Source of the DNA: Aphanomyces cochlioides
Taxonomy: Eukaryota; Oomycota; Saprolegniomycetes; Saprolegniales; Verrucalvaceae
Direction of reading: 5' to 3'
DNA: 64,000 bases
Assembly: GCA_019828595.1 (NCBI GenBank)
Contig: JAHQRK010000022.1
Location: 1,178,001-1,242,000 of the forward strand
The notes under the pieces were generated by a model that saw nothing but the letters and a program-made list of their open reading frames with translations, searched no databases and was not told the origin of the DNA. Both the position numbers and the translations under genes were made by a program. Below, in pieces: positions 1 to 64,000 of the stretch. How positions within the stretch are numbered: the stretch's first letter is position 1; every line of letters begins with the position of its first letter.

Positions 1-452
1 TGTGAGTTTGTGTGTTTAGACTCGTTTTTTGTGGGAGGGGGCGATGATCCGCTTTTGGTTTGAAATGAAAGTATTTGAATAGGTCTACGAGAGGAGACAA
101 ACTTTTTCTCCCAAGCCCTTCGAGTATTGCATGTTGGCGAGGACTGACCACTCAGTTTGTCTAGGCTTTGGTTGCGAAAATAGAGTGCGCTGAAGGATTT
201 TTGTGTCCAGAGTCGTCGTGAATGGTATGGAAACAGATCACAGACGTGGAGAGAGGAGATGATGTTTGTGACTTGTGAGGTCGAGTCTATCGTGGGCCGT
301 GTGGTGACAGGATGTTAGTATAGGCGATGTTGTTGTGTGTGCTGACGTGATGGGTTTGGCGTTGAATGTGTGACAAGGATAGTGTTCCAATGGTTGTGAG
401 AGGGTGTGTGATTGATGTGAATGATGAGCAAGGTAGGCATAGTAGACATGGA
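1..452 (+). repeat. Partial 1,180 bp array unit, spacer before the first tRNA
   Basis: This is the right-hand ~450 bp of the tandem unit and matches, for example, 10427-10878. It is G/T-rich on the + strand and leads into the tRNA 5' end at 453. I see no gene in it. A 10-mer GACGTGGAGA, identical to the core of the LINE target, lies about 210 bp before the tRNA but is not used as an insertion site. Confidence 0.93.
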
Positions 453-496
453 GGTCTTATAGTGTAGCGGTTATCACGTCTCCTTGACGTGGAGAA
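453..496 (+). pseudogene. tRNA-Val(GAC) 5' part, split by LINE copy 1
   Basis: tRNA nucleotides 1-44: acceptor 5' strand, D arm and the whole anticodon arm. The A box TAGTGTAGCGG is at 460-470. The sequence stops after AGAA and passes into the LINE at 497. Nucleotides 30-44 (482-496) are repeated at 9728-9742 as the target-site duplication. The gene cannot give a tRNA because the T arm and B box now lie 9.2 kb downstream. Confidence 0.92.
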
Positions 497-579
497 CGAC
501 TTTCGTTTTTGCTTTGTAGGTTAAACTACCACAGCCCCCCAACGGAAAATCTTGCTTTTTAGGTGCTTTCGACAACGTC
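497..579 (+). promoter_or_regulatory. LINE 5' UTR (copy 1)
   Basis: The leader before ORF1 is very short. It starts CGACTTTCG, with a T5 run at 506-510, which is a potential Pol III stop just inside the element. GGTTAAACTACC at 519-530 resembles a degenerate B box and sits about 60 bp after the A box left in the split tRNA. GTAG/CTAC around it can form a small hairpin. Whether transcription starts here, at the tRNA or elsewhere cannot be told from sequence. Confidence 0.5.
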
Positions 580-3105
580 ATGGCCTCTAGCGCGGAAAAA
601 ACCATCCTTTCGACGGTGTCTCGATTCGCTCAACGTGAATCGACGCCTGACCCTAGCCAAGCGACGCCCGGTCCGAGCCGAGAAGCCGCTGAAAAACCTC
701 CTTCCTCTAGGAACAGCGCCGCTGCGTCCGACTCTCTCCGTAGGGAAAATGTTTCCAACCAAGATGGTGTTGACTTAGGTGGTGACACTGGTCCAAATAT
801 GGACAAAAAAAATGGACCCGATGATGCAGGAATGGGTATGGATATTAATGGTTCCAACGAAAAACCTGCCTCTGACGCCAATGATGGCAAATTACCCAAG
901 GATTCTGACAAGCCTGGGGAGAATATTACCCATCCTGACGGCACCCCTCATGGACGAGTTTTACCTAATTCGAAAAATCCCTCCAAAGATGGGACAAACT
1001 CTCCTGCCAAACCCTCCAACCCCAAAAAACAAGCTTCGTCCAACAACGAAGGCAAAAAAACCAACTCGAAGAAAAATAATGTATGGGAAGGAGCCCGCCA
1101 TGTGAAAACCCAATTGGTTCGCAACACTGGTGGGCATCCCATTGACGACTCTGAATTGGAAGAATTAATTCGACAAGCTCGAGAATTCCGCCAAAACCCT
1201 ACTGCTATGGATGAATTCATTGAAGACATCTTGAAAACTCCATCCTCGAAGGCTTGCACTGTGGACATTCCTCTGGGAGAAGCTTTCCGTCAAGTCAAGG
1301 ACTACCAAATCCGAGCGAATTTAATTACCCAAAACCCGGGTACGCTTTGGGAATCGAAATTCAAGGAAATTCTGTTCCACAAGAAAAACCCGACTACTCT
1401 CTCTTTGACGTTTTATGACGATGATCTATTGCGCAAAACTTGTGGAACCTCCCTTCGTCTGGGAAAACAAGAATTTACTGTGCCTGAATATTCTCCCCAC
1501 TCGAAACTTTATTTTATTACTTTCAACAACCTGGTGGATCACGATATTCAAAAAGCGATTTTGAAAAAGTTGGAAGAGCTCACTCACTGCGTCATTGTTG
1601 GTTTTAACCCCAGTACTGACAATTTATTACGCTCGACCCAATTTCGAGTCCTTTTTGACTCCGAAACTCCTCCTTTGGCATTGGTACCAGATGATGGAGG
1701 CGAGCCTCTGAGAGAAATCGAGATCCAAAACCAAGTTTATGTTTTTCAACATAAAATTCGGTCCCTCAATCAAACGGTCCCTCCCAGCGTTCAAGCTAGA
1801 CTGGAAAAAGCCAAACAAAAAGACGACGCTAAAAAGAATACAGACCATGTCGAGGAAAACGCTACAGAGGAAAAAACTGATGCTCCCGAAAATCCATCGA
1901 CAGAAAACCAACCACCCAACACCCCGAAGGAAAATACTGGCACAACTGGAAACTCCGAATCCCCTAATGCCGATCCCAAGGAAAATCAAAATGGCAAGGA
2001 AAACTTTGTCGACCTGTCAAGCGATGTGGACATGGAACAAGAGGAGAAATCAAATATCGAAGAGGAAGAAATGGTAGCTCAACCCAAGAAGATATTAAAT
2101 CCTCCACAATCACCCAAGGGCTCGAGCGAGAATAATATTATTCTCACAGACAAACCCAATTTATCCCAGGACGAATTTAAACCAACTCGAGCCGGTTTTA
2201 TTCAAGGTCCCCAATACAAAATATCAGCTACCTCGATTCCAACACAAAATCGATTCGCTATCCTCAGCTCAGACGACTCTGACGTGACAACATCAGGCAC
2301 AACGGTTCCTCGATTCCATCTTGATATCGTTCCTACCGACACGCCCAAAAAACGTCCTGCTTCGTCCCCAAAATCAACGATACCCAAAAAAATTCCAGCC
2401 TCTACGAAACCAGCAGGAGCCAAAGTGAAGGCTCAAATCACAGAGCTGAAGAAAAAACTGAATGAATCCACCAACCCATTGGTATTTCATGATGAAACCC
2501 TCAACCAACCTGGCTTTATTGGAAATATCTATATGGACCCAAAATCTCGCAAAATCGCATCCAATTTAATTGCCTCGAGAGGAATTATACGTTTAATGGC
2601 TGGAGAAAATCCCATGCAAGCTATTGATGAAGAACGATTTACCTCGTACTACCAAAAACAGCATGGCCATCCTCCTCCTGAAAATTACAGCCCCACAAAT
2701 CTATTCCAAAGTTTGTGTCCAAATGACGAAGACTACCACATGAGAAGATCTCTAGCAGCAATCGATCTATTTCTGTCCAACAGAGCACCTGAAGCTTATA
2801 CGAACGATGAGTATATTAATCTGTGCCTGAAAGACAAAGTCCACCGTTGGCCCAATTGCAATTTAATCACGGACGCCTCCTTGATTAAATTAATTTCCAG
2901 TCCTGCTGCTGGAAACCTGGTGCAACATCATAAAATTGAAGAAGAGTTGAGCCATATTGTGAAAGATCTGGCACTCCAAACAATTGACCCTACGAAGTGT
3001 TTTGACTCGGATACTGATGCCTTGTTAACTTTACTTCCGGACGAAAAGGCTCCTGAACTCGACTACAAAGAACTTGGCGATGGTGACAATGCAGACTCCA
3101 ATTGA
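580..3105 (+). CDS. LINE ORF1 protein (putative RNA-binding, gag-like)
   Basis: 841 aa. Residues 1-190 are low-complexity, rich in Asn, Lys, Ser and Pro, and probably disordered. Residues ~225-400 look folded: strand-helix-strand patterns around LYFITFNN, the helix from DHDIQKAILKK, then CVIVGF and QFRVLFD resemble an RRM-like fold, but this is a weak reading. Residues ~405-650 are acidic and Pro/Ser-rich, with an EEEEM tract. Residues ~655-841 form a second compact region. No CCHC zinc knuckle is visible. LINE ORF1 proteins normally coat the element RNA and accompany it to the target. The start ATG is the first in the element and has G at -3 and +4. The gene ends 100 bp before ORF2. No specific family is recognised. 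Confidence 0.85.
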   Translation: MASSAEKTILSTVSRFAQRESTPDPSQATPGPSREAAEKPPSSRNSAAASDSLRRENVSNQDGVDLGGDTGPNMDKKNGPDDAGMGMDINGSNEKPASDANDGKLPKDSDKPGENITHPDGTPHGRVLPNSKNPSKDGTNSPAKPSNPKKQASSNNEGKKTNSKKNNVWEGARHVKTQLVRNTGGHPIDDSELEELIRQAREFRQNPTAMDEFIEDILKTPSSKACTVDIPLGEAFRQVKDYQIRANLITQNPGTLWESKFKEILFHKKNPTTLSLTFYDDDLLRKTCGTSLRLGKQEFTVPEYSPHSKLYFITFNNLVDHDIQKAILKKLEELTHCVIVGFNPSTDNLLRSTQFRVLFDSETPPLALVPDDGGEPLREIEIQNQVYVFQHKIRSLNQTVPPSVQARLEKAKQKDDAKKNTDHVEENATEEKTDAPENPSTENQPPNTPKENTGTTGNSESPNADPKENQNGKENFVDLSSDVDMEQEEKSNIEEEEMVAQPKKILNPPQSPKGSSENNIILTDKPNLSQDEFKPTRAGFIQGPQYKISATSIPTQNRFAILSSDDSDVTTSGTTVPRFHLDIVPTDTPKKRPASSPKSTIPKKIPASTKPAGAKVKAQITELKKKLNESTNPLVFHDETLNQPGFIGNIYMDPKSRKIASNLIASRGIIRLMAGENPMQAIDEERFTSYYQKQHGHPPPENYSPTNLFQSLCPNDEDYHMRRSLAAIDLFLSNRAPEAYTNDEYINLCLKDKVHRWPNCNLITDASLIKLISSPAAGNLVQHHKIEEELSHIVKDLALQTIDPTKCFDSDTDALLTLLPDEKAPELDYKELGDGDNADSN

Positions 3106-3205
3106 CTCGCCAACACACAAAATCAATTAAAACCACAATCACCACACCCCGACCCAAACCAACACAACGACTTGAAGTCAAAAAATCAAAACCCAAATAT
3201 TAATC

Positions 3206-6200
3206 ATGACCGTGACCACAATTAACGCGCTACCACAAGCCATTATCGACTGGGATATTAGCTTGTTTTCTCTCAACACAAATGGTCTCTCCAACTCTTT
3301 CCACCACCTTCTCAAGAACTTTCTCCTCAAAAACTCTATCTCACTTATCCAAGAAACTCGACTGCCTTACCCCAGCGACCATGGCAAAATCAATTTCTAC
3401 TGGAAAAAACATACCAACCAACAAGGCACTTTCTTCTACGAGGAGCCAATTTATTCCATCAGCAATACCTCTCATCCTACTGGAGGCCTTGCTACATTTA
3501 TTCATCCTGACTGCCCTCTGGACAATTGCACCAATTTAAACCACTCTTGGGACAAACCTCTCCTCCGTGGTCGTTATTTACTTATATCGGCCACTCTGGA
3601 CAATATACCGGTTTTTATTCACAACATCTATGCTCCGTACGACTATCACGACCGTGTGGATTTTTTTAATGATCTGCCTCGCGATTTTCCACCCGAAGCT
3701 TTTCATATTGTTGGTGGCGACTTTAACGTTATTTTCTCCCCAACATTAGATTCATGCCGTCCTTCGACTCATGCGACCCATGGCTCATATGAACTCAACC
3801 TATGGCTACAAGATTTACACCTCGTTGACATTTTCCGTCAACAAAATCCACTGAAACGTGCTTTCACAAGTCCAAAATTTGTCAATCGGCTTGACTATAT
3901 TTTCATCTCGTCTGCTATGGCATCCCTACGTCATCTGAAATTTTGTCACCTGGAACTAATTCCTCATGCTGACCACACTCCCTGCAAATTATTGACCAAA
4001 CGTCCAGCAGTATCAATGGGACCTGGTCCATGGAAAACACCACAATGGGTTCTCAACAATGACAAGGCCAAATTAATTATCTCTCGTCAACTTGAAACCT
4101 TCCTTACCAAGACCCAATTAAACTCAAATGTTGGTCTACATTTCGACACCATGATCACCAACATGCGAAATCAATTAAAATACCTACACGACGAGTTGGT
4201 CGAAAATCAACAAAGGCCTCTCAAGAAATTATCTATGGATTTGGCTTTATTGATTCGGGATTACCAAAACGCCCCATGTGCGTCCTTGATGGCACGTATC
4301 AAAACAATTCAAGCTGCCATACATGAATATCATGACAGGAAAAAAGTCCTACGGGAAGATACTGCTATGCAAACTCATCTCGAGAAAGCGGAAAGGTGTA
4401 CCAAATTTCACCTGAAGCCACCTCGCACAATCCCTTTACAAAAATCTCCCTTCAAGGCACTCAAAATGTCCAATGGAAATATTGCTTCTGATCAACAATC
4501 AATTTCCTCGACACTCCACGAGTTTTATTCTGACCTGTATGGCGACCATGAGGCAGTTGACAAGGAAAGAATGGCCAAGTATTTAAAAACTCTGATATCT
4601 CGCCGACTCAATATCGACGACAAGAGATTTATTGGGGCTCCTCTCACGGCAAACGAATTTTATTTTGCCATTAAACACTCCAAACGGAATTCAACTCCTG
4701 GGCCAAATTCACTGCCCTACGAAATTTTGAAAATGTTTCCCCATGAATGGTCCCTGGCTTTGGAAATGCTATACTATTACCAAATCAACTCTCACTCCAA
4801 CTTGGCACCCTCCCAATTGACAAGTTTAATTGTACTGCTGTACAAAAAGGACGACAAACTACTCCCAAAAAATTACCGTCCCATCAGCTTGGTCAATATC
4901 GACGTGAAAATCCTCACAATGGTCCTTGCAGAACGAATGCAGAGAATCATTCAGTCGATAGTCCACCCGGATCAAACAGGTTTTATTCGTGGTCGATCAA
5001 TCCAAACCAATTTACTGCGCTTGGAAGACCTGAATCACTTTATGAAGTTTTATTCCTCCGAGTCTATTGTGGCCCTCTTGGACTTTGAAAAAGCCTTTGA
5101 TAGGGTCAACCATTCCTATTTATTGGCAACCCTGAAGGAATTTAATTTTCCACCGTCCTTTCTCAACATGGTCAAAGTGCTTTATTCAAATCGTCGTGGA
5201 CGAATTATTGTCAATGGACATTTATCCAACCCATTTAAGATCCAACGTGGTGTTTTACAAGGCGACCCATTATCACCTCTTTTATTTGTCTTGGCGCTAG
5301 AACCTATGTGTTTAGCCATACGCAAGAGAAAAGATTTGGGCATACGAATTGGTCATCACACTCACACCGGGAGCTATTATGCAGACGACTCCCAATTGTA
5401 CTCCAAAAATACATCGACGTTGCAACTCCAACTCGACATCGTCAAAAAATTCTGTGATATCTCTGGTTTCAAGTTAAATCTCTCCAAGACAGAATTATTA
5501 ACCCATGCCAATTTACCTCCAGACCTGGCACCTTTGGCTATTACTGATGACAAACCTGCTAAATCGTTGGGCCTTTTAATTTCTCCCAACATCACAGCCA
5601 CAACACGTTTAAATTCGCTATTGGAGAAATTGGTCTCAAGAACACAACTATGGTCTTATCGAGCACGAACCCTACCCGGAAAAGTGACAATCCTAAGGTC
5701 AATTTGTTTTCCTGTGCTCTGGTATCAACTCCAATTTATTCCGATCGACAAAGAATATGCCAAACTATTCGACAAGGTCGCCAAGCAATTTATTCACGGC
5801 GATACAATTGATCCATATTCGACTCAACGTTATTTGCATCAATTCAACTCGGACATTATTTTCCTTCCAAAAGCACAAGGTGGTCTCGGATTTAAATCGT
5901 CTACCCACTGGTGGTCAAAACTACACCGGGTCATGACCTTTAAATGCTTCAAGCTACTCCTAGCACCACCTCACAACTCGTATGGTCAAACGAAATTGCC
6001 AGCATGGCTATCCATTGGAGAATATTTACTCTCCAGAGCCTTCAGTCCATGGGGAAATTTTTATGATCTCCTTTTCATGAGTCCACACTCTAGTATGTAC
6101 AAAGCCATATCCCACCAAGATAAGGTTCCACCTCTCTGGTCAGCATTTACTCGACTATGGTTATCCTTATCTCCAACCCCACTTAAATTTCCCACAGTTC

Positions 6201-7291
6201 AAGTCGATGGAAATTTTCCACTTTGGCACAATCAATTCTTACCCTTGGAGAAAACTGTCTTTGAACACTGCTATCCAAAGACTTATGATTATGCTGTATC
6301 ACTGGCAAAATTAAATTTTACCCATGTTCGCCACCTACTCGATGAAAATGGCAATCTTATGGATCGGAAAATCCTGTTAGATTGGATTAAATCTCAATGC
6401 TCAAGACGCCATTTAGCCACTCCCGATCATAAATGGTGGTATGCTCTACACGGAAGACTTAAGTCTATCCTTCCATCTCCACCCGAGGACACAGAAATTA
6501 ATTTTCGTCAGCCTACACCTTATCGGCAAACGGCTACCGAAATTACTTGGGCTGGAAATTTTAAAGATGGCTTTTTACCCTTTATTGATGCCACCTTGGA
6601 TGATTTAACTCATGAATTTAAATCCAAATCAGCTCAGGAGGTTTTACCCACAGCGCATTTATTGGTACCCTCGGATTTTTATGCCCACAAGGAAAATATT
6701 AAAGTGGTCGCATTCTACAGGCAGCCCAAATTTATTCTGCCAACGTATAGTGCTTTCATATATCGACTGCTTATACGAGCCTTACCTCTCCGATACAAAT
6801 TCAAGTACTCGGACGATATCCCGAACACTTGTATTTTCTGTCATGAAGTGGAGACGTATAAACATTTCACCTTGGACTGTCCATATACTCGAGCATGTTG
6901 GAGTCCATTTAAATCCATGGCCAGATCCCTTAACTTTACTTGGCCAACTACCATGGAAAAAATATTCTTCTCTCCTATAGCACTCCAAGACAAAGACCTC
7001 CAAGCTGGATTTAATTTGCTGTGGCCAATTTTTTTATCTTGTATTTGGTATACAATATGGAAAACTCGGTGCGACCGGATTTACCGTCCAGATTTACCTA
7101 ACAAAACACCTATGACGATATCCAGCTTAGCAGGACACATTATAAAGCGGCATCTGTACCAAGTCAATCGAGCCTCCTTGGACGACTCCACGAAGGCTTC
7201 CTTGACATCGGTGCTTCATAGTTTGCACCAGAATGAGTGGTTCTCTGCCCAAATCTTACCACAATCTCAAAACGAGACCTTGGAACCTTAA
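3206..7291 (+). CDS. LINE ORF2: APE endonuclease / reverse transcriptase
   Basis: 1,361 aa; the replicative enzyme for target-primed reverse transcription. APE-like endonuclease, residues ~20-260: Asn24 in SLNTNG, Glu50 in IQETR, GGDFN at 170-174, RLDYIF at 228-233, and Asp256-His257 in HADHTP, i.e. the full catalytic set. RT, residues ~480-760: NYRPISLVN, DQTGFIRGRS, motif A LLDFEKAFD with Asp626, motif B QGDPLSPLLF, YADD at 725-728, then FKLNLSKTELL. A C-terminal CCHC finger has Cys1209, Cys1212, His1220 and Cys1225 (C-x2-C-x7-H-x4-C), as in L1/Tx1-type ORF2. No RNase H domain is seen. The reading frame is intact. Cys246 here is Arg in the other copies that cover this site. The start is the first ATG after the gap, with A at -3. 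Confidence 0.95.
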   Translation: MTVTTINALPQAIIDWDISLFSLNTNGLSNSFHHLLKNFLLKNSISLIQETRLPYPSDHGKINFYWKKHTNQQGTFFYEEPIYSISNTSHPTGGLATFIHPDCPLDNCTNLNHSWDKPLLRGRYLLISATLDNIPVFIHNIYAPYDYHDRVDFFNDLPRDFPPEAFHIVGGDFNVIFSPTLDSCRPSTHATHGSYELNLWLQDLHLVDIFRQQNPLKRAFTSPKFVNRLDYIFISSAMASLRHLKFCHLELIPHADHTPCKLLTKRPAVSMGPGPWKTPQWVLNNDKAKLIISRQLETFLTKTQLNSNVGLHFDTMITNMRNQLKYLHDELVENQQRPLKKLSMDLALLIRDYQNAPCASLMARIKTIQAAIHEYHDRKKVLREDTAMQTHLEKAERCTKFHLKPPRTIPLQKSPFKALKMSNGNIASDQQSISSTLHEFYSDLYGDHEAVDKERMAKYLKTLISRRLNIDDKRFIGAPLTANEFYFAIKHSKRNSTPGPNSLPYEILKMFPHEWSLALEMLYYYQINSHSNLAPSQLTSLIVLLYKKDDKLLPKNYRPISLVNIDVKILTMVLAERMQRIIQSIVHPDQTGFIRGRSIQTNLLRLEDLNHFMKFYSSESIVALLDFEKAFDRVNHSYLLATLKEFNFPPSFLNMVKVLYSNRRGRIIVNGHLSNPFKIQRGVLQGDPLSPLLFVLALEPMCLAIRKRKDLGIRIGHHTHTGSYYADDSQLYSKNTSTLQLQLDIVKKFCDISGFKLNLSKTELLTHANLPPDLAPLAITDDKPAKSLGLLISPNITATTRLNSLLEKLVSRTQLWSYRARTLPGKVTILRSICFPVLWYQLQFIPIDKEYAKLFDKVAKQFIHGDTIDPYSTQRYLHQFNSDIIFLPKAQGGLGFKSSTHWWSKLHRVMTFKCFKLLLAPPHNSYGQTKLPAWLSIGEYLLSRAFSPWGNFYDLLFMSPHSSMYKAISHQDKVPPLWSAFTRLWLSLSPTPLKFPTVQVDGNFPLWHNQFLPLEKTVFEHCYPKTYDYAVSLAKLNFTHVRHLLDENGNLMDRKILLDWIKSQCSRRHLATPDHKWWYALHGRLKSILPSPPEDTEINFRQPTPYRQTATEITWAGNFKDGFLPFIDATLDDLTHEFKSKSAQEVLPTAHLLVPSDFYAHKENIKVVAFYRQPKFILPTYSAFIYRLLIRALPLRYKFKYSDDIPNTCIFCHEVETYKHFTLDCPYTRACWSPFKSMARSLNFTWPTTMEKIFFSPIALQDKDLQAGFNLLWPIFLSCIWYTIWKTRCDRIYRPDLPNKTPMTISSLAGHIIKRHLYQVNRASLDDSTKASLTSVLHSLHQNEWFSAQILPQSQNETLEP

Positions 7292-8062
7292 AAGGCATGT
7301 TATATTGCAACCTTTGAAGAAATTCACCTAAGTCACCCAAACCAATGGGAAAACTCAAAGTGGATTTTCTCGCGACCCACTTGGCCTTTTCATGCGTTTG
7401 ATGGCTCGTTAGCCCCAGCTAACAGAGCTCTATGGACACACCAAGTAACTTTATCTCATGCCGAGTCGTTCACAAAATCGACTTGACTTTATCCGTTCAC
7501 CCAAAATGGCAAAACTATCGACAACTCTGGCATTGCTCTGACGATCATTTCAGACATTCTAATGGTCTTCAGGGTTGCTAGACATCCCAAGCAGACAAAC
7601 GCAAGCGTTAGATTGCAAAAAAGTGCAGTGGTTCTCTCACAACAACACTTTGAAAATTGTTACGACGTCTCCCCCTGGGGGCGAAATCTCAAAATCGAGT
7701 GCACACTTTTTGTTCGGAAAAATTGCGCCACGGTGCCTAAAAGATTCTCCCATGTCTCCTCCTCAAGATGTGCCAGTTTGCGAGTGCTCAAACCTCGCCA
7801 AACTCGCGAAACAAAATTCGAAAGGAAATTCGACCCGGTGACACCCATTTTGAACCGGTTTCAACCCGTCACCAAAAGTGAAATTTCTCTCGACCTACTG
7901 CGTGGATTTCTACGTTTAGTGGCTTGTTATCTCAGTTGAATCGAGCTCTATGCCGAGACCAACTAGCACATATTGCAGATCTATGGTTCAAAACCACGAA
8001 CCCATTTTGGACTGTCACCCAAACCGGTGAAACACCAGGACAACTCGAACGCTTCCCCTACG

Positions 8063-8649
8063 GTCACCGAGTGACATCTAGGGGTCTAGTGGGTGGCTCC
8101 ACCACTTATTACGACTAGCCAAAGCGTTAGAACGCCCTGAAACATCCTGGTTTGCTCGCAATCCTCAATCCAAAATGTCAACCGCCCCTATCCACCGGCT
8201 ACAAAACCTTAAGTCGGCTACAGGTCGCAAATCATTTCCAATCGACCGGCTATGACTCTTTTCCATCCTATCATGGCTAGACGAGTGTTTTAAGCCATCA
8301 AGAGCGATGATTGAAGCCCTGGAACCTACTTGCCGTCGCCCCGACAACTTTTGGTGAAATGGCTAAAACTCATCGGAATGGCTCCTGAACGCAAATCAAC
8401 TCCGATCGCCCAACTTAGAGTTGGAGAGGCTCGAGAATGTCCTCGCGATGGATTTGAGCTATCAAGCACCATGATAGCAGCACAGGAACCCAACTTCCGA
8501 TTCCAAACCATTTTGAGCCGATAAGGCTCCAAAACGACCATCGTAGCTCATTTCAGCTACACGACTCTATATGCACCGATTAATATGGTGCATCCACCGC
8601 TAGCCTCCATTGATGGAGGACACCAAGTATGGCTATCTATCTCATAGCC
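8063..8649 (+). other. Cluster of short hairpins in LINE 3' UTR
   Basis: Successive perfect inverted repeats: 8063-8075 (GTCAC/GTGAC), 8092-8103 (GGTGG/CCACC), 8124-8135 (GCGTT/AACGC), 8273-8298 (ATGGCT/AGCCAT), 8410-8424 (CCAACT/AGTTGG), 8458-8478 (GCTATC/GATAGC), 8515-8529 (GAGCC/GGCTC), 8543-8560 (GTAGCT/AGCTAC), 8571-8593 (ATGCACC/GGTGCAT), 8604-8619 (CCTCCA/TGGAGG) and 8631-8649 (GGCTA/TAGCC). The last seven are nearly back to back. The same series is in copies 2-4 (25791-26377, 44797-45383, 49371-49957). Function unknown. Confidence 0.7.
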
Positions 8650-9133
8650 GTTCGGAAGTTATGACTCCTTCAAATTTGGCCGCCGAGACGCCCGATTGGA
8701 AAAAACACTGGTTTTGGCTAGCGCTCTCCCGCTACACACTACCTATGGCGATTCTAATGGTGCGCTATCCTTCGTACGTATCGTCGCTACGATTCTGCCA
8801 AGTGGCTCCATGCACCGCGGCGCCGTTCGAAATCCAGCTCCGACGATGCTCGCGCTCGAGACCTATCCGCGCATGGCGCATGTCAAAATGGCACCTCCCA
8901 AATATTTTACCCTTTTTATTATTTTTGGGAGGTTTACCCCAAAAGCCCAACCCACAAGGGATTTTCCCTCTATCTCGCCACCATCAACTCCGACGAAGAC
9001 GCTCCTGAAATCAACTTTGCTTGTCATGGAACGACCGACCTCGTTGATTTTTTTGGCTGGTCAAATCGTCCAAGAACATTTTACTTTGGATGGTCTTTTC
9101 TCTCAAACCCAGCTTTTCCCATGGATCCAGCGA

Positions 9134-9163
9134 TTTAATTCGGCCTCCTGAGGTCGAATTAAA
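9134..9163 (+). other. Strong hairpin in LINE 3' UTR
   Basis: TTTAATTCG pairs with CGAATTAAA, then a G-U wobble, then CCTC with GAGG around a 2-nt turn: about 14 pairs in 30 nt. It is kept at 26863-26892, 45869-45898 and 50443-50472. Confidence 0.75.
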
Positions 9164-9685
9164 TTGGCCACGACCTTTTTGGATTTTTTGGGCTCCTACC
9201 TCTTGCCAATTTATTTTCCTTGGGCCTGATTTTACTCTGTTTCGACCCTTTTGTCAATTTTTGGCCTTCCTCTCCTGTCGATTTATTTATTCATGGATCG
9301 ACCCCAACTCAAGCTTTTATTTACTTGGCCTTTTTCACTGCGTACCTCCACTTGGAATTTTTATCAAGACTTTTGTATACAAATTTTCAAGTCCTCCACA
9401 GTCAACCCGAAATTGCCTCGTATCTCGCCACCACCAACTCGGATCAAGATGGTCATGAAAAGAAAGTTGCTTGTATGGCTCTTCTCTATACTGTTGAATT
9501 TTTTCACAGCCTGAATCGCCATGCAACATTTTCTTTCTGCCATGGTTCCTCCAAATTACCCCACACCCAAGTCTATTTCGGTTAAGCAACACTGGACGAT
9601 TTTCCACAAGAACCTTCCAAGGTCACATTTCGCAACACATATTTATTATGCGACCTATGAAGCCAAAATCGAAAGTCTAGTTTGC

Positions 9686-9727
9686 GGCCCTTTTGGGCCA
9701 TATTAATTCTTTAATATACTCAGTTAA
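9686..9727 (+). promoter_or_regulatory. LINE 3' terminal structure, likely RT recognition end
   Basis: Two adjacent hairpins, GGCCC-TTTT-GGGCC (9686-9699) and TATTAA-TTCT-TTAATA (9701-9716), are followed by TACTCAGTTAA and then the target. Non-LTR reverse transcriptases commonly recognise a 3' RNA structure. Here the SINE ends in nearly the same last ~17 nt, which supports that role. Confidence 0.6.
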
Positions 9728-9771
9728 CCTTGACGTGGAGAAGGTCCCCGGTTCAAGTCCGGGTAAGACCA
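9728..9771 (+). pseudogene. tRNA-Val(GAC) 3' part after LINE copy 1
   Basis: tRNA nucleotides 30-73: the duplicated anticodon arm, variable loop, T arm with B box GGTTCAAGTCC, acceptor 3' strand and A73, then the T5 terminator. It is the partner of 453-496. Confidence 0.92.
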
Positions 9772-10878
9772 TCCTTTTTCGACCCAAATCAACTTTTTTT
9801 GCTTCCCGAATGATATCTCGGCCAATATTTTCTTCCCAACACACGCTATCTCTTATGGCACCTCACATGCTCTTCTTTCAACCGCATCACAACCCGTCAT
9901 CCCCGCACGCCGACGAAATGCGTGTAAAATGACAAAAGTACTAGACTTTGCGTCTCCATTTCTCATCCATGAGGCAAGTGTACCAATCATAAAACACGCA
10001 TAAATAGAACAGTTCAAACTGGACTTTCACCGAGACCCTGACACGACAAATATTCCATCTCAGTTTCACTTCAGAAAGGACGATTTTAAATCCTCATTGA
10101 CTTGGAGGGGACGCTACTTGAGAAACCCTTCCAGTCATTCCTTACTCTCTTCAAAGCAACAAACTTTTCCAAAATGGACCCAACTTAAACTTAACCACAC
10201 TAAACAAATCTCAACAACAGGTAGCTCCAAAGAAACAGCGATTCGTTCAAATGAATACACAATCGTATCAACCGAGCGCTGGATAGACACATCCACTCGA
10301 CCTCAGAGTATGTCTCTCAAAACAATGACAGACAAGATGGAAGAGAGCATCCAATTGGACCGTTGGAACTTATTATAGATTCCAAGATACATATATGTAG
10401 ATGATTACAGGAGGTCCATCGTTCCCTGTGAGTTTGTGTGTTTAGACTCGTTTTTTGTGGGAGGGGGCGATGATCCGCTTTTGGTTTGAAATGAAAGTAT
10501 TTGAATAGGTCTACGAGAGGAGACAAACTTTTTCTCCCAAGCCCTTCGAGTATTGCATGTTGGCGAGGACTGACCACTCAGTTTGTCTAGGCTTTGGTTG
10601 CGAAAATAGAGTGCGCTGAAGGATTTTTGTGTCCAGAGTCGTCGTGAATGGTATGGAAACAGATCACAGACGTGGAGAGAGGAGATGATGTTTGTGACTT
10701 GTGAGGTCGAGTCTATCGTGGGCCGTGTGGTGACAGGATGTTAGTATAGGCGATGTTGTTGTGTGTGCTGACGTGATGGGTTTGGCGTTGAATGTGTGAC
10801 AAGGATAGTGTTCCAATGGTTGTGAGAGGGTGTGTGATTGATGTGAATGATGAGCAAGGTAGGCATAGTAGACATGGA

Positions 10879-10951
10879 GGTCTTATAGTGTAGCGGTTAT
10901 CACGTCTCCTTGACGTGGAGAAGGTCCCCGGTTCAAGTCCGGGTAAGACCA
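10879..10951 (+). tRNA. tRNA-Val(GAC), prototype unit
   Basis: A 73-nt cloverleaf with no intron: acceptor GGTCTTA/TAAGACC, D stem GTG/CAC, anticodon stem TCTCC/GGAGA, loop TTGACGT with GAC at 34-36 (10912-10914), variable AGGTC, T stem CCCGG/CCGGG with loop TTCAAGT, and A73. The A box is TAGTGTAGCGG and the B box GGTTCAAGTCC. A Pol III terminator T5 lies at 10955-10959. The body closely resembles animal tRNA-Val, especially the D arm and the AGGTCCCCGGTTC stretch. G34 is odd: eukaryotes normally read GUC with an A34 (inosine) tRNA-Val, so GAC is rarely encoded. CCA is not encoded. Confidence 0.95.
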
Positions 10952-12058
10952 TCCTTTTTCGACCCAAATCAACTTTTTTTGCTTCCCGAATGATATCTCG
11001 GCCAATATTTTCTTCCCAACACACGCTATCTCTTATGGCACCTCACATGCTCTTCTTTCAACCGCATCACAACCCGTCATCCCCGCACGCCGACGAAATG
11101 CGTGTAAAATGACAAAAGTACTAGACTTTGCGTCTCCATTTCTCATCCATGAGGCAAGTGTACCAATCATAAAACACGCATAAATAGAACAGTTCAAACT
11201 GGACTTTCACCGAGACCCTGACACGACAAATATTCCATCTCAGTTTCACTTCAGAAAGGACGATTTTAAATCCTCATTGACTTGGAGGGGACGCTACTTG
11301 AGAAACCCTTCCAGTCATTCCTTACTCTCTTCAAAGCAACAAACTTTTCCAAAATGGACCCAACTTAAACTTAACCACACTAAACAAATCTCAACAACAG
11401 GTAGCTCCAAAGAAACAGCGATTCGTTCAAATGAATACACAATCGTATCAACCGAGCGCTGGATAGACACATCCACTCGACCTCAGAGTATGTCTCTCAA
11501 AACAATGACAGACAAGATGGAAGAGAGCATCCAATTGGACCGTTGGAACTTATTATAGATTCCAAGATACATATATGTAGATGATTACAGGAGGTCCATC
11601 GTTCCCTGTGAGTTTGTGTGTTTAGACTCGTTTTTTGTGGGAGGGGGCGATGATCCGCTTTTGGTTTGAAATGAAAGTATTTGAATAGGTCTACGAGAGG
11701 AGACAAACTTTTTCTCCCAAGCCCTTCGAGTATTGCATGTTGGCGAGGACTGACCACTCAGTTTGTCTAGGCTTTGGTTGCGAAAATAGAGTGCGCTGAA
11801 GGATTTTTGTGTCCAGAGTCGTCGTGAATGGTATGGAAACAGATCACAGACGTGGAGAGAGGAGATGATGTTTGTGACTTGTGAGGTCGAGTCTATCGTG
11901 GGCCGTGTGGTGACAGGATGTTAGTATAGGCGATGTTGTTGTGTGTGCTGACGTGATGGGTTTGGCGTTGAATGTGTGACAAGGATAGTGTTCCAATGGT
12001 TGTGAGAGGGTGTGTGATTGATGTGAATGATGAGCAAGGTAGGCATAGTAGACATGGA

Positions 12059-12131
12059 GGTCTTATAGTGTAGCGGTTATCACGTCTCCTTGACGTGGAG
12101 AAGGTCCCCGGTTCAAGTCCGGGTAAGACCA
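12059..12131 (+). tRNA. tRNA-Val(GAC)
   Basis: Identical to the gene at 10879, 1180 bp further on. The following spacer carries one extra A near 12962, making this unit 1181 bp. Confidence 0.95.
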
Positions 12132-13239
12132 TCCTTTTTCGACCCAAATCAACTTTTTTTGCTTCCCGAATGATATCTCGGCCAATATTTTCTTCCCAAC
12201 ACACGCTATCTCTTATGGCACCTCACATGCTCTTCTTTCAACCGCATCACAACCCGTCATCCCCGCACGCCGACGAAATGCGTGTAAAATGACAAAAGTA
12301 CTAGACTTTGCGTCTCCATTTCTCATCCATGAGGCAAGTGTACCAATCATAAAACACGCATAAATAGAACAGTTCAAACTGGACTTTCACCGAGACCCTG
12401 ACACGACAAATATTCCATCTCAGTTTCACTTCAGAAAGGACGATTTTAAATCCTCATTGACTTGGAGGGGACGCTACTTGAGAAACCCTTCCAGTCATTC
12501 CTTACTCTCTTCAAAGCAACAAACTTTTCCAAAATGGACCCAACTTAAACTTAACCACACTAAACAAATCTCAACAACAGGTAGCTCCAAAGAAACAGCG
12601 ATTCGTTCAAATGAATACACAATCGTATCAACCGAGCGCTGGATAGACACATCCACTCGACCTCAGAGTATGTCTCTCAAAACAATGACAGACAAGATGG
12701 AAGAGAGCATCCAATTGGACCGTTGGAACTTATTATAGATTCCAAGATACATATATGTAGATGATTACAGGAGGTCCATCGTTCCCTGTGAGTTTGTGTG
12801 TTTAGACTCGTTTTTTGTGGGAGGGGGCGATGATCCGCTTTTGGTTTGAAATGAAAGTATTTGAATAGGTCTACGAGAGGAGACAAACTTTTTCTCCCAA
12901 GCCCTTCGAGTATTGCATGTTGGCGAGGACTGACCACTCAGTTTGTCTAGGCTTTGGTTGCGAAAAATAGAGTGCGCTGAAGGATTTTTGTGTCCAGAGT
13001 CGTCGTGAATGGTATGGAAACAGATCACAGACGTGGAGAGAGGAGATGATGTTTGTGACTTGTGAGGTCGAGTCTATCGTGGGCCGTGTGGTGACAGGAT
13101 GTTAGTATAGGCGATGTTGTTGTGTGTGCTGACGTGATGGGTTTGGCGTTGAATGTGTGACAAGGATAGTGTTCCAATGGTTGTGAGAGGGTGTGTGATT
13201 GATGTGAATGATGAGCAAGGTAGGCATAGTAGACATGGA

Positions 13240-13312
13240 GGTCTTATAGTGTAGCGGTTATCACGTCTCCTTGACGTGGAGAAGGTCCCCGGTTCAAGTC
13301 CGGGTAAGACCA
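13240..13312 (+). tRNA. tRNA-Val(GAC)
   Basis: Intact copy with a T5 terminator at 13316-13320. Confidence 0.95.
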
Positions 13313-14419
13313 TCCTTTTTCGACCCAAATCAACTTTTTTTGCTTCCCGAATGATATCTCGGCCAATATTTTCTTCCCAACACACGCTATCTCTTATGGC
13401 ACCTCACATGCTCTTCTTTCAACCGCATCACAACCCGTCATCCCCGCACGCCGACGAAATGCGTGTAAAATGACAAAAGTACTAGACTTTGCGTCTCCAT
13501 TTCTCATCCATGAGGCAAGTGTACCAATCATAAAACACGCATAAATAGAACAGTTCAAACTGGACTTTCACCGAGACCCTGACACGACAAATATTCCATC
13601 TCAGTTTCACTTCAGAAAGGACGATTTTAAATCCTCATTGACTTGGAGGGGACGCTACTTGAGAAACCCTTCCAGTCATTCCTTACTCTCTTCAAAGCAA
13701 CAAACTTTTCCAAAATGGACCCAACTTAAACTTAACCACACTAAACAAATCTCAACAACAGGTAGCTCCAAAGAAACAGCGATTCGTTCAAATGAATACA
13801 CAATCGTATCAACCGAGCGCTGGATAGACACATCCACTCGACCTCAGAGTATGTCTCTCAAAACAATGACAGACAAGATGGAAGAGAGCATCCAATTGGA
13901 CCGTTGGAACTTATTATAGATTCCAAGATACATATATGTAGATGATTACAGGAGGTCCATCGTTCCCTGTGAGTTTGTGTGTTTAGACTCGTTTTTTGTG
14001 GGAGGGGGCGATGATCCGCTTTTGGTTTGAAATGAAAGTATTTGAATAGGTCTACGAGAGGAGACAAACTTTTTCTCCCAAGCCCTTCGAGTATTGCATG
14101 TTGGCGAGGACTGACCACTCAGTTTGTCTAGGCTTTGGTTGCGAAAATAGAGTGCGCTGAAGGATTTTTGTGTCCAGAGTCGTCGTGAATGGTATGGAAA
14201 CAGATCACAGACGTGGAGAGAGGAGATGATGTTTGTGACTTGTGAGGTCGAGTCTATCGTGGGCCGTGTGGTGACAGGATGTTAGTATAGGCGATGTTGT
14301 TGTGTGTGCTGACGTGATGGGTTTGGCGTTGAATGTGTGACAAGGATAGTGTTCCAATGGTTGTGAGAGGGTGTGTGATTGATGTGAATGATGAGCAAGG
14401 TAGGCATAGTAGACATGGA

Positions 14420-14492
14420 GGTCTTATAGTGTAGCGGTTATCACGTCTCCTTGACGTGGAGAAGGTCCCCGGTTCAAGTCCGGGTAAGACCA
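14420..14492 (+). tRNA. tRNA-Val(GAC), T4 terminator variant
   Basis: The tRNA is intact, but the downstream run is four T (14496-14499) rather than five. The same loss is seen after 36008, suggesting sequence exchange between distant units. Confidence 0.95.
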
Positions 14493-15599
14493 TCCTTTTC
14501 GACCCAAATCAACTTTTTTTGCTTCCCGAATGATATCTCGGCCAATATTTTCTTCCCAACACACGCTATCTCTTATGGCACCTCACATGCTCTTCTTTCA
14601 ACCGCATCACAACCCGTCATCCCCGCACGCCGACGAAATGCGTGTAAAATGACAAAAGTACTAGACTTTGCGTCTCCATTTCTCATCCATGAGGCAAGTG
14701 TACCAATCATAAAACACGCATAAATAGAACAGTTCAAACTGGACTTTCACCGAGACCCTGACACGACAAATATTCCATCTCAGTTTCACTTCAGAAAGGA
14801 CGATTTTAAATCCTCATTGACTTGGAGGGGACGCTACTTGAGAAACCCTTCCAGTCATTCCTTACTCTCTTCAAAGCAACAAACTTTTCCAAAATGGACC
14901 CAACTTAAACTTAACCACACTAAACAAATCTCAACAACAGGTAGCTCCAAAGAAACAGCGATTCGTTCAAATGAATACACAATCGTATCAACCGAGCGCT
15001 GGATAGACACATCCACTCGACCTCAGAGTATGTCTCTCAAAACAATGACAGACAAGATGGAAGAGAGCATCCAATTGGACCGTTGGAACTTATTATAGAT
15101 TCCAAGATACATATATGTAGATGATTACAGGAGGTCCATCGTTCCCTGTGAGTTTGTGTGTTTAGACTCGTTTTTTGTGGGAGGGGGCGATGATCCGCTT
15201 TTGGTTTGAAATGAAAGTATTTGAATAGGTCTACGAGAGGAGACAAACTTTTTTCTCCCAAGCCCTTCGAGTATTGCATGTTGGCGAGGACTGACCACTC
15301 AGTTTGTCTAGGCTTTGGTTGCGAAAATAGAGTGCGCTGAAGGATTTTTGTGTCCAGAGTCGTCGTGAATGGTATGGAAACAGATCACAGACGTGGAGAG
15401 AGGAGATGATGTTTGTGACTTGTGAGGTCGAGTCTATCGTGGGCCGTGTGGTGACAGGATGTTAGTATAGGCGATGTTGTTGTGTGTGCTGACGTGATGG
15501 GTTTGGCGTTGAATGTGTGACAAGGATAGTGTTCCAATGGTTGTGAGAGGGTGTGTGATTGATGTGAATGATGAGCAAGGTAGGCATAGTAGACATGGA

Positions 15600-15672
15600 G
15601 GTCTTATAGTGTAGCGGTTATCACGTCTCCTTGACGTGGAGAAGGTCCCCGGTTCAAGTCCGGGTAAGACCA
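15600..15672 (+). tRNA. tRNA-Val(GAC)
   Basis: Intact copy with a T5 terminator at 15676-15680. The spacer just before it has one extra T near 15250. Confidence 0.95.
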
Positions 15673-16779
15673 TCCTTTTTCGACCCAAATCAACTTTTTT
15701 TGCTTCCCGAATGATATCTCGGCCAATATTTTCTTCCCAACACACGCTATCTCTTATGGCACCTCACATGCTCTTCTTTCAACCGCATCACAACCCGTCA
15801 TCCCCGCACGCCGACGAAATGCGTGTAAAATGACAAAAGTACTAGACTTTGCGTCTCCATTTCTCATCCATGAGGCAAGTGTACCAATCATAAAACACGC
15901 ATAAATAGAACAGTTCAAACTGGACTTTCACCGAGACCCTGACACGACAAATATTCCATCTCAGTTTCACTTCAGAAAGGACGATTTTAAATCCTCATTG
16001 ACTTGGAGGGGACGCTACTTGAGAAACCCTTCCAGTCATTCCTTACTCTCTTCAAAGCAACAAACTTTTCCAAAATGGACCCAACTTAAACTTAACCACA
16101 CTAAACAAATCTCAACAACAGGTAGCTCCAAAGAAACAGCGATTCGTTCAAATGAATACACAATCGTATCAACCGAGCGCTGGATAGACACATCCACTCG
16201 ACCTCAGAGTATGTCTCTCAAAACAATGACAGACAAGATGGAAGAGAGCATCCAATTGGACCGTTGGAACTTATTATAGATTCCAAGATACATATATGTA
16301 GATGATTACAGGAGGTCCATCGTTCCCTGTGAGTTTGTGTGTTTAGACTCGTTTTTTGTGGGAGGGGGCGATGATCCGCTTTTGGTTTGAAATGAAAGTA
16401 TTTGAATAGGTCTACGAGAGGAGACAAACTTTTTCTCCCAAGCCCTTCGAGTATTGCATGTTGGCGAGGACTGACCACTCAGTTTGTCTAGGCTTTGGTT
16501 GCGAAAATAGAGTGCGCTGAAGGATTTTTGTGTCCAGAGTCGTCGTGAATGGTATGGAAACAGATCACAGACGTGGAGAGAGGAGATGATGTTTGTGACT
16601 TGTGAGGTCGAGTCTATCGTGGGCCGTGTGGTGACAGGATGTTAGTATAGGCGATGTTGTTGTGTGTGCTGACGTGATGGGTTTGGCGTTGAATGTGTGA
16701 CAAGGATAGTGTTCCAATGGTTGTGAGAGGGTGTGTGATTGATGTGAATGATGAGCAAGGTAGGCATAGTAGACATGGA

Positions 16780-16852
16780 GGTCTTATAGTGTAGCGGTTA
16801 TCACGTCTCCTTGACGTGGAGAAGGTCCCCGGTTCAAGTCCGGGTAAGACCA
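16780..16852 (+). tRNA. tRNA-Val(GAC)
   Basis: Intact copy. The unit is indistinguishable by eye from the prototype. Confidence 0.95.
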
Positions 16853-17959
16853 TCCTTTTTCGACCCAAATCAACTTTTTTTGCTTCCCGAATGATATCTC
16901 GGCCAATATTTTCTTCCCAACACACGCTATCTCTTATGGCACCTCACATGCTCTTCTTTCAACCGCATCACAACCCGTCATCCCCGCACGCCGACGAAAT
17001 GCGTGTAAAATGACAAAAGTACTAGACTTTGCGTCTCCATTTCTCATCCATGAGGCAAGTGTACCAATCATAAAACACGCATAAATAGAACAGTTCAAAC
17101 TGGACTTTCACCGAGACCCTGACACGACAAATATTCCATCTCAGTTTCACTTCAGAAAGGACGATTTTAAATCCTCATTGACTTGGAGGGGACGCTACTT
17201 GAGAAACCCTTCCAGTCATTCCTTACTCTCTTCAAAGCAACAAACTTTTCCAAAATGGACCCAACTTAAACTTAACCACACTAAACAAATCTCAACAACA
17301 GGTAGCTCCAAAGAAACAGCGATTCGTTCAAATGAATACACAATCGTATCAACCGAGCGCTGGATAGACACATCCACTCGACCTCAGAGTATGTCTCTCA
17401 AAACAATGACAGACAAGATGGAAGAGAGCATCCAATTGGACCGTTGGAACTTATTATAGATTCCAAGATACATATATGTAGATGATTACAGGAGGTCCAT
17501 CGTTCCCTGTGAGTTTGTGTGTTTAGACTCGTTTTTTGTGGGAGGGGGCGATGATCCGCTTTTGGTTTGAAATGAAAGTATTTGAATAGGTCTACGAGAG
17601 GAGACAAACTTTTTCTCCCAAGCCCTTCGAGTATTGCATGTTGGCGAGGACTGACCACTCAGTTTGTCTAGGCTTTGGTTGCGAAAATAGAGTGCGCTGA
17701 AGGATTTTTGTGTCCAGAGTCGTCGTGAATGGTATGGAAACAGATCACAGACGTGGAGAGAGGAGATGATGTTTGTGACTTGTGAGGTCGAGTCTATCGT
17801 GGGCCGTGTGGTGACAGGATGTTAGTATAGGCGATGTTGTTGTGTGTGCTGACGTGATGGGTTTGGCGTTGAATGTGTGACAAGGATAGTGTTCCAATGG
17901 TTGTGAGAGGGTGTGTGATTGATGTGAATGATGAGCAAGGTAGGCATAGTAGACATGGA

Positions 17960-18032
17960 GGTCTTATAGTGTAGCGGTTATCACGTCTCCTTGACGTGGA
18001 GAAGGTCCCCGGTTCAAGTCCGGGTAAGACCA
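17960..18032 (+). tRNA. tRNA-Val(GAC)
   Basis: Intact copy with a T5 terminator at 18036-18040. Confidence 0.95.
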
Positions 18033-19139
18033 TCCTTTTTCGACCCAAATCAACTTTTTTTGCTTCCCGAATGATATCTCGGCCAATATTTTCTTCCCAA
18101 CACACGCTATCTCTTATGGCACCTCACATGCTCTTCTTTCAACCGCATCACAACCCGTCATCCCCGCACGCCGACGAAATGCGTGTAAAATGACAAAAGT
18201 ACTAGACTTTGCGTCTCCATTTCTCATCCATGAGGCAAGTGTACCAATCATAAAACACGCATAAATAGAACAGTTCAAACTGGACTTTCACCGAGACCCT
18301 GACACGACAAATATTCCATCTCAGTTTCACTTCAGAAAGGACGATTTTAAATCCTCATTGACTTGGAGGGGACGCTACTTGAGAAACCCTTCCAGTCATT
18401 CCTTACTCTCTTCAAAGCAACAAACTTTTCCAAAATGGACCCAACTTAAACTTAACCACACTAAACAAATCTCAACAACAGGTAGCTCCAAAGAAACAGC
18501 GATTCGTTCAAATGAATACACAATCGTATCAACCGAGCGCTGGATAGACACATCCACTCGACCTCAGAGTATGTCTCTCAAAACAATGACAGACAAGATG
18601 GAAGAGAGCATCCAATTGGACCGTTGGAACTTATTATAGATTCCAAGATACATATATGTAGATGATTACAGGAGGTCCATCGTTCCCTGTGAGTTTGTGT
18701 GTTTAGACTCGTTTTTTGTGGGAGGGGGCGATGATCCGCTTTTGGTTTGAAATGAAAGTATTTGAATAGGTCTACGAGAGGAGACAAACTTTTTCTCCCA
18801 AGCCCTTCGAGTATTGCATGTTGGCGAGGACTGACCACTCAGTTTGTCTAGGCTTTGGTTGCGAAAATAGAGTGCGCTGAAGGATTTTTGTGTCCAGAGT
18901 CGTCGTGAATGGTATGGAAACAGATCACAGACGTGGAGAGAGGAGATGATGTTTGTGACTTGTGAGGTCGAGTCTATCGTGGGCCGTGTGGTGACAGGAT
19001 GTTAGTATAGGCGATGTTGTTGTGTGTGCTGACGTGATGGGTTTGGCGTTGAATGTGTGACAAGGATAGTGTTCCAATGGTTGTGAGAGGGTGTGTGATT
19101 GATGTGAATGATGAGCAAGGTAGGCATAGTAGACATGGA

Positions 19140-19212
19140 GGTCTTATAGTGTAGCGGTTATCACGTCTCCTTGACGTGGAGAAGGTCCCCGGTTCAAGTC
19201 CGGGTAAGACCA
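19140..19212 (+). tRNA. tRNA-Val(GAC)
   Basis: Intact copy with an unaltered 1180 bp period on both sides. Confidence 0.95.
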
Positions 19213-20319
19213 TCCTTTTTCGACCCAAATCAACTTTTTTTGCTTCCCGAATGATATCTCGGCCAATATTTTCTTCCCAACACACGCTATCTCTTATGGC
19301 ACCTCACATGCTCTTCTTTCAACCGCATCACAACCCGTCATCCCCGCACGCCGACGAAATGCGTGTAAAATGACAAAAGTACTAGACTTTGCGTCTCCAT
19401 TTCTCATCCATGAGGCAAGTGTACCAATCATAAAACACGCATAAATAGAACAGTTCAAACTGGACTTTCACCGAGACCCTGACACGACAAATATTCCATC
19501 TCAGTTTCACTTCAGAAAGGACGATTTTAAATCCTCATTGACTTGGAGGGGACGCTACTTGAGAAACCCTTCCAGTCATTCCTTACTCTCTTCAAAGCAA
19601 CAAACTTTTCCAAAATGGACCCAACTTAAACTTAACCACACTAAACAAATCTCAACAACAGGTAGCTCCAAAGAAACAGCGATTCGTTCAAATGAATACA
19701 CAATCGTATCAACCGAGCGCTGGATAGACACATCCACTCGACCTCAGAGTATGTCTCTCAAAACAATGACAGACAAGATGGAAGAGAGCATCCAATTGGA
19801 CCGTTGGAACTTATTATAGATTCCAAGATACATATATGTAGATGATTACAGGAGGTCCATCGTTCCCTGTGAGTTTGTGTGTTTAGACTCGTTTTTTGTG
19901 GGAGGGGGCGATGATCCGCTTTTGGTTTGAAATGAAAGTATTTGAATAGGTCTACGAGAGGAGACAAACTTTTTCTCCCAAGCCCTTCGAGTATTGCATG
20001 TTGGCGAGGACTGACCACTCAGTTTGTCTAGGCTTTGGTTGCGAAAATAGAGTGCGCTGAAGGATTTTTGTGTCCAGAGTCGTCGTGAATGGTATGGAAA
20101 CAGATCACAGACGTGGAGAGAGGAGATGATGTTTGTGACTTGTGAGGTCGAGTCTATCGTGGGCCGTGTGGTGACAGGATGTTAGTATAGGCGATGTTGT
20201 TGTGTGTGCTGACGTGATGGGTTTGGCGTTGAATGTGTGACAAGGATAGTGTTCCAATGGTTGTGAGAGGGTGTGTGATTGATGTGAATGATGAGCAAGG
20301 TAGGCATAGTAGACATGGA

Positions 20320-20392
20320 GGTCTTATAGTGTAGCGGTTATCACGTCTCCTTGACGTGGAGAAGGTCCCCGGTTCAAGTCCGGGTAAGACCA
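20320..20392 (+). tRNA. tRNA-Val(GAC)
   Basis: Last intact gene before LINE copy 2. Confidence 0.95.
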
Positions 20393-21499
20393 TCCTTTTT
20401 CGACCCAAATCAACTTTTTTTGCTTCCCGAATGATATCTCGGCCAATATTTTCTTCCCAACACACGCTATCTCTTATGGCACCTCACATGCTCTTCTTTC
20501 AACCGCATCACAACCCGTCATCCCCGCACGCCGACGAAATGCGTGTAAAATGACAAAAGTACTAGACTTTGCGTCTCCATTTCTCATCCATGAGGCAAGT
20601 GTACCAATCATAAAACACGCATAAATAGAACAGTTCAAACTGGACTTTCACCGAGACCCTGACACGACAAATATTCCATCTCAGTTTCACTTCAGAAAGG
20701 ACGATTTTAAATCCTCATTGACTTGGAGGGGACGCTACTTGAGAAACCCTTCCAGTCATTCCTTACTCTCTTCAAAGCAACAAACTTTTCCAAAATGGAC
20801 CCAACTTAAACTTAACCACACTAAACAAATCTCAACAACAGGTAGCTCCAAAGAAACAGCGATTCGTTCAAATGAATACACAATCGTATCAACCGAGCGC
20901 TGGATAGACACATCCACTCGACCTCAGAGTATGTCTCTCAAAACAATGACAGACAAGATGGAAGAGAGCATCCAATTGGACCGTTGGAACTTATTATAGA
21001 TTCCAAGATACATATATGTAGATGATTACAGGAGGTCCATCGTTCCCTGTGAGTTTGTGTGTTTAGACTCGTTTTTTGTGGGAGGGGGCGATGATCCGCT
21101 TTTGGTTTGAAATGAAAGTATTTGAATAGGTCTACGAGAGGAGACAAACTTTTTCTCCCAAGCCCTTCGAGTATTGCATGTTGGCGAGGACTGACCACTC
21201 AGTTTGTCTAGGCTTTGGTTGCGAAAATAGAGTGCGCTGAAGGATTTTTGTGTCCAGAGTCGTCGTGAATGGTATGGAAACAGATCACAGACGTGGAGAG
21301 AGGAGATGATGTTTGTGACTTGTGAGGTCGAGTCTATCGTGGGCCGTGTGGTGACAGGATGTTAGTATAGGCGATGTTGTTGTGTGTGCTGACGTGATGG
21401 GTTTGGCGTTGAATGTGTGACAAGGATAGTGTTCCAATGGTTGTGAGAGGGTGTGTGATTGATGTGAATGATGAGCAAGGTAGGCATAGTAGACATGGA

Positions 21500-21546
21500 G
21501 GTCTTATAGTGTAGCGGTTATCACGTCTCCTTGACGTGGAGAAGGT
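21500..21546 (+). pseudogene. tRNA-Val(GAC) 5' part, split by LINE copy 2
   Basis: tRNA nucleotides 1-47, three more than at the other LINE junctions. The duplicated stretch is therefore 18 bp (21529-21546, repeated at 27457-27474). Confidence 0.9.
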
Positions 21547-24500
21547 ACCTCGTTGACATTTTCCGTCAACAAAATCCACTGAAACGTGCTTTCACAAGTC
21601 CAAAATTTGTCAATCGGCTTGACTATATTTTCATCTCATCTGCTATGGCATCCCTACGTCATCTGAAATTTCGTCACCTGGAACCAATTCCTCATGCTGA
21701 CCACACTCCCTGCAAATTATTGACCAAACGTCCATCAGTATCAATGGGACCTGGTCCATGGAAAACACCACAATGGGTTCTCAACAATGACAAGGCCAAA
21801 TTAATTATCTCTCGTCAACTTGAAACCTTCCTTACCAAGACCCAATTAAACTCAAATGTTGGTCTACATTTCGACACCATGATCACCAACATGCGAAATC
21901 AATTAAAATACCTACACGACGAGTTGGTCGAAAATCAACAAAGGCCTCTCAAGAAATTATCTATGGATTTGGCTTTATTGATTCGGGATTACCAAAACGC
22001 CCCATGTGCGTCCTTGATGGCACGTATCAAAACAATTCAAGCTGCCATACATGAATATCATGACAGGAAAAAAGTCCTACGGGAAGATACTGCTATGCAA
22101 ACTCATCTCGAGAAAGCGGAAAGGTGTACCAAATTTCACCTGAAGCCACCTCGCACAATCCCTTTACAAAAATCTCCCTTCAAGGCACTCAAAATGTCCA
22201 ATGGAAATATTGCTTCTGATCAACAATCAATTTCCTCGACACTCCACGAGTTTTATTCTGACCTGTATGGCGACCATGAGGCAGTTGACAAGGAAAGAAT
22301 GGCCAAGTATTTAAAAACTCTGATATCTCGCCGACTCAATATCGACGACAAGAGATTTATTGGGGCTCCTCTCACGGCAAACGAATTTTATTTTGCCATT
22401 AAACACTCCAAACGGAATTCAACTCCTGGGCCAAATTCACTGCCCTACGAAATTTTGAAAATGTTTCCCCATGAATGGTCCCTGGCTTTGGAAATGCTAT
22501 ACTATTACCAAATCAACTCTCACTCCAACTTGGCACCCTCCCAATTGACAAGTTTAATTGTACTGCTGTACAAAAAGGACGACAAACTACTCCCAAAAAA
22601 TTACCGTCCCATCAGTTTGGTCAATATCGACGTGAAAATCCTCACAATGGTCCTTGCAGAACGAATGCAGAGAATCATTCAGTCGATAGTCCACCCGGAT
22701 CAAACAGGTTTTATTCGTGGTCGATCAATCCAAACCAATTTACTGCGCTTGGAAGACCTGAATCACTTTATGAAGTTTTATTCCTCCGAGTCTATTGTGG
22801 CCCTCTTGGACTTTGAAAAAGCCTTTGATAGGGTCAACCATTCCTATTTATTGGCAACCCTGAAGGAATTTAATTTTCCACCGTCCTTTCTCAACATGGT
22901 CAAAGTGCTTTATTCAAATCGTCGTGGACGAATTATTGTCAATGGACATTTATCCAACCCATTTAAGATCCAACGTGGTGTTTTACAAGGCGACCCATTA
23001 TCACCTCTTTTATTTGTCTTGGCGCTAGAACCTATGTGTTTAGCCATACGCAAGAGAAAAGATTTGGGCATACGAATTGGTCATCACACTCACACCGGGA
23101 GCTATTATGCAGACGACTCCCAATTGTACTCCAAAAATACATCGACGTTGCAACTCCAACTCGACATCGTCAAAAAATTCTGTGATATCTCTGGTTTCAA
23201 GTTAAATCTCTCCAAGACAGAATTATTAACCCATGCCAATTTACCTCCAGACCTGGCACCTTTGGCTATTACTGATGACAAACCTGCTAAATCGTTGGGC
23301 CTTTTAATTTCTCCCAACATCACAGCCACAACACGTTTAAATTCGCTATTGGAGAAATTGGTCTCAAGAACACAACTATGGTCTTATCGAGCACGAACCC
23401 TACCCGGAAAAGTGACAATCCTAAGGTCAATTTGTTTTCCTGTGCTCTGGTATCAACTCCAATTTATTCCGATCGACAAAGAATATGCCAAACTATTCGA
23501 CAAGGTCGCCAAGCAATTTATTCACGGCGATACAATTGATCCATATTCGACTCAACGTTATTTGCATCAATTCAACTCGGACTTTATTTTCCTTCCAAAA
23601 GCACAAGGTGGTCTCGGATTTAAATCGTCTACCCACTGGTGGTCAAAACTACACCGGGTCATGACCTTTAAATGCTTCAAGCTACTCCTAGCACCACCTC
23701 ACAACTCGTATGGTCAAACGAAATTGCCAGCATGGCTATCCATTGGAGAATATTTACTCTCCAGAGCCTTCAGTCCATGGGGAAATTTTTATGATCTCCT
23801 TTTCATGAGTCCACACTCTAGTATGTACAAAGCCATATCCCACCAAGATAAGGTTCCACCTCTCTGGTCAGCATTTACTCGACTATGGTTATCCTTATCT
23901 CCAACCCCACTTAAATTTCCCACAGTTCAAGTCGATGGAAATTTTCCACTTTGGCACAATCAATTCTTACCCTTGGAGAAAACTGTCTTTGAACACTGCT
24001 ATCCAAAGACTTATGATTATGCTGTATCACTGGCAAAATTAAATTTTACCCATGTTCGCCACCTACTCGATGAAAATGGCAATCTTATGGATCGGAAAAT
24101 CCTGTTAGATTGGATTAAATCTCAATGCTCAAGACGCCATTTAGCCACTCCCGATCATAAATGGTGGTATGCTCTACACGGGAGACTTAAGTCTATCCTT
24201 CCATCTCCACCCGAGGACACAGAAATTAATTTTCGTCAGCCTACACCTTATCGGCAAACGGCTACCGAAATTACTTGGGCTGGAAATTTTAAAGATGGCT
24301 TTTTACCCTTTATTGATGCCACCTTGGATGATTTAACTCATGAATTTAAATCCAAATCAGCTCAGGAGGTTTTACCCACAGCGCATTTATTGGTACCCTC
24401 GGATTTTTATGCCCACAAGGAAAATATTAAAGTGGTCGCATTCTACAGGCAGCCCAAATTTATTCTGCCAACGTATAGTGCTTTCATATATCGACTGCTT

Positions 24501-25019
24501 ATACGAGCCTTACCTCTCCGATACAAATTCAAGTACTCGGACGATATCCCGAACACTTGTATTTTCTGTCATGAAGTGGAGACGTATAAACATTTCACCT
24601 TGGACTGTCCATATACTCGAGCATGTTGGAGTCCATTTAAATCCATGGCCAGATCCCTTAACTTTACTTGGCCAACTACCATGGAAAAAATATTCTTCTC
24701 TCCTATAGCACTCCAAGACAAAGACCTCCAAGCTGGATTTAATTTGCTGTGGCCAATTTTTTTATCTTGTATTTGGTATACAATATGGAAAACTCGGTGC
24801 GACCGGATTTACCGTCCAGATTTACCTAACAAAACACCTATGACGATATCCAGCTTAGCAGGACACATTATAAAGCGGCATCTGTACCAAGTCAATCGAG
24901 CCTCCTTGGACGACTCCACGAAGGCTTCCTTGACATCGGTGCTTCATAGTTTGCACCAGAATGAGTGGTTCTCTGCCCAAATCTTACCACAATCTCAAAA
25001 CGAGACCTTGGAACCTTAA
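21547..25019 (+). pseudogene. LINE ORF2 fragment, copy 2
   Basis: ORF2 from about residue 206 to the natural stop, ~1,156 residues. The endonuclease has lost Asn24, Glu50 and GGDFN but keeps RLDYIF and Asp-His. The RT (YADD) and CCHC finger are complete and open. By chance the frame continues upstream into the tRNA with a TTG, not a true start. Substitutions against copy 1 include Leu to Pro before IPHAD, Ala to Ser in RPAVSM, and Ile to Phe in SDIIF. RT could be made only if translation began internally. Confidence 0.85.
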
Positions 25020-27456
25020 AAGGCATGTTATATTGCAACCTTTGAAGAAATTCACCTAAGTCACCCAAACCAATGGGAAAACTCAAAGTGGATTTTCTCG
25101 CGACCCACTTGGCCTTTTCATGCGTTTGATGGCTCGTTAGCCCCAGCTAACAGAGCTCTATGGACACACCAAGTAACTTTATCTCATGCCGAGTCGTTCA
25201 CAAAATCGACTTGACTTTATCCGTTCACCCAAAATGGCAAAACTATCGACAACTCTGGCATTGCTCTGACGATCATTTCAGACATTCTAATGGTCTTCAG
25301 GGTTGCTAGACATCCCAAGCAGACAAACGCAAGCGTTAGATTGCAAAAAAGTGCAGTGGTTCTCTCACAACAACACTTTGAAAATTGTTACGACGTCTCC
25401 CCCTGGGGGCGAAATCTCAAAATCGAGTGCACACTTTTTGTTCGGGAAAATTGCGCCACGGTGCCTAAAAGATTCTCCCATGTCTCCTCCTCAAGATGTG
25501 CCAGTTTGCGAGTGCTCAAACCTCGCCAAACTCGCGAAACAAAATTCGAAAGGAAATTCGACCCGGTGACACCCATTTTGAACCGGTTTCAACCCGTCAC
25601 CAAAAGTGAAATTTCTCTCGACCTACTGCGTGGATTTCTACGTTTAGTGGCTTGTTATCTCAGTTGAATCGAGCTCTATGCCGACACCAACTAGCACATA
25701 TTGCAGATCTATGGTTCAAAACCACGAACCCATTTTGGACTGTCACCCAAACCGGTGAAACACCAGGACAACTCGAACGCTTTCCCTACGGTCACCGAGT
25801 GACATCTAGGGGTCTAGTGGGTGGCTCCACCACTTATTACGACTAGCCAAAGCGTTAGAACGCCCTGAAACATCTTGGTTTGCTCGCAATCCTCAATCCA
25901 AAATGTCAACCGCCCCTATCCACCGGCTACAAAACCTTAAGTCGGCTACAGGTCGCAAATCATTTCCAATCGACCGGCTATGACTCTTTTCCATCCTATC
26001 ATGGCTAGACGAGTGTTTTAAGCCATCAAGAGCGATGATTGAAGCCCTGGAACCTACTTGCCGTCGCCCCGACAACTTTTGGTGAAATGGCTAAAACTCA
26101 TCGGAATGGCTCCTGAACGCAAATCAACTCCGATCGCCCAACTTAGAGTTGGAGAGGCTCGAGAATGTCCTCGCGATGGATTTGAGCTATCAAGCACCAT
26201 GATAGCAGCACAGGAACCCAACTTCCGATTCCAAACCATTTTGAGCCGATAAGGCTCCAAAACGACCATCGTAGCTCATTTCAGCTACACGACTCTATAT
26301 GCACCGATTAATATGGTGCATCCACCGCTAGCCTCCATTGATGGAGGACACCAAGTATGGCTATCTATCTCATAGCCGTTCGGAAGTTATGACTCCTTCA
26401 AATTTGGCCGCCGAGACGCCCGATTGGAAAAAACACTGGTTTTGGCTAGCGCTCTCCCGCTACACACTACCTATGGCGATTCTAATGGTGCGCTATCCTT
26501 CGTACGTATCGTCGCTACGATTCTGCCAAGTGGCTCCATGCACCGCGGCGCCGTTCGAAATCCAGCTCCGACGATGCTCGCGCTCGAGACCTATCCGCCC
26601 ATGGCGCATGTCAAAATGGCTCCTCCCAAATATTTTACCCTTTTTTATTATTTTTGGGAGGTTTACCCCAAAAGCCCAACCCACAAGGGATTTTCCCTCT
26701 ATCTCGCCACCATCAACTCCGATGAAGACGCTCCTGAAATCAACTTTGCTTGTCATGGAACGACCGACCTCGTTGATTTTTTTGGCTGGTCAAATCGTCC
26801 AAGAACATTTTATTTTGGATGGTCTTTTCTCTCAAACCCAGCTTTTCCCATGGTTCCAGCGATTTAATTCGGCCTCCTGAGGTCGAATTAAATTGGCCAC
26901 GACCTTTTTGGATTTTTTGGGCTACTACCTCTTGCCAATTTATTTTCCTTGGGCCTGATTTTACTCTGTTTCGACCCTTTTGTCAATTTTTGGCCTTCCT
27001 CTCCTGTCGATTTATTTATTCATGGATCGACCCCAACTCAAGCTTTTATTTACTTGGCCTTTTTCACTGCGTACCTCCACTTGGAATTTTTATCAAGACT
27101 TTTGTATACAAATTTTCAAGTCCTCCACAGTCAACCCGAAATTGCCTCGTATCTCGCCACCACCAACTCGGATCAAGATGGTCATGAAAAGAAAGTTGCT
27201 TGTATGGCTCTTCTCTATACTGTTGAATTTTTTCACAGCCTGAATCGCCATGCAACATTTTCTTTCTGCCATGGTTCCTCCAAATTACCCCACACCCAAG
27301 TCTATTTCGGTTAAGCAACACTGGACGATTTTCCACAAGAACCTTCCAAGGTCACATTTCGCAACACATATTTATTATGCGACCTATGAAGCCAAAATCG
27401 AAAGTCTAGTTTGCGGCCCTTTTGGGCCATATTAATTCTTTAATATACTCAGTTAA
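25020..27456 (+). other. LINE 3' UTR (copy 2)
   Basis: Same layout as in copy 1: hairpin cluster 25791-26377, long hairpin 26863-26892, and the terminal structure up to 27456. One more T than copy 1 in the TTTTTTATTATTTTT tract shifts the small ORFs there. Confidence 0.8.
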
Positions 27457-27500
27457 CCTTGACGTGGAGAAGGTCCCCGGTTCAAGTCCGGGTAAGACCA
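27457..27500 (+). pseudogene. tRNA-Val(GAC) 3' part after LINE copy 2
   Basis: tRNA nucleotides 30-73 with B box and downstream T5. Partner of 21500-21546. Confidence 0.92.
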
Positions 27501-28608
27501 TCCTTTTTCGACCCAAATCAACTTTTTTTGCTTCCCGAATGATATCTCGGCCAATATTTTCTTCCCAACACACGCTATCTCTTATGGCACCTCACATGCT
27601 CTTCTTTCAACCGCATCACAACCCGTCATCCCCGCACGCCGACGAAATGCGTGTAAAATGACAAAAGTACTAGACTTTGCGTCTCCATTTCTCATCCATG
27701 AGGCAAGTGTACCAATCATAAAACACGCATAAATAGAACAGTTCAAACTGGACTTTCACCGAGACCCTGACACGACAAATATTCCATCTCAGTTTCACTT
27801 CAGAAAGGACGATTTTAAATCCTCATTGACTTGGAGGGGACGCTACTTGAGAAACCCTTCCAGTCATTCCTTACTCTCTTCAAAGCAACAAACTTTTCCA
27901 AAATGGACCCAACTTAAACTTAACCACACTAAACAAATCTCAACAACAGGTAGCTCAAAAAGAAACAGCGATTCGTTCAAATGAATACACAATCGTATCA
28001 ACCGAGCGCTGGATAGACACATCCACTCGACCTCAGAGTATGTCTCTCAAAACAATGACAGACAAGATGGAAGAGAGCATCCAATTGGACCGTTGGAACT
28101 TATTATAGATTCCAAGATACATATATGTAGATGATTACAGGAGGTCCATCGTTCCCTGTGAGTTTGTGTGTTTAGACTCGTTTTTTGTGGGAGGGGGCGA
28201 TGATCCGCTTTTGGTTTGAAATGAAAGTATTTGAATAGGTCTACGAGAGGAGACAAACTTTTTCTCCCAAGCCCTTCGAGTATTGCATGTTGGCGAGGAC
28301 TGACCACTCAGTTTGTCTAGGCTTTGGTTGCGAAAATAGAGTGCGCTGAAGGATTTTTGTGTCCAGAGTCGTCGTGAATGGTATGGAAACAGATCACAGA
28401 CGTGGAGAGAGGAGATGATGTTTGTGACTTGTGAGGTCGAGTCTATCGTGGGCCGTGTGGTGACAGGATGTTAGTATAGGCGATGTTGTTGTGTGTGCTG
28501 ACGTGATGGGTTTGGCGTTGAATGTGTGACAAGGATAGTGTTCCAATGGTTGTGAGAGGGTGTGTGATTGATGTGAATGATGAGCAAGGTAGGCATAGTA
28601 GACATGGA

Positions 28609-28681
28609 GGTCTTATAGTGTAGCGGTTATCACGTCTCCTTGACGTGGAGAAGGTCCCCGGTTCAAGTCCGGGTAAGACCA
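28609..28681 (+). tRNA. tRNA-Val(GAC)
   Basis: Intact copy with a T5 terminator. Its downstream spacer is the first with the GGATCC variant (T at 29089). Confidence 0.95.
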
Positions 28682-29788
28682 TCCTTTTTCGACCCAAATC
28701 AACTTTTTTTGCTTCCCGAATGATATCTCGGCCAATATTTTCTTCCCAACACACGCTATCTCTTATGGCACCTCACATGCTCTTCTTTCAACCGCATCAC
28801 AACCCGTCATCCCCGCACGCCGACGAAATGCGTGTAAAATGACAAAAGTACTAGACTTTGCGTCTCCATTTCTCATCCATGAGGCAAGTGTACCAATCAT
28901 AAAACACGCATAAATAGAACAGTTCAAACTGGACTTTCACCGAGACCCTGACACGACAAATATTCCATCTCAGTTTCACTTCAGAAAGGACGATTTTAAA
29001 TCCTCATTGACTTGGAGGGGACGCTACTTGAGAAACCCTTCCAGTCATTCCTTACTCTCTTCAAAGCAACAAACTTTTCCAAAATGGATCCAACTTAAAC
29101 TTAACCACACTAAACAAATCTCAACAACAGGTAGCTCCAAAGAAACAGCGATTCGTTCAAATGAATACACAATCGTATCAACCGAGCGCTGGATAGACAC
29201 ATCCACTCGACCTCAGAGTATGTCTCTCAAAACAATGACAGACAAGATGGAAGAGAGCATCCAATTGGACCGTTGGAACTTATTATAGATTCCAAGATAC
29301 ATATATGTAGATGATTACAGGAGGTCCATCGTTCCCTGTGAGTTTGTGTGTTTAGACTCGTTTTTTGTGGGAGGGGGCGATGATCCGCTTTTGGTTTGAA
29401 ATGAAAGTATTTGAATAGGTCTACGAGAGGAGACAAACTTTTTCTCCCAAGCCCTTCGAGTATTGCATGTTGGCGAGGACTGACCACTCAGTTTGTCTAG
29501 GCTTTGGTTGCGAAAATAGAGTGCGCTGAAGGATTTTTGTGTCCAGAGTCGTCGTGAATGGTATGGAAACAGATCACAGACGTGGAGAGAGGAGAAGATG
29601 TTTGTGACTTGTGAGGTCGAGTCTATCGTGGGCCGTGTGGTGACAGGATGTTAGTATAGGCGATGTTGTTGTGTGTGCTGACGTGATGGGTTTGGCGTTG
29701 AATGTGTGACAAGGATAGTGTTCCAATGGTTGTGAGAGGGTGTGTGATTGATGTGAATGATGAGCAAGGTAGGCATAGTAGACATGGA

Positions 29789-29834
29789 GGTCTTATAGTG
29801 TAGCGGTTATCACGTCTCCTTGACGTGGAGAAGG
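29789..29834 (+). pseudogene. tRNA-Val(GAC) 5' part, split by SINE copy 1
   Basis: tRNA nucleotides 1-46. The target duplication is 29818-29834, repeated at 30944-30960. Its right edge is uncertain by a base or two because the SINE begins with a G run. Confidence 0.88.
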
Positions 29835-29851
29835 GGGGGGAAATTGGCTCA

Positions 29852-30590
29852 ATGTCAATGGGGAGTCTATTTGTAGTTAATGTAAACTACAAACTAATAT
29901 TGCCCGAAGGCTCATCCCATTTCCAACTGCTAGGCTGAATTGGTAATCAATTTGGCTTTTCGTTTTCTTGATTCGCTTCGACGTTGGGACTTCGATTTCT
30001 TCGGTGTTTGTAAGCTAACACGGCGAATATGTCGGATAAAACTGACTCTTGGCATCTGACCCAGGGGGTATACATTTTCATTGTCTTGGATCATACATAG
30101 ACTTCGGTCTATGCAGCGCTTGTATCGCTTGGCGAGGACCCAGCAATGGGATGTTGAATCAGTGACAGAAACAACCAAGAATTCTCCGTCAGGCTCATCC
30201 AATATCGCTCTACAGATATCACGAATTGGATCACCCACCGATTGCTTGAGCAGTTGACGGGAGAATATGGCGTCGTTGTAGTGGAATCCATGTGTGTATG
30301 CCAGCTTGAGAAAATCATGCATCTTGGAAGGGGGAATGCCCGCGTCTTGAGGAACTCCATGGGCCTCTTTGAAACCCGAAATGACTTCTTCGCTGAGCTC
30401 AAAATTGGAGACATTCAAATTGGTAGCAACGATTCGGATTGCAGCCGCAAGACAAGATTTGTCACTGTTGTTGCCAATTTCTAGCCACAGAGGATCCATC
30501 GCTCGAAATTCAGCAAGCGTTGGGGCGAGACCAGTGTTCGTGAGGAAGTGGGCTCCAGCTTGTCGCCATCGTTGGTACATCGCCACGGCT
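29852..30590 (-). mobile_element. 739 bp insert in SINE 1, probable truncated retroelement
   Basis: Flanked by a perfect 15 bp repeat, GGGGAAATTGGCTCA, at 29837-29851 and 30591-30605. This stretch occurs once in SINE 2, so it is a target-site duplication. The insert has no terminal inverted repeats, which argues against a DNA transposon. Read on the minus strand it has one ORF, then a ~78 bp tail with a hairpin (TTTGTAGTT and AACTACAAA, about 29870-29894) near its end. ORF, structured tail and long duplication fit a 5'-truncated non-LTR element without poly-A. An unrelated captured sequence is possible. Confidence 0.6.
29930..30580 (-). CDS. ORF with possible papain/OTU-like cysteine peptidase domain
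   Basis: 216 aa from the ATG inside the insert. An earlier in-frame ATG at 30640 lies in the SINE and would only add SINE-derived residues. Visible order: Cys43 in SDKSCLAAAI (compare OTU-type DGNCLFRAI), His145 in TSHCWVL after a hydrophobic strand FLVVSV, and Asp166-Asn167 in IQDNENVYPL. The last ~30 residues are Lys/Arg-rich. A Cys-His-Asp/Asn order suits papain-fold peptidases, not Ulp1 (His-Asp-Cys). Cysteine peptidase domains occur in some non-LTR ORFs. The protein is probably the C-terminal piece of a longer one. I do not recognise the family, and the catalytic assignment is inference. Confidence 0.5.
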   Translation of the reverse strand: MYQRWRQAGAHFLTNTGLAPTLAEFRAMDPLWLEIGNNSDKSCLAAAIRIVATNLNVSNFELSEEVISGFKEAHGVPQDAGIPPSKMHDFLKLAYTHGFHYNDAIFSRQLLKQSVGDPIRDICRAILDEPDGEFLVVSVTDSTSHCWVLAKRYKRCIDRSLCMIQDNENVYPLGQMPRVSFIRHIRRVSLQTPKKSKSQRRSESRKRKAKLITNSA

Positions 30591-30943
30591 GGGGAAATTG
30601 GCTCAGTGGTAGAGCACACGCTTCGTAAGCGAGAGGTCACCGGTTCGATCCCGGGCTAGGACGAGGGATTTGCAACCCCTCCACCCCCCCTGTCCGAAAG
30701 CACGGTATTTAATGGGATGTATGTGATCGGGAAACTTAAGTGCGCCTCGAACTTACAAGAGAAGGATTGTCCGGAAGCGGTTACCGGAATGAAAGTGTCA
30801 GTTTAATGTGGCCGTTCTGTAAAAACGTGTCGAATCGCTGTACTACCGAAAAGGTAGAACTATCAAGACAAAGCCGTTAGACCTGGTCCAGCTGAGTTAA
30901 AGTAGTTCATATCCACTATAACCTAGGTAATATACTCAATAAA

Positions 30944-30987
30944 CCTTGACGTGGAGAAGGTCCCCGGTTCAAGTCCGGGTAAGACCA
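30944..30987 (+). pseudogene. tRNA-Val(GAC) 3' part after SINE copy 1
   Basis: tRNA nucleotides 30-73 with the B box. The left edge is the same base as at all LINE 3' junctions. Confidence 0.9.
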
Positions 30988-32094
30988 TCCTTTTTCGACC
31001 CAAATCAACTTTTTTTGCTTCCCGAATGATATCTCGGCCAATATTTTCTTCCCAACACACGCTATCTCTTATGGCACCTCACATGCTCTTCTTTCAACCG
31101 CATCACAACCCGTCATCCCCGCACGCCGACGAAATGCGTGTAAAATGACAAAAGTACTAGACTTTGCGTCTCCATTTCTCATCCATGAGGCAAGTGTACC
31201 AATCATAAAACACGCATAAATAGAACAGTTCAAACTGGACTTTCACCGAGACCCTGACACGACAAATATTCCATCTCAGTTTCACTTCAGAAAGGACGAT
31301 TTTAAATCCTCATTGACTTGGAGGGGACGCTACTTGAGAAACCCTTCCAGTCATTCCTTACTCTCTTCAAAGCAACAAACTTTTCCAAAATGGATCCAAC
31401 TTAAACTTAACCACACTAAACAAATCTCAACAACAGGTAGCTCCAAAGAAACAGCGATTCGTTCAAATGAATACACAATCGTATCAACCGAGCGCTGGAT
31501 AGACACATCCACTCGACCTCAGAGTATGTCTCTCAAAACAATGACAGACAAGATGGAAGAGAGCATCCAATTGGACCGTTGGAACTTATTATAGATTCCA
31601 AGATACATATATGTAGATGATTACAGGAGGTCCATCGTTCCCTGTGAGTTTGTGTGTTTAGACTCGTTTTTTGTGGGAGGGGGCGATGATCCGCTTTTGG
31701 TTTGAAATGAAAGTATTTGAATAGGTCTACGAGAGGAGACAAACTTTTTCTCCCAAGCCCTTCGAGTATTGCATGTTGGCGAGGACTGACCACTCAGTTT
31801 GTCTAGGCTTTGGTTGCGAAAATAGAGTGCGCTGAAGGATTTTTGTGTCCAGAGTCGTCGTGAATGGTATGGAAACAGATCACAGACGTGGAGAGAGGAG
31901 ATGATGTTTGTGACTTGTGAGGTCGAGTCTATCGTGGGCCGTGTGGTGACAGGATGTTAGTATAGGCGATGTTGTTGTGTGTGCTGACGTGATGGGTTTG
32001 GCGTTGAATGTGTGACAAGGATAGTGTTCCAATGGTTGTGAGAGGGTGTGTGATTGATGTGAATGATGAGCAAGGTAGGCATAGTAGACATGGA

Positions 32095-32136
32095 GGTCTT
32101 ATAGTGTAGCGGTTATCACGTCTCCTTGACGTGGAG
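32095..32136 (+). pseudogene. tRNA-Val(GAC) 5' part, split by SINE copy 2
   Basis: tRNA nucleotides 1-42, ending GTGGAG. The next bases, GAAGG, look like the tRNA's AAGG with one G inserted before it, so the real junction may be four to five bases later. This joint differs from that of SINE 1. Confidence 0.85.
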
Positions 32137-32494
32137 GAAGGGGGGAAATTGGCTCAGTGGTAGAGCACACGCTTCGTAAGCGAGAGGTCACCGGTTCGAT
32201 CCCGGGCTAGGACGAGGGATTTGCAACCCCTCCACCCCCCCTGTCCGAAAGCACGGTATTTAATGGGATGTATGTGATCGGGAAACTTAAGTGCGCCTCG
32301 AACTTACAAGAGAAGGATTGTCCGGAAGCGGTTACCGGAATGAAAGTGTCAGTTTAATGTGGCCGTTCTGTAAAAACGTGTCGAATCGCTGTACTACCGA
32401 AAAGGTAGAACTATCAAGACAAAGCCGTTAGACCTGGTCCAGCTGAGTTAAAGTAGTTCATATCCACTATAACCTAGGTAATATACTCAATAAA
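32137..32494 (+). mobile_element. SINE copy 2, uninterrupted, at the LINE target
   Basis: About 358 bp in three parts. The head (to ~32215) is tRNA-like: A box TGGCTCAGTGG at 32150-32160, B box GGTTCGATCCC at 32193-32203, D arm GCTC/GAGC, loop TTCGTAA (CGT at the anticodon position), T arm CCGG/CCGG. The 5' acceptor strand does not pair with the 3' CTAGGAC, so it is a relic tRNA. The central body is unique and carries a CTACC-GAAAA-GGTAG hairpin. The tail has ACCTAGGT followed by TAATATACTCAATAAA; the LINE ends TAATATACTCAGTTAA. It matches SINE 1 base for base by eye outside the 5' joint. It has no coding capacity and must use enzymes in trans. Confidence 0.88.
32150..32203 (+). promoter_or_regulatory. 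SINE internal Pol III promoter (A and B boxes)
   Basis: TGGCTCAGTGG (32150-32160) fits the A box consensus and GGTTCGATCCC (32193-32203) the B box. The 33 bp gap is normal for a type 2 promoter. The matching pair in SINE 1 is at 30599-30609 and 30642-30652. Confidence 0.8.
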
Positions 32495-32538
32495 CCTTGA
32501 CGTGGAGAAGGTCCCCGGTTCAAGTCCGGGTAAGACCA
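32495..32538 (+). pseudogene. tRNA-Val(GAC) 3' part after SINE copy 2
   Basis: tRNA nucleotides 30-73, followed by T5. Confidence 0.9.
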
Positions 32539-33645
32539 TCCTTTTTCGACCCAAATCAACTTTTTTTGCTTCCCGAATGATATCTCGGCCAATATTTTCT
32601 TCCCAACACACGCTATCTCTTATGGCACCTCACATGCTCTTCTTTCAACCGCATCACAACCCGTCATCCCCGCACGCCGACGAAATGCGTGTAAAATGAC
32701 AAAAGTACTAGACTTTGCGTCTCCATTTCTCATCCATGAGGCAAGTGTACCAATCATAAAACACGCATAAATAGAACAGTTCAAACTGGACTTTCACCGA
32801 GACCCTGACACGACAAATATTCCATCTCAGTTTCACTTCAGAAAGGACGATTTTAAATCCTCATTGACTTGGAGGGGACGCTACTTGAGAAACCCTTCCA
32901 GTCATTCCTTACTCTCTTCAAAGCAACAAACTTTTCCAAAATGGATCCAACTTAAACTTAACCACACTAAACAAATCTCAACAACAGGTAGCTCCAAAGA
33001 AACAGCGATTCGTTCAAATGAATACACAATCGTATCAACCGAGCGCTGGATAGACACATCCACTCGACCTCAGAGTATGTCTCTCAAAACAATGACAGAC
33101 AAGATGGAAGAGAGCATCCAATTGGACCGTTGGAACTTATTATAGATTCCAAGATACATATATGTAGATGATTACAGGAGGTCCATCGTTCCCTGTGAGT
33201 TTGTGTGTTTAGACTCGTTTTTTGTGGGAGGGGGCGATGATCCGCTTTTGGTTTGAAATGAAAGTATTTGAATAGGTCTACGAGAGGAGACAAACTTTTT
33301 CTCCCAAGCCCTTCGAGTATTGCATGTTGGCGAGGACTGACCACTCAGTTTGTCTAGGCTTTGGTTGCGAAAATAGAGTGCGCTGAAGGATTTTTGTGTC
33401 CAGAGTCGTCGTGAATGGTATGGAAACAGATCACAGACGTGGAGAGAGGAGATGATGTTTGTGACTTGTGAGGTCGAGTCTATCGTGGGCCGTGTGGTGA
33501 CAGGATGTTAGTATAGGCGATGTTGTTGTGTGTGCTGACGTGATGGGTTTGGCGTTGAATGTGTGACAAGGATAGTGTTCCAATGGTTGTGAGAGGGTGT
33601 GTGATTGATGTGAATGATGAGCAAGGTAGGCATAGTAGACATGGA

Positions 33646-33718
33646 GGTCTTATAGTGTAGCGGTTATCACGTCTCCTTGACGTGGAGAAGGTCCCCGGTT
33701 CAAGTCCGGGTAAGACCA
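33646..33718 (+). tRNA. tRNA-Val(GAC)
   Basis: Intact copy. Its unit is 1182 bp through two extra A near 34474, and has the GGATCC variant at 34126. Confidence 0.95.
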
Positions 33719-34827
33719 TCCTTTTTCGACCCAAATCAACTTTTTTTGCTTCCCGAATGATATCTCGGCCAATATTTTCTTCCCAACACACGCTATCTCT
33801 TATGGCACCTCACATGCTCTTCTTTCAACCGCATCACAACCCGTCATCCCCGCACGCCGACGAAATGCGTGTAAAATGACAAAAGTACTAGACTTTGCGT
33901 CTCCATTTCTCATCCATGAGGCAAGTGTACCAATCATAAAACACGCATAAATAGAACAGTTCAAACTGGACTTTCACCGAGACCCTGACACGACAAATAT
34001 TCCATCTCAGTTTCACTTCAGAAAGGACGATTTTAAATCCTCATTGACTTGGAGGGGACGCTACTTGAGAAACCCTTCCAGTCATTCCTTACTCTCTTCA
34101 AAGCAACAAACTTTTCCAAAATGGATCCAACTTAAACTTAACCACACTAAACAAATCTCAACAACAGGTAGCTCCAAAGAAACAGCGATTCGTTCAAATG
34201 AATACACAATCGTATCAACCGAGCGCTGGATAGACACATCCACTCGACCTCAGAGTATGTCTCTCAAAACAATGACAGACAAGATGGAAGAGAGCATCCA
34301 ATTGGACCGTTGGAACTTATTATAGATTCCAAGATACATATATGTAGATGATTACAGGAGGTCCATCGTTCCCTGTGAGTTTGTGTGTTTAGACTCGTTT
34401 TTTGTGGGAGGGGGCGATGATCCGCTTTTGGTTTGAAATGAAAGTATTTGAATAGGTCTACGAGAGGAGACAAAAACTTTTTCTCCCAAGCCCTTCGAGT
34501 ATTGCATGTTGGCGAGGACTGACCACTCAGTTTGTCTAGGCTTTGGTTGCGAAAATAGAGTGCGCTGAAGGATTTTTGTGTCCAGAGTCGTCGTGAATGG
34601 TATGGAAACAGATCACAGACGTGGAGAGAGGAGATGATGTTTGTGACTTGTGAGGTCGAGTCTATCGTGGGCCGTGTGGTGACAGGATGTTAGTATAGGC
34701 GATGTTGTTGTGTGTGCTGACGTGATGGGTTTGGCGTTGAATGTGTGACAAGGATAGTGTTCCAATGGTTGTGAGAGGGTGTGTGATTGATGTGAATGAT
34801 GAGCAAGGTAGGCATAGTAGACATGGA

Positions 34828-34900
34828 GGTCTTATAGTGTAGCGGTTATCACGTCTCCTTGACGTGGAGAAGGTCCCCGGTTCAAGTCCGGGTAAGACCA
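34828..34900 (+). tRNA. tRNA-Val(GAC)
   Basis: Intact copy. The downstream spacer returns to the common GGACCC form. Confidence 0.95.
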
Positions 34901-36007
34901 TCCTTTTTCGACCCAAATCAACTTTTTTTGCTTCCCGAATGATATCTCGGCCAATATTTTCTTCCCAACACACGCTATCTCTTATGGCACCTCACATGCT
35001 CTTCTTTCAACCGCATCACAACCCGTCATCCCCGCACGCCGACGAAATGCGTGTAAAATGACAAAAGTACTAGACTTTGCGTCTCCATTTCTCATCCATG
35101 AGGCAAGTGTACCAATCATAAAACACGCATAAATAGAACAGTTCAAACTGGACTTTCACCGAGACCCTGACACGACAAATATTCCATCTCAGTTTCACTT
35201 CAGAAAGGACGATTTTAAATCCTCATTGACTTGGAGGGGACGCTACTTGAGAAACCCTTCCAGTCATTCCTTACTCTCTTCAAAGCAACAAACTTTTCCA
35301 AAATGGACCCAACTTAAACTTAACCACACTAAACAAATCTCAACAACAGGTAGCTCCAAAGAAACAGCGATTCGTTCAAATGAATACACAATCGTATCAA
35401 CCGAGCGCTGGATAGACACATCCACTCGACCTCAGAGTATGTCTCTCAAAACAATGACAGACAAGATGGAAGAGAGCATCCAATTGGACCGTTGGAACTT
35501 ATTATAGATTCCAAGATACATATATGTAGATGATTACAGGAGGTCCATCGTTCCCTGTGAGTTTGTGTGTTTAGACTCGTTTTTTGTGGGAGGGGGCGAT
35601 GATCCGCTTTTGGTTTGAAATGAAAGTATTTGAATAGGTCTACGAGAGGAGACAAACTTTTTCTCCCAAGCCCTTCGAGTATTGCATGTTGGCGAGGACT
35701 GACCACTCAGTTTGTCTAGGCTTTGGTTGCGAAAATAGAGTGCGCTGAAGGATTTTTGTGTCCAGAGTCGTCGTGAATGGTATGGAAACAGATCACAGAC
35801 GTGGAGAGAGGAGATGATGTTTGTGACTTGTGAGGTCGAGTCTATCGTGGGCCGTGTGGTGACAGGATGTTAGTATAGGCGATGTTGTTGTGTGTGCTGA
35901 CGTGATGGGTTTGGCGTTGAATGTGTGACAAGGATAGTGTTCCAATGGTTGTGAGAGGGTGTGTGATTGATGTGAATGATGAGCAAGGTAGGCATAGTAG
36001 ACATGGA

Positions 36008-36080
36008 GGTCTTATAGTGTAGCGGTTATCACGTCTCCTTGACGTGGAGAAGGTCCCCGGTTCAAGTCCGGGTAAGACCA
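36008..36080 (+). tRNA. tRNA-Val(GAC), T4 terminator variant
   Basis: Intact tRNA with a four-T run (36084-36087), as at 14420. The spacer also has GGATCGACAC instead of GGATAGACAC near 36590. The unit is 1179 bp. Confidence 0.95.
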
Positions 36081-37186
36081 TCCTTTTCGACCCAAATCAA
36101 CTTTTTTTGCTTCCCGAATGATATCTCGGCCAATATTTTCTTCCCAACACACGCTATCTCTTATGGCACCTCACATGCTCTTCTTTCAACCGCATCACAA
36201 CCCGTCATCCCCGCACGCCGACGAAATGCGTGTAAAATGACAAAAGTACTAGACTTTGCGTCTCCATTTCTCATCCATGAGGCAAGTGTACCAATCATAA
36301 AACACGCATAAATAGAACAGTTCAAACTGGACTTTCACCGAGACCCTGACACGACAAATATTCCATCTCAGTTTCACTTCAGAAAGGACGATTTTAAATC
36401 CTCATTGACTTGGAGGGGACGCTACTTGAGAAACCCTTCCAGTCATTCCTTACTCTCTTCAAAGCAACAAACTTTTCCAAAATGGACCCAACTTAAACTT
36501 AACCACACTAAACAAATCTCAACAACAGGTAGCTCCAAAGAAACAGCGATTCGTTCAAATGAATACACAATCGTATCAACCGAGCGCTGGATCGACACAT
36601 CCACTCGACCTCAGAGTATGTCTCTCAAAACAATGACAGACAAGATGGAAGAGAGCATCCAATTGGACCGTTGGAACTTATTATAGATTCCAAGATACAT
36701 ATATGTAGATGATTACAGGAGGTCCATCGTTCCCTGTGAGTTTGTGTGTTTAGACTCGTTTTTTGTGGGAGGGGGCGATGATCCGCTTTTGGTTTGAAAT
36801 GAAAGTATTTGAATAGGTCTACGAGAGGAGACAAACTTTTTCTCCCAAGCCCTTCGAGTATTGCATGTTGGCGAGGACTGACCACTCAGTTTGTCTAGGC
36901 TTTGGTTGCGAAAATAGAGTGCGCTGAAGGATTTTTGTGTCCAGAGTCGTCGTGAATGGTATGGAAACAGATCACAGACGTGGAGAGAGGAGATGATGTT
37001 TGTGACTTGTGAGGTCGAGTCTATCGTGGGCCGTGTGGTGACAGGATGTTAGTATAGGCGATGTTGTTGTGTGTGCTGACGTGATGGGTTTGGCGTTGAA
37101 TGTGTGACAAGGATAGTGTTCCAATGGTTGTGAGAGGGTGTGTGATTGATGTGAATGATGAGCAAGGTAGGCATAGTAGACATGGA

Positions 37187-37230
37187 GGTCTTATAGTGTA
37201 GCGGTTATCACGTCTCCTTGACGTGGAGAA
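37187..37230 (+). pseudogene. tRNA-Val(GAC) 5' part, split by LINE copy 3
   Basis: tRNA nucleotides 1-44. The duplicated 15 bp are 37216-37230 and 46463-46477. Confidence 0.92.
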
Positions 37231-37313
37231 TGACTTTCGTTTTTGCTTTGTAGGTTAAACTACCACAGCCCCCCAACGGAAAATCTTGCTTTTTAGGTGC
37301 TTTCGACAACGTC

Positions 37314-39839
37314 ATGGCCTCTAGCGCGGAAAAAACCATCCTTTCGACGGTGTCTCGATTCGCTCAACGTGAATCGACGCCTGACCCTAGCCAAGCGACG
37401 CCCGGTCCGAGCCGAGAAGCCGCTGAAAAACCTCCTTCCTCTAGGAACAGCGCCGCTGCGTCCGACTCTCTTCGTAGGGAAAATGTTTCCAACCAAGATG
37501 GTGTTGACTTAGGTGGTGACACTGGTCCAAATATGGACAAAAAAAATGGACCCGATGATGCAGGAATGGGTATGGATATTAATGGTTCCAACGAAAAACC
37601 TGCCTCTGACGCCAATGGTGGCAAATTACCCAAGGATTCTGACAAGCCTGGGGAGAATATTACCCATCCTGACGGCACCCCTCATGGACGAGTTTTACCT
37701 AATTCGAAAAATCCCTCCAAAGATGGGACAAACTCTCCTGCCAAACCCTCCAACCCCAAAAAACAAGCTTCGTCCAACAACGAAGGCAAAAAAACCAACT
37801 CGAAGAAAAATAATGTATGGGAAGGAGCCCGCCATGTGAAAACCCAATTGGTTCGCAACACTGGTGGGCATCCCATTGACGACTCTGAATTGGAAGAATT
37901 AATTCGACAAGCTCGAGAATTCCGCCAAAACCCTACTGCTATGGATGAATTCATTGAAGACATCTTGAAAACTCCATCCTCGAAGGCTTGCACTGTGGAC
38001 ATTCCTCTGGGAGAAGCATTCCGTCAAGTCAAGGACTACCAAATCCGAGCGAATTTAATTACCCAAAACCCGGGTACGCTTTGGGAATCGAAATTCAAGG
38101 AAATTCTGTTCCACAAGAAAAACCCGACTACTCTCTCTTTGACGTTTTATGACGATGATCTATTGCGCAAAACTTGTGGAACCTCCCTTCGTCTGGGAAA
38201 ACAAGAATTTACTGTGCCTGAATATTCTCCCCACTCGAAACTTTATTTTATTACTTTCAACAACCTGGTGGATCACGATATTCAAAAAGCGATTTTGAAA
38301 AAGTTGGAAGAGCTCACTCACTGCGTCATTGTTGGTTTTAACCCCAGTACTGACAATTTATTACGCTCGACCCAATTTCGAGTCCTTTTTGACTCCGAAA
38401 CTCCTCCTTTGGCATTGGTACCAGATGATGGAGGCGAGCCTCTGAGAGAAATCGAGATCCAAAACCAAGTTTATGTTTTTCAACATAAAATTCGGTCCCT
38501 CAATCAAACGGTCCCTCCCAGCGTTCAAGCTAGACTGGAAAAAGCCAAACAAAAAGACGACGCTAAAAAGAATACAGACCATGTCGAGGAAAACGCTACA
38601 GAGGAAAAAACTGATGCTCCCGAAAATCCATCGACAGAAAACCAACCACCCAACACCCCGAAGGAAAATACTGGCACAACTGGAAACTCCGAATCCCCTA
38701 ATGCCGATCCCAAGGAAAATCAAAATGGCAAGGAAAACTTTGTCGACCTGTCAAGCGATGTGGACATGGAACAAGAGGAGAAATCAAATATCGAAGAGGA
38801 AGAAATGGTAGCTCAACCCAAGAAGATATTAAATCCTCCACAATCACCCAAGGGCTCGAGCGAGAATAATATTATTCTCACAGACAAACCCAATTTATCC
38901 CAGGACGAATTTAAACCAACTCGAGCCGGTTTTATTCAAGGTCCCCAATACAAAATATCAGCTACCTCGATTCCAACACAAAATCGATTCGCTATCCTCA
39001 GCTCAGACGACTCTGACGTGACAACTTCAGGCACAACGGTTCCTCGATTCCATCTTGATATCGTTCCTACCGACACGCCCAAAAAACGTCCTGCTTCGTC
39101 CCCAAAATCAACGATACCCAAAAAAATTCCAGCCTCTACGAAACCAGCAGGAGCCAAAGTGAAGGCTCAAATCACAGAGCTGAAGAAAAAACTGAATGAA
39201 TCCACCAACCCATTGGTATTTCATGATGAAACCCTCAACCAACCTGGCTTTATTGGAAATATCTATATGGACCCAAAATCTCGCAAAATCGCATCCAATT
39301 TAATTGCCTCGAGAGGAATTATACGTTTAATGGCTGGAGAAAATCCCATGCAAGCTATTGATGAAGAACGATTTACCTCGTACTACCAAAAACAGCATGG
39401 CCATCCTCCTCCTGAAAATTACAGCCCCACAAATCTATTCCAAAGTTTGTGTCCAAATGACGAAGACTACCACATGAGAAGATCTCTAGCAGCAATCGAT
39501 CTATTTCTGTCCAACAGAGCACCTGAAGCTTATACGAACGATGAGTATATTAATCTGTGCCTGAAAGACAAAGTCCACCGTTGGCCCAATTGCAATTTAA
39601 TCACGGACGCCTCCTTGATTAAATTAATTTCCAGTCCTGCTGCTGGAAACCTGGTGCAACATCATAAAATTGAAGAAGAGTTGAGCCATATTGTGAAAGA
39701 TCTGGCACTCCAAACAATTGACCCTACGAAGTGTTTTGACTCGGATACTGATGCCTTGTTAACTTTACTTCCGGACGAAAAGGCTCCTGAACTCGACTAC
39801 AAAGAACTTGGCGATGGTGACAATGCAGACTCCAATTGA
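37314..39839 (+). CDS. LINE ORF1 protein (copy 3)
   Basis: 841 aa. Against copy 1 I see one change, Asp102 to Gly, in the disordered N-terminal part. No frameshift or stop. Confidence 0.85.
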   Translation: MASSAEKTILSTVSRFAQRESTPDPSQATPGPSREAAEKPPSSRNSAAASDSLRRENVSNQDGVDLGGDTGPNMDKKNGPDDAGMGMDINGSNEKPASDANGGKLPKDSDKPGENITHPDGTPHGRVLPNSKNPSKDGTNSPAKPSNPKKQASSNNEGKKTNSKKNNVWEGARHVKTQLVRNTGGHPIDDSELEELIRQAREFRQNPTAMDEFIEDILKTPSSKACTVDIPLGEAFRQVKDYQIRANLITQNPGTLWESKFKEILFHKKNPTTLSLTFYDDDLLRKTCGTSLRLGKQEFTVPEYSPHSKLYFITFNNLVDHDIQKAILKKLEELTHCVIVGFNPSTDNLLRSTQFRVLFDSETPPLALVPDDGGEPLREIEIQNQVYVFQHKIRSLNQTVPPSVQARLEKAKQKDDAKKNTDHVEENATEEKTDAPENPSTENQPPNTPKENTGTTGNSESPNADPKENQNGKENFVDLSSDVDMEQEEKSNIEEEEMVAQPKKILNPPQSPKGSSENNIILTDKPNLSQDEFKPTRAGFIQGPQYKISATSIPTQNRFAILSSDDSDVTTSGTTVPRFHLDIVPTDTPKKRPASSPKSTIPKKIPASTKPAGAKVKAQITELKKKLNESTNPLVFHDETLNQPGFIGNIYMDPKSRKIASNLIASRGIIRLMAGENPMQAIDEERFTSYYQKQHGHPPPENYSPTNLFQSLCPNDEDYHMRRSLAAIDLFLSNRAPEAYTNDEYINLCLKDKVHRWPNCNLITDASLIKLISSPAAGNLVQHHKIEEELSHIVKDLALQTIDPTKCFDSDTDALLTLLPDEKAPELDYKELGDGDNADSN

Positions 39840-39939
39840 CTCGCCAACACACAAAATCAATTAAAACCACAATCACCACACCCCGACCCAAACCAACACA
39901 ACGACTTGAAGTCAAAAAATCAAAACCCAAATATTAATC

Positions 39940-42900
39940 ATGACCGTGACCACAATTAACGCGCTACCACAAGCCATTATCGACTGGGATATTAGCTTGT
40001 TTTCTCTCAACACAAATGGTCTCTCCAACTCTTTCCACCACCTTCTCAAGAACTTTCTCCTCAAAAACTCTATCTCACTTATCCAAGAAACTCGACTGCC
40101 TTACCCCAGCGACCATGGCAAAATCAATTTCTACTGGAAAAAACATACCAACCAACAAGGCACTTTCTTCTACGAGGAGCCAATTTATTCCATCAGCCAT
40201 ACCTCTCATCCTACTGGAGGCCTTGCTACATTTATTCATCCTGACTGCCCTCTGGACAATTGCACCAATTTAAACCACTCTTGGGACAAACCTCTCCTCC
40301 GTGGTCGTTATTTACTTATATCGGCCACTCTGGACAATATACCGGTTTTTATTCACAACATCTATGCTCCGTACGACTATCACGACCGTGTGGATTTTTT
40401 TAATGATCTGCCTCGCGATTTTCCACCCGAAGCTTTTCATATTGTTGGTGGCGACTTTAACGTTATTTTCTCCCCAACATTAGATTCATGCCGTCCTTCG
40501 ACTCATGCGACTCATGGCTCATATGAACTCAACCTATGGCTACAAGATTTACACCTCGTTGACATTTTCCGTCAACAAAATCCACTGAAACGTGCTTTCA
40601 CAAGTCCAAAATTTGTCAATCGGCTTGACTATATTTTCATCTCGTCTGCTATGGCATCCCTACGTCATCTGAAATTTCGTCACCTGGAACTAATTCCTCA
40701 TGCTGACCACACTCCCTGCAAATTATTGACCAAACGTCCAGCAGTATCAATGGGACCTGGTCCATGGAAAACACCACAATGGGTTCTCAACAATGACAAG
40801 GCCAAATTAATTATCTCTCGTCAACTTGAAACCTTCCTTACCAAGACCCAATTAAACTCAAATGTTGGTCTACATTTCGACACCATGATCACCAACATGC
40901 GAAATCAATTAAAATACCTACACGACGAGTTGGTCGAAAATCAACAAAGGCCTCTCAAGAAATTATCTATGGATTTGGCTTTATTGATTCGGGATTACCA
41001 AAACGCCCCATGTGCGTCCTTGATGGCACGTATCAAAACAATTCAAGCTGCCATACATGAATATCATGACAGGAAAAAAGTCCTACGGGAAGATACTGCT
41101 ATGCAAACTCATCTCGAGAAAGCGGAAAGGTGTACCAAATTTCACCTGAAGCCACCTCGCACAATCCCTTTACAAAAATCTCCCTTCAAGGCACTCAAAA
41201 TGTCCAATGGAAATATTGCTTCTGATCAACAATCAATTTCCTCGACACTCCACGAGTTTTATTCTGACCTGTATGGCGACCATGAGGCAGTTGACAAGGA
41301 AAGAATGGCCAAGTATTTAAAAACTCTGATATCTCGCCGACTCAATATCGACGACAAGAGATTTATTGGGGCTCCTCTCACGGCAAACGAATTTTATTTT
41401 GCCATTAAACACTCCAAACGGAATTCAACTCCTGGGCCAAATTCACTGCCCTACGAAATTTTGAAAATGTTTCCCCATGAATGGTCCCTGGCTTTGGAAA
41501 TGCTATACTATTACCAAATCAACTCTCACTCCAACTTGGCACCCTCCCAATTGACAAGTTTAATTGTACTGCTGTACAAAAAGGACGACAAACTACTCCC
41601 AAAAAATTACCGTCCCATCAGCTTGGTCAATATCGACGTGAAAATCCTCACAATGGTCCTTGCAGAACGAATGCAGAGAATCATTCAGTCGATAGTCCAC
41701 CCGGATCAAACAGGTTTTATTCGTGGTCGATCAATCCAAACCAATTTACTGCGCTTGGAAGACCTGAATCACTTTATGAAGTTTTATTCCTCCGAGTCTA
41801 TTGTGGCCCTCTTGGACTTTGAAAAAGCCTTTGATAGGGTCAACCATTCCTATTTATTGGCAACCCTGAAGGAATTTAATTTTCCACCGTCCTTTCTCAA
41901 CATGGTCAAAGTGCTTTATTCAAATCGTCGTGGACGAATTATTGTCAATGGACATTTATCCAACCCATTTAAGATCCAACGTGGTGTTTTACAAGGCGAC
42001 CCATTATCACCTCTTTTATTTGTCTTGGCGCTAGAACCTATGTGTTTAGCCATACGCAAGAGAAAAGATTTGGGCATACGAATTGGTCATCACACTCACA
42101 CCGGGAGCTATTATGCAGACGACTCCCAATTGTACTCCAAAAATACATCGACGTTGCAACTCCAACTCGACATCGTCAAAAAATTCTGTGATATCTCTGG
42201 TTTCAAGTTAAATCTCTCCAAGACAGAATTATTAACCCATGCCAATTTACCTCCAGACCTGGCACCTTTGGCTATTACTGATGACAAACCTGCTAAATCG
42301 TTGGGCCTTTTAATTTCTCCCAACATCACAGCCACAACACGTTTAAATTCGCTATTGGAGAAATTGGTCTCAAGAACACAACTATGGTCTTATCGAGCAC
42401 GAACCCTACCCGGAAAAGTGACAATCCTAAGGTCAATTTGTTTTCCTGTGCTCTGGTATCAACTCCAATTTATTCCGATCGACAAAGAATATGCCAAACT
42501 ATTCGACAAGGTCGCCAAGCAATTTATTCACGGCGATACAATTGATCCATATTCGACTCAACGTTATTTGCATCAATTCAACTCGGACATTATTTTCCTT
42601 CCAAAAGCACAAGGTGGTCTCGGATTTAAATCGTCTACCCACTGGTGGTCAAAACTACACCGGGTCATGACCTTTAAATGCTTCAAGCTACTCCTAGCAC
42701 CACCTCACAACTCGTATGGTCAAACGAAATTGCCAGCATGGCTATCCATTGGAGAATATTTACTCTCCAGAGCCTTCAGTCCATGGGGAAATTTTTATGA
42801 TCTCCTTTTCATGAGTCCACACTCTAGTATGTACAAAGCCATATCACACCAAGATAAGGTTCCACCTCTCTGGTCAGCATTTACTCGACTATGGTTATCC

Positions 42901-44025
42901 TTATCTCCAACCCCACTTAAATTTCCCACAGTACAAGTCGATGGAAATTTTCCACTTTGGCACAATCAATTCTTACCCTTGGAGAAAACTGTCTTTGAAC
43001 ACTGCTATCCAAAGACTTATGATTATGCTGTATCACTGGCAAAATTAAATTTTACCCATGTTCGCCACCTACTCGATGAAAATGGCAATCTTATGGATCG
43101 GAAAATCCTGTTAGATTGGATTAAATCTCAATGCTCAAGACGCCATTTAGCCACTCCCGATCATAAATGGTGGTATGCTCTACACGGAAGACTTAAGTCT
43201 ATCCTTCCATCTCCACCCGAGGACACAGAAATTAATTTTCGTCAGCCTACACCTTATCGGCAAACGGCTACCGAAATTACTTGGGCTGGAAATTTTAAAG
43301 ATGGCTTTTTACCCTTTATTGATGCCACCTTGGATGATTTAACTCATGAATTTAAATCCAAATCAGCTCAGGAGGTTTTACCCACAGCGCATTTATTGGT
43401 ACCCTCGGATTTTTATGCCCACAAGGAAAATATTAAAGTGGTCGCATTCTACAGGCAGCCCAAATTTATTCTGCCAACGTATAGTGCTTTCATATATCGA
43501 CTGCTTATACGAGCCTTACCTCTCCGATACAAATTCAAGTACTCGGACGATATCCCGAACACTTGTATTTTCTGTCATGAAGTGGAGACGTATAAACATT
43601 TCACCTTGGACTGTCCATATACTCGAGCATGTTGGAGTCCATTTAAATCCATGGCCAGATCCCTTAACTTTACTTGGCCAACTACCATGGAAAAAATATT
43701 CTTCTCTCCTATAGCACTCCAAGACAAAGACCTCCAAGCTGGATTTAATTTGCTGTGGCCAATTTTTTTATCTTGTATTTGGTATACAATTTGGAAAACT
43801 CGGTGCGACCGGATTTACCGTCCAGATTTACCTAACAAAACACCTATGACGATATCCAGCTTAGCAGGACACATTATAAAGCGGCATCTGTACCAAGTCA
43901 ATCGAGCCTCCTTGGACGACTCCACGAAGGCTTCCTTGACATCGGTGCTTCATAGTTTGCACCAGAATGAGTGGTTCTCTGCCCAAATCTTACCACAATC
44001 TCAAAACGAGACCTTGGAACCTTAA
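39940..44025 (+). CDS. LINE ORF2: endonuclease / RT (copy 3)
   Basis: 1,361 aa, open throughout. Endonuclease residues Asn24, Glu50, GGDFN 170-174 and Asp256-His257, RT YADD 725-728 and the CCHC finger from Cys1209 are all present. Differences from copy 1 include His for Asn at 87 and Arg for Cys at 246; copies 2 and 5 also have Arg, so Cys is private to copy 1. Confidence 0.95.
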   Translation: MTVTTINALPQAIIDWDISLFSLNTNGLSNSFHHLLKNFLLKNSISLIQETRLPYPSDHGKINFYWKKHTNQQGTFFYEEPIYSISHTSHPTGGLATFIHPDCPLDNCTNLNHSWDKPLLRGRYLLISATLDNIPVFIHNIYAPYDYHDRVDFFNDLPRDFPPEAFHIVGGDFNVIFSPTLDSCRPSTHATHGSYELNLWLQDLHLVDIFRQQNPLKRAFTSPKFVNRLDYIFISSAMASLRHLKFRHLELIPHADHTPCKLLTKRPAVSMGPGPWKTPQWVLNNDKAKLIISRQLETFLTKTQLNSNVGLHFDTMITNMRNQLKYLHDELVENQQRPLKKLSMDLALLIRDYQNAPCASLMARIKTIQAAIHEYHDRKKVLREDTAMQTHLEKAERCTKFHLKPPRTIPLQKSPFKALKMSNGNIASDQQSISSTLHEFYSDLYGDHEAVDKERMAKYLKTLISRRLNIDDKRFIGAPLTANEFYFAIKHSKRNSTPGPNSLPYEILKMFPHEWSLALEMLYYYQINSHSNLAPSQLTSLIVLLYKKDDKLLPKNYRPISLVNIDVKILTMVLAERMQRIIQSIVHPDQTGFIRGRSIQTNLLRLEDLNHFMKFYSSESIVALLDFEKAFDRVNHSYLLATLKEFNFPPSFLNMVKVLYSNRRGRIIVNGHLSNPFKIQRGVLQGDPLSPLLFVLALEPMCLAIRKRKDLGIRIGHHTHTGSYYADDSQLYSKNTSTLQLQLDIVKKFCDISGFKLNLSKTELLTHANLPPDLAPLAITDDKPAKSLGLLISPNITATTRLNSLLEKLVSRTQLWSYRARTLPGKVTILRSICFPVLWYQLQFIPIDKEYAKLFDKVAKQFIHGDTIDPYSTQRYLHQFNSDIIFLPKAQGGLGFKSSTHWWSKLHRVMTFKCFKLLLAPPHNSYGQTKLPAWLSIGEYLLSRAFSPWGNFYDLLFMSPHSSMYKAISHQDKVPPLWSAFTRLWLSLSPTPLKFPTVQVDGNFPLWHNQFLPLEKTVFEHCYPKTYDYAVSLAKLNFTHVRHLLDENGNLMDRKILLDWIKSQCSRRHLATPDHKWWYALHGRLKSILPSPPEDTEINFRQPTPYRQTATEITWAGNFKDGFLPFIDATLDDLTHEFKSKSAQEVLPTAHLLVPSDFYAHKENIKVVAFYRQPKFILPTYSAFIYRLLIRALPLRYKFKYSDDIPNTCIFCHEVETYKHFTLDCPYTRACWSPFKSMARSLNFTWPTTMEKIFFSPIALQDKDLQAGFNLLWPIFLSCIWYTIWKTRCDRIYRPDLPNKTPMTISSLAGHIIKRHLYQVNRASLDDSTKASLTSVLHSLHQNEWFSAQILPQSQNETLEP

Positions 44026-46462
44026 AAGGCATGTTATATTGCAACCTTTGAAGAAATTCACCTAAGTCACCCAAACCAATGGGAAAACTCAAAGTGGATT
44101 TTCTCGCGACCCACTTGGCCTTTTCATGCGTTTGATGGCTCGTTAGCCCCAGCTAACAGAGCTCTATGAACACACCAAGTAACTTTATCTCATGCCGAGT
44201 CGTTCACAAAATCGACTTGACTTTATCCGTTCACCCAAAATGGCAAAACTATCGACAACTCTGGCATTGCTCTGACGATCATTTCAGACATTCTAATGGT
44301 CATCAGGGTTGCTAGACATCCCAAGCAGACAAACGCAAGCGTTAGATTGCAAAAAAGTGCAGTGGTTCTCTCACAACAACACTTTGAAAATTGTTACGAC
44401 GTCTCCCCCTGGGGGCGAAATCTCAAAATCGAGTGCACACTTTTTGTTCGGGAAAATTGCGCCACGGTGCCTAAAAGATTCTCCCATGTCTCCTCCTCAA
44501 GATGTGCCAGTTTGCGAGTGCTCAAACCTCGCCAAACTCGCGAAACAAAATTCGAAAGGAAATTCGACCCGGTGACACCCATTTTGAACCGGTTTCAACC
44601 CGTCACCAAAAGTGAAATTTCTCTCGACCTACTGCGTGGATTTCTACGTTTAGTGGCTTGTTATCTCAGTTGAATCGAGCTCTATGCCGACACCAACTAG
44701 CACATATTGCAGATCTATGGTTCAAAACCACGAACCCATTTTGGACTGTCACCCAAACCGGTGAAACACCAGGACAACTCGAACGCTTTCCCTACGGTCA
44801 CCGAGTGACATCTAGGGGTCTAGTGGGTGGCTCCACCACTTATTACGACTAGCCAAAGCGTTAGAACGCCCTGAAACATCCTGGTTTGCTCGCAATCCTC
44901 AATCCAAAATGTCAACCGCCCCTATCCACCGGCTACAAAACCTTAAGTCGGCTACAGGTCGCAAATCATTTCCTATCGACCGGCTATGACTCTTTTCCAT
45001 CCTATCATGGCTAGACGAGTGTTTTAAGCCATCAAGAGCGATGATTGAAGCCCTGGAACCTACTTGCCGTCGCCCCGACAACTTTTGGTGAAATGGCTAA
45101 AACTCATCGGAATGGCTCCTGAACGCAAATCAACTCCGATCGCCCAACTTAGAGTTGGAGAGGCTCGAGAATGTCCTCGCGATGGATTTGAGCTATCAAG
45201 CACCATGATAGCAGCACAGGAACCCAACTTCCGATTCCAAACCATTTTGAGCCGATAAGGCTCCAAAACGACCATCGTAGCTCATTTCAGCTACACGACT
45301 CTATATGCACCGATTAATATGGTGCATCCACCGCTAGCCTCCATTGATGGAGGACACCAAGTATGGCTATCTATCTCATAGCCGTTCGGAAGTTATGACT
45401 CCTTCAAATTTGGCCGCCGAGACGCCCGATTGGAAAAACCACTGGTTTTGGCTAGCGCTCTCCCGCTACACACTACCTATGGCGATTCTAATGGTGCGCT
45501 ATCCTTCGTACGTATCGTCGCTACGATTCTGCCAAGTGGCTCCATGCACCGCGGCGCCGTTCGAAATCCAGCTCCGACGATGCTCGCGCTCGAGACCTAT
45601 CCGCGCATGGCGCATGTCAAAATGGCACCTCCCAAATATTTTACCCTTTTTTATTATTTTTGGGAGGTTTACCCCAAAAGCCCAACCCACAAGGGATTTT
45701 CCCTCTATCTCGCCACCTTCAACTCCGACGAAGACGCTCCTGAAATCAACTTTGCTTGTCATGGAACGACCGACCTCGTTGATTTTTTTGGCTGGTCAAA
45801 TCGTCCAAGAACATTTTATTTTGGATGGTCTTTTCTCTCAAACCCAGCTTTTCCCATGGTTCCAGCGATTTAATTCGGCCTCCTGAGGTCGAATTAAATT
45901 GGCCACGACCTTTTTGGATTTTTTGGGCTCCTACCTCTTGCCAATTTATTTTCCTTGGGCCTGATTTTACTCTGTTTCGACCCTTTTGTCAATTTTTGGC
46001 CTTCCTCTCCTGTCGATTTATTTATTCATGGATCGACCCCAACTCAAGCTTTTATTTACTTGGCCTTTTTCACTGCGTACCTCCACTTGGAATTTTTATC
46101 AAGACTTTTGTATACAAATTTTCAAGTCCTCCACAGTCAACCCGAAATTGCCTCGTATCTCGCCACCACCAACTCGGATCAAGATGGTCATGAAAAGAAA
46201 GTTGCTTGTATGGCTCTTCTCTATACTGTTGAATTTTTTCACAGCCTGAATCGCCATGCAACATTTTCTTTCTGCCATGGTTCCTCCAAATTACCCCACA
46301 CCCAAGTCTATTTCGGTTAAGCAACACTGGACGATTTTCCACAAGAACCTTCCAAGGTCACATTTCGCAACACATATTTATTATGCGACCTATGAAGCCA
46401 AAATCGAAAGTCTAGTTTGCGGCCCTTTTGGGCCATATTAATTCTTTAATATACTCAGTTAA
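44026..46462 (+). other. LINE 3' UTR (copy 3)
   Basis: 2,437 bp with hairpin cluster 44797-45383, long hairpin 45869-45898 and the 3' terminal structure. It shares CTCTATGAACAC and TGGTCATCAGG variants with copy 4, placing copies 3 and 4 close together. Confidence 0.8.
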
Positions 46463-46506
46463 CCTTGACGTGGAGAAGGTCCCCGGTTCAAGTCCGGGTA
46501 AGACCA
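46463..46506 (+). pseudogene. tRNA-Val(GAC) 3' part after LINE copy 3
   Basis: tRNA nucleotides 30-73 with B box and T5. Confidence 0.92.
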
Positions 46507-47613
46507 TCCTTTTTCGACCCAAATCAACTTTTTTTGCTTCCCGAATGATATCTCGGCCAATATTTTCTTCCCAACACACGCTATCTCTTATGGCACCTCA
46601 CATGCTCTTCTTTCAACCGCATCACAACCCGTCATCCCCGCACGCCGACGAAATGCGTGTAAAATGACAAAAGTACTAGACTTTGCGTCTCCATTTCTCA
46701 TCCATGAGGCAAGTGTACCAATCATAAAACACGCATAAATAGAACAGTTCAAACTGGACTTTCACCGAGACCCTGACACGACAAATATTCCATCTCAGTT
46801 TCACTTCAGAAAGGACGATTTTAAATCCTCATTGACTTGGAGGGGACGCTACTTGAGAAACCCTTCCAGTCATTCCTTACTCTCTTCAAAGCAACAAACT
46901 TTTCCAAAATGGACCCAACTTAAACTTAACCACACTAAACAAATCTCAACAACAGGTAGCTCCAAAGAAACAGCGATTCGTTCAAATGAATACACAATCG
47001 TATCAACCGAGCGCTGGATAGACACATCCACTCGACCTCAGAGTATGTCTCTCAAAACAATGACAGACAAGATGGAAGAGAGCATCCAATTGGACCGTTG
47101 GAACTTATTATAGATTCCAAGATACATATATGTAGATGATTACAGGAGGTCCATCGTTCCCTGTGAGTTTGTGTGTTTAGACTCGTTTTTTGTGGGAGGG
47201 GGCGATGATCCGCTTTTGGTTTGAAATGAAAGTATTTGAATAGGTCTACGAGAGGAGACAAACTTTTTCTCCCAAGCCCTTCGAGTATTGCATGTTGGCG
47301 AGGACTGACCACTCAGTTTGTCTAGGCTTTGGTTGCGAAAATAGAGTGCGCTGAAGGATTTTTGTGTCCAGAGTCGTCGTGAATGGTATGGAAACAGATC
47401 ACAGACGTGGAGAGAGGAGATGATGTTTGTGACTTGTGAGGTCGAGTCTATCGTGGGCCGTGTGGTGACAGGATGTTAGTATAGGCGATGTTGTTGTGTG
47501 TGCTGACGTGATGGGTTTGGCGTTGAATGTGTGACAAGGATAGTGTTCCAATGGTTGTGAGAGGGTGTGTGATTGATGTGAATGATGAGCAAGGTAGGCA
47601 TAGTAGACATGGA

Positions 47614-47657
47614 GGTCTTATAGTGTAGCGGTTATCACGTCTCCTTGACGTGGAGAA
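47614..47657 (+). pseudogene. tRNA-Val(GAC) 5' part, split by LINE copy 4
   Basis: tRNA nucleotides 1-44. Duplicated bases 47643-47657 recur at 51037-51051. Confidence 0.92.
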
Positions 47658-48600
47658 TGGCAATCTTATGGATCGGAAAATCCTGTTAGATTGGATTAAA
47701 TCTCAATGCTCAAGACGCCATTTAGCCACTCCCGATCATAAATGGTGGTATGCTCTACACGGAAGACTTAAGTCTATCCTTCCATCTCCACCCGAGGACA
47801 CAGAAATTAATTTTCGTCAGCCTACACCTTATCGGCAAACGGCTACCGAAATTACTTGGGCTGGAAATTTTAAAGATGGCTTTTTACCCTTTATTGATGC
47901 CACCTTGGATGATTTAACTCATGAATTTAAATCCAAATCAGCTCAGGAGGTTTTACCCACAGCGCATTTATTGGTACCCTCGGATTTTTATGCCCACAAG
48001 GAAAATATTAAAGTGGTCGCATTCTACAGGCAGCCCAAATTTATTCTGCCAACGTATAGTGCTTTCATATATCGACTGCTTATACGAGCCTTACCTCTCC
48101 GATACAAATTCAAGTACTCGGACGATATCCCGAACACTTGTATTTTCTGTCATGAAGTGGAGACGTATAAACATTTCACCTTGGACTGTCCATATACTCG
48201 AGCATGTTGGAGTCCATTTAAATCCATGGCCAGATCCCTTAACTTTACTTGGCCAACTACCATGGAAAAAATATTCTTCTCTCCTATAGCACTCCAAGAC
48301 AAAGACCTCCAAGCTGGATTTAATTTGCTGTGGCCAATTTTTTTATCTTGTATTTGGTATACAATTTGGAAAACTCGGTGCGACCGGATTTACCGTCCAG
48401 ATTTACCTAACAAAACACCTATGACGATATCCAGCTTAGCAGGACACATTATAAAGCGGCATCTGTACCAAGTCAATCGAGCCTCCTTGGACGACTCCAC
48501 GAAGGCTTCCTTGACATCGGTGCTTCATAGTTTGCACCAGAATGAGTGGTTCTCTGCCCAAATCTTACCACAATCTCAAAACGAGACCTTGGAACCTTAA
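47658..48600 (+). pseudogene. LINE ORF2 C-terminal fragment, copy 4
   Basis: About 313 residues, equivalent to 1049-1361 of ORF2. It has the CCHC finger but no endonuclease or RT motifs, so it is not catalytic. A fortuitous ATG arises at the junction (47656), but the apparent frame is just the truncated ORF. Confidence 0.88.
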
Positions 48601-51036
48601 AAGGCATGTTATATTGCAACCTTTGAAGAAATTCACCTAAGTCACCCAAACCAATGGGAAAACTCAAAGTGGATTTTCTCGCGACCCACTTGGCCTTTTC
48701 ATGCGTTTGATGGCTCGTTAGCCCCAGCTAACAGAGCTCTATGAACACACCAAGTAACTTTATCTCATGCCGAGTCGTTCACAAAATCGACTTGACTTTA
48801 TCCGTTCACCCAAAATGGCAAAACTATCGACAACTCTGGCATTGCTCTGACGATCATTTCAGACATTCTAATGGTCATCAGGGTTGCTAGACATCCCAAG
48901 CAGACAAACGCAAGCGTTAGATTGCAAAAAAGTGCAGTGGTTCTCTCACAACAACACTTTGAAAATTGTTACGACGTCTCCCCTGGGGGCGAAATCTCAA
49001 AATCGAGTGCACACTTTTTGTTCGGGAAAATTGCGCCACGGTGCCTAAAAGATTCTCCCATGTCTCCTCCTCAAGATGTGCCAGTTTGCGAGTGCTCAAA
49101 CCTCGCCAAACTCGCGAAACAAAATTCGAAAGGAAATTCGACCCGGTGACACCCATTTTGAACCGGTTTCAACCCGTCACCAAAAGTGAAATTTCTCTCG
49201 ACCTACTGCGTGGATTTCTACGTTTAGTGGCTTGTTATCTCAGTTGAATCGAGCTCTATGCCGACACCAACTAGCACATATTGCAGATCTATGGTTCAAA
49301 ACCACGAACCCATTTTGGACTGTCACCCAAACCGGTGAAACACCAGGACAACTCGAACGCTTTCCCTACGGTCACCGAGTGACATCTAGGGGTCTAGTGG
49401 GTGGCTCCACCACTTATTACGACTAGCCAAAGCGTTAGAACGCCCTGAAACATCCTGGTTTGCTCGCAATCCTCAATCCAAAATGTCAACCGCCCCTATC
49501 CACCGGCTACAAAACCTTAAGTCGGCTACAGGTCGCAAATCATTTCCTATCGACCGGCTATGACTCTTTTCCATCCTATCATGGCTAGACGAGTGTTTTA
49601 AGCCATCAAGAGCGATGATTGAAGCCCTGGAACCTACTTGCCGTCGCCCCGACAACTTTTGGTGAAATGGCTAAAACTCATCGGAATGGCTCCTGAACGC
49701 AAATCAACTCCGATCGCCCAACTTAGAGTTGGAGAGGCTCGAGAATGTCCTCGCGATGGATTTGAGCTATCAAGCACCATGATAGCAGCACAGGAACCCA
49801 ACTTCCGATTCCAAACCATTTTGAGCCGATAAGGCTCCAAAACGACCATCGTAGCTCATTTCAGCTACACGACTCTATATGCACCGATTAATATGGTGCA
49901 TCCACCGCTAGCCTCCATTGATGGAGGACACCAAGTATGGCTATCTATCTCATAGCCGTTCGGAAGTTATGACTCCTTCAAATTTGGCCGCCGAGACGCC
50001 CGATTGGAAAAACCACTGGTTTTGGCTAGCGCTCTCCCGCTACACACTACCTATGGCGATTCTAATGGTGCGCTATCCTTCGTACGTATCGTCGCTACGA
50101 TTCTGCCAAGTGGCTCCATGCACCGCGGCGCCGTTCGAAATCCAGCTCCGACGATGCTCGCGCTCGAGACCTATCCGCGCATGGCGCATGTCAAAATGGC
50201 ACCTCCCAAATATTTTACCCTTTTTTATTATTTTTGGGAGGTTTACCCCAAAAGCCCAACCCACAAGGGATTTTCCCTCTATCTCGCCACCATCAACTCC
50301 GATGAAGACGCTCCTGAAATCAACTTTGCTTGTCATGGAACGACCGACCTCGTTGATTTTTTTGGCTGGTCAAATCGTCCAAGAACATTTTATTTTGGAT
50401 GGTCTTTTCTCTCAAACCCAGCTTTTCCCATGGTTCCAGCGATTTAATTCGGCCTCCTGAGGTCGAATTAAATTGGCCACGACCTTTTTGGATTTTTTGG
50501 GCTCCTACCTCTTGCCAATTTATTTTCCTTGGGCCTGATTTTACTCTGTTTCGACCCTTTTGTCAATTTTTGGCCTTCCTCTCCTGTCGATTTATTTATT
50601 CATGGATCGACCCCAACTCAAGCTTTTATTTACTTGGCCTTTTTCACTGCGTACCTCCACTTGGAATTTTTATCAAGACTTTTGTATACAAATTTTCAAG
50701 TCCTCCACAGTCAACCCGAAATTGCCTCGTATCTCGCCACCACCAACTCGGATCAAGATGGTCATGAAAAGAAAGTTGCTTGTATGGCTCTTTTCTATAC
50801 TGTTGAATTTTTTCACAGCCTGAATCGCCATGCAACATTTTCTTTCTGCCATGGTTCCTCCAAATTACCCCACACCCAAGTCTATTTCGGTTAAGCAACA
50901 CTGGACGATTTTCCACAAGAACCTTCCAAGGTCACATTTCGCAACACATATTTATTATGCGACCTATGAAGCCAAAATCGAAAGTCTAGTTTGCGGCCCT
51001 TTTGGGCCATATTAATTCTTTAATATACTCAGTTAA
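48601..51036 (+). other. LINE 3' UTR (copy 4)
   Basis: As in copy 3, but with one C fewer near 48982, a deletion shared with copy 5. Hairpin cluster 49371-49957, long hairpin 50443-50472. Confidence 0.8.
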
Positions 51037-51080
51037 CCTTGACGTGGAGAAGGTCCCCGGTTCAAGTCCGGGTAAGACCA
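51037..51080 (+). pseudogene. tRNA-Val(GAC) 3' part after LINE copy 4
   Basis: tRNA nucleotides 30-73 with B box and T5. Confidence 0.92.
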
Positions 51081-52187
51081 TCCTTTTTCGACCCAAATCA
51101 ACTTTTTTTGCTTCCCGAATGATATCTCGGCCAATATTTTCTTCCCAACACACGCTATCTCTTATGGCACCTCACATGCTCTTCTTTCAACCGCATCACA
51201 ACCCGTCATCCCCGCACGCCGACGAAATGCGTGTAAAATGACAAAAGTACTAGACTTTGCGTCTCCATTTCTCATCCATGAGGCAAGTGTACCAATCATA
51301 AAACACGCATAAATAGAACAGTTCAAACTGGACTTTCACCGAGACCCTGACACGACAAATATTCCATCTCAGTTTCACTTCAGAAAGGACGATTTTAAAT
51401 CCTCATTGACTTGGAGGGGACGCTACTTGAGAAACCCTTCCAGTCATTCCTTACTCTCTTCAAAGCAACAAACTTTTCCAAAATGGACCCAACTTAAACT
51501 TAACCACACTAAACAAATCTCAACAACAGGTAGCTCCAAAGAAACAGCGATTCGTTCAAATGAATACACAATCGTATCAACCAAGCGCTGGATAGACACA
51601 TCCACTCGACCTCAGAGTATGTCTCTCAAAACAATGACAGACAAGATGGAAGAGAGCATCCAATTGGACCGTTGGAACTTATTATAGATTCCAAGATACA
51701 TATATGTAGATGATTACAGGAGGTCCATCGTTCCCTGTGAGTTTGTGTGTTTAGACTCGTTTTTTGTGGGAGGGGGCGATGATCCGCTTTTGGTTTGAAA
51801 TGAAAGTATTTGAATAGGTCTACGAGAGGAGACAAACTTTTTCTCCCAAGCCCTTCGAGTATTGCATGTTGGCGAGGACTGACCACTCAGTTTGTCTAGG
51901 CTTTGGTTGCGAAAATAGAGTGCGCTGAAGGATTTTTGTGTCCAGAGTCGTCGTGAATGGTATGGAAACAGATCACAGACGTGGAGAGAGGAGATGATGT
52001 TTGTGACTTGTGAGGTCGAGTCTATCGTGGGCCGTGTGGTGACAGGATGTTAGTATAGGCGATGTTGTTGTGTGTGCTGACGTGATGGGTTTGGCGTTGA
52101 ATGTGTGACAAGGATAGTGTTCCAATGGTTGTGAGAGGGTGTGTGATTGATGTGAATGATGAGCAAGGTAGGCATAGTAGACATGGA

Positions 52188-52260
52188 GGTCTTATAGTGT
52201 AGCGGTTATCACGTCTCCTTGACGTGGAGAAGGTCCCCGGTTCAAGTCCGGGTAAGACCA
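52188..52260 (+). tRNA. tRNA-Val(GAC)
   Basis: Intact copy. The following spacer has the CCAAGCG variant. Confidence 0.95.
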
Positions 52261-53367
52261 TCCTTTTTCGACCCAAATCAACTTTTTTTGCTTCCCGAAT
52301 GATATCTCGGCCAATATTTTCTTCCCAACACACGCTATCTCTTATGGCACCTCACATGCTCTTCTTTCAACCGCATCACAACCCGTCATCCCCGCACGCC
52401 GACGAAATGCGTGTAAAATGACAAAAGTACTAGACTTTGCGTCTCCATTTCTCATCCATGAGGCAAGTGTACCAATCATAAAACACGCATAAATAGAACA
52501 GTTCAAACTGGACTTTCACCGAGACCCTGACACGACAAATATTCCATCTCAGTTTCACTTCAGAAAGGACGATTTTAAATCCTCATTGACTTGGAGGGGA
52601 CGCTACTTGAGAAACCCTTCCAGTCATTCCTTACTCTCTTCAAAGCAACAAACTTTTCCAAAATGGACCCAACTTAAACTTAACCACACTAAACAAATCT
52701 CAACAACAGGTAGCTCCAAAGAAACAGCGATTCGTTCAAATGAATACACAATCGTATCAACCAAGCGCTGGATAGACACATCCACTCGACCTCAGAGTAT
52801 GTCTCTCAAAACAATGACAGACAAGATGGAAGAGAGCATCCAATTGGACCGTTGGAACTTATTATAGATTCCAAGATACATATATGTAGATGATTACAGG
52901 AGGTCCATCGTTCCCTGTGAGTTTGTGTGTTTAGACTCGTTTTTTGTGGGAGGGGGCGATGATCCGCTTTTGGTTTGAAATGAAAGTATTTGAATAGGTC
53001 TACGAGAGGAGACAAACTTTTTCTCCCAAGCCCTTCGAGTATTGCATGTTGGCGAGGACTGACCACTCAGTTTGTCTAGGCTTTGGTTGCGAAAATAGAG
53101 TGCGCTGAAGGATTTTTGTGTCCAGAGTCGTCGTGAATGGTATGGAAACAGATCACAGACGTGGAGAGAGGAGATGATGTTTGTGACTTGTGAGGTCGAG
53201 TCTATCGTGGGCCGTGTGGTGACAGGATGTTAGTATAGGCGATGTTGTTGTGTGTGCTGACGTGATGGGTTTGGCGTTGAATGTGTGACAAGGATAGTGT
53301 TCCAATGGTTGTGAGAGGGTGTGTGATTGATGTGAATGATGAGCAAGGTAGGCATAGTAGACATGGA

Positions 53368-53440
53368 GGTCTTATAGTGTAGCGGTTATCACGTCTCCTT
53401 GACGTGGAGAAGGTCCCCGGTTCAAGTCCGGGTAAGACCA
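53368..53440 (+). tRNA. tRNA-Val(GAC)
   Basis: Intact copy. The spacer has a private G to T change at 53889. Confidence 0.95.
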
Positions 53441-54547
53441 TCCTTTTTCGACCCAAATCAACTTTTTTTGCTTCCCGAATGATATCTCGGCCAATATTTT
53501 CTTCCCAACACACGCTATCTCTTATGGCACCTCACATGCTCTTCTTTCAACCGCATCACAACCCGTCATCCCCGCACGCCGACGAAATGCGTGTAAAATG
53601 ACAAAAGTACTAGACTTTGCGTCTCCATTTCTCATCCATGAGGCAAGTGTACCAATCATAAAACACGCATAAATAGAACAGTTCAAACTGGACTTTCACC
53701 GAGACCCTGACACGACAAATATTCCATCTCAGTTTCACTTCAGAAAGGACGATTTTAAATCCTCATTGACTTGGAGGGGACGCTACTTGAGAAACCCTTC
53801 CAGTCATTCCTTACTCTCTTCAAAGCAACAAACTTTTCCAAAATGGACCCAACTTAAACTTAACCACACTAAACAAATCTCAACAACATGTAGCTCCAAA
53901 GAAACAGCGATTCGTTCAAATGAATACACAATCGTATCAACCGAGCGCTGGATAGACACATCCACTCGACCTCAGAGTATGTCTCTCAAAACAATGACAG
54001 ACAAGATGGAAGAGAGCATCCAATTGGACCGTTGGAACTTATTATAGATTCCAAGATACATATATGTAGATGATTACAGGAGGTCCATCGTTCCCTGTGA
54101 GTTTGTGTGTTTAGACTCGTTTTTTGTGGGAGGGGGCGATGATCCGCTTTTGGTTTGAAATGAAAGTATTTGAATAGGTCTACGAGAGGAGACAAACTTT
54201 TTCTCCCAAGCCCTTCGAGTATTGCATGTTGGCGAGGACTGACCACTCAGTTTGTCTAGGCTTTGGTTGCGAAAATAGAGTGCGCTGAAGGATTTTTGTG
54301 TCCAGAGTCGTCGTGAATGGTATGGAAACAGATCACAGACGTGGAGAGAGGAGATGATGTTTGTGACTTGTGAGGTCGAGTCTATCGTGGGCCGTGTGGT
54401 GACAGGATGTTAGTATAGGCGATGTTGTTGTGTGTGCTGACGTGATGGGTTTGGCGTTGAATGTGTGACAAGGATAGTGTTCCAATGGTTGTGAGAGGGT
54501 GTGTGATTGATGTGAATGATGAGCAAGGTAGGCATAGTAGACATGGA

Positions 54548-54620
54548 GGTCTTATAGTGTAGCGGTTATCACGTCTCCTTGACGTGGAGAAGGTCCCCGG
54601 TTCAAGTCCGGGTAAGACCA
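54548..54620 (+). tRNA. tRNA-Val(GAC)
   Basis: Intact copy in a unit that looks like the prototype. Confidence 0.95.
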
Positions 54621-55727
54621 TCCTTTTTCGACCCAAATCAACTTTTTTTGCTTCCCGAATGATATCTCGGCCAATATTTTCTTCCCAACACACGCTATCT
54701 CTTATGGCACCTCACATGCTCTTCTTTCAACCGCATCACAACCCGTCATCCCCGCACGCCGACGAAATGCGTGTAAAATGACAAAAGTACTAGACTTTGC
54801 GTCTCCATTTCTCATCCATGAGGCAAGTGTACCAATCATAAAACACGCATAAATAGAACAGTTCAAACTGGACTTTCACCGAGACCCTGACACGACAAAT
54901 ATTCCATCTCAGTTTCACTTCAGAAAGGACGATTTTAAATCCTCATTGACTTGGAGGGGACGCTACTTGAGAAACCCTTCCAGTCATTCCTTACTCTCTT
55001 CAAAGCAACAAACTTTTCCAAAATGGACCCAACTTAAACTTAACCACACTAAACAAATCTCAACAACAGGTAGCTCCAAAGAAACAGCGATTCGTTCAAA
55101 TGAATACACAATCGTATCAACCGAGCGCTGGATAGACACATCCACTCGACCTCAGAGTATGTCTCTCAAAACAATGACAGACAAGATGGAAGAGAGCATC
55201 CAATTGGACCGTTGGAACTTATTATAGATTCCAAGATACATATATGTAGATGATTACAGGAGGTCCATCGTTCCCTGTGAGTTTGTGTGTTTAGACTCGT
55301 TTTTTGTGGGAGGGGGCGATGATCCGCTTTTGGTTTGAAATGAAAGTATTTGAATAGGTCTACGAGAGGAGACAAACTTTTTCTCCCAAGCCCTTCGAGT
55401 ATTGCATGTTGGCGAGGACTGACCACTCAGTTTGTCTAGGCTTTGGTTGCGAAAATAGAGTGCGCTGAAGGATTTTTGTGTCCAGAGTCGTCGTGAATGG
55501 TATGGAAACAGATCACAGACGTGGAGAGAGGAGATGATGTTTGTGACTTGTGAGGTCGAGTCTATCGTGGGCCGTGTGGTGACAGGATGTTAGTATAGGC
55601 GATGTTGTTGTGTGTGCTGACGTGATGGGTTTGGCGTTGAATGTGTGACAAGGATAGTGTTCCAATGGTTGTGAGAGGGTGTGTGATTGATGTGAATGAT
55701 GAGCAAGGTAGGCATAGTAGACATGGA

Positions 55728-55800
55728 GGTCTTATAGTGTAGCGGTTATCACGTCTCCTTGACGTGGAGAAGGTCCCCGGTTCAAGTCCGGGTAAGACCA
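55728..55800 (+). tRNA. tRNA-Val(GAC)
   Basis: Intact copy, last before LINE copy 5. The spacer has lost one T near 56652. Confidence 0.95.
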
Positions 55801-56906
55801 TCCTTTTTCGACCCAAATCAACTTTTTTTGCTTCCCGAATGATATCTCGGCCAATATTTTCTTCCCAACACACGCTATCTCTTATGGCACCTCACATGCT
55901 CTTCTTTCAACCGCATCACAACCCGTCATCCCCGCACGCCGACGAAATGCGTGTAAAATGACAAAAGTACTAGACTTTGCGTCTCCATTTCTCATCCATG
56001 AGGCAAGTGTACCAATCATAAAACACGCATAAATAGAACAGTTCAAACTGGACTTTCACCGAGACCCTGACACGACAAATATTCCATCTCAGTTTCACTT
56101 CAGAAAGGACGATTTTAAATCCTCATTGACTTGGAGGGGACGCTACTTGAGAAACCCTTCCAGTCATTCCTTACTCTCTTCAAAGCAACAAACTTTTCCA
56201 AAATGGACCCAACTTAAACTTAACCACACTAAACAAATCTCAACAACAGGTAGCTCCAAAGAAACAGCGATTCGTTCAAATGAATACACAATCGTATCAA
56301 CCAAGCGCTGGATAGACACATCCACTCGACCTCAGAGTATGTCTCTCAAAACAATGACAGACAAGATGGAAGAGAGCATCCAATTGGACCGTTGGAACTT
56401 ATTATAGATTCCAAGATACATATATGTAGATGATTACAGGAGGTCCATCGTTCCCTGTGAGTTTGTGTGTTTAGACTCGTTTTTTGTGGGAGGGGGCGAT
56501 GATCCGCTTTTGGTTTGAAATGAAAGTATTTGAATAGGTCTACGAGAGGAGACAAACTTTTTCTCCCAAGCCCTTCGAGTATTGCATGTTGGCGAGGACT
56601 GACCACTCAGTTTGTCTAGGCTTTGGTTGCGAAAATAGAGTGCGCTGAAGGATTTTGTGTCCAGAGTCGTCGTGAATGGTATGGAAACAGATCACAGACG
56701 TGGAGAGAGGAGATGATGTTTGTGACTTGTGAGGTCGAGTCTATCGTGGGCCGTGTGGTGACAGGATGTTAGTATAGGCGATGTTGTTGTGTGTGCTGAC
56801 GTGATGGGTTTGGCGTTGAATGTGTGACAAGGATAGTGTTCCAATGGTTGTGAGAGGGTGTGTGATTGATGTGAATGATGAGCAAGGTAGGCATAGTAGA
56901 CATGGA

Positions 56907-56950
56907 GGTCTTATAGTGTAGCGGTTATCACGTCTCCTTGACGTGGAGAA
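56907..56950 (+). pseudogene. tRNA-Val(GAC) 5' part, split by LINE copy 5
   Basis: tRNA nucleotides 1-44. The matching 3' part lies beyond the window, so the duplication (56936-56950) cannot be confirmed here. Confidence 0.9.
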
Positions 56951-58929
56951 CTGGTGGGCATCCAATTGACGACTCTGAATTGGAAGAATTAATTCGACAA
57001 GCTCGAGAATTCCGCCAAAACCCTACTGCTATGGATGAATTCATTGAAGACATCTTGAAAACTCCATCCTCGAAGGCTTGCACTGTGGACATTCCTCTGG
57101 GAGAAGCTTTCCGTCAAGTCAAGGACTACCAAATCCGAGCGAATTTAATTACCCAAAACCCGGGTACGCTTTGGGAATCGAAATTCAAGGAAATTCTGTT
57201 CCACAAGAAAAACCCGACTACTCTCTCTTTGACGTTTTATGACGATGATCTATTGCGCAAAACTTGTGGAACCTCCCTTCGTCTGGGAAAACAAGAATTT
57301 ACTGTGCCTGAATATTCTCCCCACTCGAAACTTTATTTTATTACTTTCAACAACCTGGTGGATCACGATATTCAAAAAGCGATTTTGAAAAAGTTGGAAG
57401 AGCTCACTCACTGCGTCATTGTTGGTTTTAACCCCAGTACTGACAATTTATTACGCTCGACCCAATTTCGAGTCCTTTTTTACTCCGAAACTCCTCCTTT
57501 GGCATTGGTACCAGATGATGGAGGCGAGCCTCTGAGAGAAATCGAGATCCAAAACCAAGTTTATGTTTTTCAACATAAAATTCGGTCCCTCAATCAAACG
57601 GTCCCTCCCAGCGTTCAAGCTAGACTGGAAAAAGCCAAACAAAAAGACGACGCTAAAAAGAATACAGACCATGTCGAGGAAAACGCTACAGAGGAAAAAA
57701 CTGATGCTCCCGAAAATCCATCGACAGAAAACCAACCACCCAACACCCCGAAGGAAAATACTGGCACAACTGGAAACTCCGAATCCCCTAATGCCGATCC
57801 CAAGGAAAATCAAAATGGCAAGGAAAACTTTGTCGACCTGTCAAGCGATGTGGACATGGAACAAGAGGAGAAATCAAATATCGAAGAGGAAGAAATGGTA
57901 GCTCAACCCAAGAAGATATTAAATCCTCCACAATCACCCAAGGGCTCGAGCGAGAATAATATTATTCTCACAGACAAACCCAATTTATCCCAGGACGAAT
58001 TTAAACCAACTCGAGCCGGTTTTATTCAAGGTCCCCAATACAAAATATCAGCTACCTCGATTCCAACACAAAATCGATTCGCTATCCTCAGCTCAGACGA
58101 CTCTGACGTGACAACTTCAGGCACAACGGTTCCTCGATTCCATCTTGATATCGTTCCTACCGACACGCCCAAAAAACGTCCTGCTTCGTCCCCAAAATCA
58201 ACGATACCCAAAAAAATTCCAGCCTCTACGAAACCAGCAGGAGCCAAAGTGAAGGCTCAAATCACAGAGCTGAAGAAAAAACTGAATGAATCCACCAACC
58301 CATTGGTATTTCATGATGAAACCCTCAACCAACCTGGCTTTATTGGAAATATCTATATGGACCCAAAATCTCGCAAAATCGCATCCAATTTAATTGCCTC
58401 GAGAGGAATTATACGTTTAATGGCTGGAGAAAATCCCATGCAAGCTATTGATGAAGAACGATTTACCTCGTACTACCAAAAACAGCATGGCCATCCTCCT
58501 CCTGAAAATTACAGCCCCACAAATCTATTCCAAAGTTTGTGTCCAAATGACGAAGACTACCACATGAGAAGATCTCTAGCAGCAATCGATCTATTTCTGT
58601 CCAACAGAGCACCTGAAGCTTATACGAACGATGAGTATATTAATCTGTGCCTGAAAGACAAAGTCCACCGTTGGCCCAATTGCAATTTAATCACGGACGC
58701 CTCCTTGATTAAATTAATTTCCAGTCCTGCTGCTGGAAACCTGGTGCAACATCATAAAATTGAAGAAGAGTTGAGCCATATTGTGAAAGATCTGGCACTC
58801 CAAACAATTGACCCTACGAAGTGTTTTGACTCGGATACTGATGCCTTGTTAACTTTACTTCCGGACGAAAAGGCTCCTGAACTCGACTACAAAGAACTTG
58901 GCGATGGTGACAATGCAGACTCCAATTGA
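56951..58929 (+). pseudogene. LINE ORF1 fragment, copy 5
   Basis: ORF1 from about residue 184 to the natural stop, ~658 residues. It keeps the putative folded region and C-terminal domain but has lost the disordered N-terminus and the start codon. Asp360 is changed to Tyr. The open frame runs back into the tRNA by chance. Confidence 0.85.
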
Positions 58930-59029
58930 CTCGCCAACACACAAAATCAATTAAAACCACAATCACCACACCCCGACCCAAACCAACACAACGACTTGAA
59001 GTCAAAAAATCAAAACCCAAATATTAATC

Positions 59030-62000
59030 ATGACCGTGACCACAATTAACGCGCTACCACAAGCCATTATCGACTGGGATATTAGCTTGTTTTCTCTCAA
59101 CACAAATGGTCTCTCCAACTCTTTCCACCACCTTCTCAAGAACTTTCTCCTCAAAAACTCTATCTCACTTATCCAAGAAACTCGACTGCCTTACCCCAGC
59201 GACCATGGCAAAATCAATTTCTACTGGAAAAAACATACCAACCAACAAGGCACTTTCTTCTACGAGGAGCCAATTTATTCCATCAGCAATACCTCTCATC
59301 CTACTGGAGGCCTTGCTACATTTATTCATCCTGACTGCCCTCTGGACAATTGCACCAATTTAAACCACTCTTGGGACAAACCTCTCCTCCGTGGTCGTTA
59401 TTTACTTATATCGGCCACTCTGGACAATATACCGGTTTTTATTCACAACATCTATGCTCCGTACGACTATCACGACCGTGTGGATTTTTTTAATGATCTG
59501 CCTCGCGATTTTCCACCCGAAGCTTTTCATATTGTTGGTGGCGACTTTAACGTTATTTTCTCCCCAACATTAGATTCATGCCGTCCTTCGACTCATGCGA
59601 CCCATGGCTCATATGAACTCAACCTATGGCTACAAGATTTACACCTCGTTGACATTTTCCGTCAACAAAATCCACTGAAACGTGCTTTCACAAGTCCAAA
59701 ATTTGTCAATCAGCTTGACTATATTTTCATCTCGTCTGCTATGGCATCCCTACGTCATCTGAAATTTCGTCACCTGGAACTAATTCCTCATGCTGACCAC
59801 ACTCCCTGCAAATTATTGACCAAACGTCCAGCAGTATCAATGGGACCTGGTCCATGGAAAACACCACAATGGGTTCTCAACAATGACAAGGCCAAATTAA
59901 TTATCTCTCGTCAACTTGAAACCTTCCTTACCAAGACCCAATTAAACTCAAATGTTGGTCTACATTTCGACACCATGATCACCAACATGCGAAATCAATT
60001 AAAATACCTACACGACGAGTTGGTCGAAAATCAACAAAGGCCTCTCAAGAAATTATCTATGGATTTGGCTTTATTGATTCGGGATTACCAAAACGCCCCA
60101 TGTGCGTCCTTGATGGCACGTATCAAAACAATTCAAGCTGCCATACATGAATATCATGACAGGAAAAAAGTCCTACGGGAAGATACTGCTATGCAAACTC
60201 ATCTCGAGAAAGCGGAAAGGTGTACCAAATTTCACCTGAAGCCACCTCGCACAATCCCTTTACAAAAATCTCCCTTCAAGGCACTCAAAATGTCCAATGG
60301 AAATATTGCTTCTGATCAACAATCAATTTCCTCGACACTCCACGAGTTTTATTCTGACCTGTATGGCGACCATGAGGCAGTTGACAAGGAAAGAATGGCC
60401 AAGTATTTAAAAACTCTGATATCTCGCCGACTCAATATCGACGACAAGAGATTTATTGGGGCTCCTCTCACGGCAAACGAATTTTATTTTGCCATTAAAC
60501 ACTCCAAACGGAATTCAACTCCTGGGCCAAATTCACTGCCCTACGAAATTTTGAAAATGTTTCCCCATGAATGGTCCCTGGCTTTGGAAATGCTATACTA
60601 TTACCAAATCAACTCTCACTCCAACTTGGCACCCTCCCAATTGACAAGTTTAATTGTACTGCTGTACAAAAAGGACGACAAACTACTCCCAAAAAATTAC
60701 CGTCCCATCAGCTTGGTCAATATCGACGTGAAAATCCTCACAATGGTCCTTGCAGAACGAATGCAGAGAATCATTCAGTCGATAGTCCACCCGGATCAAA
60801 CAGGTTTTATTCGTGGTCGATCAATCCAAACCAATTTACTGCGCTTGGAAGACCTGAATCACTTTATGAAGTTTTATTCCTCCGAGTCTATTGTGGCCCT
60901 CTTGGACTTTGAAAAAGCCTTTGATAGGGTCAACCATTCCTATTTATTGGCAACCCTGAAGGAATTTAATTTTCCACCGTCCTTTCTCAACATGGTCAAA
61001 GTGCTTTATTCAAATCGTCGTGGACGAATTATTGTCAATGGACATTTATCCAACCCATTTAAGATCCAACGTGGTGTTTTACAAGGCGACCCATTATCAC
61101 CTCTTTTATTTGTCTTGGCGCTAGAACCTATGTGTTTAGCCATACGCAAGAGAAAAGATTTGGGCATACGAATTGGTCATCACACTCACACCGGGAGCTA
61201 TTATGCAGACGACTCCCAATTGTACTCCAAAAATACATCGACGTTGCAACTCCAACTCGACATCGTCAAAAAATTCTGTGATATCTCTGGTTTCAAGTTA
61301 AATCTCTCCAAGACAGAATTATTAACCCATGCCAATTTACCTCCAGACCTGGCACCTTTGGCTATTACTGATGACAAACCTGCTAAATCGTTGGGCCTTT
61401 TAATTTCTCCCAACATCACAGCCACAACACGTTTAAATTCGCTATTGGAGAAATTGGTCTCAAGAACACAATTATGGTCTTATCGAGCACGAACCCTACC
61501 CGGAAAAGTGACAATCCTAAGGTCAATTTGTTTTCCTGTGCTCTGGTATCAACTCCAATTTATTCCGATCGACAAAGAATATGCCAAACTATTCGACAAG
61601 GTCGCCAAGCAATTTATTCACGGCGATACAATTGATCCATATTCGACTCAACGTTATTTGCATCAATTCAACTCGGACATTATTTTCCTTCCAAAAGCAC
61701 AAGGTGGTCTCGGATTTAAATCGTCTACCCACTGGTGGTCAAAACTACACCGGGTCATGACCTTTAAATGCTTCAAGCTACTCCTAGCACCACCTCACAA
61801 CTCGTATGGTCAAACGAAATTGCCAGCATGGCTATCCATTGGAGAATATTTACTCTCCAGAGCCTTCAGTCCATGGGGAAATTTTTATGATCTCCTTTTC
61901 ATGAGTCCACACTCTAGTATGTACAAAGCCATATCACACCAAGATAAGGTTCCACCTCTCTGGTCAGCATTTACTCGACTATGGTTATCCTTATCTCCAA

Positions 62001-63115
62001 CCCCACTTAAATTTCCCACAGTACAAGTCGATGGAAATTTTCCACTTTGGCACAATCAATTCTTACCCTTGGAGAAAACTGTCTTTGAACACTGCTATCC
62101 AAAGACTTATGATTATGCTGTATCACTGGCAAAATTAAATTTTACCCATGTTCGCCACCTACTCGATGAAAATGGCAATCTTATGGATCGGAAAATCCTG
62201 TTAGATTGGATTAAATCTCAATGCTCAAGACGCCATTTAGCCACTCCCGATCATAAATGGTGGTATGCTCTACACGGGAGACTTAAAGCTATTCTACCAT
62301 CTCCACCCGAGGACACAGAAATAAATTTTCGTCAGCCTACACCTTATCGGCAAACGGCTACCGAAATTACTTGGGCTGGAAATTTTAAAGACGGCTTTTT
62401 ACCCTTTATTGATGCCACCTTGGATGATTTAACTCATGAATTTAAATCCAAATCAGCTCAGGAGGTTTTACCCACAGCGCATTTATTGGTACCCTCGGAT
62501 TTTTATGCCCACAAGGAAAATATTAAAGTGGTCGCATTCTACAGGCAGCCCAAATTTATTCTGCCAACGTATAGTGCTTTCATATATCGACTGCTTATAC
62601 GAGCCTTACCTCTCCGATACAAATTCAAGTACTCGGACGATATCCCGAACACTTGTATTTTTTGTCATGAAGTGGAGACGTATAAACATTTCACCTTGGA
62701 CTGTCCATATACTCGAGCATGTTGGAGTCCATTTAAATCCATGGCCAGATCCCTTAACTTTACTTGGCCAACTACCATGGAAAAAATATTCTTCTCTCCT
62801 ATAGCACTCCAAGACAAAGACCTCCAAGCTGGATTTAATTTGCTGTGGCCAATTTTTTTATCTTGTATTTGGTATACAATTTGGAAAACTCGGTGCGACA
62901 GGATTTACCGTCCAGATTTACCTAACAAAACACCTATGACGATATCCAGCTTAGCAGGACACATTATAAAGCGGCATCTGTACCAAGTCAATCGAGCCTC
63001 CTTGGACGACTCCACGAAGGCTTCCTTGACATCGGTGCTTCATAGTTTGCACCAGAATGAGTGGTTCTCTGCCCAAATCTTACCACAATCTCAAAACGAG
63101 ACCTTGGAACCTTAA
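59030..63115 (+). CDS. LINE ORF2: endonuclease / RT (copy 5)
   Basis: 1,361 aa, complete and open although the element is 5'-truncated. Arg228 in the conserved RLDYIF motif of the endonuclease is Gln here (NQLDYIF), which may weaken cleavage. RT YADD and the CCHC finger are unchanged. Ala replaces Ser in LKSILPS. Expression is doubtful without the element's 5' end. Confidence 0.9.
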   Translation: MTVTTINALPQAIIDWDISLFSLNTNGLSNSFHHLLKNFLLKNSISLIQETRLPYPSDHGKINFYWKKHTNQQGTFFYEEPIYSISNTSHPTGGLATFIHPDCPLDNCTNLNHSWDKPLLRGRYLLISATLDNIPVFIHNIYAPYDYHDRVDFFNDLPRDFPPEAFHIVGGDFNVIFSPTLDSCRPSTHATHGSYELNLWLQDLHLVDIFRQQNPLKRAFTSPKFVNQLDYIFISSAMASLRHLKFRHLELIPHADHTPCKLLTKRPAVSMGPGPWKTPQWVLNNDKAKLIISRQLETFLTKTQLNSNVGLHFDTMITNMRNQLKYLHDELVENQQRPLKKLSMDLALLIRDYQNAPCASLMARIKTIQAAIHEYHDRKKVLREDTAMQTHLEKAERCTKFHLKPPRTIPLQKSPFKALKMSNGNIASDQQSISSTLHEFYSDLYGDHEAVDKERMAKYLKTLISRRLNIDDKRFIGAPLTANEFYFAIKHSKRNSTPGPNSLPYEILKMFPHEWSLALEMLYYYQINSHSNLAPSQLTSLIVLLYKKDDKLLPKNYRPISLVNIDVKILTMVLAERMQRIIQSIVHPDQTGFIRGRSIQTNLLRLEDLNHFMKFYSSESIVALLDFEKAFDRVNHSYLLATLKEFNFPPSFLNMVKVLYSNRRGRIIVNGHLSNPFKIQRGVLQGDPLSPLLFVLALEPMCLAIRKRKDLGIRIGHHTHTGSYYADDSQLYSKNTSTLQLQLDIVKKFCDISGFKLNLSKTELLTHANLPPDLAPLAITDDKPAKSLGLLISPNITATTRLNSLLEKLVSRTQLWSYRARTLPGKVTILRSICFPVLWYQLQFIPIDKEYAKLFDKVAKQFIHGDTIDPYSTQRYLHQFNSDIIFLPKAQGGLGFKSSTHWWSKLHRVMTFKCFKLLLAPPHNSYGQTKLPAWLSIGEYLLSRAFSPWGNFYDLLFMSPHSSMYKAISHQDKVPPLWSAFTRLWLSLSPTPLKFPTVQVDGNFPLWHNQFLPLEKTVFEHCYPKTYDYAVSLAKLNFTHVRHLLDENGNLMDRKILLDWIKSQCSRRHLATPDHKWWYALHGRLKAILPSPPEDTEINFRQPTPYRQTATEITWAGNFKDGFLPFIDATLDDLTHEFKSKSAQEVLPTAHLLVPSDFYAHKENIKVVAFYRQPKFILPTYSAFIYRLLIRALPLRYKFKYSDDIPNTCIFCHEVETYKHFTLDCPYTRACWSPFKSMARSLNFTWPTTMEKIFFSPIALQDKDLQAGFNLLWPIFLSCIWYTIWKTRCDRIYRPDLPNKTPMTISSLAGHIIKRHLYQVNRASLDDSTKASLTSVLHSLHQNEWFSAQILPQSQNETLEP

Positions 63116-64000
63116 AAGGCATGTTATATTGCAACCTTTGAAGAAATTCACCTAAGTCACCCAAACCAATGGGAAAACTCAAAGTGGATTTTCTCGCGAC
63201 CCACTTGGCCTTTTCATGCGTTTGATGGCTCGTTAGCCCCAGCTAACAGAGCTCTATGAACACACCAAGTAACTTTATCTCATGCCGAGTCGTTCACAAA
63301 ATCGACTTGACTTTATCCGTTCACCCAAAATGGCAAAACTATCGACAACCCTGGCATTGCCCTGACGATCATTTCAGACATTCTAATGGTCTTCAGGGTT
63401 GCTAGACATCCCAAGCAGACAAACGCAAGCGTTAGATTGCAAAAAAGTGCAGTGGTTCTCTCACAACAACACTTTGAAAATTGTTACGACGTCTCCCCTG
63501 GGGGCGAAATCTCAAAATCGAGTGCACACTTTTTGTTCGGGAAAATTGCGCCACGGTGCCTAAAAGATTCTCCCATGTCTCCTCCTCAAGATGTGCCAGT
63601 TTGCGAGTGCTCAAACCTCGCCAAACTCGCGAAACAAAATTCGAAAGGAAATTCGACCCGGTGACACCCATTTTGAACCGGTTTCAACCCGTCACCAAAA
63701 GTGAAATTTCTCTCGACCTACTGCGTGGATTTCTACGTTTAGTGGCTTGTTATCTCAGTTGAATCGAGCTCTATGCCGACACCAACTAGCACATATTGCA
63801 GATCTATGGTTCAAAACCACGAACCCATTTTGGACTGTCACCCAAACCGGTGAAACACCAGGACAACTCGAACGCTTTCCCTACGGTCACCGAGTGACAT
63901 CTAGGGGTCTAGTGGGTGGCTCCACCACTTATTACGACTAGCCAAAGCGTTAGAACGCCCTGAAACATCCTGGTTTGCTCGCAATCCTCAATCCAAAATG
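63116..64000 (+). other. LINE 3' UTR (copy 5, incomplete)
   Basis: The first 885 bp of the 3' UTR. It shares the lost C (near 63497) with copy 4. The hairpin cluster begins at 63886. No gene is seen. Confidence 0.8.

What the first reader, a model, noticed from the sequence alone, without database searches (positions are those of the whole stretch)
497..9727. A LINE that inserts into the anticodon arm of a tRNA gene
Seen: five LINE copies (497, 21547, 37231, 47658, 56951) all interrupt tRNA-Val(GAC) in the same orientation. Their 3' ends abut tRNA nucleotide 30, and the duplicated target covers nucleotides 30-44, i.e. most of the anticodon stem-loop. Known: R1/R2 in rDNA and several Tx1-group elements are site-specific, and Dictyostelium TRE elements insert near but outside tRNA genes. 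Inference: this LINE's endonuclease targets sequence inside the mature tRNA region, which I do not recall as a described niche for an APE-type LINE.
Basis: partly seen in the sequence, partly recalled or inferred. Interest (0 to 1): 0.92.

Follow-up and report, generated by a model that had tools for sequence, protein, structure and literature searches.

The report
LINE that splits tRNA anticodon arms
A jumping gene in a sugar-beet water mould, and a small hitchhiker element with a matching tail, sit at nearly the same place inside many different tRNA genes, which raises the question of how they find tRNA genes so precisely.

Summary
The window lies in a tRNA-Val(GAC) tandem array of Aphanomyces cochlioides. 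It holds seven insertions, not five: five copies of one L1-group, APE-type LINE and two SINE-like copies. All are in tRNA sense orientation, with the 3' junction at nt 30. The LINE copies have three different truncation points plus two full-length copies, so they are not one duplicated insertion.

The exact LINE 3' end occurs 127 times. Of the 100 listed, 80 lie in canonical tRNA genes (Ala, Val, Asp, Phe), 4 in tRNA-like sequence, 16 elsewhere. Two LINE copies in Thr genes, and SINE copies in Gly and Arg genes, were also read. Junctions fall at nt 28-32 of the anticodon arm, nearly always before CC.

A sister LINE family (43% identical ORF2) also inserts before CC, 16 of 16 copies, but in tRNA genes in 0 of 16. 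tRNA targeting is thus a separate trait; how it works is not shown. RLE-type LINEs and Dada DNA transposons in tRNA genes are published; nine searches found no L1-group case inside the gene.

The parts
453..496 (+). 5' part (nt 1-44) of the tRNA-Val(GAC) gene split by LINE copy 1
497..9727 (+). LINE copy 1, full length
580..3105 (+). ORF1, 841 aa, no Pfam family; 9 homologues found, 8 named Aphanomyces and one unnamed
3206..7291 (+). ORF2, 1361 aa: APE-type endonuclease (about residues 18-260), reverse transcriptase (547-789), zf-RVT-like region (1177-1232, below the Pfam cut-off)
9712..9727 (+). LINE 3' tail TAATATACTCAGTTAA, mostly shared with the SINE tail
9728..9771 (+). tRNA-Val nt 30-73 after LINE copy 1; its first 15 bases CCTTGACGTGGAGAA are the duplicated target
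21547..27456 (+). LINE copy 2, 5' truncated at LINE position 3323; target duplication 18 bp (nt 30-47)
29835..30943 (+). composite SINE-like insertion: about 755 bp of another repeat followed by the 353-bp SINE (30591-30943)
32142..32494 (+). SINE, 353 bp, tRNA-derived head, tail TAATATACTCAATAAA
32150..32206 (+). tRNA-like head of the SINE (RF00005, 31.5 bits, cut-off 29)
37231..46462 (+). LINE copy 3, full length
47658..51036 (+). LINE copy 4, 5' truncated at LINE position 5853
56951..64000 (+). LINE copy 5, 5' truncated at LINE position 631; runs past the window, 3' end at C15:1243551
10879..21499 (+). nine uninterrupted units (about 1180 bp each) of the tRNA-Val(GAC) array

Best explanation
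It is an L1-group, APE-type non-LTR retrotransposon of Aphanomyces cochlioides that inserts by target-primed reverse transcription into the 5' side of the anticodon arm of many different tRNA genes; a SINE with a matching tail is found at the same kind of site and is most likely mobilised by it. I propose two layers. Layer 1: the complex is brought to tRNA genes by something they share, most likely the Pol III factors bound at the A and B boxes that flank the anticodon arm (inferred). Layer 2: within the arm the endonuclease nicks the bottom strand so that the new 3' junction falls before a CC (position rule shown; strand, enzyme and nick inferred from known TPRT). The GG primer end may pair with CC at, or read through into, the 3' end of the element RNA (inferred). 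The second cut falls about 14-18 bases on, giving the duplication of the anticodon stem-loop (duplication shown). Array duplication by unequal exchange then multiplies some insertions (inferred from spacing and shared junctions).
For: Seven insertions in the window at one base, one orientation, with duplications. Of the 100 listed LINE 3' ends (127 exist), 80 lie in canonical tRNA genes and 4 in sequence that looks tRNA-like by eye. With the element left out and the flanks joined, 25 of 34 sites were called tRNA genes by aragorn, all Ala, Val, Thr, Arg or Gly. Distinct 30-base 3' flanks begin CC in 28 of 29 LINE and 9 of 10 SINE cases, against a 5.6% background. Endonuclease and RT are L1-like. 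The sister family has CC in 16 of 16 flanks, native to the target in the 5 sites where an uninserted copy could be compared, but 0 of 16 are in tRNA genes, which separates the two layers. The SINE has no TTTT, so a Pol III transcript from it would be expected to run into the tRNA half and its terminator.
Against: 16 of 100 listed LINE 3' ends (14 distinct sites) are not in tRNA genes, and the 6 such sites whose flanks could be joined gave no tRNA, so a tRNA gene is not required. Off-target sites are enriched for CCGC (6 of 16 distinct sites, counting two from other lists; p about 7e-5), the letters found at tRNA-Ala, -Thr, -Arg and some -Asp sites, which favours some direct reading of letters. 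No protein-protein or transcription data exist here. The ORF1 model was too poor to show a binding domain (mean pLDDT 34.6).
Confidence: 0.55

Rival explanations
1. Direct sequence recognition: the endonuclease/ORF2 reads an anticodon-arm motif such as CCGCTT, as other site-specific APE LINEs read their targets; no host factor is involved.
For: Off-target sites share CCGC in 6 of 16 distinct sites, two of them CCGCTTCG. The junction is at one base in each tRNA type read except Asp, which has two.
Against: Val (CCTTGACG), Gly (CCCTTCC), Asp at nt 31 (CCTGTC) and Phe (CTGAAG) share little beyond CC or C; the clearest thing common to all is the place in a tRNA gene.
Confidence: 0.27
2. RNA guidance: element transcripts read through into the downstream tRNA half, and this half pairs with the nicked target, so a copy in a tRNA gene sends its offspring to similar tRNA genes.
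For: At C23:520818 two copies of the 15-base tail flank CCGCTTAA, which looks like a tail followed by tRNA-Ala/Thr sequence used as template. The SINE lacks a Pol III terminator. The off-target CCGC enrichment fits.
Against: One locus only. Lack of TTTT in 353 bases is not rare by chance. A donor in tRNA-Val should favour CCTTGACG sites, yet no off-target flank read begins CCTTGACG. No RNA 3' end has been mapped.
Confidence: 0.15
3. Survivorship and array amplification: insertion is at any CC; copies in redundant tRNA arrays are tolerated and then multiplied by unequal exchange.
For: Many copies look like array duplicates: several C24 copies recur at about 10.08 kb, and one SINE junction class dominates C15.
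Against: Does not explain one orientation and nt 28-32 only, in nine tRNA genes; the sister family, which also inserts before CC, is in 0 of 16 tRNA genes; different 5' truncations in the window.
Confidence: 0.03

Closest known systems
RLE-type tRNA-gene-specific LINEs: NeSL-1_TV (tRNA-Pro), LIN15_SM (tRNA-Arg), LIN25_SM (tRNA-Glu)
   Same: Non-LTR retrotransposons reported as tRNA-gene-specific (PMC4640811, passages)
   Different: NeSL-related families, each reported for one tRNA gene; their position within the gene was not seen by me (supplementary figure). Here: APE-type, L1 group, several tRNA genes, partner SINE.
Dada DNA transposons (Dada-tV, -tA, -tD, -tL)
   Same: Insert around the anticodon of tRNA genes; copies of one family such as Dada-tV_CaAu lie in more than one tRNA type (PMC8869645, passages)
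   Different: DNA transposons with 6-7 bp duplications (PMC3706591, passages), inserted opposite to the tRNA gene in the anticodon group
TRE5, TRE3, NLTR-A, NLTR-B of social amoebae
   Same: L1-type LINEs aimed at tRNA genes; TRE5 ORF1 interacts with TFIIIB (PMC5911963, Table 1 passage)
   Different: Insert outside the gene (2-150 bp away); here inside the mature sequence at a nearly fixed place
Dewa (zebrafish)
   Same: Target-specific non-LTR element linked to tRNA genes
   Different: Target is the spacer of tRNA-Leu (PMC3706591, passage)
Human LINE-1
   Same: Closest solved relative: ORF2p E 4.4e-66; L1 endonuclease structures E 8.5e-9 to 2.4e-8
   Different: Human L1 nicks TTTTT/AA (abstract of PMC8565326 in the listing) and has a poly(A) tail (recalled). 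Here CC target and a fixed tail without poly(A)
Sister LINE family in the same genome (P0002-like)
   Same: 43% identical ORF2, same endonuclease motifs, junction before CC in 16 of 16
   Different: 0 of 16 in tRNA genes; 3' UTR about 150 nt against 2436 nt

Membership tests
L1-group APE-type non-LTR retrotransposon | RT closest to L1 ORF2p | tested here: met
   Best PDB match human L1 ORF2p, E 4.4e-66; R2 E 1.6e-26; in the tree it lies on the side of the branch (87/98) that also holds human L1 and the named plant proteins
L1-group APE-type non-LTR retrotransposon | Apurinic-type endonuclease at the N terminus of ORF2 | tested here: met
   L1 endonuclease structures matched, E 8.5e-9; motifs NTNG, QET, NIYAP, GGDFN, RLDYI, DH present (motifs recalled)
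L1-group APE-type non-LTR retrotransposon | 5' truncations, variable-length target duplications, no long terminal repeats | tested here: met
Tx1 clade | RT inside the Tx1 clade | not tested
   No Tx1 reference sequence was obtained; clade within the L1 group left open
Site-specific LINE | Nearly all copies at one target | tested here: inconclusive
   80 of 100 listed LINE 3' ends in canonical tRNA genes, 4 tRNA-like, 16 elsewhere: strong preference, not strict
TRE-like tRNA-targeted elements | Insertion at a distance outside the tRNA gene | tested here: not met
   The tRNA insertions read lie before nt 28, 30, 31 or 32
TRE-like tRNA-targeted elements | Interaction with Pol III factors | not testable with these tools
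   Needs biochemistry
NeSL-type tRNA-gene-specific LINEs | Restriction-like endonuclease and NeSL-related RT | tested here: not met
   APE endonuclease; L1-like RT; no NeSL reference was placed in the tree
tRNA-derived SINE | tRNA-like head and tail shared with a LINE | tested here: met
   Head 31.5 bits to RF00005; tails alike in 13 of the last 15 bases; same target sites
tRNA-derived SINE | Mobilised by this LINE | not testable with these tools
   Inferred from tail, target and junctions only

The most novel reading that the evidence does not exclude
An L1-group LINE/SINE pair that finds tRNA genes as a class: it recognises the assembled Pol III gene, or is steered by the tRNA half that its own transcripts carry, and splits the anticodon arm where a CC lies there; a sister LINE with the same local CC rule lacks this layer, so the targeting layer can be located by comparing two relatives in one genome.
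Probability: 0.5. Interest if true: 0.88.

Novelty: new variant of a known kind. Interest (0 to 1): 0.75.

Why it matters
Target-specific LINEs are generally thought to read one DNA sequence directly, while TRE elements use Pol III factors but land beside the gene (PMC3706591 and PMC5911963, passages). This pair appears to combine near-exact insertion with recognition of tRNA genes as a class, and the non-targeting sister family in the same genome gives a ready control for finding what directs it. It also shows how heavy a load a tRNA array can carry: 97 split against 116 uninterrupted tRNA-Val(GAC) cores by exact match.

Tried and rejected
Rejected: duplication of one insertion as the whole explanation (different 5' truncations; though much array amplification exists); gene conversion between tRNA genes (where both flanks were read they belong to the same local tRNA gene); tRNA-Val-only specificity; a rebuilt Pol III promoter for the LINE (its 5' end holds GGTTAAACTAC, 9 of 11 to a recalled B-box consensus, but 4% of random LINE 60-mers do as well, and a TTTTT lies before it). 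Led nowhere: ORF1 structure (mean pLDDT 34.6; no fold search made), ORF1 family and structure searches, Tx1 placement (no reference), folding of tails and SINE head (z -2.0, -0.4, 0.8), Rfam on the LINE (only weak hits). 5' windows: the LINE 5' end was found in 24 of 38 windows guessed from full-length spacing (16 of 20, 8 of 18). Papers: nine searches of the PMC open-licence library; subscription journals and Repbase were not searched.
Full report
WHAT WAS CHECKED. The window is C15:1178001-1242000 of a 76.2-Mb assembly of 94 contigs. The ORF1 hit P0064, 99% identical, is named Aphanomyces cochlioides and its longest contig is 4,030,798 bases, the length of contig C23 here, so the host is A. 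cochlioides, an oomycete. The array unit is about 1180 bp with one tRNA-Val(GAC); 17 are uninterrupted in the window. Split units run from C15:1084666 to 1507402, close to the contig end at 1508571.

INSERTIONS IN THE WINDOW. Seven elements split tRNA-Val genes. Five are one LINE: full-length at 497-9727 and 37231-46462; 5' truncated at LINE positions 3323, 5853 and 631 in the others. All are in the sense of the tRNA gene. The 5' flank ends at tRNA nt 44 (nt 47 in copy 2); the 3' flank starts at nt 30. The two full-length copies start at the same LINE base but carry one extra base, C or T, and differ by 21 bases of 9231; whether they are two events is open. Copies differ pairwise by 0.09-0.66%. 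The two further elements are a 353-bp SINE (32142-32494) and a composite of another repeat plus the same SINE (29835-30943). The SINE head scores 31.5 bits as tRNA (cut-off 29); its last 15 bases, AATATACTCAATAAA, match the LINE's AATATACTCAGTTAA in 13.

WHAT THE LINE IS. ORF1 (841 aa) has no Pfam family. ORF2 (1361 aa) has RVT_1 (E 7e-39), an L1-type endonuclease, and as closest solved relative human LINE-1 ORF2p (E 4e-66; R2 E 1.6e-26). In a 65-row RT tree it pairs with P0001 (93% identical over ORF2, organism not named; 100/100), sits in an eight-row clade with all four A. euteiches rows (99/95), and falls on the side of human L1 and the named plant proteins (87/98), outside the group that holds these (84/93). 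No Tx1 reference was available, so L1 or Tx1 clade is left open. Of 34 scored ORF2 places (1879 candidates), 33 lack stops, which suggests recent activity.

GENOME-WIDE SURVEY, LINE. The exact LINE 3' end occurs 127 times, 100 listed. For these 100, 80 flanks were read and 20 (Val array) were matched by the pattern: Ala-AGC 34, Val-GAC 21, Ala-CGC 13, Ala-TGC 6, Asp-GTC 5, Phe-GAA 1, together 80 in canonical tRNA genes; 4 in sequence that looks tRNA-like by eye (L014, L029, L036, L084); 16 elsewhere, in 14 distinct sites (flanks). Asp and Phe were assigned by eye from the 3' flank, Asp supported by intact tRNA-Asp genes downstream in the three loci scanned; their 5' flanks were not read. Beyond the list, two Thr-AGT copies, four Ala-AGC copies on C27, and non-tRNA sites L013 and L041 were read; at one expected place the tail was not found (L039). 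Other unlisted copies were not surveyed.

GENOME-WIDE SURVEY, SINE. 133 exact SINE 3' ends exist, 100 listed. I read 39 SINE 3' ends (one, L016, with a variant tail): 21 in tRNA-Val (two in the window), 7 Ala-AGC, 3 Gly-TCC, 1 Ala-CGC, 1 Arg-ACG, 4 in tRNA-like sequence (L009, L016, L024, L126), 1 directly before another SINE (L174), 1 in a non-tRNA site (L015, read again as L138). This was a chosen sample, with 20 places from C15.

POSITION AND DUPLICATION. Counting from the anticodon at 34-36, the 3' junction lies before nt 28 in Ala, Thr, Arg and one Asp copy, nt 30 in Val and Gly, nt 31 in four Asp copies, nt 32 in Phe (my count). With the element left out, 25 of 34 joined sites were called tRNA genes; the other nine were six non-tRNA LINE sites and three tRNA-like SINE sites. 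One SINE (L015) had no duplication and was not joined. Duplications were 14-18 bp with two exceptions: L033 gave 9, and L080 gave 8 by script, or 16 with one mismatch by eye.

THE CC RULE. Among distinct 30-base flanks, 28 of 29 LINE and 9 of 10 SINE flanks begin CC; background is 5.6%. The exceptions are Phe (CTG) and L009 (TCC). In the 23 LINE sites with both flanks, the 5' copy of the duplication begins with CC as well, so the CC is native to the target. The 16 distinct non-tRNA LINE sites (the 14 plus L013 and L041) all begin CC, and 6 continue as CCGC; with GC following CC in 4.8% of cases this has p about 7e-5.

THE SISTER FAMILY. P0002 of A. euteiches (43% identical to this ORF2) has 34 scored relatives here at 97% identity (1972 candidates). 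I read the 3' flanks of 16: 16 of 16 have the tail ...ATTTAA or ATTCAA followed by CC (one with an extra A), and 0 of 16 give a tRNA gene within about 700 bp. The 16 flanks are not all distinct (L179 = L184; L188 and L191 nearly so). For the five target sites where another locus shows the uninserted sequence, CC is native there in all five. So the CC rule is shared and tRNA targeting is not. Its 3' UTR is about 150 nt; that of the tRNA LINE is 2436 nt.

SIZE OF THE BIAS. A first look gave 5429 tRNA candidates, of which 63 were scored; taken as real, they would cover about 0.5% of the genome. Against this, 80 of 100 copies are in tRNA genes. Copies are not independent; by distinct sites, 8 of 28 are canonical tRNA genes (p about 1.5e-12).

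INDEPENDENCE. In the window there are three LINE truncation points, the full-length end, and two SINE-type junctions. In 20 SINE copies from 19 C15 stretches there are at least six 5' junction classes; one (GAGAATGAGG) accounts for nine plus a recombined tenth, which points to array duplication. Several C24 copies recur at about 10.08 kb, and those read at both ends have the same junctions. Independent events are therefore far fewer than copies, but tRNA genes of five amino acids (Val, Ala, Thr, Gly, Arg) show their own local duplications.

MECHANISM. Shown: place, orientation, duplication, CC rule, sister contrast. Inferred: target-primed reverse transcription, bottom-strand nick, tether to tRNA genes. 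I favour recognition of a feature common to tRNA genes because the letters at the Val, Gly, Asp(31) and Phe sites have little in common; the CCGC bias off target and the 16 non-tRNA copies speak for some direct reading. RNA guidance is suggested by C23:520818, where two 15-base tails flank CCGCTTAA, and by the lack of TTTT in the SINE (not rare by chance).

KNOWN WORK. PMC4640811 (passages) gives RLE-type elements as tRNA-Pro, -Arg and -Glu gene-specific. PMC8869645 (passages) gives Dada DNA transposons in the anticodon arm. PMC3706591 (passages) gives Dewa in the tRNA-Leu spacer. PMC5911963 (passages with Table 1) lists TRE5, TRE3, NLTR-A and NLTR-B, all outside the gene. PMC5035012 (one passage) names tRNA genes among LINE targets without detail. 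No APE-type LINE inside tRNA genes showed in the listings or in the passages read; only openly licensed PMC papers were searched, and listings show only the best-ranked papers.

VERDICT. Real, repeated and unusual: a new variant of a known kind.

Noticed in passing
29870-30590: The 5' part of the composite SINE insertion is another repeat: 40 near-exact matches scored of 191 candidates, with an antisense ORF of 236 aa and no Pfam family; two copies lie among LINE copies on C24.
   Followed up: partly
L148 (C23:520300-521000), L093, L094: One non-tRNA site (CCAAAGCAGTGACAA) was hit repeatedly: two LINEs head to tail plus two 15-base tail fragments, with CCGCTTAA between the fragments.
   Followed up: partly
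C2:1150007-1183954 (L010, L011, L140): Two LINE copies and two copies of the 721-bp repeat each recur 17.1 kb apart, suggesting a duplicated unit of about 17 kb.
   Followed up: no
519-529 (LINE positions 23-33): B-box-like GGTTAAACTAC near the LINE 5' end; with the tRNA 5' half it scores 24.5 bits to the tRNA model, below cut-off; 4% of random LINE 60-mers hold as good a box.
   Followed up: partly
L174 (C15:1335877-1336730): A second SINE directly behind the first, after CC, lacking its first seven bases.
   Followed up: no
8964-9029 and 9413-9478: A stretch of about 66 bp of the long LINE 3' UTR occurs twice, about 80% alike.
   Followed up: no
C36 and C23:3862984-4023924: tRNA genes in opposite orientation about 1025 bp apart, repeated many times: further large tRNA arrays.
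   Followed up: no
L179, L184, L188, L191; L180, L190, L192, L193, L194: Sister-LINE copies cluster too: four of 16 lie next to a 185-bp tandem repeat, and five have flanks from one shared repeated sequence, perhaps their own family's.
   Followed up: no
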